A stretch of DNA of 64,000 nucleotides from the NCBI RefSeq assembly GCF_036711975.1, contig NC_091975.1, forward strand, positions 8,558,501-8,622,500. Direction: 5' to 3'. Position numbers and translations under genes: made by a program. Positions 1 to 64,000 of the stretch are shown in pieces (within the stretch, counting starts at the first letter, position 1; every line of letters starts with the position of its first letter). The DNA comes from Onthophagus taurus. Lineage: Eukaryota; Arthropoda; Insecta; Coleoptera; Scarabaeidae. The notes under the pieces were generated by a model. It was not told where the DNA came from, did not search any database, and saw only the letters and a program-made list of their open reading frames with translations.

Positions 1-2
1 TT

Positions 3-221
3 CTATAATTTTTAGTTTATGGAGGCTTTGGTATATTTTATTATAAAAATTGCGACATCATTCCCTCCTTTTTAAGTTTAATATTTGAGTATTATTAACC
101 TGATGATGGGAACATTTCCCGAAACGTCGTTATAATTGGAGTTTTAGAAATAAAGGAGGGAATGATGTCGCAATTTTTATAATAAAATATACCAAAGCCT
201 CCATAAACTAAAAATTATAGA
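3..221. repeat. Inverted repeat with ~71-bp arms
   Basis: Positions 3-73 are nearly the exact reverse complement of 151-221. The spacer holds the first hammerhead motif. The arms come from the retroelement tail, so the structure reads as a head-to-head fusion of two element ends, a common outcome for Penelope-like elements with inverted 5' pieces. A transcript across it would fold into a long hairpin. Confidence 0.85.
94..136 (+). ncRNA. Hammerhead ribozyme motif, copy 1
   Basis: The conserved core is present in order: CTGATGA (100-106), a stem II hairpin GGGAA-CAT-TTCCC (108-120), GAAA (121-124), then CGTC (125-128). Stem I is formed by TAAC before the core and GTTA after it (129-132). Stem III is only A-C paired with G-U and has no loop, as in the minimal hammerheads of Penelope-like elements, which are thought to act as dimers through the self-complementary ACGT. 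Predicted cleavage is after C128. An extra T (107) between the core and stem II is a departure, so activity is uncertain. Confidence 0.65.
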
Positions 222-347
222 TTCAAATATGGAAGACACAAGAATCCATGAAATAAAGAGGATAGAGATGATAAATAAAGATGCAATGATGTTCAATCTG
301 GTGAAACAGGAATTAATGGATAGTTTTAAGTTTAATATAAAAGTATT

Positions 348-390
348 ATTAACCTGATGATGGGAACATTTCCCGAAACGTCGTTATAAT
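348..390 (+). ncRNA. Hammerhead ribozyme motif, copy 2
   Basis: Every core element of copy 1 is repeated here: CTGATGA (354-360), stem II (362-374), GAAA (375-378) and CGTC (379-382), with the TAAC/GTTA stem I. Predicted cleavage is after C382. Its TGA is the stop codon of the upstream open frame, so the ribozyme would sit at the start of the element's 3' untranslated repeat. Perfect retention of the core in both copies suggests recent or selected copies. Confidence 0.65.
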
Positions 391-445
391 TGGAGTTTTA
401 GAAATAAAGGAGGGAATGATGTCGCAATTTTTATAATAAAAATAA

Positions 446-1388
446 TATTATATTCTGTCTATGTTTATTTATATTACAAGTGTAATTATGCTCTAGCCCA
501 CGTGTGACTGCTAAAAATTACTAAAAAATCAATTTCTTTAAAAAAGTTTATTTGACATTTATAAAAATAGTTTGAAATGATTGTTGACAATTTAGAATTG
601 TCAGTTTCAACAACATGTTTACTCATCTGGAATAAGTGTTTAGAAATGTAAAAACATAACAATTAATGTTTATAATAAATAGTATTGTTTCTCTGTAAGT
701 AGATAGCACTTTTTCTTTTGTATTGTTGCTCGTTTCAATAAATTAAGTCTGTTCTGATTAGGCTAAAAATGCGTTACGTAATGAAACCAGTGCGGTAATG
801 AACTTCATTACGTAACTCAAATCACCTCAAATGAGTGCGGTAATGATGACTCCAAGCAGTCGTAGATAAAATAATTTTACTGCCATATACCAGATTTTAA
901 TGCGACTTGGTACTTTATCAAATTTAAAAAGATATAAGTAATGAAATATGCAAATTTTTTTGCCATATAATTTACGACTTTAGAGAAAATAAGATGCACA
1001 TATTAAGAGATAGGTAGTAGAAGAGAAAATGGGCGGCATTTTGAACAATTTCTAAATATTAATTAAATTAATACCTACTTGTTGAGCAACGGGATTTATT
1101 GTTCTGTCATTTAATTGTATTTTTATCACGTTTTGATTATTTAATTATTAAAGTTTTTCTTAAATTGTATTTTAATATAATATTACTGATTTACAAATGA
1201 CAAACAAAAAAAAGTGACAAAAAAAGGACAGAATATATTACTTTCTGTCACTTTTTAAGTACAATAATAACATTTTATTACACATTTTTCTTTAAATTCT
1301 AAATATCAGGAAAACTATTAAAGTTAGACATATGACATACTTATCATAAATTAAAGGTAACTTGATGAGCAATTCAACTAGCACACAA
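446..1388. other. No gene seen; AT-rich intergenic DNA
   Basis: No convincing coding frame or splice pattern was found. At 767-850 two short segments with the theme GCGGTAATGA and TTACGTAATGAA repeat in direct and inverted form and may be a decayed MITE. 1209-1256 contains a loose inverted pair around GTGACA and TGTCAC. Confidence 0.5.
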
Positions 1389-1390
1389 TA

Positions 1391-1769
1391 TACAGGATGT
1401 TTCATTTAAAAAAACTTAAGAAAAAGCCATTTGAAAAACATCAAAACTAACTAAGCTTTATAAACAGCCTCTATAGTGTATCTAATATCTTTGAATACTA
1501 TCATCTATCTACTGGGTTTGACTATTGTCTGACGTAGTTTCAAGGCAAAATCGAAAAAAATGTCGTTTTTACATAGTTTTTAAAAAGATCCTGTAATGGG
1601 CACATTTTGGAAGAACAATAATATCTCAGGAACTATGAACGCTGTGAAATAGTAACAAATACGGTTATATAAACAAATTCAGTTCTATTCATAATATGAT
1701 AAAATAAACAGGGTGTTAAATTTAAATAAATTGACGTACTCTCCGTTACGCTTAAATAGAACACCTGTA
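1391..1769. mobile_element. Short Tc1/mariner-type MITE
   Basis: The left end TACAGGATGTTTCATTTAA and the right end TTAAATAGAACACCTGTA are imperfect inverted repeats. Each is flanked by TA (1389-1390 and 1770-1771), the Tc1/mariner target duplication. A third end-like motif, ACAGGGTGTTAAATTT, sits inside near 1710 and suggests an older nested end. There is no transposase frame, so it is non-autonomous. Confidence 0.65.
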
Positions 1770-2051
1770 TAAGTTAAAATAGTTTTATCTACAACTATTG
1801 AATTATCTATTCGTTATACAATTGATTTTTGACGGGTAATGACACGCATTACCCATGACTGACAAAGTGTTGAATAATGAAGCCATTATTCCACAGTTCT
1901 GACACGGCCTACTAATCAAAAAATAAATATTTAACAGAAATGACAGCTTTCTAATATTGAGGTTATGTCTGAAATGTCTATCATTCATCAGTTTATTATT
2001 TTTCCTTTTTTTTTTTATTTTTTTTCAAAATTAAATGGTTGTAGATAAAGT

Positions 2052-2203
2052 ATAGTATTCAACTTGCGTATAATGGATGTTACCCACTCAGATTACAACA
2101 CTCGCTCGCTTCGTTCGCTCGTGTTGCAACTTCTTCTTCGTGGGTAATAGCCACCATTATACGCTTGTTGAATAATATACTATTACGTAATAGAAAGTGA
2201 TGA
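2052..2203. repeat. Long palindromic repeat
   Basis: About 35 bp at the left (agtattcaacttgcgtataa and onward) is mirrored at the right up to 2203. A second inner palindrome is built on CGCTCGCTTCGTTCGCTCG flanked by CAACA and TGTTG. No TIR-TSD boundary was resolved. It is probably a foldback or MITE-type repeat. Confidence 0.6.
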
Positions 2204-2248
2204 GTCAAACATCTTTTATACTAATAACTCACCCTGTATAATGACTTA

Positions 2249-2650
2249 GCGCTATCTAACGCTATTTAACATGAGTTATTAGAACTCATATTAGATCTAG
2301 AACTAGAAACATTTGGGTTTAGCCTTGCGTCTTTTAAGACGGCTAAACCCAAATGTTTTTAGTTCTAGCTCTAGTGTTAGTTCACTAAAAATATACAACA
2401 TCTTGGCGGTGAATAACAAGTAAAACTAGAACTAACACTAGAACGCCGCGAATTTTTCTAATTCTAGGGTTAGTTCTAGTTTATTACGAGTATTTGTATA
2501 ACAACCTAGCGCCATCTAGTGCTATTTAGCATAAGCTAGCATTGCTATCAGAACTCACACTAGATCTAGAACTAGAAGCATTCGGGTTTAGCCATACGTC
2601 TATTGAGACGACTAAACCAGAATGTTTCTAGTTCTAGTGTTAGTTCTAAG
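2249..2650. repeat. TAGTTCTAG palindromic element, 1.6 copies
   Basis: The unit contains a perfect-looking hairpin around GGGTTTAGCC and GGCTAAACCC, joined by GTCTTTTAAGAC and flanked by runs of TAGTTCTAG and CTAGAACTA. A second, partial copy starts near 2505. The same element recurs at 11842-12075, 12378-12622 and 20160-20410. Shared end motifs are TATAACAACCTAGCGC and TATAATGAATTAAAA. It is a non-coding, MITE-like family. Confidence 0.7.
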
Positions 2651-3058
2651 GGTAAAAAAGAGTAAATTACTTATATCGAAGTTTTACAGTATTATGAAAC
2701 TCCCTTTTCTATAATGATTGATCTGTATTGATCTCTGAGTCATTAACTTACAACTATGAATAAATAGATTATTTCCTCTCCAAATGTTAGTCTTTATATA
2801 AACCATATAATATGGTTTTGCAAATTATGATAATTTTGATTTTTTTCGTGATAAGGTAGTCGCAAAAAACAGCGGAATTCTCGAAAAAATCATGAACGCG
2901 ATGCCAAAACATTACCTTCCAACATTTTTTAACAATCATAATTCAAAAAATAGTTCAATACTTTACAGATTTAAGTCGTGGTTACCGCAAAATACTATTC
3001 AAACCATTAATCCATCACATCACACATGGGAGAGGAAAATTCTTAGGCTCAATTTGGG

Positions 3059-3298
3059 ATGGTATTAAAGATACAATTATATGATGAGCCATCCCTTACA
3101 ACTAAAGTAAGGAAGGCCAGAAGCAGTAGAGTTACTAGAAAAACCTACCTTCTGGCATTCAATATTTTCAGTTATAATGGCATAACAAAAGTATGGAGAA
3201 AGAAAAACGAAGAGATGAATAAAAACAACTTGAAAGCTGCACTATTACATGAATGGCAGAGTATTTCAACAGAAATTACAACTATGCAATATGTATAA
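3059..3298 (+). pseudogene. Tc1-like transposase remnant
   Basis: The end of this 79-codon frame reads NNLKAALLHEWQSIS, which fits the C-terminal tail of Tc1-type transposases (LKAALLEEW-type helix). FSYNGI nearer the middle resembles the GxFSYNGVG segment that follows the second catalytic strand. The DDE core between these parts is missing, so the copy is internally deleted. No inverted ends were found around it. Assignment rests on short motif likeness only. Confidence 0.45.
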
Positions 3299-3935
3299 GA
3301 GTAACCTACTGTATGTAGAAGTTTTTGAGTTAAAGATATGATTATGATTTGTGTTCTCCATGATTAATAATAACTTTTAATAAGTTTTTATGTAAAATAC
3401 AGACTTATTACATCTTTTGTTGAAAAATTTCATTGAATTACATTTTGGAAGCTGAGATATTATCATTTTTTGGGATGTATGTGCTTTATTGTACCACTGT
3501 ATGTATGTGTGGAAGGGTTCAGAACTGTTTGGAACTACAGAACTCTTAATCCAAAACAGGCCTATTAATTTAAGCTTATTTTTGAAATAAATATGTTTCT
3601 CTAAGCTGTAATATATCACAATTACTTGTATTGATGGTTTAAATTGCAATATAAACCAATAAATTTAGTTTAACCAAAAATTAATGCATTATTTAATATA
3701 TGTGTATGATAGAGTACTACATAAAAAGTGCTCTAGTACATGGTAACCATGGCAACTATCACTTAGATTTAGATAGTTATCAAAAAGTGGGCCTAAATGA
3801 ATCAAAAAGAAATAAAAATGTGTTTAGTTTTCAATAATAATGTTTGATAGACTATTATTTAAATAAAAAAATGAGTTTAATACCTGTGAAGATGAGTTGG
3901 TGCCTTATTCATGAGGGTATAATATTGCCTCACAA
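3299..3935. other. No gene seen
   Basis: AT-rich DNA. Minus-strand frames here lack a start context, splice sites or family motifs. Nothing further can be supported. Confidence 0.4.
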
Positions 3936-4062
3936 GTTCGCGGCCGACGCTATCGGGGGACGGGGGTGCCTCCATGACCATGACAGAACTTGGAAGTTAA
4001 GTACCAGGGGGGCTGTCAGGCGATTATACGCAAAGGCTCCAGCTGGCGAAGTGTTATAGGGA
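3936..4062. other. GC-rich island of unknown nature
   Basis: About 125 bp of clearly higher GC content stands in AT-rich DNA, with open frames on the plus strand (3844-4059 encodes a 71-residue peptide rich in Arg, Gly and Ala near its end). GAAGTTAAGTACC inside it recalls the 5S rRNA box, but the rest does not align with 5S. It was not recognised as any gene. It could be a captured fragment or a small non-coding exon. Confidence 0.3.
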
Positions 4063-4659
4063 GGATTTGAAGATTAAAACGTTGTTGCTGTTGTTACGAA
4101 TCTGAAATTAATTATAAAAAAAAAATGTTAATACCATTATTTATACAAAAAAACATTAAAAATAGGTAAAATTACTAAAGATTAAAGTCCAAAATTTGTG
4201 ATAGAACTAGAATTGAGATTTTTATAAGAAAAAATCGCGAACTACGACGCCATCTATATTGTACAAATACCCAAAAAAAAAAAAGAAGATAGTTTTTTTT
4301 CAATATTTACCCCAAAAAACTAATTAATATAAAAAAATAAAAATAAAATTATAAAGAAAGAATGCACGTGCAAAAAAACCGCACGTGGGATTATTTACTA
4401 AACGATCAAAGATAGAAAAAATCGTGCCCAAACAAAGAGGTTCGTAAAACCACATGGACTTAAACCGAGTTAGAACGATAACCGAATCCCGTCCGATGAA
4501 TACTTTTGCGATCCCCACGGATCGTATGAATCAAAAACGAATATTTGCTGTCTATATTTTGAGTTGCACGTGTGAATTTCGGTGCGGTTTCGTCGAAAGA
4601 CGCTCGAAAGCCGATGGTTAAAAAACGTTAATGAAACGAAACGTCAAAAATAGACTTAC
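4063..4659. other. No gene seen
   Basis: AT-rich sequence with several A-runs. No coding or repeat structure could be supported. Confidence 0.4.
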
Positions 4660-4860
4660 CTGTGACCGGCCCCGATATCAGGCTCGCCGGGTGTTCATCA
4701 AAAGCTGCGTAATAAATCGAATTTAAACGGCTGCGAGAAAGATTTGTAGTATTTTTTGTGTAGAAATGCCGCAAAAAGAACGGATCTAAACTTCATAAAT
4801 TGTCGTTGATACTGTGCGACTGCGGAACGTCTTGTGGGAGGGCGCTGGTTGTACAAAATT
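4660..4860 (-). promoter_or_regulatory. Candidate promoter and non-coding first exon, minus strand
   Basis: On the minus strand this GC-richer block ends in a strong 5' splice site, CACAG followed by GTAAGTCTA (exon end at 4660). It has no long frame, as expected for a 5' untranslated exon. Its gene would run leftward, past position 1. It could instead belong to a non-coding transcript. Evidence is the splice motif and base composition only. Confidence 0.3.
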
Positions 4861-5369
4861 TAATCTCGTACCCAAAACGTTTTTTCTAGAATGTCACTAA
4901 ATGGGTGGGGTTCGAGATTAACAATGATACCAATACACCAAAAAATAAAGTTACTAAATTTTTATATAACAACAAAAATTAAACAATTTTATTACTAAAT
5001 TTAATAATTGTCGAAATATTAAATAAAACAATTATTGATTGGACATCAGAATATTTATTACGTTTTCTTTATGATACTGGACTATGTACACATATAAGTT
5101 TATTATTTATTTTTGTATTATTATTTAAACACGAAAAGTATGAGAGTTCAAACGTTATCATACAATTAATTATACGAAAAAACTTATACTAGCGGAATAG
5201 AAAATAATGAATTTTATTTTAAATGAAATAACTCCTCGGATTTTTCTTTGTTTTCATTGATTCAATTAATTAATAACTTGATACTACAAAAATATAAAAA
5301 TAACGCTTAAAAAAATCTTCTAACGCTCTTAAATTATACAAGAAAAAACTCTATACATATTACTAAGGG

Positions 5370-5510
5370 ATGGGTAATAAAGTAAAAGAGACAATATATT
5401 GTTAGTTTAATTTAAACTTAAATTGTTTCCTTTTTGCGGCTTCTTCTTTAAATAAACATTAATTAATTGCTATTGAGACTTGATATGAAAAGATGAGATG
5501 AGGAAAACAC
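5370..5510 (-). other. Candidate exon downstream of snoRNA copy B
   Basis: On the minus strand a good 3' splice site (T-rich tract, then TTTTTTGCAG) precedes position 5510. It lies 72 nt downstream of the D box of the snoRNA at 5580-5652. Spliced after the squid 9173-9235 exon, it would add a short in-frame tail ending at a TAG near 5470, so it might be a further alternative last exon of squid or an exon of a separate snoRNA host transcript. This is inference from splice motifs. Confidence 0.25.
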
Positions 5511-5579
5511 CTGCAAAAAATTAAAAAAACAATTAATTTAACATAATAAACAATACTTAAAGATTATTAACAAAAATTA

Positions 5580-5652
5580 TTAATCAGTGTGGTTAAATCT
5601 TCACGTTTTAAAATCAGTAGCAGAACTGGATAATAATTTCATCATTATAAAT
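5580..5652 (-). ncRNA. Candidate box C/D snoRNA, copy B
   Basis: Read on the minus strand: C box ATGATGA (5645-5639), D' box CTGA (5617-5614), C'-like GTGAAGA (5604-5598) and D box CTGA (5587-5584). The flanks TTATTTATA and TTAATAATT can pair as a terminal stem. The stretch before D', ATCCAGTTCTGCTA, is identical to copy A at 10640-10710, while sequence elsewhere has drifted, the pattern expected of paralogous guide RNAs. The RNA target was not identified. Confidence 0.55.
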
Positions 5653-5654
5653 AA

Positions 5655-6100
5655 TTCTAATTAGTTTAATTAATAATTAAAGCATTCAGGAAATAATTGC
5701 ATATAAACAGTTTAGGAATTGATATATTTGGCAAATATTTTCAAAAAACTACGTCATTGTAGATAAAAACAATTATTTTTTTATAAAATTAAAAAAATAT
5801 TTACAAACTAAACCTAATATCAAATCAAAAAGAAGGAAATTCGTAAGGAATGCGACATGAAAGATGCGCTCATGCAGGAGATTCTGAAACGAGCACTCAA
5901 GAATGAATACTGACGACCAGGATTGTCAAAGAAATGCAAAAATTTGAAACTGTCCAAAGTGAAACACCTCACAAGCTTTCCTGAGACGATTTCATTGTTA
6001 AAAAAAAAACCATTAGTGTTCTTGTTAAATTTACTTTTGCAGAAAACGAGAATCTTCATAAAAAGCAAAATTTACAATTAATATAATTTTGGATTTCAAT
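5655..6100. other. No gene seen
   Basis: AT-rich intergenic DNA leading into the 349-bp satellite. Open frames on the minus strand (5820-6068) show no recognisable domain. Confidence 0.4.
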
Positions 6101-6102
6101 AA

Positions 6103-8519
6103 GAGATGAATATAACCCCTTCTAATCTATTGTAACTTAAGCCCTCCAAAGGTTTTTGACAAATGCAGGTCTGGTTATGGAAAAGGTGATATTTTAAGGG
6201 CGTCAGGAAACCTATAAAACTGCGAAGTTATGTTATATTAGGTTTTTTCCAGCCTCTGAGGCCTCCCAATTATTAATTGCCTGTTTTAAGTGGCTTTTTT
6301 GTAGTCCACAGTTGGGTTGGGGTCCAAAAAAGGGCGTTTTCGCTAAGTTTTGAGCTAAAATTAACGTGGAATAGGAAATGAAGTGTCTAATTTAATTCTA
6401 TGATATAAAATAAATAATATAGAGATGAATATAACCCCTTATAATCTATTGTAACTTAAGCTCTCCAAAGGTTTATGACAAACGCAGGTTCTAGTTGAAC
6501 CTTAATATTGCTCCAAGGTCTGGTTATGGAAGAGGTGGTATTTTAGGAGCCTTTGCTGAGATATAAAACAGCAGAGTTATGTTATATTAGGTTTTTTTCA
6601 GCCTTTGAGCCCTCCCAAATATTAATTGCTTGTTTTAAGTGCCTTTTTTGTAGTCCACAGTTGGGTTGGGGTCCAATAAAGGGCGTTTTTGCTAAGTTTT
6701 GAGCTAAAATTAACGTGGAATAGGAAATGAAGTATCTAATTTAATTCTATGATATAAAATAAATAATATAGAGATGAATATAACCCCTTATAATCTATTG
6801 TAACTTAAGCCCTCCAAAGTCTTATGACAAATGCAGACAAATCCTTGTTGAACCTTAGTATTGCTCCAAGGTCTGGTTATGGAAGAGGTGGTATTTTAGG
6901 AGCCTTTGCTGAGATATAAAACTGCAGAGTTATGTTATATTAGGTTTTTTTCAGCCTTTGAGGCCTCCCAAATATTAATTGCTTGTTTTAAGTGCCTTTT
7001 TTGTAGTCCACAGTTGGGTTGGGGTCCAATAAAGGGCGTTTTTGCTAAGTTTTGAGCTAAAATTAACGTGGAATAGGAAATGAAGTGTCTAATTTAATTC
7101 TATGATATAAAATAAATAATATAGAGATGAATATAACCCCTTATAATCTATTGTAACTTAAGCTCTCCAAAGGTTTATGACAAATGCAGGTCCTTGTTGA
7201 ACCTTAATATTGCTCCAAGGTCTGGTTATGGAAGAGGTGGTATTTTAGGAGGCTTTGCTGAGATATAAAACTGCAGAGTTATATTATATTAGGTTTTTTT
7301 CAGCCTTTGAGCCCTCCCAAATATTAATTGCTTGTTTTAAGTGCCTTTTTTGTAGTCCACAGTTGGGTTGGGGTCCAATAAAGGGCGTTTTCGTTAAATT
7401 TTGAGCTAAAATTAACGTGGAATAGGAAATGAAGTGTCTAATTTAATTCTATGATATAAAATAAATAATATAGAGATGAATATAACCCCTTATAACCTAT
7501 TGTAACTTAAGCCCACCAAAGGTTTATGACAAACGCAGGTCCTTGTTGAACCTTAATATTGCTTCAAGATCTGGTTATGGAAGAGGTGGTATTTTAGGAG
7601 CCTTTGCTGAGATATAAAACAGCAGAGTTATGTTATATTAGGTTCTTTTCAGCCTTTGAGCCCTCCAAAATATTAATTGCTTGTTTTAAGTGCCTTTTTT
7701 GTAGTCCACAGTTGGGTTGGGGTCCAATAAAGGGCATTTTCGCTAAGTTTTGAGCTAAAATTAACGTGGAATAGGAAATGAAGTGTCTAATTTAATTCTA
7801 TGATATAAAATAAATAATATAGAGATGAATATAACCCCTTATAATCTATTGTAAGTTAAGCCCTCCAAAGGTTTATGACAAATGCAGGTCCTTGTTGAAC
7901 CTTAATATTGCTTCAAGATCTGGTTATGGAAGAGGTGGTATTTTAGGAGGCTTTGCTGAGATATAAAACAGCAGAGTTATGTTATATTAGGTTCTTTTCA
8001 GCCTTTGAGCCCTCCAAAATATTAATTGCTTGTTTTAAGTGCCTTTTTTGTAGTCCACAGTTGGGTTGGGGTCCAATAAAGGGCATTTTCGCTAAGTTTT
8101 GAGCTAAAATTAACGTGGAATAGGAAATGAAGTGTCTAATTTAATTCTATGATATAAAATAAATAATATAGAGATGAATATAACCCCTTATAATCTATTG
8201 TAACTTAAGCCTTCCAAAGGTTTATGACAAACGCAGGTCCTTGTTGAACCTTAATATTGCTTCAAGGTCTGGTTATGGAAGAGGTGGTATTTTAGGAGGC
8301 TTTGCTGAGATATAAAACTGCAGAGTTATGTTATATTAGGTTTTTTCCAGCCTTTGAGGCCTCCCAAATATTAATTGCCTGTTTTACGTGGCTTTTTTGT
8401 AGTCCACAGTTGGGTTGGGGTCCAATAAAGGGCGGTTTCGCTAAGTTTTGAGCTAAAATTAACGTGGAATAGGAAATGAAGTGTCTAATTTAATTCTATG
8501 ATATAAAATAAATAATATA
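6103..8519. repeat. Satellite, seven copies of a ~349-bp unit
   Basis: Units start with GAGATGAATATAACCCCTT at 6103, 6422, 6771, 7124, 7473, 7822 and 8171. Unit length is 349-353 bp, except the first, which lacks about 30 bp (the GTTGAACCTTAATATTGC part). Copies differ by a few percent, with edge copies the most divergent, as expected from unequal exchange. No frame is conserved through the unit. The array lies just past the 3' end of squid. Confidence 0.93.
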
Positions 8520-8610
8520 ATATGCAATGATTGCATCAATTAAATTATTAATTTAATAATAAGTAATAACAAACTTTAGCGCCGATTTTTGTTCACCAAA
8601 CTGAAATGCC

Positions 8611-8616
8611 TTTATT
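8611..8616 (-). terminator. Poly(A) signal for the long squid isoform
   Basis: AATAAA on the minus strand about 225 nt past the stop codon at 8838. A second AATAAA-like site lies near 8672. Confidence 0.5.
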
Positions 8617-8837
8617 TTATGAATGTTATTAACTAATGGTTAAAAAAATCTAGAGTATCAGATTTTATATATTTTATTCATAAAACTTAAATTAAACGAA
8701 AAATAAAATCATAACCCTCTAGGTCTTTTTTATGCATTATGATGTTTATGATAAATATAAAAATCATACATACCTATGAAAAAAAACAAAAAAATAATAA
8801 AAACATCACAACTTTCTCTTATTTTTCTCGAAAATTA

Positions 8838-9235
8838 TTAATAGGGTTGATGCCGTTGGTTGCGGCCACCACCACCGCCGCCGCCGCCGCCGCCTCCACC
8901 CCTCTGTTTACCGCCCGTATAACCTCCGCCGCCTCCAGTTCCTGAAAATGCAGCGCATTTATCTTTTAATTTTTTTCTTTTGCCGAAATGAAAGAAAAAC
9001 AAAAAAAAAACGTAATAAGAAAAGAACGAAGTACTAGAAACATAGAAAAACGTAAAAAAATTAGATTCACTCTATCTATATGAAACAAAAAAACTATTTT
9101 TTCCTTGTAACTTTTACTGATTATTATTGATTTAAAGTTTTATATCTTTTTTGATTGTTTTTTGGTATGTACCTTTGCCGCGAGAACCGCTTCGTCCGCC
9201 ACCGTAGCCGCCTTCGTTGTTACCGTAACCATAGT
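8838..9235 (-). CDS. sqd: squid: alternative 3' coding exons (long isoform)
   Basis: Two further squid exons: 9235-9173 (63 nt) and 8941-8838 (104 nt, with TAA TAA stops). They are reached from an internal donor at 10275 (TATG followed by GTAAATA) inside the exon that otherwise ends at 10246. All three joins keep phase 1. The exons encode more Gly-rich sequence, with GGYGGGRSGSRGKG and then a run of eleven Gly before RNQRHQPY. The predicted protein has 367 residues. Drosophila squid likewise makes isoforms that differ only at the C-terminus, which affect nuclear export and gurken mRNA localisation. Isoform use here is inferred from splice sites and phase, not from transcripts. Confidence 0.75.
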
Positions 9236-9474
9236 CTGTTCAGCACGCGCAAAACAAAATGAGATTATTAATCTTGTTTCTTACTTTCTTAGAAATCTTT
9301 TTTATTTTTTAATCTTTAAAAATGAAAAAAAAAGAAATTTTTTTAGTGTGTTCTGAAAACTTACTTTGAGAATTTCTTTTGTATCATGCCAAATTAAAAA
9401 AAAGGAACTAGGAGAAATAAAAATGACAGGAAAACATTATGAAATCATCAATCGTTTTTTTAAACAGAAACGCT

Positions 9475-9480
9475 TTATTC
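9475..9480 (-). terminator. Poly(A) signal for the short squid isoform
   Basis: AATAAA on the minus strand, about 770 nt past the stop at 10246, inside the region that acts as intron for the long isoform. Confidence 0.45.
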
Positions 9481-9579
9481 AAGCCTCAAAAATATTTCAC
9501 AATGTGTTCCCATAATAATTAAGTAATTATAAAGGTTCAACATGCAAAAAAACTATTAAAACGTCGTTAAATCTATCTA

Positions 9580-9650
9580 TCTACATATAAATCTATATGT
9601 ATATACGTATATATACGCGAATATTTATATATATATTTATATCTTTTTTA
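9580..9650. repeat. AT-rich simple repeat
   Basis: Short runs of ATCTATCT, TATATA and ATTTATAT in the squid 3' region (untranslated or intronic, depending on isoform). Confidence 0.6.
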
Positions 9651-10245
9651 GGAACAAACAGGGGTCTTGTTCAAGTCCTTTTTTTCCTTGTTTGTAAATA
9701 GATCTATTCCTGTTTTTTTACTGTGTGGTATGTGCAAATACTCTTTGAAAAAAATTAAAAATGGCAAAAATACATTTATGATAATAAACTTTTAAATTTA
9801 GTTACGATTCAAAAAGAGAACACAACTAAGAGCTCTCTACACGTTGGCATGCAGTAACGGCGCAGACGGCAGCAGGCCCTCAACAAAAAAATAACCAAAT
9901 AAAAACAGAACCAAAAAATCAAACCAACATTTTTTTAAAAGGCAAATAAAATTGAAGAAAAAAAAAAATAAAAGACAAGAAAGTTTAATCGAGAGAATAT
10001 ATAAATTAAAATTAACATTAAAAAAATATTAAAGAAAAAAATATTTATGCTCTCGATAAAACAAAATAAAATTAAATACATGGGGGGGAGAATCAAATCA
10101 AGAAAAACTTCTACTGAACGCCAACGGGTAAAAGCGAACCCAAATTAAAAAAAAAAAACATAACCTCAGTAATGTCTTTCAACAATTTCTTAAGAAAAAA
10201 ATTGATTTTTATTACTACCGCGCGCGAATATTCACTTTACTTTTC

Positions 10246-13200
10246 TTAATAGTGCCTGCTGTTAGAGTATTTACCATAATTCCCATAGTTGCTATAGTCA
10301 TATCCGCCGTAGCCGCCGTAACCGCCACCGTAGTAATCGTATCCGCCGCCAGTACCGTAACCACCGTCGTAGCCACCGCCGCCGCCCCCTCCGTAACCAC
10401 CCTGGCCGTACCCTCCGTACGCGCCGTAACCTTGATTTCCACCCCAATTTTGATTACTACCATAGCCGCCACCTCTTCCTCGTCCGCGACCACCTCCGCG
10501 TCCTCCCATTCTTCCACCACCACGAATATTACCCATCGCATCTGGTTTCGGTGTTGCTTTTTTCACATCAACCTAAAAATAAAATTATAAATTAATTCCT
10601 TGAAATTTATCAAATTTAGTATTAAATTAATATCGTTTTAATGTCAGTGTGGTAATATCTTCATTTTAAGTTCAGTAGCAGAACTGGATAGTTGATTTCA
10701 TCATATATAAACTAATTGTAAAGATATCAGCTATGAAATGAGTAAGTTAAGATTACTTAGATTATTAAAGTACCGCCATTTGCTACCATTTTAGCTCCAA
10801 AATTAAGCGGGAAATTTAAAACAATGTCGTTCTGTTGATAAAATTACGACAAATTTTCATTCATTTTTTTTTTCTCGTGGTATTCTGAAGAGTCGTTCCT
10901 TCTTACTGCTATTTTTGCAACTCCAAAGGCAACAAGACGGCATTATTACAAGTGTGCTTTTTGTATAGTTCATTTTTTTTCTATAGTACCTGTCAAATTG
11001 TTGTAAAGTTGGCAAAATTAACAGGGAGTTTTGTTTTATCATGTTTTGAAATAGATATGTCACACTGACGTTTGAGCTTTCGTTATTCATAAAAAACGCT
11101 TTTACAATAAATATGTACTTCGTTAAAATCATATTTATCTAATTTATTAGTATTTTAACCTCAACTATTTAGTTATTGAAAATGTTACTAAAAATCAAGA
11201 AAACAACATAAATTTTATAAGGGTCCTAGATAATACCAACAGAAACCCTAAAAAATTTACATTGACAAGTATTATAGAAAAAAACGAACTATACTAAATA
11301 AGTGATGTCATGCACTGACAAGCTGTCAAACCGCCATTTTGACTTGGATAGTTCGAATACGCAGGAATCATGAACCGCGGTACTTTGATAATCTAGGGAC
11401 TAATATACTTTGTATAGTAGACGCCACGAGAGCTGGCAGTAAATCATCGTTTTCCGCTCTTACAAATGCCATACGTAGTTCACAAACCGCTAGAGAGTAA
11501 TGTGTGTTAGATTTAATATGTCTGCTGTACAATTCAAATGGCCACGTCGAAAAAGTACGTCTGTTCTTCTAAGGGATGTAACTCTATAATTATAACCTCA
11601 AATCGAAACATCTTGTGAGCGTTGTCATGAATCTGTTAGTGTTTTCACAAGTCGAAAATGTTTTCTTTGAAAGGAAAATCATTAAATAATATCTTTGACA
11701 ATGTTTGACATATATAACCTCCATTACTAACATAACCTACATTTAAATGTATGTGGTGAAATAATCTAAGTCGTACATGCCTATCTTGATTCATACCATT
11801 TTTAAGCGATCTGTCACTGCCAGCTCTCGTGGTTTCTACTATAATGAACTAAAACTAGACCTACTAGAAAAATTCGAGACTTTCTAGTTCTAGCTTTACT
11901 TGTTATTCACCGCCAGATTGTTGTATATGTTAACACCAAAGCTAGAACTAGAAACTTTTGGGTTTAGCCATCTTAAGAGACGCAGGGCTAAACCCAAATG
12001 TTTCTAGATCTAGTACGAGTTCTAGTAACAATGCTAGGTTATGCTAAATAGCATTAGATAGCGCTAGGTTGTTATATACTTTAAAGTCTCTAGATTTACA
12101 AAGTACCGCGGTTTGACGCCATTTTGGCTAGAAAGTCACGCGGGAAATTTAAAACTACAAAACATTACGCCAAATTTCCTTTCTTTTTTTCTCGTGGTAC
12201 TCTGAAGAGTCGAAAGTCCTTCTTACTATCATTTTTGCAACTCCAAAGGCAACAAGACGGCAATATTTTTGTAAATAATTGGTGAGATGCAGTGACAAGC
12301 TGTCAAACCGCCATTTTGGCTCGAAAACAGGCTTCATGAACCGCGGTACTTTGTAAATCTAGGGACTTTTATATACTTATAATGAATTAAAACTAGAACT
12401 AAGACTAGATCTAGAACTAGAAAAATTCGAGACTTTCTAGTTCTAGTTTAACTTGTTATTCACTCTGGTGAACTAACACCAGAGCAAGAATCAGAAACAT
12501 TTAGGTTTAGCCGTCTTAAAAGACGCAACGCTAAACCCAAACGTTTCTAGTTCTAGATCTAGTATGAGTTCTTCTTCTGGGTTATACCAAATAGCATTAG
12601 ATAGCGCTAGGTTATTATACAGGGTCGCTGATATGTATAGCTAGCAAAAAATCTTAAGATACAAAAGTTTTAGTGTTTTTTTTTTAAATCAATTACAATA
12701 AAGACAAATTAAGTATACAAGGTCAGTCAGAAAGTTATGACGAAACCAAGTTGTGTTTTCTTTAATGGAACAACTAATGTGTATATTATTCCATATTTCG
12801 GTTAATCTCGAAATTCAACCGCATTTTGACTCGAATACAGGCTTCATGAACCGCGGTACTTTGATAATCTAGAGACTTAGTTATCTTAGGTTCGCGTATA
12901 ATCGCAGCAGTTTAGTAAATATCTCAGCATATCTAATCTGCGCTTAGTTGGTCAGCGGTTGTGAAATTCTAAGATATTATTAAGAATATTTGAAAGCCAC
13001 GAAGATCCACGACAAGAAGATGGACTATCATGTTTGTTTTTTAATGTCTTATAGAGAGAATAGAAAACGAGGTTCAAAACGGAGGCGTAGAAGATAAATT
13101 TTGCAAAGGCCAAGGATATGGTGACAAAAGTTTGGGATGACTGAACTTAACATCTAAGCTACTATGAAAAAACAAATTTAGACCTATACTACATCCATTG

Positions 13201-16200
13201 TTGTTTTGTACCCTACTATGGGTTGGTTGCCCACACTTTACGTCACACTATTTGCCACGCCCAGTTAACTGTCAATGAGTTCTATGCGTTTGCGCGTGTT
13301 TTTAGAGATTATAATATATGATAGACATTTGATTTACTTTTTAAGTTAATATGAATACGTCTATGATATAACCTCTAAAAATACACAGCAAACGCATAGA
13401 ACACAATAACAGCTGACTGAGCGTAAATGGCATGTTGTCACAACAATGGATGTTAGCAGTCTTGTTAGATTCTACTATCTTTGGTCCTAACAAGATTTTA
13501 ATTGGACTTATGGATCAAAAACTGGACCTCAGTGCAGAAAGGCTAGGAGGCATTTAGAAGAATATGAGAGTAATAGCTTGATAATACTAAATAAGCTTAA
13601 AGTAAATAATATAAGAAAACTAAGGTTGGTATTACACTATCATAGTTCTATTCTTTGATAAAAAATATTATAGTGTAATGTACCAAATGTTATAATAATC
13701 TAAATATGATCATATCTTCTCATCAACAAAACATTTTATATTTGGAACCAAAATGGATTCTGACAAGTTTCAATGGACAATAGCTGCCACGAAATTATTA
13801 ATTTCCGACTATGAAATGTTATACAATGTCCAAAGTAATGAGCATAAAAACAGAAATAAAGAGTGTGCTACAAACTGAAATAAGTTGCTAAGAATCTATG
13901 TTGTACAATAAGGCTGGAAGACTTCTTTTCAAATGAATATTTTTCTTTGAAATCATTTTATATACTTTAGACATGTTTTGAGTCACTTTTCAGTTTTCTC
14001 AATAAATAATAATAATAATATAACCCAATCCACGCTAATTTTCCTTCTTTTTGCGTTACTTTTTCAACAATAAACATAATGTAATTATTGAACCCACAGC
14101 ACTAAAAGCAAAAAAATACCAGCCCAAGGTACATCTACAGAATACTTCTTTGTTATTTTAGATGCCATTTTTGTTATAAACTGTACTCTTCTCTAGCAAA
14201 TTTTCTCATCAAAAACTTTATTCGCTCACATATTTAGTGCTAATTTACTAGCAGCTAGTTAAAAACGCGCTAGCAGCTTGTAAACTAGCTGGGTGTAATC
14301 GACCCTTAACCGTTGAGATGGATTGGCTATGTAGCCAGAATGAACATAAAAACTACTACAAGAATTACCTTCTAAATCATCGTGGACTTATTGATAGAAG
14401 ATTGGTTGAGAGGTCGAAAAAACGATTTGTGGACGATCTAAGAAGGCAGAAGATAATGTTATGGTCCCTCTTTTCACTATGGCTTATCATGGACCACTGC
14501 AAGCCATTGGCAAAATTAATTTGCTTAATGGGAGTTATCATGCGCAGTTAACTGCATACACACAGTGGGCCATCAATGCTTAACCATCTAGACTATATGC
14601 CTGTGTGGAAGCAAACATGCTAGCCATCATCAATGGTGGCCCCATCATGAGCCAAAATGAAGAGGAGCCATTAAAGTAGACCAAGGATCACAAGCTGTAA
14701 AGTAATGGTATGGTTTTGGTCCCTACACATGTCTCTGATAATGCGTTTTAATTTTGCTATGTATATGATGGTTTTGGTCCAATATCCTGGATTTTTTGAC
14801 AATGATTAAACTACACAAAATGTGTTATATAAGATCTTGTATATCTTGACTAATATAATATTATGTTAATTAAGCAGTAATGTATTGCAACATTACTCAT
14901 ACTTGTAGAATGTACATAACCTCAACTTACTCATAAAACATAGCTTTTAACAAAAACAAATATAATTGTATATTATATTTCTTTTTTTAATTTTGGAAAG
15001 TAATCTAATGAGGAATGAAAGAATTTTTTTCAATTAATATTATTTCATTACAATACTCGTACCTCTTTATCTTTAATTGTTTGTTTAGGTGTCTTCAATA
15101 ATTCATTAACAACTTGTTCGGATTCAAATGTAATAAAGCAAAATCCTTTCCTTTGGTTTTTTGTCTTGTCAAAGGGCATTTCAACTTCGGTAATCTATTA
15201 TTTTGAAATAAAACAAATTAATAATATAGTCATTTCAAATAATGGTTAAATTTACCTTTCCAAATTGTCCAAAATACTGTTTGATGTCGTCATCTGAAAG
15301 ATCATTGGATAATCCGCCAACGAATATCTTGCCATGTCGCGCTTTCGCCTTCTTTGGATCAACTTTCCTGTTGTTGATAACGTGTTCGCCGGCCGCGACA
15401 ACTTTATCTATCGCTTCCGCATTTGCAAAGACAATAAAAGCGAATCCTCGCGACCTGCCCGTATTCGGATCGGTTTTTACGTTGATACTTTCGATTTCGC
15501 CATAAGTGCTAAAGTATTCTCTAAGTTCCTCTAAAGGAAATTTGGAAAAAAATAGTAACAAGAAGAGAGAAGGGAAAGAAAAGAAAAAAAATTAGATTAA
15601 CGTGAATAAAATTTCGTTTTTAAATTGATCTTACTGTCTGTTGTTTCCCAACTGAGGCCACCAACAAATAGTTTTCTGTGAACAAAACAAAGAGAAGAAA
15701 CAATTAGCCATTTTTGGGGGCAGTTTAGTAACCACGTCTCCTAAGCGTTATTATTATTATATACTAAACAAATTCTTGTTATAAATCTGAGAACAATCTA
15801 CTAACTTTTAATAGTAATAATATAATAATACAAGAGAAAGAGTCAAAAATAATAAAAAAAAATAATGGAAGGAAAAATGTTATTCATAGAGCAGCAAACA
15901 ACAACAAAGTGAACTTGATCCGCGCGTTCAATCAAATGGATCTCTGCAAATCTATAAAATCTATAAAAACTGTAAGTTTAAAACGAATAAAAAAAAAGAT
16001 TGGAATTATCTGCAAAAATTTTCAAAGCTTTTATCATGATGTTTCAGTTTTTAACTTTATATTATTTTTCTCTTTATGAATTCTCAATTAGAATAGCTAA
16101 CTAGTAAAATAAATTTGCTTAAAAGAGAGTGTAACAAAATGGTTACTATTTATTTCTTATTTTAATAGCTTTATTTTCTGGCAGTGAGTGGCCTTTGCCC

Positions 16201-18899
16201 AAGGATAAATACCATGGGTGCAGGAAGATCCGCTCCAGTCGCCTTCTCCGTTCCACATTAGGTCATACACGGCTGAGACACCTGAAGGAAAGGAAGCATG
16301 GTTAATGCATATAATTCGCTTGTTAACCCTGCTAGCCTACACCGCTCACAATTTCTTTAGAGTGCAAGTAAAAAAACCGTTACTGATTTTTAATATTTAT
16401 TGACTTTGAACAATTATTTTTGCTGAAATCAGAATAAACAAAGAAAAAAAAAGCTTTTCCGATTCCGTAGCCAATTTTTTATATCGATTTAGATTAATTT
16501 CAAATTAATAAATAAATCATGTTGTAGAAATCCTTTAAAACTGACCACGGTTTGGAAACCAATAACAAAATAGTAATAAATTTATTATTTAAGGTACAAT
16601 TCCAAAATACGAGACATACTGCAAGCCTCAGGCGATAATACTGGTTTTGTCAATGTATTTGGTATTTTCAAAATAACTATTTAGCAAATTTTATATACAA
16701 AATCAGATGCTCCAAACTTATTATGCCAGTTTATATGTTGATTTAAAGGCTGGTCTGTGATAATAATCAAAATAAAATTGATTATAATGTGCAAAGAAAA
16801 GTTGGCAATGTTATGTTAAAAAAAAAACATGGAAGATATAGCTTAAACCCAATTTCTGTAACACTTTTGTCATTGATAATTAAGTTTCAAGCCAAAGCTT
16901 CTCCATTATGGAGCAATTTTTCAAAGAATCTGGTGACTCAAGTATCTCCATATGAATGGTGCAAAATGAAAACTAAAAATGAAACAAAGAACTTTTTCTT
17001 AATTTCGTTTGGTGCATTCAAAGCTTGGAAAGCTTTGACAAATTGGAAACTGAAAAAGCATCTAAATTGACTTTTATATTTAAAATGTTCAATCAGTAGT
17101 GCCAATTTTCAGCTGTTTTAGCTAAAAAGTTGCGTAAAAAACATCTGTTTTTTTGCCAACCTTGCTTAATTTGCAAGTATTATTCTTAACAATTAAAGAC
17201 CTTGCAACAACAAAGAGGCAGCTCCAAAAAAATATTAGCCATCAGTTGGTGCAATCCTGGTAGGTCAATATAGGTCTATTCACCTTCTACTAGTAATAAA
17301 GACGATTGCGAAAATGGAAAGAATGAACCAAATAACAAGTTAAAGTTGAGGTTGTGAAAAAAAAAAAGTTTAAATGGCGAAAAAAGTACGTAAACAAAAT
17401 GCCAATGTTAAAAATTAACCCAGAAATTCTCTATTTCTTTATAAATTGAAAACAAAAAGTGAGCAAACACGCATTTTGTGCATTTCAAGGAATATCCAGA
17501 AACAGAGTAGAAATTCTAGCTTCTCATATTGAAATAGCCAAGTCATTATCTGCATCAACATTAATAAATAATCCAATTTCAAGAAAACGACGTCTAATAA
17601 GGAAAAGGACTATGCTATATCAAAACTTAGAGTAATATCTTACAGCAGTGAACTAGAAGAAAACCAATATCTGCTGGTTTGGTGATTCTTAAGGATTTCC
17701 AAATAGTCAGAACTAATGAAGAATTAAAATTTCAAACATTAAACAATATAATAACATTAGCAAATAAGTATGTACCCAAAAATGTTTTACAATTTTACAG
17801 ACCTTTAAAATCTGATGATGTGGTGAAAATCATTAAGACATTGGTGTTTCAACATCTATAAAATACTAATAAAGTAATTTTTTGTAAATTGATAGTAACA
17901 ATGAGATAGCTCTAATACACAATTATGAATAAACAAATTTGAATGTTGCTAAAAATGACTTTAGTCAGTGTGAAACTTTGATTATACCTAATAGAGAAAA
18001 AAAACTAATTGCAAAGGACTTAGGGTATTATTACAAAAAAGTTTTTTGTGCCCCCTAAACAATTTGTTAAAAAGTTTTGTTTTAAATTCACTTCTTTAGA
18101 TTTTGAACTATATCAAATAAGCTGTGAGGCACTGTATGTATCCCATAACATTAAAGGCACTTAAAAATGGTAAAATAAAAAAATTTTGACAAAAAAAAGT
18201 ATGTTTAAAAATTAATGTCGTCTGTATCAACCAATAGTGTCGCCTGCAGTTTGCAGTCTATATCAGGGAATTGTACCTTAAAAAAAATATCGTTAGTAAT
18301 AATAATCTACACACAAATCTAGGAAAAACCAAATACCATAAATAAATTTCGATTATTAAACAATTTCCAACATTAAATTGAAACGGCATTTTCAAATTAG
18401 GCGCCAAAACGGAAACGCTTTTGGTATGGCCGCCATTTTGTTCATCAAGAGTCAACGAAGGACGCTTTACTTTAAAAGGAATGAAATTGTTGAAAAATAA
18501 TACAAACCGTTCACAGATAACTTCTACAATGATTAAATCCGATCAAAAAATCAACGGGGGTTACCGAAAAAGCTACGATGTACCTGGATTACAAAAAATT
18601 CTTGACCGGTTATTATCAGACAAACAAACCAACATGATGCTTATATAAACACTTTTTAATCTCTTAATTTTAATTTATTTAAATAAGATATAAATGCATT
18701 AATCATACCTGTCGTCATCGCGTCCGGGTGCATCGGCACTTCCACTATCTGCAGGAGCGTCACCGCCGCCCCCAACGCCACCACTTCCACCGTTTTGTCC
18801 GTTTACTTGGTTATCGTTCTGTACGAAATTTTGATCTGTAGGTTTAACGTCCTGGGAGAAATCCTCACCGTTCTCCATCGGACAGTCTTGACTTGCCAT
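10246..18899 (-). CDS. sqd: squid, hnRNP A/B-type RNA-binding protein (short isoform)
   Basis: Five coding exons on the minus strand: 18899-18709, 15675-15635, 15530-15256, 15194-15063 and 10572-10246. They join in phase to give 321 residues. An acidic, Gly/Asn-rich N-terminus (1-63) precedes RRM1 (about 65-140; RNP2 KLFVGGL, RNP1 RGFAFIVF) and RRM2 (about 145-213; KIFVGGL, KGFCFITF), then a Gly/Tyr-rich tail (GGYGGY repeats). Two RRMs plus a Gly-rich tail, the WETTDKELREYF segment and an exon split inside RRM2 all fit insect Squid/Hrp40. The protein shuttles between nucleus and cytoplasm and acts in splicing and mRNA localisation. Start: first Met of an open frame with no upstream coding sequence. 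Introns of 3.0 and 4.5 kb hold transposon debris and a candidate snoRNA. It is head to head with the EF-hand-like gene. Confidence 0.93.
10640..10710 (-). ncRNA. Candidate box C/D snoRNA in squid intron, copy A
   Basis: On the same strand as squid: C box ATGATGA (10704-10698), D' CTGA (10675-10672), C' ATGAAGA (10664-10658) and D box CTGA (10647-10644). The D box ends 70 nt before the 3' splice site AG at 10574-10573, the spacing usual for intron-encoded C/D snoRNAs of animals. The guide-like stretch upstream of D' is the same as in copy B (5580-5652). The terminal stem is weak (TTTA with TAAA). A 2'-O-methylation guide role follows from the class; the target was not determined. Confidence 0.6.
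10750..11402. mobile_element. Decayed THAP-encoding element, long copy
   Basis: The ends TTAGATTATTAAAGTACCGC and CGGTACTTTGATAATCTAG are inverted repeats. Inside, on the minus strand (10942-10859), a frame starts MPSCCLWSCKN and continues to ERLFRIPREKK, the N-terminal half of a THAP zinc finger (C-x3-C pair, then the xFRxP turn). THAP domains are the DNA-binding part of P-element-type transposases, so this is probably a deletion derivative of such an element. It lies in squid intron 4. A shorter relative is at 12085-12366. Confidence 0.6.
11842..12075. repeat. TAGTTCTAG palindromic element
   Basis: Copy of the family at 2249-2650, in the opposite orientation: TATAATGAACTAAAACTAG at the left, the GGGTTTAGCC hairpin in the middle, and GCGCTAGGTTGTTATA at the right. 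Non-coding, inside a squid intron. Confidence 0.7.
12085..12366. mobile_element. Short THAP-encoding MITE
   Basis: Near-perfect terminal repeats: AGATTTACAAAGTACCGCGG at 12092-12111 and its reverse complement at 12341-12360. On the minus strand 12263-12177 keeps PSCCLWSCKNDSKK and LFRVPREKKK, the start of a THAP finger, but without a start codon and with no zinc-binding C-terminal half. Another, truncated end of the family is at 12823-12885 (GAACCGCGGTACTTTGATAA). Confidence 0.65.
12378..12622. repeat. TAGTTCTAG palindromic element
   Basis: Third copy of the family, with TATAATGAATTAAAACTAG at the left and GCGCTAGGTTATTATA at the right, lying directly beside the THAP MITE. Confidence 0.7.
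13170..13480. mobile_element. MITE with nested inverted repeats
   Basis: Inverted motifs pair from outside in: CTACATCCATTGTTGT with ACAACAATGGATGTTAG; then TCTATGCGTTTGCG with CGCAAACGCATAGA-type sequence; then GTTTTTAGAG with CTCTAAAAA. A second copy is at 20582-20830. No coding content. It lies in a squid intron. Confidence 0.65.
13754..13880 (+). pseudogene. Possible MADF/zeste-type DNA-binding fragment
   Basis: A short frame starting at ATG 13753 reads MDSDKFQWTIAATKLLIS then DYEMLYNV, with the W-x8-LI-Y spacing of MADF or zeste-like helices found in some transposon proteins. It stops after about 42 codons. Resemblance is weak. Confidence 0.25.
14290..14480 (+). pseudogene. LINE reverse-transcriptase C-terminal remnant
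   Basis: RWIGYVARMN near 14316-14346 and, in another frame, KKRFVDDLRR near 14417-14448 match the RWxGHVxRM and PRxRWxDD signatures at the ends of non-LTR retrotransposon ORF2 proteins. Frame breaks lie between them. Dead fragment in a squid intron. Confidence 0.5.
16160..16350. other. GC-richer patch in squid intron, unclassified
   Basis: About 150 bp with moderate GC and open frames on both strands. The minus strand has an acceptor-like TTTCCTTCAG at about 16281 followed by an open stretch (VSAVYDLMWNGEGDWSG), but no matching donor and no known domain. It may be an exon-like piece of an unknown repeat. Confidence 0.25.
16780..18130 (+). other. Degenerate open frames, probably a dead transposon
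   Basis: A 93-codon frame (16789-17070) and several broken frames up to about 18060 (for example FCAFQGISRNRVEILASHI near 17478) run in one direction, suggesting an eroded multi-kb coding element. No domain was recognised. It lies in squid intron 1. Confidence 0.3.
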
Positions 18900-19299
18900 T
18901 ATTATTAATAATTAATTAATTAAAACTAATTCTACGTATTTTTTTTTTAAATTTCTTCTCTTAATTATTTAGAATAAATTTTTTTTTAACACCAACTCTA
19001 TCACGTCCAAACAGGTCGAGAGTACGATGAGAAGAGAGCGCCGGAAGAGGAACGCTGGGGACCTCGCGCGCTTTGCATTCTGGGTAATTTGGGCGTGGGT
19101 CGATAACCAATCAAAACCCTTAAAACGATCACCTTTTTTGAGGTGGGAACCAGCGGGAAATTCAAAATCAAATCGACCGATTCAAAAAAAAAAAAATAAT
19201 ATTCAAATAATTAATGTCAAAGTCATGATATAAATCAATTTTTTTTTAAAATAGTTATTTTTAACGGTTTCAGGAAGTTAGAATAAATTATAATTTAAA
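18900..19299. promoter_or_regulatory. Shared promoter region, squid / EF-hand-like gene
   Basis: The start codons of squid (minus, 18899) and the EF-hand-like gene (plus, 19300) are 400 bp apart with nothing coding between. A GC-richer core at 19010-19100 includes CGCCGGAAGAGGAACGCTGG. No TATA box is placed convincingly. Confidence 0.5.
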
Positions 19300-22200
19300 A
19301 TGCCTTGCAAAGAAGTGAAATTGTTAAATATTTGGAGAATATGCAACAAAATCAGAGCCACCATTTTTCGGGTTGGGATCAATTTATGGGATTATTATCT
19401 TCCATTGGATCCCAATAAAAATTGCTTAATATCAGGTAATTTAAATAAATAATTATAAATATTTTAAATAAAAATAAAAACGACTATTGGTCAACAGATG
19501 GCGCTTTAATTTCAAATTTTTATTTATTTGTTTAAAGAATCCCAATTTGTAAGTGTTTTATCTGGACCATTACGTACAACAATTGGATTATCCGATGAAG
19601 AAATTAGCGAATTGGCCGAATATTTTAGAGTCCCCGATGGAAGGGTTTTCTACACGCAAATGTGCCAAGTTATTCACGATAGCGGTAAATTTACACAAAA
19701 TTTTTGATACAATTCGCAAATAAATTATTTCTAGTTCCCGAATTCGCCAAAAATGGACCGTTAATAACCGGGTTAGAATGGGAAGATCCTTTACAAGTGA
19801 ACCGATTGAGTACAACGGAAGAGAGACGATTAAGTTTATTAATAACAAAAATTGCGGCTTTGAGGAATTTAAGAAAGTTCGTTTTAAGACCTTATTTTCA
19901 AGATTACGAAATGGTAAGAATTAGGAAGTGTCTAGGTACACGTTAACGTGTACGTAAATCAAAAAATTACGTTTAGCGTGCACATACGGAATATTTTCCG
20001 GTGCACGTTAAAACTTCATAATTTTGAGGTTGGTATTGTCGATCTAAATATTTTTCGGTGCACGTTAGAACTTTATAATTTTGATGTTGGTATTGTTGAA
20101 TTTTCTCGGGAAAGCACAAGGTAATGTCACTCATTTAATAAAGTGATGTGTTACCCTGTTTCGAACAACGATACATATTTATTTGAACTAAAATTAGAAC
20201 TAACACTAGAAACTTTCGGGTTTTGCCGTGCGTCTTTTAAGAAAAGATTTGACGTTTCGGATGCCATGTTGCATTCACTTCGAACAGTTTATGAAGAAGG
20301 TTGCAACATGGCATCCGAAACGTCAAACCTTTTCTTAAAAGACGCACGGCAAAACGCGAAAGTGTTAGTACTAGTTTTAGTTCTAATTTTAGTTCAATTA
20401 ACACCCGCCGTGAAAACCTTCGTACTTATGAAGGTGATTATTATTAAAAATGAAGTGTGGCCAACTATTTCATTCTTTTAACCTTTAGAGGACCGGGACC
20501 ACCACTTAAGTGTGTCTATGTTATCAGTACTTTGTATATGATAAATATATCATATAAAGTCATTTTGTATCGATTTTCACTCTACGTCACACTATTTGCC
20601 ACGCCTGGTAACTGTCTGTGTTTTTAGAGGTTATATGATAGACATTAATACGTCTAAACACATAAAACTTCAAAACTAATATGAATACGTCTAGGATATA
20701 ACCTCTAAAAACACACAGCAAACGCATAGACCATAACAACAGCTGGGCGTGGAAAATGGTGTGACGTAGTTTGCGGGTAGGCTGTCACAACAATGGATGT
20801 AGCAGTCCTGTTAGATTCTATTGTCCTTGAGTTTGTAGTAGTATTTAAAAATTCACTAACAACTCTGGCATTATGTGCTGGTGCTCCGTCATATTGAAAA
20901 TATATCATTTGAGACATATTTAGTGGCAAATTGTCGACCAAAGGCTCAATGTGCTGCCTTAATATATTGAGGTATTTCCCTGAGTTTAAGTTTTTATGGT
21001 AGATACTATATGTCAAAATTCTATTATCTAAAAGGGCACACCATACATTGAACCCCAATCTTCTTTGAACACTCAGAGACTTCATCGGTCCAGATAACAT
21101 TTTGAACAAACAGCAGATTATTTAATTTTTTTAAATATCATCTACAAAATTCTAATCTTCGATTGACATCTCCGGCACGTAAATAATGAGTTAGTCCCGC
21201 TTTGTATGGTTTATACTTATTTTTCTTTCATATTCGGGAGCAGCGGCTTTTGGGTCAAACGTCTTGTTGCAATTTCTCTTGCAGGTCATTTTGGTATGTT
21301 TTTGTATGTGGTTTGGGGAAGGACCAAATATCTATTAAATTTTCTGCTAACCGGCTGAAGGTTCTTACGTGCGGTTGTCTTCTTTCCGGATATCTTGTGA
21401 AATACAATTCTGCGGCTAACGTCGCATTCTTATCTGATAACATATAACATTCCATCATGTTACATTTTTCATAATTTTCGAAATTCATTGTAAAGTTTTA
21501 TTCAGTTTTGTTATACTTTAACACTTAACATGCTGGTGCATCGTACCAGCACATAATGGGCCAGAGTTATTATCGAATTTTTAAATACAAACTTTGGCAA
21601 TTATTTGATACATTATGTTCCATCATAGTATGCATGGTAATCACCATAGCATCATTAACTTTTAAATACATACATTAGTTTTAGATAGAACAAAATGAAT
21701 TTTTGTTAATTATTCAATAAGTATAAGAAATATACCCCACAAACTATATATATTTGTTATCAGAAGAAAATAACAAATTATTTTAAGTCATAGCCCACTA
21801 TGGTTTCCATTTAAAAAAATAAAGTTACGTCTAAAATCTCGAAAATAAATGACGGGAAAAAAATTCTACCTACGCCACTGAATTCTTCGTAAAAAGTTGC
21901 CCCTATAATGTTTTATTTATAATACTCCATCTATGATAATAAGTGAGATATTCGCGATTGTCGTTTTTGCAAAATTTTCAGTTTTTGCCGATAGGGCGAA
22001 AACAAAAGACGATAGCTGTTCGGAGTTTTCGGCATTAGCATTTTCTCGAAAAACGAGATCATGACATGTAAGCTACTTTTTTTCTATCTCTTTTAGTTTC
22101 GGAGATAGCCTATGCGGACATCGAAATTGGGACACCCTGTACAGGTGTCCAAATTTCGATGGGTTTGCAGGATATCTCAGTTATTATGAAAGATAGAAAG

Positions 22201-25200
22201 TTGCGGTTTTCGCGAACCTGAGCTACTTTTTTGTGAAACTTATAATGCCTCAAACCAAATTTTCATAGACCTCTTCGTTTTTGATATACAGGGAGTATTT
22301 CAAAATTTACGATTTTCAGGCACACTCCGTATCTTGGCTATCCGGAAACTTAGTAAAAAAGTAAAAACGGGTTCTAATAGATTTTTTTACGGAGAATCCA
22401 ATGGTGCACGTAGAATATTTCTAGTCATCACGGTTTTTGAGTTATAAACACAACTTAGGTTTTTTTAAATGGAACCAGCTATATTTTATTTTTTTATTGA
22501 ACTGGATTTTTTCAAGCTTTTCAATGATATACAGGGTGATTCATAAGTAATGGGCCAAATTGTAAATGTACGTTCAGGAGGCCAAAATAATAATATTTTC
22601 ATTAACAATAATGGGTCTTAGTCTGCTCCTTACTGAGATACAGGATGTTAAAGCGAAAAAAATAAAATAGATTTTTGTTAATAGATCAGCTACTTTTCTA
22701 CATAATGACTCATAGTTGACTTATAGTTTTTGTAAGGGTAAACAATAATGTGTGAGAGGATTTGAGTTAACTCGTAGATGTCGCCACATGCGCCATATGA
22801 ATTAGATGAAATCAGCTACAAATTTTTTATCGCTCATTATTTTACAACATACTTGTTTAATTTGGATAACCCCATCATTTCTGTAGAAAAAAGCTATACT
22901 TGTTTGATCTTGAAAATATTAACGATTTTCGAGATATTTGAATTTTACTAATTCACTACACTACATTTCACGGTGGTCGACGTAGCATTAATCTGTTAAG
23001 ACACAAGCATGGCATGGAATGTTGACATTTACCTAACCGTAATTGATAATTGATAACAATATTAAACTGAAACCATAAAAAAATTACGTAATAAAACAAT
23101 TTATTGTACGCCAGTTAATAAAACGAAATACAACATTAGAACAGACTTGAACTAAGACCACTTACGACAACTGTTATCAAAACCTACATGTTAATGTTGT
23201 GCGAAGTTAAATTAAATTTAAGCTTAATTATGAGCTACTGCAAAAGGTTTTCAACATGACCACCACCAGCATTTATACACGCATTTAACCGTTTGGTTAA
23301 GGATTGTCTGACTTTAAAAAATGTAGCAGGATTATTTCGTATTGAATTGGCTGCATCTTGAATTCTATTCCATAACTCGTCTCGTGTATTTATAGTAGGT
23401 TCAGCATAGACCATTGATTTCATGTAACCCCACACATGGTGGCCACTGAAATTCACTACCACGTCCAATCCAACGGTGAGGGAATGTTTCATTCAGATGT
23501 TCGCGCACAGCACGTGAAAAATGTGGAGGAGCACCGTCTTGCATGAACCACATATTTCTTCTTAGTTGTAATGGAAGATCTCCCAAGAGGTCGACTAAGT
23601 CATTATTTAAAAAAATTAAATATGACCCTCCATTTAAATTAGGAGATAATTCAACTGGGCCCAGTAATGTATTGCCTATTACACCGCACCACACATTTAT
23701 TTTAAACTCGTGCTGGAAATGTCTATCTTTTTTTAAACGAGGGTTTTCGGTTTCCCAGGCATGACTATTTCGCCAATTAAAAACTCCGCGTCTGGTAAAG
23801 GTTGCTTCATCCGTGAAAAGAATGTTATTTAGGAATGTTGGATTATTATTCAATTTTCCTTTCAGCCACTGACAAAATTGAACTCTGATTTGATAATCTG
23901 TTGGAAGTAAATTTTGCACAGGTATAAAATGATAGGGATATAAATTTTCCTTGTGTAAAATTCTAGTCACGGATGGTTGGCTTATTCCAGTTGCTGCAGA
24001 CAATCGACGAGTGCTTATTTCAGAATTTTGCGCAATTCTTACCAAAATTTCATCTTCTTGCTGCGGAGTGATAATCTTAGGACGTCCTGTATGATATTTT
24101 GGACGAAATGAACCTGTTTCACCCAATCGATTATAAATATTTTGAAATATCTTCCGGTTTGGCTGCCTTCTGTAAGGGTACATTTCACGATATTTTCTGG
24201 ATGCTGCTTGCCCAGAAAAACGTTCTTGTGCGTAAACGCATAACATGTCTCTCATTTCTTCGTTTGAAAAGTGATTATGTCTCGGCATTTTGATTTATGT
24301 TAGGACAAGAATGAATCAGTTTACTTAACAATAAAATGTTTTAAACTATTCATTAAACGTAAAAGCTCATTGACGTTTCATAATTCATATAGCGCATGTG
24401 GCGACATCTACGAGTTAACTCAAATCCTCTCACACATTATTGTTTATCCTTACAAAAACTATAAGTCAACTATGAGTCATTATGTAGAAAAGTAGCTGAT
24501 CTATTAACAAAAATCTATTTTATTTTTTTCGCTTTAACATCCTGTATCTCAGTAAGGAGCAGACTAAGACCCATTATTGTTAATGAAAATATTATTATTT
24601 TGGCCTCCTGAACGTACATTTACAATTTGGCCCATTACTTATGAATCACCCTGTATAATACTCTATACTTACCTTTATAATTAACCTCGAAATTGAATAA
24701 AATACATTATTTTATAAGTAGGCAATGATAAATAGACTGCCTAGCCTGACGTCACAGAGATGGGCGGAGCTTATATCGACTCCAAACAATTTCGTTGCTA
24801 ACCACAGTTGCTAATGATAAACCGTAATAAAAATGTCATAAAAAGTCACTTAGTTTATTTTATTTTAACACTAATTGAAAAATTGCATATGGTGATTTAC
24901 CGTTAGCAACACACTTAGCTATGAAAATGTTTGGAGTCGATATAAGCTCCGCCCATCTCTGTTACGTCAAGGCTTAGGTTGTCTATTAAGTGATCCCGTT
25001 GCTAGGATACCGGAATAAACAAAGTAAATATAGTTAATTACTGTCAAACTTAATTTTGAATTTTGTGCTAACAATAAGTCGTGTGTTACTTAATTACCTT
25101 TAATTAACTTAACTTAATTATCTTTTTCTTGAAATGGAGCGCTATGAATATTATGAAAAATATGACATGCTAGCATTTTACATTCATGCAAATGAAAATG

Positions 25201-28200
25201 TTAATCAAGCTGCTGAATTATACATAAATAGGTAGAATGCAACATTTATCAGCAATAACATTTTATTAGCAGATTGTTTCACTTCAGATATCCAGAAAGA
25301 GCGCAACCAAATTCAAAAATTTTTTTGCGAATAAAGCGTAATTTGATCAATTATGGAAGTTTTTTGATGCCCAGGCCAAAAAAATATAATATAAAAAAGT
25401 ATAAATATAAACCCTACGAAGAACAAATAGTTCACCATAATAACAGGCATTGGCATCAAAAAAACCAACATATTATAATTGAGCGAGGTTTTAGCGTGGC
25501 ATGTTTTATTATTGGGCCAAGAATTGTTTACAAAATATTTGAAGGAAACCTTTGCGCTAATCGCTATTTGGCCCTCTTGCAAGAGGCTTTGCCAGAGATT
25601 TTGGATGATATTCCTCTTATTCGGCTAAATAATATTTATTTTCAGCAGGACGGAGCTCCCGCTCATAATGCGTAAGTAGTGAGTCGCTACCTAACTGCAG
25701 AATTTCCTAGTAGGTAGATAAGCACACATGGTCCAACGCGATGGCCAGCAAGATCACTTGATTTATGTATTTTGGACTTCTTTTTATGGGGATATATCAA
25801 GAATCGGGTATATAGTACCCAGAATCGAACAAAATTGGAATTGAAAATTGCTGTAACTGATGCTTTTTCACATTTACAGCAACATCCCATAACTATTCTA
25901 AATGCAATTAAACGCATTACTAAACTTTGTGAACAATGTGTGCATCAAAATGGTAACAACTTTGAACAATTCTTGTAACTTGAAGCCATATTTGCATAAT
26001 GTTTAGTTTTTAATAATTTTTCGTTTTTAGCAAACAAAATTTAATAGATACATTTTTTTAATAAGTCAATAATTAATATTATAGTATTTTCAAAATTCTT
26101 TGTTTATTCTGGTATCCTAGCAACGCGATCACTTAATTTATCATAGCCTACTTATAAAATAATGTGGTTTTTTTAATTTCGAGGTTAATTATAAAGGTAA
26201 GTATAGAGTATTATATATCATTGAAAAGCTTGAAAAAATTCTAGTTCAATAAAAAGATAAAATATAGGTGGTTCCATTTAAAAAAACCTAAGTTGTGTTT
26301 ATAACTCAAAAACCGTGATGTCTAGAAAAATTCTTCGTGCATCATTTCATTCTACGTGAAAAAATCTATTAGAACCCGTTTTTACTTTTTTACTAAGTTT
26401 CCGGATAGCCGAGATACGGGGGGTGTCTGAAAATCGTAAATTTTGAAATACTCCCTGTATATCAAAAACGAAGAGGTCTACGAAAATTTGGTTTGAAATT
26501 TGGACACCCTGTACATTGCTCAGAAAGACCACTTTACCTGCAACGGTTAACAAACTTCTTGCGTTAACTTTGGTACTTTGAGGACATTTGACATAAAACT
26601 TGGTTATATTTCGTTTTATGACATCCAGACTTTAATTGCAAAAAATGGAATTTGAATTCAAAAATTTATCCTCAATTATACCTTATGGGGACACAATCCG
26701 GGGACACACTGTATATTTTCAAATTTTTATTTTGGCCAGAATCCTGTATAATTCTAATGGATGGTCGTCGTGGATGACCTTGTATTATTTACATTATTTA
26801 TAACTTATTACGACAAAATTATACCTACTTATTATTGTTGATACAGAAATATGACAGACATTTTATTATTACATATGGGGAAAACGGTGAACAACTCAAA
26901 AGTATTCATTTTGTTATGCGTAAAAACTATAAATGAATAAAGAATAAATTTTTATAATTTTTTTGATAGTGCGACTATTCTCGCCGGGGTGCGATGTAAT
27001 ATGCTCTTTTGTTGAAAGTGAATGATTAAATTATTAACTTAAGATAGTAAGAACAAAACCGACAATACTTATACAAGCTTAAAACTTCCAAGTTATTAAC
27101 GTGTACCGAATAATATTCAATATACGCACGCTAAACGTGAATTTTTAAGAGTTATTAGTAAGAATTATTTGATTTTTTTTTAATTTAAAATAAAATTGAA
27201 TTGTTTTAGATTGCCAAAAATAATGGAACGGTGACTTTAGCTCATTTCGCTCGCGTTTTAGATTTCCTTGGTATCCTCGTTTCTGCTGATGATTTCACTC
27301 TTTTAGTTAAAAAGTATTTAAAAGATTCGTATACGGTGAATTATGTAGCTTTTGTGGCAGCTGTTGATGCGGCTGCTAATTTTATGGAACAACATGGAAT
27401 GATGGATGTGGGGGGAGTAAGTTGTTTTTGTTATTTGTAAAAAAATTTAATTTGTGTTTATTTTTTAGGATATTTTGAATCAATTTCCTGGCCGGATAAT
27501 CGACGCTGAGCTTCCTAAACTTCCCCGACCTGAAATCGGGAAGATTTTGGCTTCAAGCATTTTTGGGAAACAAAGCATTTTCCATCCGGCGTTAAAAGGA
27601 CCTCGCGTTGATGAAGACTTAATGATGATCATCAAAAGGATTCAAAGGCACGTTTTAGAAAATCGGTTAAGAGTCGGAGAATATTTTAGAGTACCAAAAA
27701 GAAAATGGTTTTCTTTCTAATTAATTTTAATTAATTCAATTTTTAGCATTTCGATGCCTTAAATTGTGGTAAAATAACCATTTCGCAATTTCATCGTGGA
27801 TTGGATGCTTTAGGAATCAGCGGGATTCAGCGATTATTTTTGTCATTGCCTGAAATTCAATCGGTTATGATTCAATATAGGGATCCAATCGATCCGATGA
27901 GGGTTTGTTGGAAAACTTTTGAGAGCGACATCGAGCAAGTTTTTACAGTTAGGGAATTAGAAAAGTTTCCTTGTCTTTGCGTCGAAAGCCCGCCAAGAGA
28001 AATTGAAGAAATGCCTAAAAAAGGGGCTGAAATTTGGAACAACGTTAAAGGAGGATTGCGAGATCTTTGCGAAGAAGCCGTCGAAAAGGTGAAACAAAAA
28101 GTTATGAGGCGAAGAATTTTATTAAAACCCATATTTAGGGATTGCGACAAGTGAGTACTTTTATTGTTTATTCTCTTAATCATTTTGATTGTTTTTAGGC

Positions 28201-29351
28201 ATAACAACGGACATTGTTCTCGCGGTCAAATGCGTCAATGCATCCTTTCAAATGGAATTTTACTCTCCGATGAAGAAGTTTACGCTTTGGAAGCGCGTTA
28301 CAACGACGATATGGGTTTTAATTATTATTGGTTTATGACAGAAATTGAACCAAAACCCTACGAAGGTCCCTTATACACCGGTTTCTTAGCCGAAATGAGA
28401 AAACTTAACGCCCCGCGTAAACCACCACCACCAAATCGAAACGAAAAAGACATCGTGTTAATATTAGCTAAAATAAAAGGAAAAGTGGTTCGAGAACGAA
28501 TCCGTGTCATAGAATTTTTAAGAGATTTCGATCGTTGTAATCAATTGTTAATTAAAAGGGCCGATTTTAAACGTGGCTTAGATTGTTGTCGTTTCGAATT
28601 GACTGAAACTGAAATTGAAACGTTAATGGATGTATTTTCTTCACCGTTAAGGAAGGAGTGTGTTGATTATCTTCGATTTTGTGAAGCTGTTGAAGAAGCT
28701 TTTACTCAATCGTGTTTGGAAAGGGCACCTTTGATAGTTCCTTTGCAGCATATTCCTGTTAAAGATTGCGACAGGAACTTCTTAAACTTTGATGAGAGAT
28801 TAATATTATCGAAAGCTATGCAAAAATTGTCGAAGAAACCCGATTTGCAGATGAATTTGCTCTCTATATTCCAGGTAAACAATATTAAAAATATACAATA
28901 ATATTATTGTGGATATCTTGTTTATCGAAAGGGTCGTAACTTTTAATAAGGGCGCGAAAGTAACGTGAGATTTCGCGGAACCGCCTACGATACTCGGATC
29001 GATTTATCGTAAATATAGGTAGTTTATTTTCCATTCAACAGGTGTACGAGTATTTTTCTATAGTAAATTTCGAAAATAATAAGGAGGATAAGCCCTATAA
29101 ATAAATTTAATTTTCATTTTTTGTTTCTTTTTTAGGATTATGATAGGACAAATTGCGGTACAGTATCTCAGTGTCACTTCTTGAAAGCGCTTTCGATCAG
29201 AGGAATGTACAATTTGATATCGCGCACTGAATTCGATATGATTTGCAAGTGCTTCAGTTACGAACGAGGGATGCGAGATGAAGTGGATTATCGGGCTTTT
29301 ATAAAAGCCTTAGATGTCCTTTACGCTACCGACAAGTACAATCCGTTTTGA
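19300..29351 (+). CDS. EF-hand-like repeat protein, 8 exons
   Basis: Exons 19300-19435, 19538-19684, 19735-19913, 27210-27416, 27469-27690, 27747-28150, 28199-28874 and 29136-29351 join with correct phases to give 728 residues. Repeated modules of the form NNGTVTLAHFARVLDFLGI, LNCGKITISQFHRGL and TNCGTVSQCHFLKALSIRG have the helix-loop-helix pattern of EF-hands, but most loops lack the full set of calcium-binding acids, so calcium binding is doubtful. Similar strings of degenerate EF-hands occur in cilium and sperm proteins such as the EFCAB6 type; this relation is tentative and no symbol is given. Start: first Met, right after the shared promoter region. Introns are 48-102 nt except the last (261 nt) and intron 3, which holds a 7.2-kb transposon nest. 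AATAAA signals follow the TGA. Confidence 0.85.
19914..19923 (+). repeat. Target-site duplication, left copy
   Basis: GTAAGAATTA at the very start of intron 3 is repeated exactly at 27158-27167. This copy supplies the 5' splice site now in use. Confidence 0.7.
19936..19953. repeat. Perfect 18-bp palindrome
   Basis: GTACACGTTAACGTGTAC is its own reverse complement, 12 bp inside the left edge of the composite insertion. It could be a sub-terminal protein-binding site of the outer element. Confidence 0.7.
20160..20410. repeat. TAGTTCTAG element with 54-bp hairpin
   Basis: Member of the family at 2249-2650 in which the central hairpin is replaced by a longer one: arms 20220-20273 and 20302-20355 pair almost perfectly around a 28-nt loop. 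The arms keep the family stem GTGCGTCTTTTAAG and add GACGTTTCGGATGCCATG. Open frames over it (20143-20481) reflect the palindrome, not a gene. Confidence 0.75.
20582..20830. mobile_element. MITE, second copy of the 13170 family
   Basis: Matches 13237-13480, including TACGTCACACTATTTGCCAC, ATATAACCTCTAAAAACAC and ACAACAATGGATGTAGCAG. It has cut into the 3' part of the transposase remnant that ends at about 20830, so it is younger than that remnant. The left end is truncated relative to the 13170 copy. Confidence 0.65.
20830..21488 (-). pseudogene. Tc1/mariner-type transposase (DUF4817 group), broken
   Basis: Two minus-strand frames are pieces of one transposase: 21488-21255 gives the N-terminal helix-turn-helix with YFTRYPERRQPHVRTF, and 21109-20833 gives FNVWCALLDN and YFQYDGAPAHNARVVSEFLN, which contains the second catalytic Asp. 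The first catalytic region is damaged between them, and the C-terminus is cut off by the MITE at 20582-20830. One element end (GGGACACCCTG) is at 22139. Confidence 0.75.
22532..24653. mobile_element. Younger Tc1/mariner-type element with ~270-bp TIRs
   Basis: The ends CAGGGTGATTCATAAGTAAT and ATTACTTATGAATCACCCTG continue as almost perfect inverted repeats for about 270 bp (22532-22803 and 24382-24653). TA duplications are at 22530-22531 and 24654-24655. The other, uninterrupted arm of the host element (near 26210-26225) shows the empty site and confirms the TA duplication. High TIR identity indicates a recent insertion. Confidence 0.9.
23235..24288 (-). pseudogene. Transposase (DUF4817 / Tc1-mariner), one deletion
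   Basis: Frame 24288-23401 runs from MPRHNHFSNEEMRDML through a helix-turn-helix (YREMYPYRRQPNRKIF), ILFTDEATF with the first catalytic Asp, FKINVWCG, and MQDGAPPHFSRAV with the second Asp. At about 23440 it loses the frame; the C-terminal part (WGYMKSMVYAEP to the stop at 23235) continues in the next frame. The segment that should carry the third catalytic Asp (SPDLTPLDF-type motif) is missing, so a deletion of about 35 nt both shifted the frame and removed the active site. Otherwise the gene is nearly complete (about 345 codons). Confidence 0.85.
24735..24983. mobile_element. 249-bp MITE inside the host TIR
   Basis: The ends GACTGCCTAGCCTGACGTCA and TACGTCAAGGCTTAGGTTGTC pair, followed inward by GATGGGCGGAGCTTATATCG and its complement. 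TA flanks both sides (24733-24734 and 24984-24985). It interrupts the left arm of the 22142-26511 element. No coding content. Confidence 0.85.
25134..25978 (+). pseudogene. Transposase of the 22142-26511 element, broken
   Basis: Starts MERYEYYEKYDML at 25134; the frame stops at 25233, yet a 56-nt stretch 25232-25287 has intron form (GTAGAA to CACTTCAG), and its removal restores NRYPERAQPN, matching the related frames. Later parts are YFQQDGAPAHNA (second catalytic Asp, ending at 25675) and MDFFLWGYIKNRVYS (25772) to the stop at 25978. The first catalytic region is deleted near 25410-25490, and a stop and frame change lie around 25674-25770. Same DUF4817-type family as the neighbours but a distinct subgroup. 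Confidence 0.75.
26514..27157. other. Right part of the composite insertion
   Basis: Non-coding. A motif GGGGACACACTGTAT near 26699-26713 resembles another Tc1/mariner end. The sub-terminal inverted repeat of the outer element lies at 27055-27145. Confidence 0.5.
27158..27167 (+). repeat. Target-site duplication, right copy
   Basis: GTAAGAATTA, identical to 19914-19923. The next 42 bp to the AG at 27208-27209 look like the rest of the original short intron. Confidence 0.7.
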
Positions 29352-29639
29352 TTCTAATTAATAAAAAAGATAATAAAAATAATGAAAAACGAGATGTTCA
29401 TCTACGAGTGTATTTCAAATTTTTTTTCTGTTGGAAATTTAATAAAAAGATTTAGAGTTTATTTTTAGTTTTAAATTGACGATTTAATTATGTGTTACCC
29501 CACTATTTTTAATTTTGCCTTGACAGATTTTTAATCACTATTAAAAACATTCATTTTACAAATTCTTTTTGGTTTTGATATTAACATGGCTTTAGTTCGG
29601 TTAAAGATGTTTATTAAAAAATGTTTCTCTTTATTTCAG

Positions 29640-32600
29640 AGAAGACTGAAGTTATATTCTCGTTGACACAAAAGATCTTTAGCTTTAATTTGATACACAT
29701 CTTTATGTTCATAATTATGATGGAATGATTTCTTGAAAATTAACCATTTTGAGTTAACCAGATTTGAAAAGAAGACATCATCAGCTTTAATTTGATACAT
29801 AAATTATTTCTTTATATTCATAAATAATGAAGTTATGATTATTTGAAAATTAACCCATTTTAAGTTGTCAAAAGAACGTCTTCATACTTCTTAATTTTTC
29901 TCGAAACTTTTTTATATAAAGTTTGTTAATATTATACAGGCATCGAAAGGAGACATCTTAAGCTTCAATTTGGTACATAAATTATTTTTTTATATTCATA
30001 AATAATGAAGTTATGATTATTTGAAAATTAACCCATTTTAAGTTGTCAAAACAACATCACCACACTTTTTAATTTTTCTCAAAACTTTTTTATATAAAGT
30101 TTGTTAATATCATATGTGTATCGAAAGAAGACATCTTAAGCTTCAATTTGGTATATAAATCGTTTCTTTATATTCATAAATAATAAAGTTATGATTATTT
30201 CAAAATTAACCACTTTTAAGCTGTCAAAACATCATCGTACTTTTTAATTTTTCTCAAAACTTTTTTATATAATGTTTGTTAATATCATATATGTATCGAA
30301 AGAAGACATCTTAAGCTTCAATTTGGTACATAAATCATTTCTTTATATTCATAAATAAGGAAATTATGATTATTTGAAAATTAACCCATTTTAAGCTGTC
30401 AAAACATCATCGTCCTTTTTAATTTTTCTCAAAACTTTTTTATATAAAGTTTGTTAATATCATACATGTATCGAAAGAAGACATCTTAAGCTTCAATTTG
30501 GTACATAAATCATTTCTTTATATTCATAAATAAGGAAGTTATGATTTCTTGAAAATTAACCCATTTTAAGTTGTCAAAACAACATCATCACACTTTTTAA
30601 TTTTTCTCAAATTTTTTTTATATAAAGTTTGTTAATATCATATATGTATCGAAAGAAGACATCTTAAGCTTCAATTTGGTACATAAATCATTTCTTTATA
30701 TTCATAAATAATAAAGTTACGATTTTTTGAAAATTAACCACTTTTAAGCTGTCAAAACAACATCATCGTACTTTTTAATTTTTCTCAAAACTTTTTTATA
30801 TAAAGTTTGTTAATATCATATATGTATCGAAAGAAGACATCTTAAGCTTCAATTTGGTACATAAATCATTTCTTAGTATTCATAAATAATGAAGTTACGA
30901 TTTTTTGAAAATTAACCACTTTTAAGCTGTCAAAACAACATCATCGTACTTTTTAATTTTTCTCAAAATTTTTTTATATAAAGTTTGTTAATATCATATA
31001 TGTATCGAAAGAAGACATCTTAAGCTTCAATTTGGTACAAAAATCATTTCTTTATATTCATAAATAATGATGTTATGATTTTTTGAAAATTAACCACTTT
31101 TAAGCTGTCAACACATCATCATACTTTTTAATTTTTCTCAAAATTTTTTTATATAAAGTTTGTTAATATCATATATGTATCGAAAGAAGACATCTTAAGC
31201 TTCAATTTGGTATATAAATCATTTCTTTATATTCATAAATAATGAAGTTACGATTTTATGAAAATTAACCACTTTTAAGCTGTCAAAACAACATACTTTT
31301 TAATTTTTCTCAAAATTTTTTTATATAAAGTTTGTTAATATCATATATGTATCGAAAGAAGACATCTTAAGCTTCAATTTGGTACATAAATCATTTCTTT
31401 ATATTCATAAATAAGGAAGTTATGATTTTTTGAAAATTAACCACTTTTAAGCTGTCAAAACAACATCATCGTACTTTTTAATTTTTCTCAAAATTTTTTT
31501 ATATAAAGTTTGTTAATATCATATATGTATCGAAAGAAGACATCTTAAGCTTCAATTTGGTACAAAAATCATTTCTTTATATTCATAAATAATGATGTTA
31601 TGATTTTTTGAAAATTAACCACTTTTAAGCTGTCAACACATCATCATACTTTTTAATTTTTCTCAAAATTTTTTTATATAAAGTTTGTTAATATCATATA
31701 TGTATCGAAAGAAGACATCTTAAGCTTCAATTTGGTATATAAATCATTTCTTTATATTCATAAATAATGAAGTTACGATTTTATGAAAATTAACCACTTT
31801 TAAGCTGTCAAAACAACATACTTTTTAATTTTTCTCAAAATTTTTTTATATAAAGTTTGTTAATATCATATATGTATCGAAAGAAGACATCTTAAGCTTC
31901 AATTTGGTACATAAATCATTTCTTTATATTCATAAATAAGGAAGTTATGATTTCTTGAAAATTAACCCATTTTAAGTTGTCAAAACCACATCATCACACT
32001 TTAATTTTTCTCAAAATCTTTTTATATAAAGTTTGATAATATTATATAGGCATCGAAAGTACACATCTCAAGCTTCAATTTGGTACATAAATCATTTCTT
32101 TATATTCATAAATAATAAAGTTACGATTTTTTGAAAATTAACCACTTTTAAGCTGTCAGAACAACATCATCACACTTTTTAATTTTTCTCAAAACTTTTT
32201 TATATAAAGTTTGTTAATATCATATATGTATCGAAAGAAGACATCTTAAGCTTCAATTTGGTACATAAATCATTTCTTTATATTCATAAATAATGATGTT
32301 ATGATTTTTTGAAAATTAACCACTTTTAAGCTGTCAACACATCATCACACTTTTTAATTTTTCTCAAAATTTTTTTATATAAAGTTTGTTAATATCATAT
32401 ATGTATCGAAAGAAGACATCTTAAGCTTCAATTTGGTACATAAATCATTTCTTTATATTCATAAATAATGATGTTATGATTTTTTGAAAATTAACCACTT
32501 TTAAGCTGCCAAAACAACATCATCACACTTTTTAATTTTTCTCAAAATTTTTTTATATAAAATCTTTTAATACTAAATAGACTACTAAAAAAGACATCGT

Positions 32601-32940
32601 CAGCTTCATTTTGGCACATAAATCATTTCTTTATATTCATAAATAATGAAGTTATGATTTTTTGAAAATTAACCACTTTTAAGCTATCAAAACAACATCA
32701 TCACACTTTTTAATTTTTCTCAAAACTTTTTTATATAAAATCTTCTCATACTAAATAGATTTCTAAAGAAGACATCTTCAGCTTCATTTTGGTACATAAA
32801 TCATTTCTTTATATTCATAAATAATGAAGTTATGATTTTTTGAAAATTAACCACTTTTAAGCTGTCAAAACAACACCATATTTTTTAATTTTTCTCAAAA
32901 CTTTTTTATATAAAATCCATAATCTTTAATTAGCTGTAGT
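29640..32940. repeat. ~177-bp satellite, left array
   Basis: About 18 monomers of 175-178 bp, each containing AGACATCTTAAGCTTCAATT, CATAAATAATGAAGTTATGA and ATTAACCACTTTTAAGCTG. Near 31021-31900 a three-monomer block of about 525 bp is repeated, so there is local higher-order structure. The edge monomers are the most diverged. No open frame is maintained. Confidence 0.93.
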
Positions 32941-33423
32941 TATAAAAATAGAATGACGAAGCTGGATTTAATAAGTAATAAATAATAAGAGTGTTTGGTT
33001 AGTGAATTAGGTTTTTACGATGTTAGAAGAAAAAACAATATGTGGGGTGGATCAAGTAAGATAAATAAGTTATAAAATAAGTTTGTATACGAAAAATAAT
33101 TTTTACTTTGATAATGTTTAAAAGATTGTTTGGGAAATTACACTTCCTCGACATTTTAATGAACGTTTCAAGACGTTTCGAAAGAAAATTTATTGCTCAA
33201 TCGTACGGATCGTACGTAGGTCGGATATTTACCACTTAATTTGCAAAGATCACCAACTGAAGATGTTAAGGGAGTCTGCGCCGACCGAAATCGGGGGGGA
33301 AATGTTGTCCGATTCGAAGAGGTTGTTTTCCACCTTATGTGGAGAAAATCTCCACAGATCTCTGAATCAACTGGTTCAGTTTGGTAGTAGTGGTCTCCAA
33401 TTTCTTTAATGCAAAGAAAAAGG
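32941..33423. promoter_or_regulatory. Unique DNA upstream of gonadulin
   Basis: About 480 bp of non-satellite DNA between the array and the gonadulin start codon, with a GC-richer portion at 33170-33370. It must contain the promoter unless a first exon lies further left. No clear TATA box was placed. Confidence 0.4.
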
Positions 33424-34030
33424 ATGACCACAGTCATCACCAGTTTTTTTACTTTATCAACGATAGCTTTGTGCGTTTTATTTGATTTTGGCGCAACGAA
33501 AAATCACCAAGATTGGGAATTAATTTTCAAAGGAAGGTGAGGAAATTAATTAATTAATTAGATCTTTTGATCATAAACGGTAATTTCCGTTTTGTCTCTT
33601 ACCATCTCTATCTCTCTTTAACGTTAGATCTAAAACCGAATGGAAGGATGCTTGGCATCAAGAAAAGTTTATAAGATGTCGTGAAACTCTGGTTAGTCAT
33701 TTATATTGGGCTTGTGAGAAAGATATTTACCGCATAACTAGAAGAAGAAGTCAAAAGCGTAATCAGGAAATGGAACAAAAAGAAAATTTTGAACTTTGTA
33801 AGTTTTAAGCTTTTTCTTTTAGATTAAGTTAAAAAGTTTTTTTCTTATTCATTTTTGTTGCAGTGTTTTATCCTTATATACCTAAAAAATTGGCTAAAAC
33901 ATTTTTACGGAGCAAACGAAGTTACAACACGCGTTCAAGTTCTTCAATTACAGCGGAATGTTGTCGATCTTCTGGTTGTACTTGGGAGGAATACGCCGAA
34001 TATTGCCCTATTAACAAACGATATGTATAA
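33424..34030 (+). CDS. Gonadulin (Dilp8-type insulin/relaxin-like peptide)
   Basis: Exons 33424-33536, 33628-33797 and 33864-34030 join in phase to a 149-residue precursor. A hydrophobic signal peptide (about 1-24) leads to a B-chain-like region with C55 and C67, C-x11-C as in insulin (CRETLVSHLYWACEKDIY), then TRRR as a cleavage site, a connecting segment, KR (112-113), and an A-chain-like region with C127, C128, C133 and C142. The A chain is CC-x4-C-x8-C; the extra residue between CC and C, together with GCTWEEYAEYCP, fits gonadulins, arthropod orthologues of Drosophila Dilp8, rather than ordinary insulins (x3). Gonadulin/Dilp8 is a secreted signal acting through the Lgr3 receptor to coordinate growth and maturation or gonad function. 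It sits alone between two satellite arrays. Confidence 0.85.
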
Positions 34031-34119
34031 ATTTATTAAAAAATAATAAATTCAGAAATAAAGATTGACAAGTAATCTATATTAATATGTTTCTTTTATT
34101 GCAACATAAAGTTTTTGTC

Positions 34120-37100
34120 ATAATTTAAATCACCCAAAATTTAAATTGTCATTTAACTTTTTTATATAAAATTTTTTAATATTATAAAGAAGACATCTTA
34201 AGCTTCAATTTGATACATAGATCAATTCTTTGTATTGATAAATAATGAAGTTATGATTATTTGAAAATTAACCACTTTTAAGATGTCAAAATATGTTCTT
34301 TTGATCATATTTTTTAACTTTTCTCGAATTTTTTTTTGTATAAAATTTTCTAATACTAAATAGACTTCTAAAGAAGACATCTTCAGCTTCATTTTGGTAC
34401 ATAAATCATTTCTTTTTAATCATAAATAATGATGTTATGATTTTTTGAAAATTAACCAGTTTTAAGCTGTCAAAACAACATCATGACAATTTTTAATTTT
34501 TCTCAAAATCTTTTTATATAAAGTTTGTTAATATTATATAGGTATCGAAAGAAGACATCTTAAGCTTCAATTTGATATATAAATCAATTCATTATATTGA
34601 TAAATAATGAAGTTATGATTATTTGAAAATTAACCCCTTTTAACCTGTCAAAATAATGTCATCATACTTTTTAATTTTTCTCGAAACTTTTTTATACAAA
34701 GTTTGTTAATATTATATAGATTTGAAAAGAAGACATCCTCAGCTTCAATTTGATACATAAATCAATTCATTATATTGATAAATAATGAAGTTATGACTAT
34801 TTGAAAATTAACCACTTTTAAGCTGTCAACACATCATCACACTTTTTAGTTTTTCTCAAAATCTTTTTATATAAAGTTTGTTAATATTATATAGGCATCG
34901 AAAGGAGACATCTTCAGCTTCATTTTGGTACATAAATCATTTCTTTATATTCAAAAATAAGGAAGTTATGATTTTTTGAAAATTAACCCATTTTAAGTTG
35001 TCAAAACAACATCATCACACTTTTTAATTTTTCTCAAAATTTTTTTATATAACGTTTGTTAATATTATATAGATTTCAAAAGAAGACATCCTCAGCTTCA
35101 ATTTGATACATAAATCAATTCATTATATTGATAAATAATGAAGTTATGATTATTTGAAAATTAACCCTTTTCAACCTGTCAAAATAATGTCATCATACTT
35201 TTTAATTTTTCTCGAAACTTTTTTATATAAAGTTTATTAATATTATATAGGTATCGAAAGAAGACATCTTAAGCTTCAATTTGATATATAAATCAATTCA
35301 TTTTATTGATAAATAATGAAGTTATGATTATTTGAAAATTAACCCCTTTTAACCTGTCAAAATAATGTCATCATACTTTTTAATTTTTCTCGAAACTTTT
35401 TTATACAAAGTTTGTTAATATTATATAGATTTGAAAAGAAGACATCCTCAGCTTCAATTTGATACATAAATCAATTAATTATATTGATAAATAATGAAGT
35501 TATGATTATTTGCTAATTAACCACTTTTAAGCTGTCAACACATTATCACACTTTTTAGTTTTTCTCAAAAACTTTTTATATAAAGTTTGTTAATATTATA
35601 TAGGCATCGAAAGGAGACATCTTAAGCTTCAATTTCGTACATAAATCATTTCTTTATATTCATAATTAATGAAACTACGATTTTTTGAAAATTAACCACT
35701 TTTAAGCTGTCAAAACATCATCACAATTTTAAGTTTTTCTCAAAATTTTTTTATATAAACTTAGTTAATATTATATAGGTAACGAAAGAAGACATGTTTA
35801 GCTTCAATTTGGTGCATAAATCATTTCTTTATGTTCATAATCAATGAAATTATTGTTTATTGAAAATTAACCACTTTTAAGCTGTCAAATGACTGTCATA
35901 TCTTGTAATTTTTCTCGAAACTTTTTTATATAAAGTTTGTTAATATTATATAGGTATCGAAAGAAGACATCTTAAGCTTCAATTTGATATATAAATCAAT
36001 TCATTATATTGATAAATAATGAAGTTATGATTATTTGAAAATTAACCCCTTTTAACCTGTCAAAATAATGTCACATACTTTTTAATTTTTCTCGAAACTT
36101 TTTTATACAAAGTTTGTTAATATTATATAGATTTAAAAAGAAGACATCCTCAGCTTCAATTTGATACATAAATCAATTCATTATATTGATAAATAATGAA
36201 GTTATGATTATTTGAAAATTAACCACTTTTAAACTGTCAACACATCATCACACTTTTTAGTTTTTCTCAAAATCTTTTTATATAAAGTTTGTTAATATTA
36301 TATAGGCATCGAAAGGAGACATCTGAAGCTTCAATTTGGTACATAAATCATTTCTTTATATTCATAATTAATGAAACTACGATTTTTTGAAAATTAACCA
36401 CTTTTAAGCTGTCAAAACAACATCATCACACTTTTTAATTTTTCTCAAAATTTTTTTATATAAAATCTTCTAATACTAAATAGACTTCTAAAGAAGACAT
36501 CTTCAGCTTCATTTTGGTACATAAATCATTTCTTTATATTCAAAAATAAGGAAGTTATGATTTTTTGAAAATTAACCCATTTTAAGTTGTCAAAACAACA
36601 TCATCACACTTTTTAATTTTTCTCAAAATTTTTTTATATAAAGTTTGTTAATATTATATAGATTTCAAAAGAAGACATCCTCAGCTTCAATTTGATACAT
36701 AAATCAATTCATTATATTGATAAATAATGAAGTTATGATTATTTGAAAATTAACCCTTTTCAACCTGTCAAAATAATGTCATCATACTTTTTAATTTTTC
36801 TCGAAACTTTTTTATATAAAGTTTATTGATATTATATAGGTATCGAAAGAAGACATCTTAAGCTTCAATTTGATATATAAATCAATTCATTATATTGATA
36901 AATAATGAAGTTATGATTATTTGAAAATTAACCCCTTTTAACCTGTCAAAATAATGTCACATACTTTTTAATTTTTCTCGAAACTTTTTTATACAAAGTT
37001 TGTTAATATTATATAGATTTAAAAAGAAGACATCCTCAGCTTCAATTTGATACATAAATCAATTCATTATATTGACAAAATAATGAAGTTATGATTATTT

Positions 37101-38160
37101 GAAAATTAACCACTTTTAAACTGTCAACACATCATCACACTTTTTAGTTTTTCTCAAAATCTTTTTATATAAAGTTTGTTAATATTATATAGGCATCGAA
37201 AGGAGACATCTGAAGCTTCAATTTGGTACATAAATCATTTCTTTATATTCATAATTAATGAAACTACGATTTTTTGAAAATTAACCACTTTTAAGCTGTC
37301 AAAACAACATCATCACACTTTTTAATTTTTCTCAAAATTTTTTTATATAAAATCTTCTAATACTAAATAGACTTCTAAAGAAGACATCTTCAGCTTCATT
37401 TTGGTACATAAATCATTTCTTTATATTCATAAATAATGAAGTTATGATTTTTTGAAAATTAACCACTTTTAAGCTGTCAAAACAACATCATCACACTTTT
37501 TAATTTTTCTCAAAATTTTTTTATATAAAGTTTGTTAATATTATATAGATTTCAAAAGAAGACATCCTCAGCTTCAATTTGATACATAAATCAATTCATT
37601 ATATTGATAAATAATGAAGTTATGATTATTTGAAAATTAACCCTTTTCAACCTGTCAAAATAATGTCATCATACTATTTAATTTTTCTCGAAACTTTTTC
37701 ATATAAAGTTTGTTAATATTATATAGATTTTAAAAGAAGACATCCTCACCTTCAATTTGATACATAAATCAATTCATTATATTGATAAATAATGAAGTTA
37801 TGATTATTTGAAAATTAACCCCTTTTTACCTGTCAAAATAATGTCATCATACTTTTTAATTTTTCTCGAAACTTTTTTATATAAAGTTTGTTAATATTAT
37901 ATAGATTTCAAAAGAAGACATCCTCAGCTTCAATTTGATACATAAATCAATTCATTATATTGATAAATAATGAAGTTATGATTATTTGAAAATTAACCCC
38001 TTTCAACCTGCCAAAATAATGTCATCATACTTTTTAATTTTTCTCGAAACTTTTTTATATAAAGTTTGTTAATATTATATAGATTTTAAAAGAAGACATC
38101 CTCAGCTTCAATTTGATACATAAATTAATTCTTTGTATTGATAAATAAAGAAGTTATTTA
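34120..38160. repeat. ~177-bp satellite, right array
   Basis: About 23 monomers of the same family as 29640-32940, in the same orientation, with two subtypes: one with AAGAAGACATCCTCAGCTTC and GATACATAAATCAATTCATT, the other close to the left array. A block of about 886 bp (five monomers) is repeated (compare 36069 and 36955), showing higher-order copying. The last monomer decays at about 38150, just before the ALG8 3' end. Confidence 0.93.
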
Positions 38161-38262
38161 CATTTTGAGGTTATTTTGTAAACGCGAAACTTAACATTTT
38201 TTACACTTCATTTTGAGATTATAACTAACAATAACTAAATAATCCATATTAAGATATATCTT

Positions 38263-39981
38263 TTATTTCAACATAAAGTTTCTATAATAAATCACCCAAC
38301 TATAAACAACGCCAATTGCACAATAAATTGATGTTAACATTAAAGGTAAAAACGGTAATGTTAGATTAAAACCAAGAATTAAATGAATGAAGTTTTCGTA
38401 AATAAACAACGGGATAAAACCGAAAATATAAATTGTTTCAAATAAATTTAGCAAGGGTAAAGTGTTTTTTAGGCATTTTAAGGGATATAATTTACAAAAA
38501 TTATAAAAAGAGTAATTTGCATAAACTAATAATAAAAGAGCTTTCAATATCATTAAGTTTTGTGGAAATAACAATGGAAAGAGTGAATAAAAACCAGTTG
38601 TTGATAAAATTAGGAATACTTTTGCGTCCTCTGAATCGAAAATAACCAATAAGCTACAACAAAAAGTTATTAAATTAAATAATTAAAGAACAATTGTTAC
38701 CTTAATGGAATAATTGCCATTAAAATAGCTTTTTCATGAACATGCCATCCAAATAAAAACGAAGTTAATCCACAAAGTACCAAAAATCTTATAAATTCAT
38801 TACTTTTCTTATCAACATTCCACAATTTTACCATTCCAGGTAAAATAAAAATTGCAGTTAAAGCCATTGTGTATAAAGGTGTAATATTTGGCAAAATAGA
38901 ATGAAAAATATCTTGTACCAGACCCCCCGTCATACTTGAATTATTTATAACTGAAATATCTAACTTTTTAGCACCAAAAACCAACATTTTATCCATCGTA
39001 TTGTATAAAGCCCAAATATTTGGGGCCCAATAAGCATGGGATAACCCACGCCTAAACGGAAATAACCGCGATAAAACCTAAAAAATCCCATTTAATTCAA
39101 ATTCATCAATAAAATTAATAAATCACCTGCGGGATATGATCATAAAAGGGCAAAAAACTAATTAAAAAAACCATAGAGGCAATTACCCCAAGTTTAATAA
39201 AATTAATAACAGAAAAATTAATTTTCCGCTTTGTTTTGGTGAAACAATAATTCCTTAATAAATAAATAAAATAAGCTGGACCCAAATAAACATAAATATG
39301 CTTCATATTAATCAAAAAAGTAAACCAAAACGCCGAAAATAAATATTTCTCCTAAAACAAAACTAATAAATTCAAATTATTTCTTTTATTTAATTCAACC
39401 TGAATCATTTTTGAAATTGATATCAACAAAATTCCATACATAACTCCATTATATTGAAAATGAATATGATCCACGTAAAATAACCCAACATTGAACACCA
39501 ATAACATGGTTAATAACCCATTTTGAGAGACTTTCGATAACTTAACACACCTAAAAGTTAAATTAAAATTAAATAAATCCTTTTAAATCGTCTATTTCTT
39601 ACTCTTTAACCCCATAAGCATACACTAAATCGGTGAAAATAACCGAAAATCTTTGAAATGCAACAGTTTCGAACGATTGATAATTTAAATTTTTTATCTC
39701 CAACATATTTGGATCGAAAAACCATGCTATAAACGATAGCAAATATTCAAACCAAGCGAAAAAAGGTGGATAATCCAATGTCCATTGCGAGGTGTCTTCG
39801 TAATACCACTTTTTTATCGATAAATTATGAGTTATCGCTAACCAATTTCTATGCACTTCAAAATCCGTTGAACGACTACAATTTTTAATTAAATTAATAT
39901 ATTAATTAGGGTATTTTTAACTTACTAAGCCGGTAAAAGTAATAATTTAAAACTTGATGCTAAAATGAATGTGACAAACAT
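38263..39981 (-). CDS. Alg8: ALG8, dolichyl-P-Glc glucosyltransferase
   Basis: Six exons on the minus strand (39981-39926, 39875-39603, 39550-39400, 39351-39127, 39077-38701, 38653-38263) give 490 residues. It adds the second glucose to the dolichol-linked N-glycan precursor on the lumenal side of the ER. Family signs: [16 protein letters not shown] after the first membrane helix, with the acidic residues (D23, E25) expected in the first lumenal loop of this GT57 family; [37 protein letters not shown]; and about ten hydrophobic helices. Introns are 35-51 nt. The end of exon 3 has the plain donor GTTGAA. The gene is head to head with TMEM60 and ends about 100 bp from the satellite. Confidence 0.95.
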
Positions 39982-40207
39982 GATTGAGGTTAGATTAACT
40001 TTATTTATATATTCTTTAATTAAGTTATATTTTATATCCAACTTTAATTATAAATAACACTATAAGAATTGAATTTCCTCAAAATAATCGTTGCAATTTA
40101 ATTATTTTTGATTTATTTTATAATTTAATGTCAGCTGTCAAAAGTTTCACAATGAGGTTATGTATCTGTCAATTTCAATTGCACCTCAACCTTAATAATT
40201 TTTAAAA
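39982..40207. promoter_or_regulatory. Shared promoter region, ALG8 / TMEM60
   Basis: Only 226 bp separate the two start codons, which face opposite directions, so both promoters must lie here. AT-rich, with no obvious TATA box. Confidence 0.55.
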
Positions 40208-40621
40208 ATGGTAATGCACAGAGCAATAGTAACGTGGTTTATCCTCCTAGTTTTCTTTATACTGCTTTGTTTGCAACTTGAAACTCGAATACATTGGAAT
40301 TGGTTTTTAATTTTCCTACCGTTATGGGTCTATGATGTTATCCTGTTAATTGACGCGTTATTCAATATAATCATACACTGCAAAGATGATATGTTGTGGA
40401 GCATCATCAAAAACAAGAACAACTTATTGGTAATGGTTATTTTATTAAAAATTGCCGCTCAAGTTATGATTTGTCTCAAATTGGAGTACAATAAAACCTT
40501 GGAATTAGAACTTTATCAAGTTTTGGCCCCTTTATGGGTTTTACTACCCATTTTAATAGTTGACGTGACGATTAAGTTATTTAAAGTGTCGAATGGAGAT
40601 TGGACTAGTAGATTGTGTTAA
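40208..40621 (+). CDS. Tmem60: TMEM60 family membrane protein
   Basis: Single-exon gene of 137 residues with four hydrophobic helices (about 8-26, 30-50, 70-92, 102-124). WNWFLIFLPLWVYDVILLID matches the signature of vertebrate TMEM60 (WNWFLIFIPVWIFD-type), and length agrees with the family (about 133). Molecular role is not established. The last ~34 codons and the 3' region are the left edge of a tandem duplication. Poly(A) signal AATAAA at 40708-40713. Confidence 0.9.
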   Translation: MVMHRAIVTWFILLVFFILLCLQLETRIHWNWFLIFLPLWVYDVILLIDALFNIIIHCKDDMLWSIIKNKNNLLVMVILLKIAAQVMICLKLEYNKTLELELYQVLAPLWVLLPILIVDVTIKLFKVSNGDWTSRLC

Positions 40622-40960
40622 ATTTATTAAAAATAAGTGTATTATAATGTAATTTAATGTAGCAAGTTGACCTAACCACCTTCATTGTTATTTATATTTA
40701 TATTAAGAATAAAAATAAAATTAAAACCCTTTTTATTTACTTAATTAATCATTAATAATAATAAATAATTAATACAGATACCTTTATTTCAATCTGACAT
40801 AATGTCAATTTTGACGTAGCTAACTTCATTGTTATTTTCCTTAGTGTAAAATCTAAAACGACATAAATTTTTTTAAAACGTTTTAATTTATGTTTAAACG
40901 CTACTTATCTTATTGATTATGAACTGAGTTTATTATTAATAGTTTTAGATTTGATTAAGA

Positions 40961-41128
40961 ATGGATTGTGGTATAATTTCATTGCGTTTTAACCCGGATC
41001 AAAGCATGTTTATTGCATGCATGGAAGTTTTGGCTCCTGTATGGGTTTTATTACCCATTTTAATAATTGACGTGACGATTAAGTTATTTAAAGTGTCGAA
41101 TGGAGATTGGACTAGTAGATTGTGTTAA
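40961..41128 (+). CDS. Chimeric WDR45-TMEM60 mini-ORF 1
   Basis: 55 residues: the first 22 of WDR45 ([14 protein letters not shown] to ACME) fused in frame to the final TMEM60 helix and tail (VLAPVWVLLPILIID to SRLC). It has its own copy of the WDR45 upstream region and of the TMEM60 poly(A) signal, so it has the parts of a small gene. Whether it is transcribed is unknown; it may be a passive by-product of duplication. Confidence 0.45.
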   Translation: MDCGIISLRFNPDQSMFIACMEVLAPVWVLLPILIIDVTIKLFKVSNGDWTSRLC

Positions 41129-41459
41129 ATTTATTAAAAATAAGTGTATTATAATTTAATGTAGCAAGTTGACCTAACCACCTTCGTTGTTATTTATATT
41201 TATATTAAGAATAAAAATAAAATTAAAACCCTTTTTATTTACTTAATTAATCATTAATAATAATAAATAATTAATACAGATATCTTTATTTCAATTTGAC
41301 ATAATGTCAATTTTGACGTAGCTAACTTCATTATTTTCCTTTGTGTAAAATCTAAAACGACATACATTTTTTTAAAACGTTTTAATTTATGTTTAAACGC
41401 TACTTATCTTATTGATTATGAACTGAGTTTATTATTAATAGTTTTAGATTTGATTAAGA

Positions 41460-41624
41460 ATGGATTGTGGTATAATTTCATTGCGTTTTAACCCGGATCA
41501 AAGCATGTTTATTGCATGCATGGAAGTTTTGGCTCCTTTATGGGTTTTACTACCCATTTTAATAGTTGACGTGACGATTAAGTTATTTAAAGTGTCGAAT
41601 GGAGATTGGACTAATATGTGTTAA
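41460..41624 (+). CDS. Chimeric WDR45-TMEM60 mini-ORF 2
   Basis: 54 residues, the same fusion as at 40961, with the WDR45 part unchanged. A 3-nt difference near the end turns SRLC into NMC without breaking the frame. It carries the same flanking promoter-like and poly(A) sequence. Confidence 0.45.
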   Translation: MDCGIISLRFNPDQSMFIACMEVLAPLWVLLPILIVDVTIKLFKVSNGDWTNMC

Positions 41625-41955
41625 ATTTATTAAAAATAAGTGTTGTATTATTTAATGTAACAAGTTGACCTAACCACCTTCATTGTTATTTATATTTACA
41701 TTAAGAATAAAAATAAAATTAAAACCCTTTTTATTTACTTAATTAATCATTAATAATAATAAATAATTAATACAGATATCTTTATTTCAATTTGACATAA
41801 TGTCAATTTTGACGTAGCTAACTTCATTATTTTCCTTTGTGTAAAATCTAAAACGACATACATTTTTTTAAAACGTTTTAATTTATGTTTAAACGCTACT
41901 TATCTTATTGATTATGAACTGAATTTATTATTAATAGTTTTAGATTTGATTAAAA

Positions 41956-42120
41956 ATGGAATATGGTGTAATTTCATTACGTTTTAACTCGAATCAAAGC
42001 ATGTTTATTGCATGCATGGAGATTTTGGCCCCTTTATGGGTTTTACTACCCATTTTAATAGTTGACGTGACGTTTAAGTTATTTAAAGTGTCGAATGGAG
42101 ATTGGGCTAATATGTGTTAA
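41956..42120 (+). CDS. Chimeric WDR45-TMEM60 mini-ORF 3
   Basis: 54 residues and the most diverged copy (MEYGVISLRFNSNQ, then EILAPLWVLLP), yet still fully open. Several amino-acid changes in the WDR45 part suggest it is not constrained like the parent gene. Confidence 0.4.
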   Translation: MEYGVISLRFNSNQSMFIACMEILAPLWVLLPILIVDVTFKLFKVSNGDWANMC

Positions 42121-42455
42121 ATTTATTAAAAATAAGTGTATTATAATTTAATGTAGCAAGTTAACCTAACCAGCTTCATTGTTATTTATATTTACATTAA
42201 GAATAAAAATAAAATTAAAACCCTTTTTATTTACTTAATTAATCATTAATAATAACAAAATAATTAATACAGATACCTTTATTTAAATCTAACATAATGT
42301 CAATTTTGACGTAGCTAACTTCATTGTTATTTTCTTTTGTGTAAAATCTAAAACGACATAAATTTTTTTAAAACGTTTTAATTTATGTTTAAACGCTACT
42401 TATCTTATTGATTATGAACTGAGTTTATTATTAATGGTTTTAGATTTGATTAAGA

Positions 42456-43639
42456 ATGGATTGTGGTATAATTTCATTGCGTTTTAACCCGGACCAAAGC
42501 ATGTTTATTGCATGCATGGAAAGAGGAATAAAAATATTCAATGTGGAGCCCCTCGTTTTACAGTGCCATTTAGAAACGCGACCTTATGGAACAGCATCGC
42601 AGTGTTACATTTATTCGCGTTCAAACGCGATTATGTACATTCCTGGAGGAAGTAAGCCGAAATTGGGTAAAAATCACGCAATTTTTTATTGTAAGGACCA
42701 GGACAAAGTGGTTGGGGAGCTTAAATTCTCATCGGATGTCGTTGCTGTAAGAATGACGCACAATAGATGTTTAGTGGCTCAAGAAACACAATTGCACATT
42801 TTTACTTTTCCTGATCGGATGAAATTTTTAATTACTTTACCAACTATACAAAACAGGAAGGGATTATTGGAGGTTTCAGCAAGTAGAATGTCGGAGTATC
42901 AAATTGCTGTATTTCCAGGTTTTAAAACAGGAAGTATACAGATTTTGGTATCATAAAAATGTATAAAATTAATCAATTATTAAGTATCATGCGTTTTAGG
43001 ATTTAAATAATATTGAATCGAGTACTTCGAGTGCCCCCGTTTTTATCGCAGCCCATGAAAATCCAATTGCATGTATCGCAATGGATTTACAAGCTACAAA
43101 AATCGCCACCGCTTCAAATAAAGGAACTTTAATAAGAATTTGGGATACACGGACGAGAAATCAACTGTTAGAGTTAAGAAGAGGAACCGATCCTGCTTCA
43201 ATTTATTGGTAATTTAATAATAATAATAAATAAATCAATAAGAAACTTATTTTTTAGTATAAACATAAGCCCCAATTCCGAATTTTTATGTTGTTCGAGC
43301 GATAAAGGCACAGTTCATATTTTTGCAATTAAAGAAACGCATTTTAATAAAAGAATGGGTAACACCTTAAGAATGATTGGGGGGCAATATGGGGAATCGC
43401 AATGGGCATTTGCAAATTTTACATTGCGTTCAGAAAGACCCTGTGTTTGTGGGTTTGGTGAACAAAAATCTGTTTTTGGTATTAATTTAACATAATTAAA
43501 GGAGTAAGTTGATTAAAAGGAATCTTTTTTAGCGATTTGCATGGATGGGGGAATTCATAAATACGTTTTTAACCCTGATAATGGAAGTTGTTCAAGAGAG
43601 GAATACGAAGTTTTTTATCATCACGACATAGAAAAGTAA
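42456..43639 (+). CDS. Wdr45: WDR45 (WIPI4), PI3P-binding autophagy protein
   Basis: Exons 42456-42947, 43000-43208, 43258-43478 and 43533-43639 join to 342 residues. It is a seven-bladed beta-propeller of the PROPPIN family. Diagnostic pieces: SLRFNPDQS at the start, [25 protein letters not shown], the LRRG phosphoinositide-binding motif at 223-226 within [24 protein letters not shown], and [14 protein letters not shown] near the end. The WIPI4 branch (rather than WIPI2 or WIPI3) is indicated by these stretches. Members bind PI3P on forming autophagosomes and work with ATG2. Length is close to human WDR45. Its first 65 bp and upstream region are copied three times on its left. Confidence 0.93.
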
Positions 43640-44500
43640 AATTGGGTGGTTTATTTATGTAGGTTAGGTAAGGGATGTAAATATGTTTATTTAGATGGAT
43701 GTAAAATGATAATATAATAAAAAATATTTAAATTTATTTATTTTTTTAAAATAGGTAACTGTATTTTTAGTTTAGTTTTTCTCCAAAAGATGGCGCTAAA
43801 TTAATTTTTAAAAAATCGCTTTTAATCTTATTTAGATGTATTTAATGAAAGATTTCTTAAATTTTAAGCGATAAAATGATGTGTTTATGAAGATTTCTTA
43901 ACTTTATGATAAAGTTATCTATTATTAGAAAGAAGTCTTTTGTGCATTTCATAAAACGGAGACGTAACAAGTACTACGTAAAAAAAAATCGTATATCGGT
44001 GTAGACCGTCGTAGATAAGGGCGATAAACCGCGGGATAATTCGTTGCTGCTGTTGGAGGTCGCTTCTAAAATTAGTACCCGAGTTGCGCCATTTATCTCG
44101 ACGCAGGTTTTAAAATTTTCCATATCTACACTATTTACATTCCGTGCAACTACGAGTTGTTATCACGGTCGAAGGTTTCATTATAAAAAAATTAAAAAAG
44201 AAAAAGATAATAATGAAAGAAAAACACAACTATTTTTATCTTTTAAATAAGATACTAAAATTAGTAACAAAAAATTTGACGTTTAATCATTTATAAAAAA
44301 ATCACTAATATTTTTCACAGTATTAATTAAGTCTGAATGCTGCAAATATTATTATTACCATTTGTAATACTAAAATCATTTACCTTATTATCCTTACTTA
44401 TTATCTTTTGTAATAAATAATATTTATTTTATTTATTTCTAACAGTAACAATTAATTTTATAACAATTTAAGTTGGTAACTCTGATTTTGACATTTTAAC
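43640..44500. other. Intergenic; no gene seen
   Basis: Includes the WDR45 3' end (AATAAA-like signal near 43716) and a small GC-richer patch at 43985-44150 with an open frame that shows no domain. At 44489-44515 TTTGACATTT and AAATGTCAAA form a short palindrome. Confidence 0.4.
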
Positions 44501-44519
44501 ATTTCAAATGTCAAATTTT

Positions 44520-45060
44520 GTGTCATTCTTTTTTATTTTCAAGATCGATCGAATAAATAAATTAATTAAAACGTGGACCAAACAACGCCCGAAGGCACCG
44601 CCAATAAATCGTTCTTCGTTTCTCCAAAAAACCAGAGGTACGTTAAAAAGACCAGAAAAAGGAAACGGAAATAAACCCTCCGCTTAACAAGTTAATTCGC
44701 GTAAACACATCGAAAAAGGGGCCGCCCTTAATTCATTAGCGCCCCCCTAATCCGCATAATAAATCCACTTTAACATAAATTCACCTAGGGAAGTGGTGGA
44801 CGGCGCGGCGCTTTCTCTTTTTTTTTTATTCGGCGCCCCCCTTCGATTGTGTGCCCCCCTGATTTATCGTTCTCGGTATTCAATTTAGTGGGCAATTTGC
44901 GTCAAGTGGATTTAGAGATCGACCTGGACAACGGGGTCGTGTATGTGTTTTGGTGGGGGATTGGAAACATCCCCCGAAAACCGTCTAACCCACAGCAACC
45001 CGAGCGACGTTCAGCGTCGTTTTACGATGTGTTAAATACCCCGTAAGGGCGTTAACTAAG
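44520..45060 (+). promoter_or_regulatory. GC-rich block, candidate distal promoter or 5' exon
   Basis: GC-rich islands at 44570-44740 and 44780-45050 stand in AT-rich DNA. Two donor-like sites on the plus strand, CCAGAG followed by GTACGT (44634) and ACCCC followed by GTAAGG (45042), would allow non-coding first exons splicing towards foxo, about 11 kb downstream. No long conserved frame is present. The link to foxo is conjecture. Confidence 0.3.
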
Positions 45061-45149
45061 ACCCCAAGTGGTCAGTGTAACACGGAAATCAAACTGTTAA
45101 GCTTTATTAATTAGTCAGTTCGTTATTTTATGGACGAGTTATAGATATC

Positions 45150-48100
45150 GATTTGCAAAGACTTTTGAAAATTGAAGAGTTAAGATTTTTGATGTTAGAG
45201 ATGCAACTGTTATTTTTATGATCCTTGAAGTATTTCAAAAATTGTTCAAGGATTTTAAAAACTGCTTGTAATATCAAAGAATTTTAGGAATTTATTTGGG
45301 ATATATCTATTTGGGATATTTTCCGAGACTTTTCAAGGATTTTCAAAATGTGTCTGAGATATTTAAAGTTTTTTTACAATTTGAGGGATTTTTTAAGAGA
45401 TGTAGCAGTTAATTTCCAAGGATTTATGGCATTTTCAAATATTATAGAGCATCTTGAAGATTTACAAGAGTTATTAAATTTATTCCAGAATACTTCCGGT
45501 GGAATTTTTTTGAAATTCCTGCGAATTTTCAAGAATTTCCAATGGTGCCTAAGGTTCCTTTTAGAATTTTTGAGGATTATTAAGAGTTTCTAAGCATTTC
45601 TGCATTTTATTGGAGATGAACGTGGTTTTGCAAATACTTTAGCAATACTTCTAAAAATTTATAGTAGATTTCCAGAATATTTCAATTCATTTCCAATGAT
45701 GCTTAAGGTTTTTTTAAAATGCCAAAGCGTTTCTAAGAATTTCTGCATTTCCTTGGAGATAGGTGTGGATTTGCAAACACTTTGGAAGTACTTCTAAAAA
45801 TTTATAGTAGATTTTCAGACTATTTCGATCCATTTCCTAACAGAATTCAAGGATTTTCCAAGATACTTAAGGTTCCTAAAGATTTTTCTAGAATTTTATG
45901 AATTATGAACAAGACTCCTAATGCGTTTCTAAGAATTTCTGCATTTAATTGGAGATGGATGTGGATTTGCAATTGCTCTGGCAGTGTTTCTAAAAATTTA
46001 TAGTACATTTCCAGAATATTTTCATGTTTTTCCTCAAAATTTTCAAGAATTTTCAAAGATGCCCAAAGTTTTTAAACATTCTTGTTAGAATTTTATGAAT
46101 TTTTAAACATTTTAGGAAATTTTCAAGACTCCTAATGCGTTTCTAAGAACGTCTGCATTTAATTGGAGATGGATGTGAATTTGCAATTGCTCTGGCAGTA
46201 TTTCTAAAAATTTATAGCAGATTTCCAGAATATTTTCATGTTTTTCCTCATAATTTTCAAGGATTTTCAAAGATGCCCAAGGTTTCTAAACATTCTTGTT
46301 AGAATTTTATGAATTTTTAAACATTTTAGGAAATTTTCAAGACTCCTAATGCGTTTCTAAGAATTTCTGCATTTAATGGGAGATGGATGTGGATTTGCAA
46401 TGGCTCTGGCAGTATTTCTAAAAATTTATAGCAGATTTCCAGAATATTTTCATGTTTTTCCTCAAAATTTTCAAGGATTTTTAAAGATGCCCAAGGTTTC
46501 TAAACATTCTTGTTAAAATTTTATGAATTTTTAAACATTTTAGGAGATTTTCAAGACTCCTAATGTGTTTCTAAGAATTTCTGCATTTAATGGGAGATGG
46601 ATGTGGATTTGCAATTGCTCTGGCAGTATTTCTAAAAATTTATAGCAGATTTCCAGAATATTTTCATGTTTTTCCTCAAAATTTTCAAGGATTTTCAAAG
46701 ATGCCCAAGGTTTCTAAACATTCTTGTTAGAATTTTATGAATTTTTAAACATTTTAGGAAATTTTCAAGACTCCTAATGCGTTTCTAAGAATTTCTTCAT
46801 TTAATTGGAGATAGATGTGGATTTGCAATTGTTCTGGCAGTATTTTTAAAAATTTATAGCAGATTTCCAGAATATTTTCATGTTTTTCCTCAAAATTTTC
46901 AAGGATTTTCAAAGATGCCCAAGGTTTCTAAACATTCTTGTTAGAATTTTATGAATTTTTAAACATTTTAGGAAATTTTCACGACTCCTAATGCGTTTCT
47001 AAGAATTTCTGCATTTAATTGGAGATGGATGTGGATTTGCAAACACTTTGGGAGTACTTCTAAAAGTTTAAAGTAGATTTCCAGAATATTTTTATCCATT
47101 TTCTAACAGAGTTCAAGAATTTTCCAAGATATTTAAGGTTCCTAAAGATTCTTTTCAGAATTTGATGAATTTTTAATCATTTTAGGAAATTTCCAAGACT
47201 CCCAAAGTGTTCCTAAGAATCTCTGCTTTTTCTTTGAGATGGATGTGGATTTGCAAACACTTTGGCAGTATTTCTAAAAGTTTACAGTAGATTTCCAGAA
47301 TAGTTCAAGCCATTTTCTAAGAAATTTCAAGGACTTCCCAACATACCTAAGGTTCCTGAAGATTCCTTGTAGAATTTGATGTATTTGAATCATTTTAGGA
47401 AATTTCCAAGACTCCCAAAGCGTTCCTAAGAATTTCTGCTTTTTACTGGAGATGAAGATAGATTTGCAAACACTTTGGGAGTACTTCTAAAAGTTTAAAG
47501 TAGATTTCCAGAATATTTTAATCCATTTCCCAACAGAGTTCAAGGATTTTCCAAGATATTTAAGGTTCCTAAAGATTCTTTTCAGAATTTGATGAATTTT
47601 TAATCATTTTAGGAAATTTCCAAGACTCCCAAAGCGTTTCTAAGAATCTCTGCTTTTTCTTGGAGATGGATGTGGATTTGCAAACACTTTGGCAGTATTT
47701 CTAAAAGTTTACAGTATTTCCAGAATAGTTCAAGCCATTTTCTAAGAAATTTCAAGGACTTCCCAACATACCTAAGGTTCCTGAAGATTCCTTGTAGAAT
47801 TTGATGTATTTTTAATCATTTTAGGAAATTTCCAAGACTCCCAAAGCGTTCCTAAGAATTTTTGCTTTTTACTGGAGATGAACGTGGATTTGCAAACACT
47901 TTGGGAGTACTTTTAAAAGTTTATAGCACATTTCCAGAATATTTCAATCTATTTCCTTAGAAATTTCAAAGATTTCCCAACATACCTAAGATTCCTAAAG
48001 ATTCTTTTTAGAATTTGATGAATTTTTAATGATTTTAGGAAATTTCCAAGACTGCCAAAGCGTTTCTAAGAATTTCTGCATTTTATTGGAGATGAATATG

Positions 48101-49830
48101 GATTTGTAAACACTTTGGGACTACTTCTAAAAGTTTAAAGTAGATTTCCAGAATATTTCAATCCATTTCCTAACAGAGTTCAAGAATTTTCCAAGATACT
48201 TAAGGTTCCTAAAGATTCTTTTTAGAATTTGATGAATTTTTAATCATTTTAGGAAATTTCCAAGACTCCCAAAGCGCTCCTAAGAATCTCTGCTTTTTCT
48301 TTGAGATGGATGTGGATTTGTAAACACTTTGGCAGTATTTCTAAAAGTTTACAGTAGATTTCCAGAATAGTTCAAGCCATTTTCTAAGAAATTTCAAGGA
48401 CTTCCCAACATACCTAAGGTTCCTGAAGATTCCTTGTAGAATTTGATGAATTTTTAATCATTTTAGGAAATTTCCAAGACTCCCAAAGCGTTTCTAAGAA
48501 TTTTTGCTTTTTATTGGAGATGAACATGGATTTGCAAACACTTTGGGAGTACTTCTAAAAGTTTAAAGTAGATTTCCAGAATATTTCAATCCATTTCCTA
48601 ACAGAGTTCAAGAATTTTCCAAGATATTTAAGGTTCTTAAAGATTCTTTTCAGAATTTGATGAATTTTTAATCATTTTAGGAAATTTCCAAGACTCCCAA
48701 AGCGCTCCTAAGAATCTCTGCTTTTTCTTTGAGATGGATGTGGATTTGTAAACACTTTGGCAGTATTTCTAAAAGTTTACAGTAGATTTCCAGAATAGTT
48801 CAAGCCATTTTCTAAGAAATTTCAAGGACTTCCCAACATACCTAAGGTTCCTGAAGATTCCTTGTAGAATTTGATGAATTTTTAATCATTTTAGGAAATT
48901 TCCAAGACTCCCAAAGCGTTTCTAAGAATTTTTGCTTTTTATTGGAGATGAACATGGATTTGCAAACACTTTGGGAGTACTTCTAAAAGTTTAAAGTAGA
49001 TTTCCAGAATATTTCAATCCATTTCCTAACAGAGTTCAAGAATTTTCCAAGATATTTAAGGTTCTTAAAGATTCTTTTCAGAATTTGATGAATTTTTAAT
49101 CATTTTAGGAAATTTCCAAGACTCCTAAAGCGTTCCTAAGAATCTCTGCTTTTTCTTGGAGATGGATGTGGATTTGCAAACACTTTGGGAGTATTTCTAA
49201 AAGTTTACAGTAGATTTCCAGAATATTTCAATCCATTTCCTAAGAAATTTCAAGGATTTGCAAAGACTTTGGAAGTATTCAAGAACTTCTAGACTATATT
49301 TAGTAAATTTCCTGAGTGTTTTGAAATATCACCAATGAGTGGTTAAGATGTTTAATATTTTTTAAAAGTTTCTGCAAACACATTTCTGCATTTTATTGCA
49401 GATGGATTTGATTTCCAGAATAATTTAATCCATCTCATGACAAATTTCAAGGTTTTCCAAAGATACCTAAGGTTCCTAAAGATACTTTTTAAAATTTGAT
49501 GAATTTTGAAACATTTTAGGAAATTTCCAAGACTCCCAAAACATTTCTGCATTTTATTGGAGATGGATATGGATTTGCAAACACTTCAAAAAATGTATAG
49601 TAGATTTCCAGAATATTTCAATCCATTTCCTAAAAGATTTCAAAGATTTCCAAGAATGCCTAGAAACCTTAAGATTCTTTTTAGAATTTTCTGATTTTTT
49701 CAGTTTATTTTAAGACTTTTAATAAATTTCGATTAAATCATTTTGGATTTTTGGAATTTACTAGAAGTAGATGTAGATTTACAAGAACGTTGAAACATTT
49801 CCAATAATGCCTAAAGTGTCTAACTAAGAC
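45150..49830. repeat. ~213-bp satellite with dimeric structure
   Basis: About 21 diverged copies with GGAGATGGATGTGGATTTGC recurring every 210-216 bp (for example 45951, 46164, 46379). From about 47220 onward two subtypes alternate (TTTGAGATGGATGTGG and ATTGGAGATGAACATGG), giving a repeat of about 421-426 bp; two such dimers around 48480-49130 are almost identical. Many short frames arise from this repeat and are not genes. Confidence 0.9.
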
Positions 49831-52129
49831 TGAATTGGATTCTTTCTTCCTTTTTATATATCTGCACTTTGAAGTGTTGCATATTTTTATTTTTAAAAAA
49901 TCTTTTAATTAAACATTTAACTAATTCCCAATTATTTACTTTCGCATCTTTCTGTTACAAACATTACGAAATTTAAAATTCATTACTAGCAAACATTTGC
50001 GTGGTCGCTTTGGTTTGCGATTTTCCCTTTGATTTCGAGGATCTCGTCCGGGGGCATCAATTTCGACCACCTAATTAACTATTGACGTGATGGGGCGCTA
50101 TCTCCTTCGAAATCCGTTAAACGAGAAAAACTTTCGCTTTTATTGATCTAGATATACATTTTCCTCTACCTACGAAAGATTTTCTTTCTTACTATTTAGA
50201 TAAAATACTTGAAACAATCAAAGTCGCTAGCTGATAGGATTGGGATGGGGAGAAACTGAAATGGGGCCGATACGTCTTCATTTACGTCCGGAATTGAAAT
50301 AAAGTTATTGGCGAACTTTTCGACTCGAGGAGAAGATTCGAAATCTCGAAACCGGAAGTGCACTTTATGAAAGTACGTATAAAATATCAACAAATTTTCT
50401 TAACTCGTAAAAATGTTAAACAATTACAACTTAAAGTTGAAAACTTTAATTTAAATTAATGATTAAACATAAAAGTAAAGGGAAATGTTAATTTTTTTAT
50501 ATTTTTAAAATGACTCAATAAATTTAATATTTCTCAACAAAAAGAAAAAAAAAGAATTAGTCATGAGGTTGTAATTTAATCTATAAATTAATAATCGTTT
50601 ATGGATTTATTTTAGATGATATTTAAATAAATAAATAATAAACCGAACTAAGTTATCTAATAAAAACATTGTTTGTTTATATTACCTAAAATATAAATAT
50701 AAAATTTCATTAAAATCATTTTTTGTGTTTAACACACACTTTCTATTAATTAAATATTACCCAAGAATTCAAATAGTAATGTTGTGATAGGTAATGAACC
50801 CAAAACGATAAGATAAAAATGATAACAACTCGATAATAATAATAATAATTTATCGACGTATTAAATTGATGGGATCCTTTGTTTCCAAGTACAATAGGAT
50901 TTTATTTTATATTTTTTCTTTACTTTATTTGCTTTGTCTAAGTCTCACTTCTAACGAAATATCGCTAATAAATAAAAAAAAATTTTATCTTTATCAGTAC
51001 ATGATATTGAAAAAAGAATAAGTAAGAAGAGATTCGAGCAAATAAGTGCCAGGCAACCTTTACAAATCGCCCCGAGTTGGCTGCTCAGACGTGCAAATTG
51101 AGGAAATACGATCAAAATCATGGTTATAAAGTGGATTCCTCCGATTTCCGGAATTTTCCATTCATCCTACGACCTTTCGATACCAGGAAAAAGAAATGAT
51201 ACTTGTATCGGAATCAATTTTGTACTTGATCTTGCATAACGATATGAAATATTTAGTTGTATACTTAAATATTTATTTTTTTAGTAACAATTCTTTGAAG
51301 GATATCTGGTAAAAATTAAATTAATTAATTATATATAAAATTCAAGAGAATATCTAATACAGGCCATGATGGACCTACGCATCTTATCTCACTAATAAAG
51401 GACACTGAGATGGGAAAGCACAGTAAGAATTCAGCGTGAGACAACACTGTCATGTATACTTGATGAAAAAGATCCAAAAAACCCTAAGTATAACTAACAG
51501 TAATCTTGGAACAGGCTAATTGTAAGACTTACAATGGGCTGCATCATCATCATTGGCATTGATGATGATGCAGCAATGGATATTACAAGATTTAAAAGAA
51601 AATTTATATCTAATTTAAAGATAAAGGATAAAGAATAATTAAAGAAACAATACCGAATATAAAGGATAAAAGAAATGAGTTATAAATTAAGTAATCCTGA
51701 CCTGATCGGCAGAGTGCGCCATCTGATGTTGCAGTCTTGTCTTGACTCCACATTCATTAGATCATCTGCACTGTGAATAATCTTTTTCTTATCCTTGGCC
51801 AGAGAGATGTAAATACGCCCATCAAATGTTGTCTAATGTTTTTACTGTTCCCGAAGAACCCATAATAAACGAAATTTGCGACAATTATATTCAAACGGGA
51901 TAAATATTTACACGAAAAACCGGTACCGCACGTGTTAACAAAGTCAAGTTAACAAATTCGGAAAGAACCGCACAGTTAAAGTTGCTAAACTTAATAACAC
52001 AATAAAGTTAACTCGAATCGAACAAGAAGTAATAAATATCACAATGAATGGTTTGAAAATGTTACACGAATTTGTTTCCGTGAAATAACGCATATATTTA
52101 GTTACATTTTATGTTGTATTTTATGTTTT
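49831..52129. other. Intergenic DNA upstream of foxo
   Basis: No gene was recognised. GC-richer, unique-looking patches at 50000-50120, 50210-50360 and 51040-51230 could be regulatory. Confidence 0.4.
51538..51574. repeat. Perfect 15-bp hairpin
   Basis: GCTGCATCATCATCA and TGATGATGATGCAGC pair perfectly around the 7-nt loop TTGGCAT. The arms are short for a microRNA precursor and no wider stem is present. Confidence 0.6.
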
Positions 52130-55100
52130 TATGTTATAAAAAGAACTGCTCAACCTGGAAACTTTAAATTTGGCATAAACTAAATTCTAACATTGGTTTA
52201 TAACCTCAAAAAGTTTGAAGTTTTAATTCCTAAAAGTTTGGGAGAAACAAAGATTTTTGTGATTATTGCCCAAAAACGACAAATTTAAATTAGAGGTTTT
52301 TCAAGTTCTTATAAAAAGAGCCGCTTAACCTGGAAACTTTAAATTTGGCATAACCTAACCTCTAACATTGATTTATAACCCCAAAAAGTTTCAAGTTTTA
52401 ATTCCTAAAAGTTTGGGAGAAACAAAGTTTTTTTGTGATTATTGTCAAAAACGTCAAATTTAAACCGGCGATTTTGAAAGCTTTTATAAAAAGAACTGCT
52501 CAACCTGGAAACTTTAAATTTTCCATAACATAACCTCTAACACTGATTTATAACCTCACAAAGTTTCAAGTTTTAGTTCCTAAAAGTTTGGGAGAAACAA
52601 AGTTTTCTGTGATTATTGCTTAAAAATGTCAAATTTACGTCAGAGGTTTTAAAAGCTTTTATAAAAAGAACTACTCAACCTGGAAACTTTAAATTTGGCA
52701 TAACCTAACCTCTAACACTGATTTATAACCCCAAAAAAATTCAAGTTTTAATTCCTAAAAGTTTCGGAGTAACAAAGTTTTTTGTGATTATTGCCCAAAA
52801 ACGACAAATTTAAATTGCAGATTTTTAAAGTTCTTACAAAAAGAGCCGCCCAACCTGGTAACTTTAAATTTGGCATAATCTAACGTCTAACGCTAATTTA
52901 TAACCCCAAAAAGTTTCAAGTTTTAAGTCCTAAAAGTTTGGTAGAAACAAAGTTTTTTGTGATTATTGTCAAAAACATCAAATTTAAACCGGCGATTTTG
53001 AAAGCTTTTATAAAAAGAATTGCTCAACCTAGAAACTTTAAATTTGGCATAACCTGACCTCTAACACTGATTTATAACCTCACAAAGTTTCAAGTTTTAG
53101 TTCCTAAAAGTTTGGGAGAAACAAAGTTTTTTGTGATTATTGCTTAAAAATGTCAAATTTAAGTCGGAGGTTTTAAAAGCTTTTATAAAAAGAACTACTC
53201 AACCTGGAAACTTTAGATTTGGTATAACCTAACCTCTAACACTGATTTATAACACCAAAAAAATTCAAGTTTTAATTCCTGAAAGTTTGGGTGAAATAAA
53301 GTTTTTTGTGATTATTGCCCAAAAACGACAAATTTAAATTAGAGGTTTTTAAAGTTCTTATAAAAAGAGCCGCCTAACCTGGTAACTTTAAATTTGGCAT
53401 AACCTAACCTCTAACACTGATTTATAACCCCAAAAAGTTTCAAGTTTTAATTCCTAAAAGTTTGGGAGAAACAAAGTTTTTTGTGATTATTGTCAAAAAC
53501 GTCAAATTTAAACCGGCGATTTCGAAAGCTTTTATGAAAAGAACTGCTCCACCTGGAAACTTTAAATTTGGCATAACCTAACCTCTAACACCGATTTATA
53601 AGCACAAAGAGTTTCAAGTTTCAATTCATAAAAGTTTAGGAGAAACAAAGTTTTTTGTGATTATTGTCAAAAACGTCAAATTTAAACCGGCGATTTTGAA
53701 AGCTTTTATAAAAAGAACTGCTCAATTTGGAAACTTTAAATTTGGCATAACCTAACCTCTAACGCTAATTTATAACCTCAAAAAGTTTCAAGTTTTAATT
53801 CCTAAAAGTTTGGGAGAAACAAAGTTTTTTGTGATTATTGCCCAAAAACGACAAATTTAAATTGCAGATTTTTAAAGTTCTTATAAAAAGAGCCGCCCAA
53901 CTTGGTAACTTTAAATTTGGCATAACCTAACCTCCAACATTAATTTATAACCCCAAAAAATTTCAAGTTTTAATTCCCTAAAGTTTGGGAGTAACAAAGT
54001 TTTTTGTGATTATTGTCAAAAACGTCAAATTTAAACCGGCGATTTTGAAAGCTTTTATAAAAAGAACTGGTCAACCTGGAAACTTTAAATTTGGCATAAC
54101 CTGACCTCTAACACTGATTTATAACCCCAAAAAGTTTCAAGTTTTAAGTCCTAAAAGTTTGGGAGAAACAAAGCTTTTTGTGATTATTGTCAAAAACGTC
54201 AAATTTAAACCGGCGATTTTGAAAGCTTTTATAAAAAGAACTGCTCCACCTGGAAACTTTAAATTTAGCATAACCTAACCTCTAATACTGATTTATAACC
54301 TCAAAAAGTTTCAAGTTTTAATTCCTAAAAGTTTGGGAGAAACAAAGTTTTTTGTGATTATTATCAAAAACGTCAAATTTAAACCGGCGATTTTGAAAGC
54401 TTTTATAAAAAGAACTGCTCAACCTGGAAACTTTAAATTTGGCATAACCTAACCTCCAACATTAATTTATAACCCCAAACAATTTCAAGTTTTAATTCCT
54501 TAAAGTTTGGGAGTAACAAAGTTTTTTGTGATTATTGTCAAAAACGTCAAATTTAAACCGGCGATTTTGAAAGCTTTTATAACAAGAACTGCTCAACCTG
54601 GAAACTTTAAATTTGGCATAACCTAACCTCCAACATTAATTTATAACCCAAAAAAAATTCAAGTTTTAATTCCTAAAAGTTTGGGAGAAACAAAGTTTTT
54701 TGTGATTATTGTCAAAAACGTCAAATTTAAACCGGTGATTTTGAAAGCTTTTATAACAAGAACTGCTCAACCTGGAAACTTTAAATTTAGCATAACCTAA
54801 CCTCTAACACTGATTTATAACCCCAAAAAATTTCAAGTTTTAATTCCTAAAAGTTTGGGAGAAACAAAGTTTTTTGTGATTATTGTCAAAAACGTCAAAT
54901 TTAAACCGGCGATTTTGAAAGCTTTTATAACAAGAACTGCTCAACCTGGAAACTTTAAATTTGGCATAACCTAACCTCTAATACTGATTTATAACCCCAA
55001 AAAATTTCAAGTTTTAATTCCTAAAAGTTTGGGAGAAACAAAGTTTTTTGTGATTATTGTCAAAATCGTCAAATTTAAAAGCTTTTATAAAAAGAACTGC

Positions 55101-55245
55101 TCAACTTGGAAACTTTAAATTTGGTATCACTTAACTTCTAACACTAATTTATAACTCCAAAAAATTTCAAGTTGCAATTTCTAAAAGTTTGGGAGAAACA
55201 AAGTTTTCTGTGATTATTGCCCAAAAACGTCAAATTTAAATATAT
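52130..55245 (+). repeat. ~175-bp satellite upstream of foxo
   Basis: About 18 monomers containing CTCAACCTGGAAACTTTAAA, TAACCTCTAACACTGATTTA, AAGTTTGGGAGAAACAAAG and AAATTTAAACCGGCGATTT. It ends about 1 kb before the foxo start codon and resumes inside foxo intron 1. Confidence 0.93.
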
Positions 55246-55689
55246 AATACCTTAAAGGTAAAGGATTGTATCTCCATCATTTTAGATTTTTAGAAAACAA
55301 GGTAATATAATACTATTATAATAAGTTTTATAATAATTAACTCGATATTGACAAAAAGTGGAGTTACTTTCCTTTACCCCTAAGGTACAGATATAGAGTT
55401 CTTTTTTAAAGAAAAGTTGTAAGGAATTTACCACAAATATTTACCACGTGCCGAAATTAACACACATATGTTATTTTAATTGGAATGATATAGTTTTATA
55501 TAAACGAATTTTATATTTTATGGTTTATCACAAATCAACTGTCAAATTTGACAGAAAGTGCTACCACACATATATAATAAAAGTCACTAAACAAAGTTAC
55601 ATAATTTTGACATTTAACTTAAAAAAACTAAATATTCTAAAACCTGCATTCGATTTAGATATAAATTTTAACAAAATCGATACATAATT
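55246..55689. other. AT-rich spacer before the foxo promoter
   Basis: No gene seen. The frame at 55448-55687 is AT-rich and has no recognisable domain. Confidence 0.4.
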
Positions 55690-56287
55690 ATTTAACATAA
55701 TAAAATCACGTGTTTCCCCGGGTTACAAGTTTTGAGTATTAAGTTGTTACACAACGTAAACGGCAACGTCGCGCCCGTCTTGGCGCCAGTTTTGCAACGC
55801 TTGCGCTTTGAAGCGACGTCGACGTTTTCGGGGGCCCCACTCTTTTTCTCTCCTCAGCGCTCGTACGGCTGCTCGGGTTCGGGTTCTCTGGGGCGACACG
55901 ATAGCGAGATACGCAATCGGTTTAGTCGCGAAACTTTCTACGCAGAACGAACGTCGCCGTCGTCGCCGAGCGTTCGCCGCTCTACGTCTCTCGTCCAAAA
56001 AACGCGTGATCTTACCAAACAAAAACGGTAGATACAGATAGATATCACGTCGAAATACTCTATCAAAAAGTTTATTCTAAACGACCTGTATCAACAATGA
56101 CTGTGACTATTCACGTGACGTCATTAAAATTTGTTTAAGTGATCTCGGGTTGTTTAAAATTATTTTACTTTTTTATTCGAAAAAATTTTAAGTGATGATT
56201 AATTTTCAAAGATTGTGATTTGAATATTGATTCTATCTTAGTGTGGATAAGTGTTAATAATAAATTTGTTTATAAATTAATATATTT
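55690..56287 (+). promoter_or_regulatory. foxo promoter and 5' untranslated region
   Basis: GC-rich 55755-56000 followed by AT-rich leader to the start codon. At 56112-56123 an E-box CACGTG overlaps a perfect CRE, TGACGTCA. GC-rich open frames on both strands here are compositional. A transcription start cannot be placed from sequence alone. Confidence 0.5.
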
Positions 56288-56662
56288 ATGGACCTTTGGA
56301 CTCCAAATTCTATAATGGACCAAATCGGTGATTTTGAAGGCGGTTTTGAGCCTCAAAGCAGGGCTCGGTGTAACACGTGGCCGTTACCGCGGCCTGAAAA
56401 CTACGTCGAACCGCAGGAGGACGGCAGCGGCAACAAGTTGCCCTCGGGCCTTCCTGTGCCGACTCCGGCGGCCGTTCCTGCTAAGAAAAACTCCAGCAGG
56501 AGAAACGCATGGGGAAACCTCAGCTACGCCGATTTGATTACTCAAGCAATCACTTCAGCAACAGATAAACGTCTCACCCTTTCGCAAATCTACGAGTGGA
56601 TGGTTCAAAACGTGCCCTATTTTAAGGATAAGGGTGATAGTAACTCTTCAGCAGGATGGAAG
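56288..56662 (+). CDS. foxo: foxo, first coding exon (partial gene)
   Basis: 125 codons ending at a donor (GGATGGAAG then GTGAGT) in phase 0. RARCNTWP holds the first Akt/PKB site, Thr30 in R-x-R-x-x-T. The forkhead domain starts at about residue 68 ([20 protein letters not shown]) and runs through [24 protein letters not shown], with the GDSNS insertion special to FOXO, and is cut by the intron at the position used in other FOXO genes. FOXO is the transcription factor that insulin/PI3K/Akt signalling keeps out of the nucleus. The second half of the forkhead and the rest of the protein are not found before 64000, so intron 1 is over 7.3 kb, mostly satellite. Confidence 0.95.
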
Positions 56663-57585
56663 GTGAGTTTCGAAATTTAAACCGGTTTTTTTTTAACTCG
56701 TGTGTTCTCTTTTTCTTTATAATCACCAAAAAAATTTTTTTTGACGTTTCGAAATGTCAAAATGACGTTTCATTTTCTAGATGTCATTTTAAACGTCAAA
56801 ATAAAATTTCTAAATTTTAATTAAAATCGAAAAAGAATTAAATATAAACTTAATTAAGAGTTAATCTCGTTTCTTTGAACAAAACAAATTAGAATTACGT
56901 CATTAACGCACAAAAAATATCAAAAAATATGATAGATAACGTGTTTGTTTGAAATTTACTATGATGTCGTTGATGTGATATGATGCGAGATATGCATAAA
57001 AAGATAAATTTGACTTATAACTACTTTATTTATTTATTTATTTTTTTTTTAAATAAAAAATTTCCATTCAACGTCACCAAAGTCTTAATACATGCTTGGA
57101 ATTGGAGTGATGACGTCGTCTTGAATACGAGATATGCAATCGTGTATTGCATAGTTTCGGATTGATTACACCCAAAAAATGAATTAAATCGATTTATTTT
57201 TTTGCTTTATTGATATTTAAACAAAAGAAAAATAAACAAAAAGGGTTGTATAATTTCATTAACATTTAATGGTCACAATGGTTTTTGGAATTTCGGATCT
57301 CCGTCTCTCTCGGTCTGTGACGTTGCTATTTATTATTATTTTGTTGTGGAGGCATTATGCAAAATCGGATTCAAATGAATGCGTGTCCGGTACGATGTAG
57401 AAAAATCCGCTGCTGAATATTAATTTTCGCCAATTCTGTTTTTAATATTTATATTCCTTATAAATAGAAAAGTGTGCATGCATAAACAAAGTGGACGCGC
57501 TTTTATCCTTCTCATAAAGCCGAATTAAATTTTTCAAAAATGAGTTAATACCATACTAAGGTACTGGGAGCAACTATTTTAATTG
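56663..57585 (+). other. Start of foxo intron 1, unique part
   Basis: No coding sequence. 56738-56802 contains several inverted TTGACGTTT and AAACGTCAA motifs that could form a hairpin. The rest is AT-rich. Confidence 0.5.
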
Positions 57586-57589
57586 CTTT

Positions 57590-60500
57590 TTTATAAAAAA
57601 ACCGTTCAAGCTGAAAGTTTGGACACTGATTTGCCTCACAAAAAGTTTCATTCCTTAAAGTTTGGGATTATTGCCCAAAATCGTCAAATTTAAATCTGAG
57701 ATTTTTAAATTTTTATAAAAAGAACCCCCCAACCTGGAAACTTTAAATTTGGCATAACCTAACCTCCAACATTAATTTATAACCTCAAAAAATTTCACGT
57801 TTTAATTCCTTAAAGTTTGGGAGTAACAAAGTTTTTTGTGATTATTGTCAAAAACGTCAAATTTAAACCGGCGATTTTGAAAGTTTTTATAAAAAGAACT
57901 ACTCAACCTGGAAACTTTAAATTTGGCGTAACCTAACTTTCAACATTAATTTATAACCCCAAAAAATTTCAAGTTTTAATTCCTTAAAGTTTGGGAGTAA
58001 CAAAGTTTTTTGTGATTATTGTCAAAAACATTAAATTTAAACCGGCGATTTTGAAAGCTTTTATAAAAAGAATTGCTTAACCTGGAAACTTTAAATTTGG
58101 CATAATCTAACCTCTAACGGTAATTTATAACCCCAAAAAATTTTAAGTTTTAATTCCTTAAAGTTTGGGAGTAACAAAGTTTTTTGTGATTATTGTCAAA
58201 AATGTCAAATTTAAACCGGCGAATTTGAAAGCTTTTATAAAAAGAACTGCTCAACCTGGAAACTTTAAATTTGGCGTAACCTAACTTCCAACATTAATTT
58301 ATAACCCCAAAAAATTTCAAGTTTTAATTCCTTAAAGTTTGGGAGTAACAAAGTTTTTTGTGATTATTGTCAAAAACGTCAAATTTAAACCGGCGATTTT
58401 GAAAGCTTTTATAAAAAGGACTACTCGACCTGGAAACTTTAAATTTGGCGTAACTTAACTTCCAACATTACTTTATAACCCAAAAAAATTTCAAGTTTTA
58501 ATTCCTTAAAGTTTGGGAGTAACAAAGTTTTTTGTGATTATTGCCAAAAACGTCAAATTTAAACCGGCGATTTTAAAAGCTTTTATAAAAAGAACTGTTC
58601 AACCTGAAAACTTTAAATTTGGCATAACCTAATCTCTAACACTGATTTATAACCCCAAAAAGTTTCAAGTTCTAATTCCTTAAAGTTTGGGAGAAATTTT
58701 TTTTTTGTGATTATTGCCCAAAAACGTCAAATTTAAACCGGCGATTTTGAAAGCTTTTATAAAAAGAACTGCTTAACTTGGAAACTTAAAATTTGGCATA
58801 ACCTAACCTCTAACACTGATTTATAAGCCCAAAAAATTTCAAGTTTTAATTCCTTAAAGTTTGGCAGTAACAAAGTTTTTTGTGATTATTGTCAAAAATG
58901 TCAAATTTAAACCGGCGATTTTGAAAGCTTTTATAAAAAGAACTGCTCAAGCTGGAATCTTTAAATTTGGCATAACTTAACCTCCAACATTAATTTATAA
59001 CCCCACAAAATTTCAAGTTTTAATTCCTTAAAGTTTGGGAGTAACAAATTTTTTTGTGATTACTGTCAAAAACGTCAAATTTAAATCGGCGATTTTAAAA
59101 GCTTTTATAAAAAGAATTACTCAACCTGGAAACTTTAAATTTGGCATAACCTAACCTAAAACATTAATTTATAACCTCAAAAAATTTCAAGTTTTAATTC
59201 CTTAAAGTTTGGGAGACACAATTTTTTTGTGATTATTGTCAAAAACGTCAAATTTAAACCGGCGACTTTGAAAGTTTTTATAAAAAGAACCCCCCAACCT
59301 AGAAACTTTAAATTTGGCGTAACCTAACCTTCAACATTAATTTATAACCCCAAAAAAATTCAAGTTTTAATTCCTTAAAGTTTGGGAGTAACAAAGTTTT
59401 TTGTGATTATTGTCAGAAACGTCAAATTTAAATCGGCGATTTTGAAAGCTTTTATAAAAAGAACTGCTCAACCTGGATACTTAAAATTTGGCATAACCTA
59501 ACCTCTAACCGTGATTTATAACCCCAAAAAGTTTCAAGTTTTAATTCTTAAAAGTTTGGAAGTAACAAAATTTGTGTGATTATTGTCAAAAACGTCAAAT
59601 TTAAACCGACGATTTTGAAAGCTTTGCTTAACCTGGAAACTTTAAATTTGGCGTAACCTAACCTCCAACATTAATTTATAACCTCAAAAAATTTCAAGTT
59701 TTAATTCCTTAAAGTTTGGGAGTAACAAAGTTTTTTGTGATTATTGTCAAAAACGTCAAATTTAAACCGGCGATTTTGAAAGCTTTTATAAAAAGAATTG
59801 CTTAACCTGGAAACTTTAAATTTGGCGTAACCTAACCTCCAACATTAATTTATAACCCCAAAAAGTTTCAAGTTTTAATTCCTTAAAGTTTGGGAGTAAT
59901 AAAGTTTTTTGTGATTATTGTCAAAAATATCAAATTTAAACCGGCGATTTTGAAAGCTTTTATAAAAAGAATTGCTCAACCTGGAATCTTTAAATTTGGC
60001 ATAACTTAACCTCCAACATTAATTTATAACCGCACAAAATTTCAAGTTTTAATTCCTCAAAGTTTGGGAGTAACAAAGTTTTTTGTGATTATTTTCAAAA
60101 ACGTCAAATTTAAACTGGCGATTTTGAAAGCTTTTATAAAAAGAATTGCTCAACCTGGAAACTTTAAATTTGGCGTAACCTAACTTCCAACATTAATTTA
60201 TAACCTCAAAAAATTTCAAGATTTAATTCCTTAAAGTTTGGGAGTAACAACGTTTTTTGTGATTATTGTCAAAATCGTCAAATTTAAACCGGCGATTTTG
60301 AAAGCTTTTATAAAAAGAACTACTCAACCTGGAAACTTTAAATTTTCCATAACCTAACCTCCAACATTAATTTATAACCCCAAAAAATTTCAAGTTTTAA
60401 TTCCTTAAAGTTTGGGAGTAACAAAGTTTTTTGTGATTATTATCAAAAACGTCAAATTTAAACCGGCGATTTTGAAAGCTTTTATAAAAAGAATTACTCA

Positions 60501-61965
60501 ACCTGGAAACTTTAAATTTGGCGTAACCTAACCTCCAACATTAATTTATAACCCCAAAAAATTTCAAGTTTCAATTCCTAAAAGTTTGGGAGTAACAAAG
60601 CTTTTTGTGATTATTGTCAAAAATTTCAAATTTAAACCGGCGACTTTGAAAGCTTTTATAAAAAGAATTGCTTAACCTGGAAACTTTAAATTTGGCATAA
60701 TCTAACCTCCAACATTAATTTATAACCCCACAAAATTTATATGTTTTAATTCCTTAAAGTTTGGGAGAAACAAAGTTTTTTGTAATTATTGCCCAAAAAC
60801 GTCAAATTTAAACCGGCGATTTTGAAAGCTTTTATAAAAAGAATTGCTTAACCTGGAAACTTTAAATTTGGCATAACCTAACCTCCAACATTAATTTATA
60901 ACCCCAAAAAATTTCAAGTTTTAATTCCTTAAAGTTTGGGAGTAACAAAGTTTTTTGTGATTATTGTCAAAAACGTCAAATTTAAACCGGCGATTTTGAA
61001 AGTTTTTATAAAAAGAACTGTTCAACCTGAAAACTTTAAATTTGGCATAACCTAATCTCTAACACTGATTTATAACCCCAAAAAGTTTCAAGTTCTAATT
61101 CCTTAAAGTTTGGGAGAAATTTTTTTTTTGTGATTATTGCCCAAAAATGTCAAATTTAAACCGTCGATTTTGAAAGCGTTTATAAAAAGAACTGCTCAAC
61201 CTGGAAACTTTAAATTTGACATAACCTCACCTTCAACATTAATTTATAACCCCAAAAAATTTCAAGTTGCAATTCCTTAAAGTTTGGGAGTACCAAAGTT
61301 TTTTGTGATTATTGTCAAAAACGTCAAATTTAAACCGGCGATTTTGAAAGCTTTTATAAAAAGAACTACTCAACCTGGAAACTTTAAATTTGGCATAACC
61401 TAACCTAAAACATTAATTTATAACCTTAAAAAATTTCAAGTTTTAATTCCTTAAAGTTTGAGAGACACAATTTCTTTTGTGATTATTGTCAAAAACGTCA
61501 AATTTAAACCGGCGATTTTAAAAGCTTTTATAAAAAGAACTACTCAACCTGGAAACTTTAAATTTTACATAACCTAACGTCCAACATTAATTTATAACCC
61601 CAAACAATTTCAAGTTTTAATTCCTTAAAGTTTGGAAGAAACAAAGCTTTTTGTGATTATTGTCAATAACGTCAAATTTAAACCGGCGATTTTAAAAGCT
61701 TTTATAAAAAGAACTACTCAACCTGGAAACTTTAAATTTTGCATAACCTAACCTCCAACACTGATTTATAACCCCAAAAAATTTCAAGTTTTAATTCCTT
61801 AAAGTTTGGGAGAAATTTTTTTTTTGTGATTATTGCCCAAAAATGTCAAATTTAAACCGGCGATTTTGAAAGCTTTTATAAAAAGAATTGCTCAACCTAA
61901 AAACTTTAAATTCAACACTGATTTATAACTCCAAAACGTTTCAAGTTTCAATTCCTGAAATTTTG
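57590..61965 (+). repeat. ~175-bp satellite in foxo intron 1
   Basis: About 25 monomers of the same family and orientation as 52130-55245, but a somewhat different subtype (TTCCTTAAAGTTTGGGAGTA in place of TTCCTAAAAGTTTGGGAGAA; CCAACATTAATTTATAACC). The first and last monomers are the most diverged. Confidence 0.93.
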
Positions 61966-63080
61966 GAAGTAAAAACATTTTTTTGTGTACATCTAAATAT
62001 TAAATAAACATTTTTTTGATTATTTAATTTTAATAACTGACTATCAATACAAAAATAGCATCGGAAAACTTTGATTTCTTTTAATTTACCAACGGATATA
62101 ATTTGATCTCGCTTATTTCGTTTAATTATCGCACCAATTATTGTTGGCAATTTTAAACAAATTACACGGTCGTGATTAATTGTAGGGCCATTTTACGTAA
62201 ATATAAAATTATACGTTTCTATTATTATATTTTAATTTTATTTTATTTATTCCTTTCTTTTTGCAGCCGCATAAATGATGCGGTTTGAAAAAAAAAAAAA
62301 AAAAATATCGAAAATGTTTCAATTATGCATCAAGGAATTTCAATTTTTATACGCCGTTGAATATTTAAGCGAGCGATTTATCAACTAAAATAGTCAATGT
62401 CATCGTGTGCACTCATAAAATATAAAAATGATTTTACACAAAGCGAAAAAGCGATGAAGTTCGAGAAAAACATTTCCAACTTTACTAAAATATGTGGAGT
62501 GAATTCATTCAAAATCGGCGACACTATTTTTGTTCATTAATCCATTCCACTTTCTAAATTATTCTTAACTATTTATGAATTTATGTGGAGTTTTCCGATT
62601 AAACCTGCGCAACTCATGCAAAATTGTATTAACATACAACTCATTTATAACGTTATTTAGTTACTAGTACGGTAGCAAGTCTATTTTGTCTGTCACGACT
62701 TGACATTGAAGTTGCTTTAATGATGGTATGCGTCTTACCTCGACTTGCGTAACACTAAGGCCGTCAGTTTCCTTTACCAACAGACAGAAACGGCGAAAAT
62801 TCTTATCTATTTTCTTATAATACACACATTATACACCATTAAACGTGTGTGCTTTATGCTTTACCTTGAAAATTATTTATTAATAGAAAAAAAAATTTGT
62901 ACATATTAATTTTGTTTTAAATGAAATAGTTTTATCAAGTATGAAACAAAAAACTTTATTTACTCGACTTTATCATCTTTTAGATTTAATACTTTGCTAT
63001 CATCCTTTTTTAGATAACGAAATCTATTGAAACCTTGTTATACACATATGTATATAGATTTTCGGTTTTTTAAAAATGAG
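61966..63080. other. Unique intron DNA between satellite arrays
   Basis: No gene seen. A small hairpin CCGCAT-AAATG-ATGCGG lies near 62268. A run of about 18 A residues follows at 62287. The orientation of the satellite changes across this spacer. Confidence 0.5.
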
Positions 63081-63084
63081 AGAT

Positions 63085-64000
63085 TAATTGAAACTTGAAA
63101 CTTTTTGGAATTATAAATTAGTGTTGAAGGTTAGGTTATTCCAAATTTAAAGTTACAAGGTTGAGCAGTTCTTTTTATAAAAGCTTTCAAAATCTCCGAT
63201 TTAAATTTGACGTTTTTGGGCAATAATCACAACAAAATTTGTTGCTGACAAACTTTTAGGAATTAAAACTTGAAACTTTTTGGGGTTATAAATTAGTGTT
63301 GGAGGTTAGGTTATGCCAAATGTAAAGTTTCCAGGTTGTGCAGTTCTTTTTATAAAAGCTTTCAAAATCGCCGGTTTAAATTTGACGTTTTTGATAATAA
63401 TCACAAAAAACTTTGTTTCTTCCAAACTTTGAGGAATTGTAACTTGAAACTTTTTGGGGTTATAAATCAGTGTTGTAGGTTAGGTTGTGCCAAATTTAAA
63501 GTTTCCAGGTTAAGCAGTTCTTTTTATAAAAGCTTTCAAAGTCGCCGGTTTAAATTTGTCGTTTTTGACAATAATCACAAAAAACTTTGTTTCTCCCAAA
63601 ATTTTAGGAATTGAAGCTTGAAACTTTTTGGGGTTATAAATTAGTGTTGGAGGTTAGGTTGTGCCAAATTTAAAGTTTCCAGGTTGAGCAGTTCTTTTTA
63701 TAAAAGCTTTCAAAATCGCCGGTTTAAATTTAACGTTTTTGACAACAATCACAAAAAACTTTGTTACTCCCAAACTTTCAGGAATTGAAGCTTGAAACTT
63801 TTTGGGGTTGTAAATCGGTGTTAGAGGTTAGGTTGTGCCAAATTTAAACTTTCCACGTTGGGCGGTTCTTTTTATAAAAATTTTCAAAATCTCCCATTTA
63901 AATTTGACATTTTTGGGCAATAATCACAAAAAACTTTGTTTCTTCCAAACTTTTAGGAATTGAAACTTGAAACTTTTTGGGGTTATAAATTAGTGTTGGA
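63085..64000 (-). repeat. ~175-bp satellite, inverted array
   Basis: About five monomers of the foxo-region satellite in reverse orientation (GGTTGAGCAGTTCTTTTTAT, AACTTTTTGGGGTTATAAAT), continuing past the right edge. They derive from the same family, so an inversion or independent insertion placed them here. Confidence 0.93.

Follow-up and report, generated by a model that had tools for sequence, protein, structure and literature searches.

Introduction

Chimera formation by tandem duplication is an already known route to new genes. As described in the account of Sdic in PMC7475035, this Drosophila melanogaster locus is a chimera of two adjacent genes (sw and AnxB10) that has expanded tandemly, with gene conversion among its copies. 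In Drosophila yakuba, according to the results set out in PMC5460883, 24 of 76 chimeras made by tandem duplication are more highly expressed in one tissue or more. The same source reports that the frequencies of these chimeras are below those of whole-gene duplications, which suggests that their effects are mostly harmful, and that they are more likely to show signs of selection.

Here we describe a locus of Onthophagus taurus, found in a window of 64,000 bases (the whole stretch of DNA that was analysed). As in the published description of Sdic, two adjacent genes have formed a chimera, the chimera has expanded tandemly, and the sequence indicates exchange between copies, here for units U2 and U3 (one of six unit pairs tested). 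It differs from Sdic as described there in its ~500-bp unit, in its parents, TMEM60 and WDR45, and in having a direct junction with no evident later deletions. The D. yakuba set, as reported, comprises 76 chimeras studied in 15 lines with RNA-seq, whereas we have a single array of four units, diverged by several percent, in one assembly, viewed as DNA alone. Several features expected of such a chimera are present: the parents are intact and adjacent, the 5' part of one gene is joined to the 3' part of the other, and an open reading frame runs through the junction in all three fusions. A literature search for papers naming both genes together with a chimeric gene found none. We think it likely that this locus became chimeric by tandem duplication, as Sdic and the D. 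yakuba examples did, and that it is probably transcribed and most likely near-neutral.

Four tandem units lie between two intact parent genes

Tandem Repeats Finder reported a period of 496 at positions 40518-42521, with 4.0 copies and 95% matches, and a repeat search placed four ~500-bp units in register at 40520-42521, flanked by a TMEM60-type gene and a WDR45/WIPI4 gene that are both intact. With boundaries cut at the junction, the units, all on the + strand, are U1 (40520-41026, 507 bp), U2 (41027-41525, 499 bp), U3 (41526-42021, 496 bp) and U4 (42022-42521, 500 bp). U1 consists of the TMEM60 3' part, which lies within the parent gene, followed by intergenic DNA and WDR45 codons 1-22; the WDR45 portion of U4 lies within the intact downstream parent. 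A sequence-only reading of this DNA had proposed three chimeric mini-genes in tandem ~500-bp units. Both searches and the positions of the reading frames bear out the tandem units and the three WDR45-TMEM60 fusions, with the correction that four units carry the three fusions.

The upstream parent (40208-40621, + strand) is an intact single open reading frame of 137 amino acids with four hydrophobic segments by hydropathy. It matches the Pfam family PF10269 (Tmemb_185A) with an E-value of 2.3e-7 and 31.2 bits against a cut-off of 23.1, so the sequence places it in the Tmemb_185A family, and the name TMEM60 used in the earlier reading holds at the family level only. Its length would fit TMEM60, a short protein in humans. 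The downstream parent (42456-43639, + strand) is also intact; by eye we predict that it has four exons (42456-42947, 43000-43208, 43258-43478 and 43533-43639). The three introns are all of the GT...AG type, and joining the exons gives an open frame of 342 amino acids. Here the earlier name, WDR45, stands: the best solved-structure match of the predicted product is WIPI4 (query residues 4-336, E = 9.4e-93), with weaker matches to WIPI3 (E = 2.2e-63) and WIPI2 (E = 9.6e-22). The product also matches the PROPPIN family PF21032 (E = 2.4e-24); it is a PROPPIN-domain protein and, of the three WIPI proteins, is closest to WIPI4. The earlier statement that both parents remain intact thus holds. An ALG6/ALG8-type gene, two of whose open reading frames we tested, lies upstream of the array on the opposite strand.

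Tandem arrays are prone to misassembly, and PMC7475035 describes a fraction of long-read assemblies as unfaithful at Sdic, so a single copy might have been wrongly expanded here. This array is just 2 kb long, though, and the window contains no N bases. Between pairs of units, the noncoding DNA differs at 5/331 to 16/331 positions (1.5-4.8%; 331-334 alignment columns), and the units also have distinct indels, which duplicated reads of one copy would not create. The array is therefore not brand-new, nor is it plainly an error of assembly, and we regard an artefact as very improbable.

In DNA and protein searches of the assembly (291 Mb in 33 contigs), the unit sequence was found at four overlapping places, all inside the array, these counts being lower bounds. 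Outside the locus there was a WDR45-like match on C5 (26% identity, E = 2.5e-7), which is a possible paralogue, and there were two further matches, on C11 and C16, with E-values of about 0.23.

Three fusions share one junction register

The fusion reading frames, all on the + strand, are F1 (40961-41128, 55 amino acids), F2 (41460-41624, 54 amino acids) and F3 (41956-42120, 54 amino acids), of which F3 is the most diverged; their starts and lengths are as the sequence-only reading gave them. At each of the three inner junctions, WDR45 codon 22 runs in frame into TMEM60's final hydrophobic segment, always in the same register. The two junction bases of F3 differ from those of F1 and F2. We consider an independent origin for the F3 junction the less likely account, since its register is identical to that of the others and one origin followed by two substitutions is simpler. 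Searches of the three fusion peptides found no Pfam families. Each peptide has one hydrophobic stretch (maximal 19-residue Kyte-Doolittle mean 2.39-2.43), which starts at residue 18, in the last WDR45 residues, and continues into the TMEM60 segment.

The array probably arose in one founding duplication

Comparing the flanks by eye, we found that the parents share only about 2 bp (AA) of microhomology at the founding breakpoint, which makes the founding step unlike homologous unequal exchange. The earlier attribution of the fusions to unequal exchange between neighbouring genes therefore fits the later amplification and not the founding duplication. The register common to all three junctions is most simply explained by one event. 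When breakpoints fall at random in two genes on the same strand, the join is in frame one time in three, and because the frame would have been fixed once and then copied by amplification, the three in-frame fusions count as a single one-in-three outcome.

We infer the following order of events. A tandem duplication with its ends in TMEM60 (codon 105) and WDR45 (after codon 22) would first have fused the genes, by chance in frame. Unequal crossing-over would then have increased the number of units to four, and exchange among these would have partially homogenised them. Evidence bearing on the last step comes from U2 and U3, which are identical across 227 alignment columns. When their 19 substitutions were placed at random, a tract this long was reached in 15 of 100,000 placements (a fraction of 0.0001 in a separate run of 20,000), a probability uncorrected for the six unit pairs tested. 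The same placement test gave no significant identical tract in the other five of the six pairs. The U2/U3 tract indicates conversion or unequal crossing-over between these two units.

Long-period arrays are common in the window

Local tandem amplification is common in this region, since the window contains, counting this one, eight arrays whose periods exceed 100 bp, which together cover 23,107 of the 64,000 bases (36%). The TMEM60-WDR45 array takes in gene ends. A satellite family with a 178-bp unit forms two arrays about 1.3 kb apart (29768-32914 and 34186-38157; best match 88%), and a family with a 174-bp unit forms three (52134-55240, 57661-61912 and 63086-64000; best matches 89-91%), the last in the opposite orientation to the other two. 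The arrays at 6167-8519 (349-bp unit, 6.7 copies) and 45910-49266 (214-bp unit, 15.7 copies) had no blastn match to other arrays of the window at 1e-5.

The window has a G+C content of 30%. Three open reading frames (23401-24288, 20705-21109 and 25274-25675) resemble what we take to be pieces of Tc1/mariner-type transposases. The first has helix-turn-helix matches, with DUF4817 above the cut-off and HTH_32 below it; the remaining two had no Pfam match. Between two of the satellite arrays, the reading frame at 56288-56680 includes the beginning of a forkhead domain (PF00250, E = 4.1e-12) and is presumably FOXO-like. A 245-amino-acid reading frame with a TTG start (28164-28901) had no Pfam match at 0.001. 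The search for RNA families found one snoRNA in the window and none within the array.

Each fusion probably carries copied regulatory DNA

The distance from a TMEM60 stop codon to the next WDR45 ATG is only 331-339 bp, and every unit therefore holds all of the intergenic DNA. AATAAA matches lie downstream of each fusion (three each in U1-U3 and two in U4). With the intergenic DNA and the TMEM60 3' end copied in every inner unit, a promoter and a polyadenylation signal are probable for each fusion, and each is probably transcribed at some level. Upstream ATGs occur in the intergenic DNA, ahead of the true WDR45 and of the fusions alike, and a scan of two of the four intergenic copies found no TATA-like match. 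All three fusion start codons have an A at -3 and an in-frame stop just upstream.

The array might instead matter as DNA, if the added copies of the sequence upstream of WDR45 and of the TMEM60 3' region alter how one parent, or both, is expressed. The presence of the whole intergenic region in every unit would suit such a role, as would the small number of noncoding differences between units (5-16 of 331-334), although recency and, for U2 and U3, exchange can account for the low divergence. We give this possibility only a slim chance.

The sequence-only reading had seen in the units all that is needed to make small membrane proteins with a single helix. As a statement of potential this stands, given the hydropathy of the peptides, and it suggests that they could insert into membranes; as a statement about established proteins it fares less well, in that the pattern of substitutions shows no clear sign of maintenance. 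For the three peptides we find near-neutral persistence the most economical explanation. The fusions would be expressed but near-neutral by-products, which is to say raw material for a gene and not an established gene.

Substitutions in the fusions are compatible with neutrality

A competing view is that the peptides form a functional new family, three one-helix membrane micropeptides kept by selection, which might for example use the last helix that they share with TMEM60 to act on that protein or on its partners. That all three frames are open, with an A at -3 and an upstream in-frame stop, agrees with it, as do the hydropathy of the membrane segment and the noncoding divergence, by which the array has lasted some time. 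We compared each fusion with the joined parental sequence, counting as replacements the differences in codons that encode another residue, including differences on the parental side, and excluding the final few codons, where the 3-bp indel lies. Replacement and silent differences numbered 2 and 3 in F1, 0 and 2 in F2, and 9 and 2 in F3. Summed over the three fusions this is 11/7, or 61% replacement compared with 72% expected under a model of random mutation in which mutation biases were assumed (P = 0.21 for 11 or fewer). Between fusions, the counts were 10/4 for F1 and F3, 8/3 for F2 and F3, and 2/1 for F1 and F2. None of the comparisons departs from the neutral expectation; on tiny counts, the lowest single P is 0.077, for F2, and that for F1 is 0.135. 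The replacement counts of F1 and F2 (2 and 0) are what purifying selection would also give, again on tiny numbers. F3, with nine base differences in residue-changing codons to two silent ones, speaks against maintenance.

Three open frames with no frameshift are only weakly suggestive of constraint. In simulations with 5, 2 and 11 changes per fusion, treated as independent, all three neutral fusions stayed open for at least 50 codons 27% of the time under substitutions, and 13% of the time when frame-breaking indels were added at the noncoding rate, which rests on two hand-entered events. With openness expected this often in the absence of selection, and with substitution counts compatible with neutrality, we consider a functional family unlikely.

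The WDR45 part of U3 has private changes in 7/66 columns, compared with 6/331 noncoding columns (p = 0.002), an excess that positive selection might produce. Once the homogenised tract is removed, the comparison becomes 7/66 to 6/108 (p = 0.24), and we dropped the proposal of an adaptive hotspot in F3. We regard as quite doubtful the reading that a family of three one-helix membrane micropeptides arose recently, in frame and in a single step, and is translated and kept by selection, with exchange homogenising the DNA between its members while the N-terminus of F3 diverges adaptively.

Judged by their substitutions, the fusion peptides are most likely under no detectable selection and near-neutral. 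That is our inference for this locus, and the D. yakuba chimeras, as reported, leave other expectations standing.

The array is a compact and readable snapshot of the birth of a chimera, in which the parents are intact, every copy has the full intergenic DNA, and one junction is present in several copies. If the fusions are translated, the early steps from a duplication accident to a membrane micropeptide would be directly testable here; if they are untranslated, the array would serve as a neutral baseline for loci of this kind.
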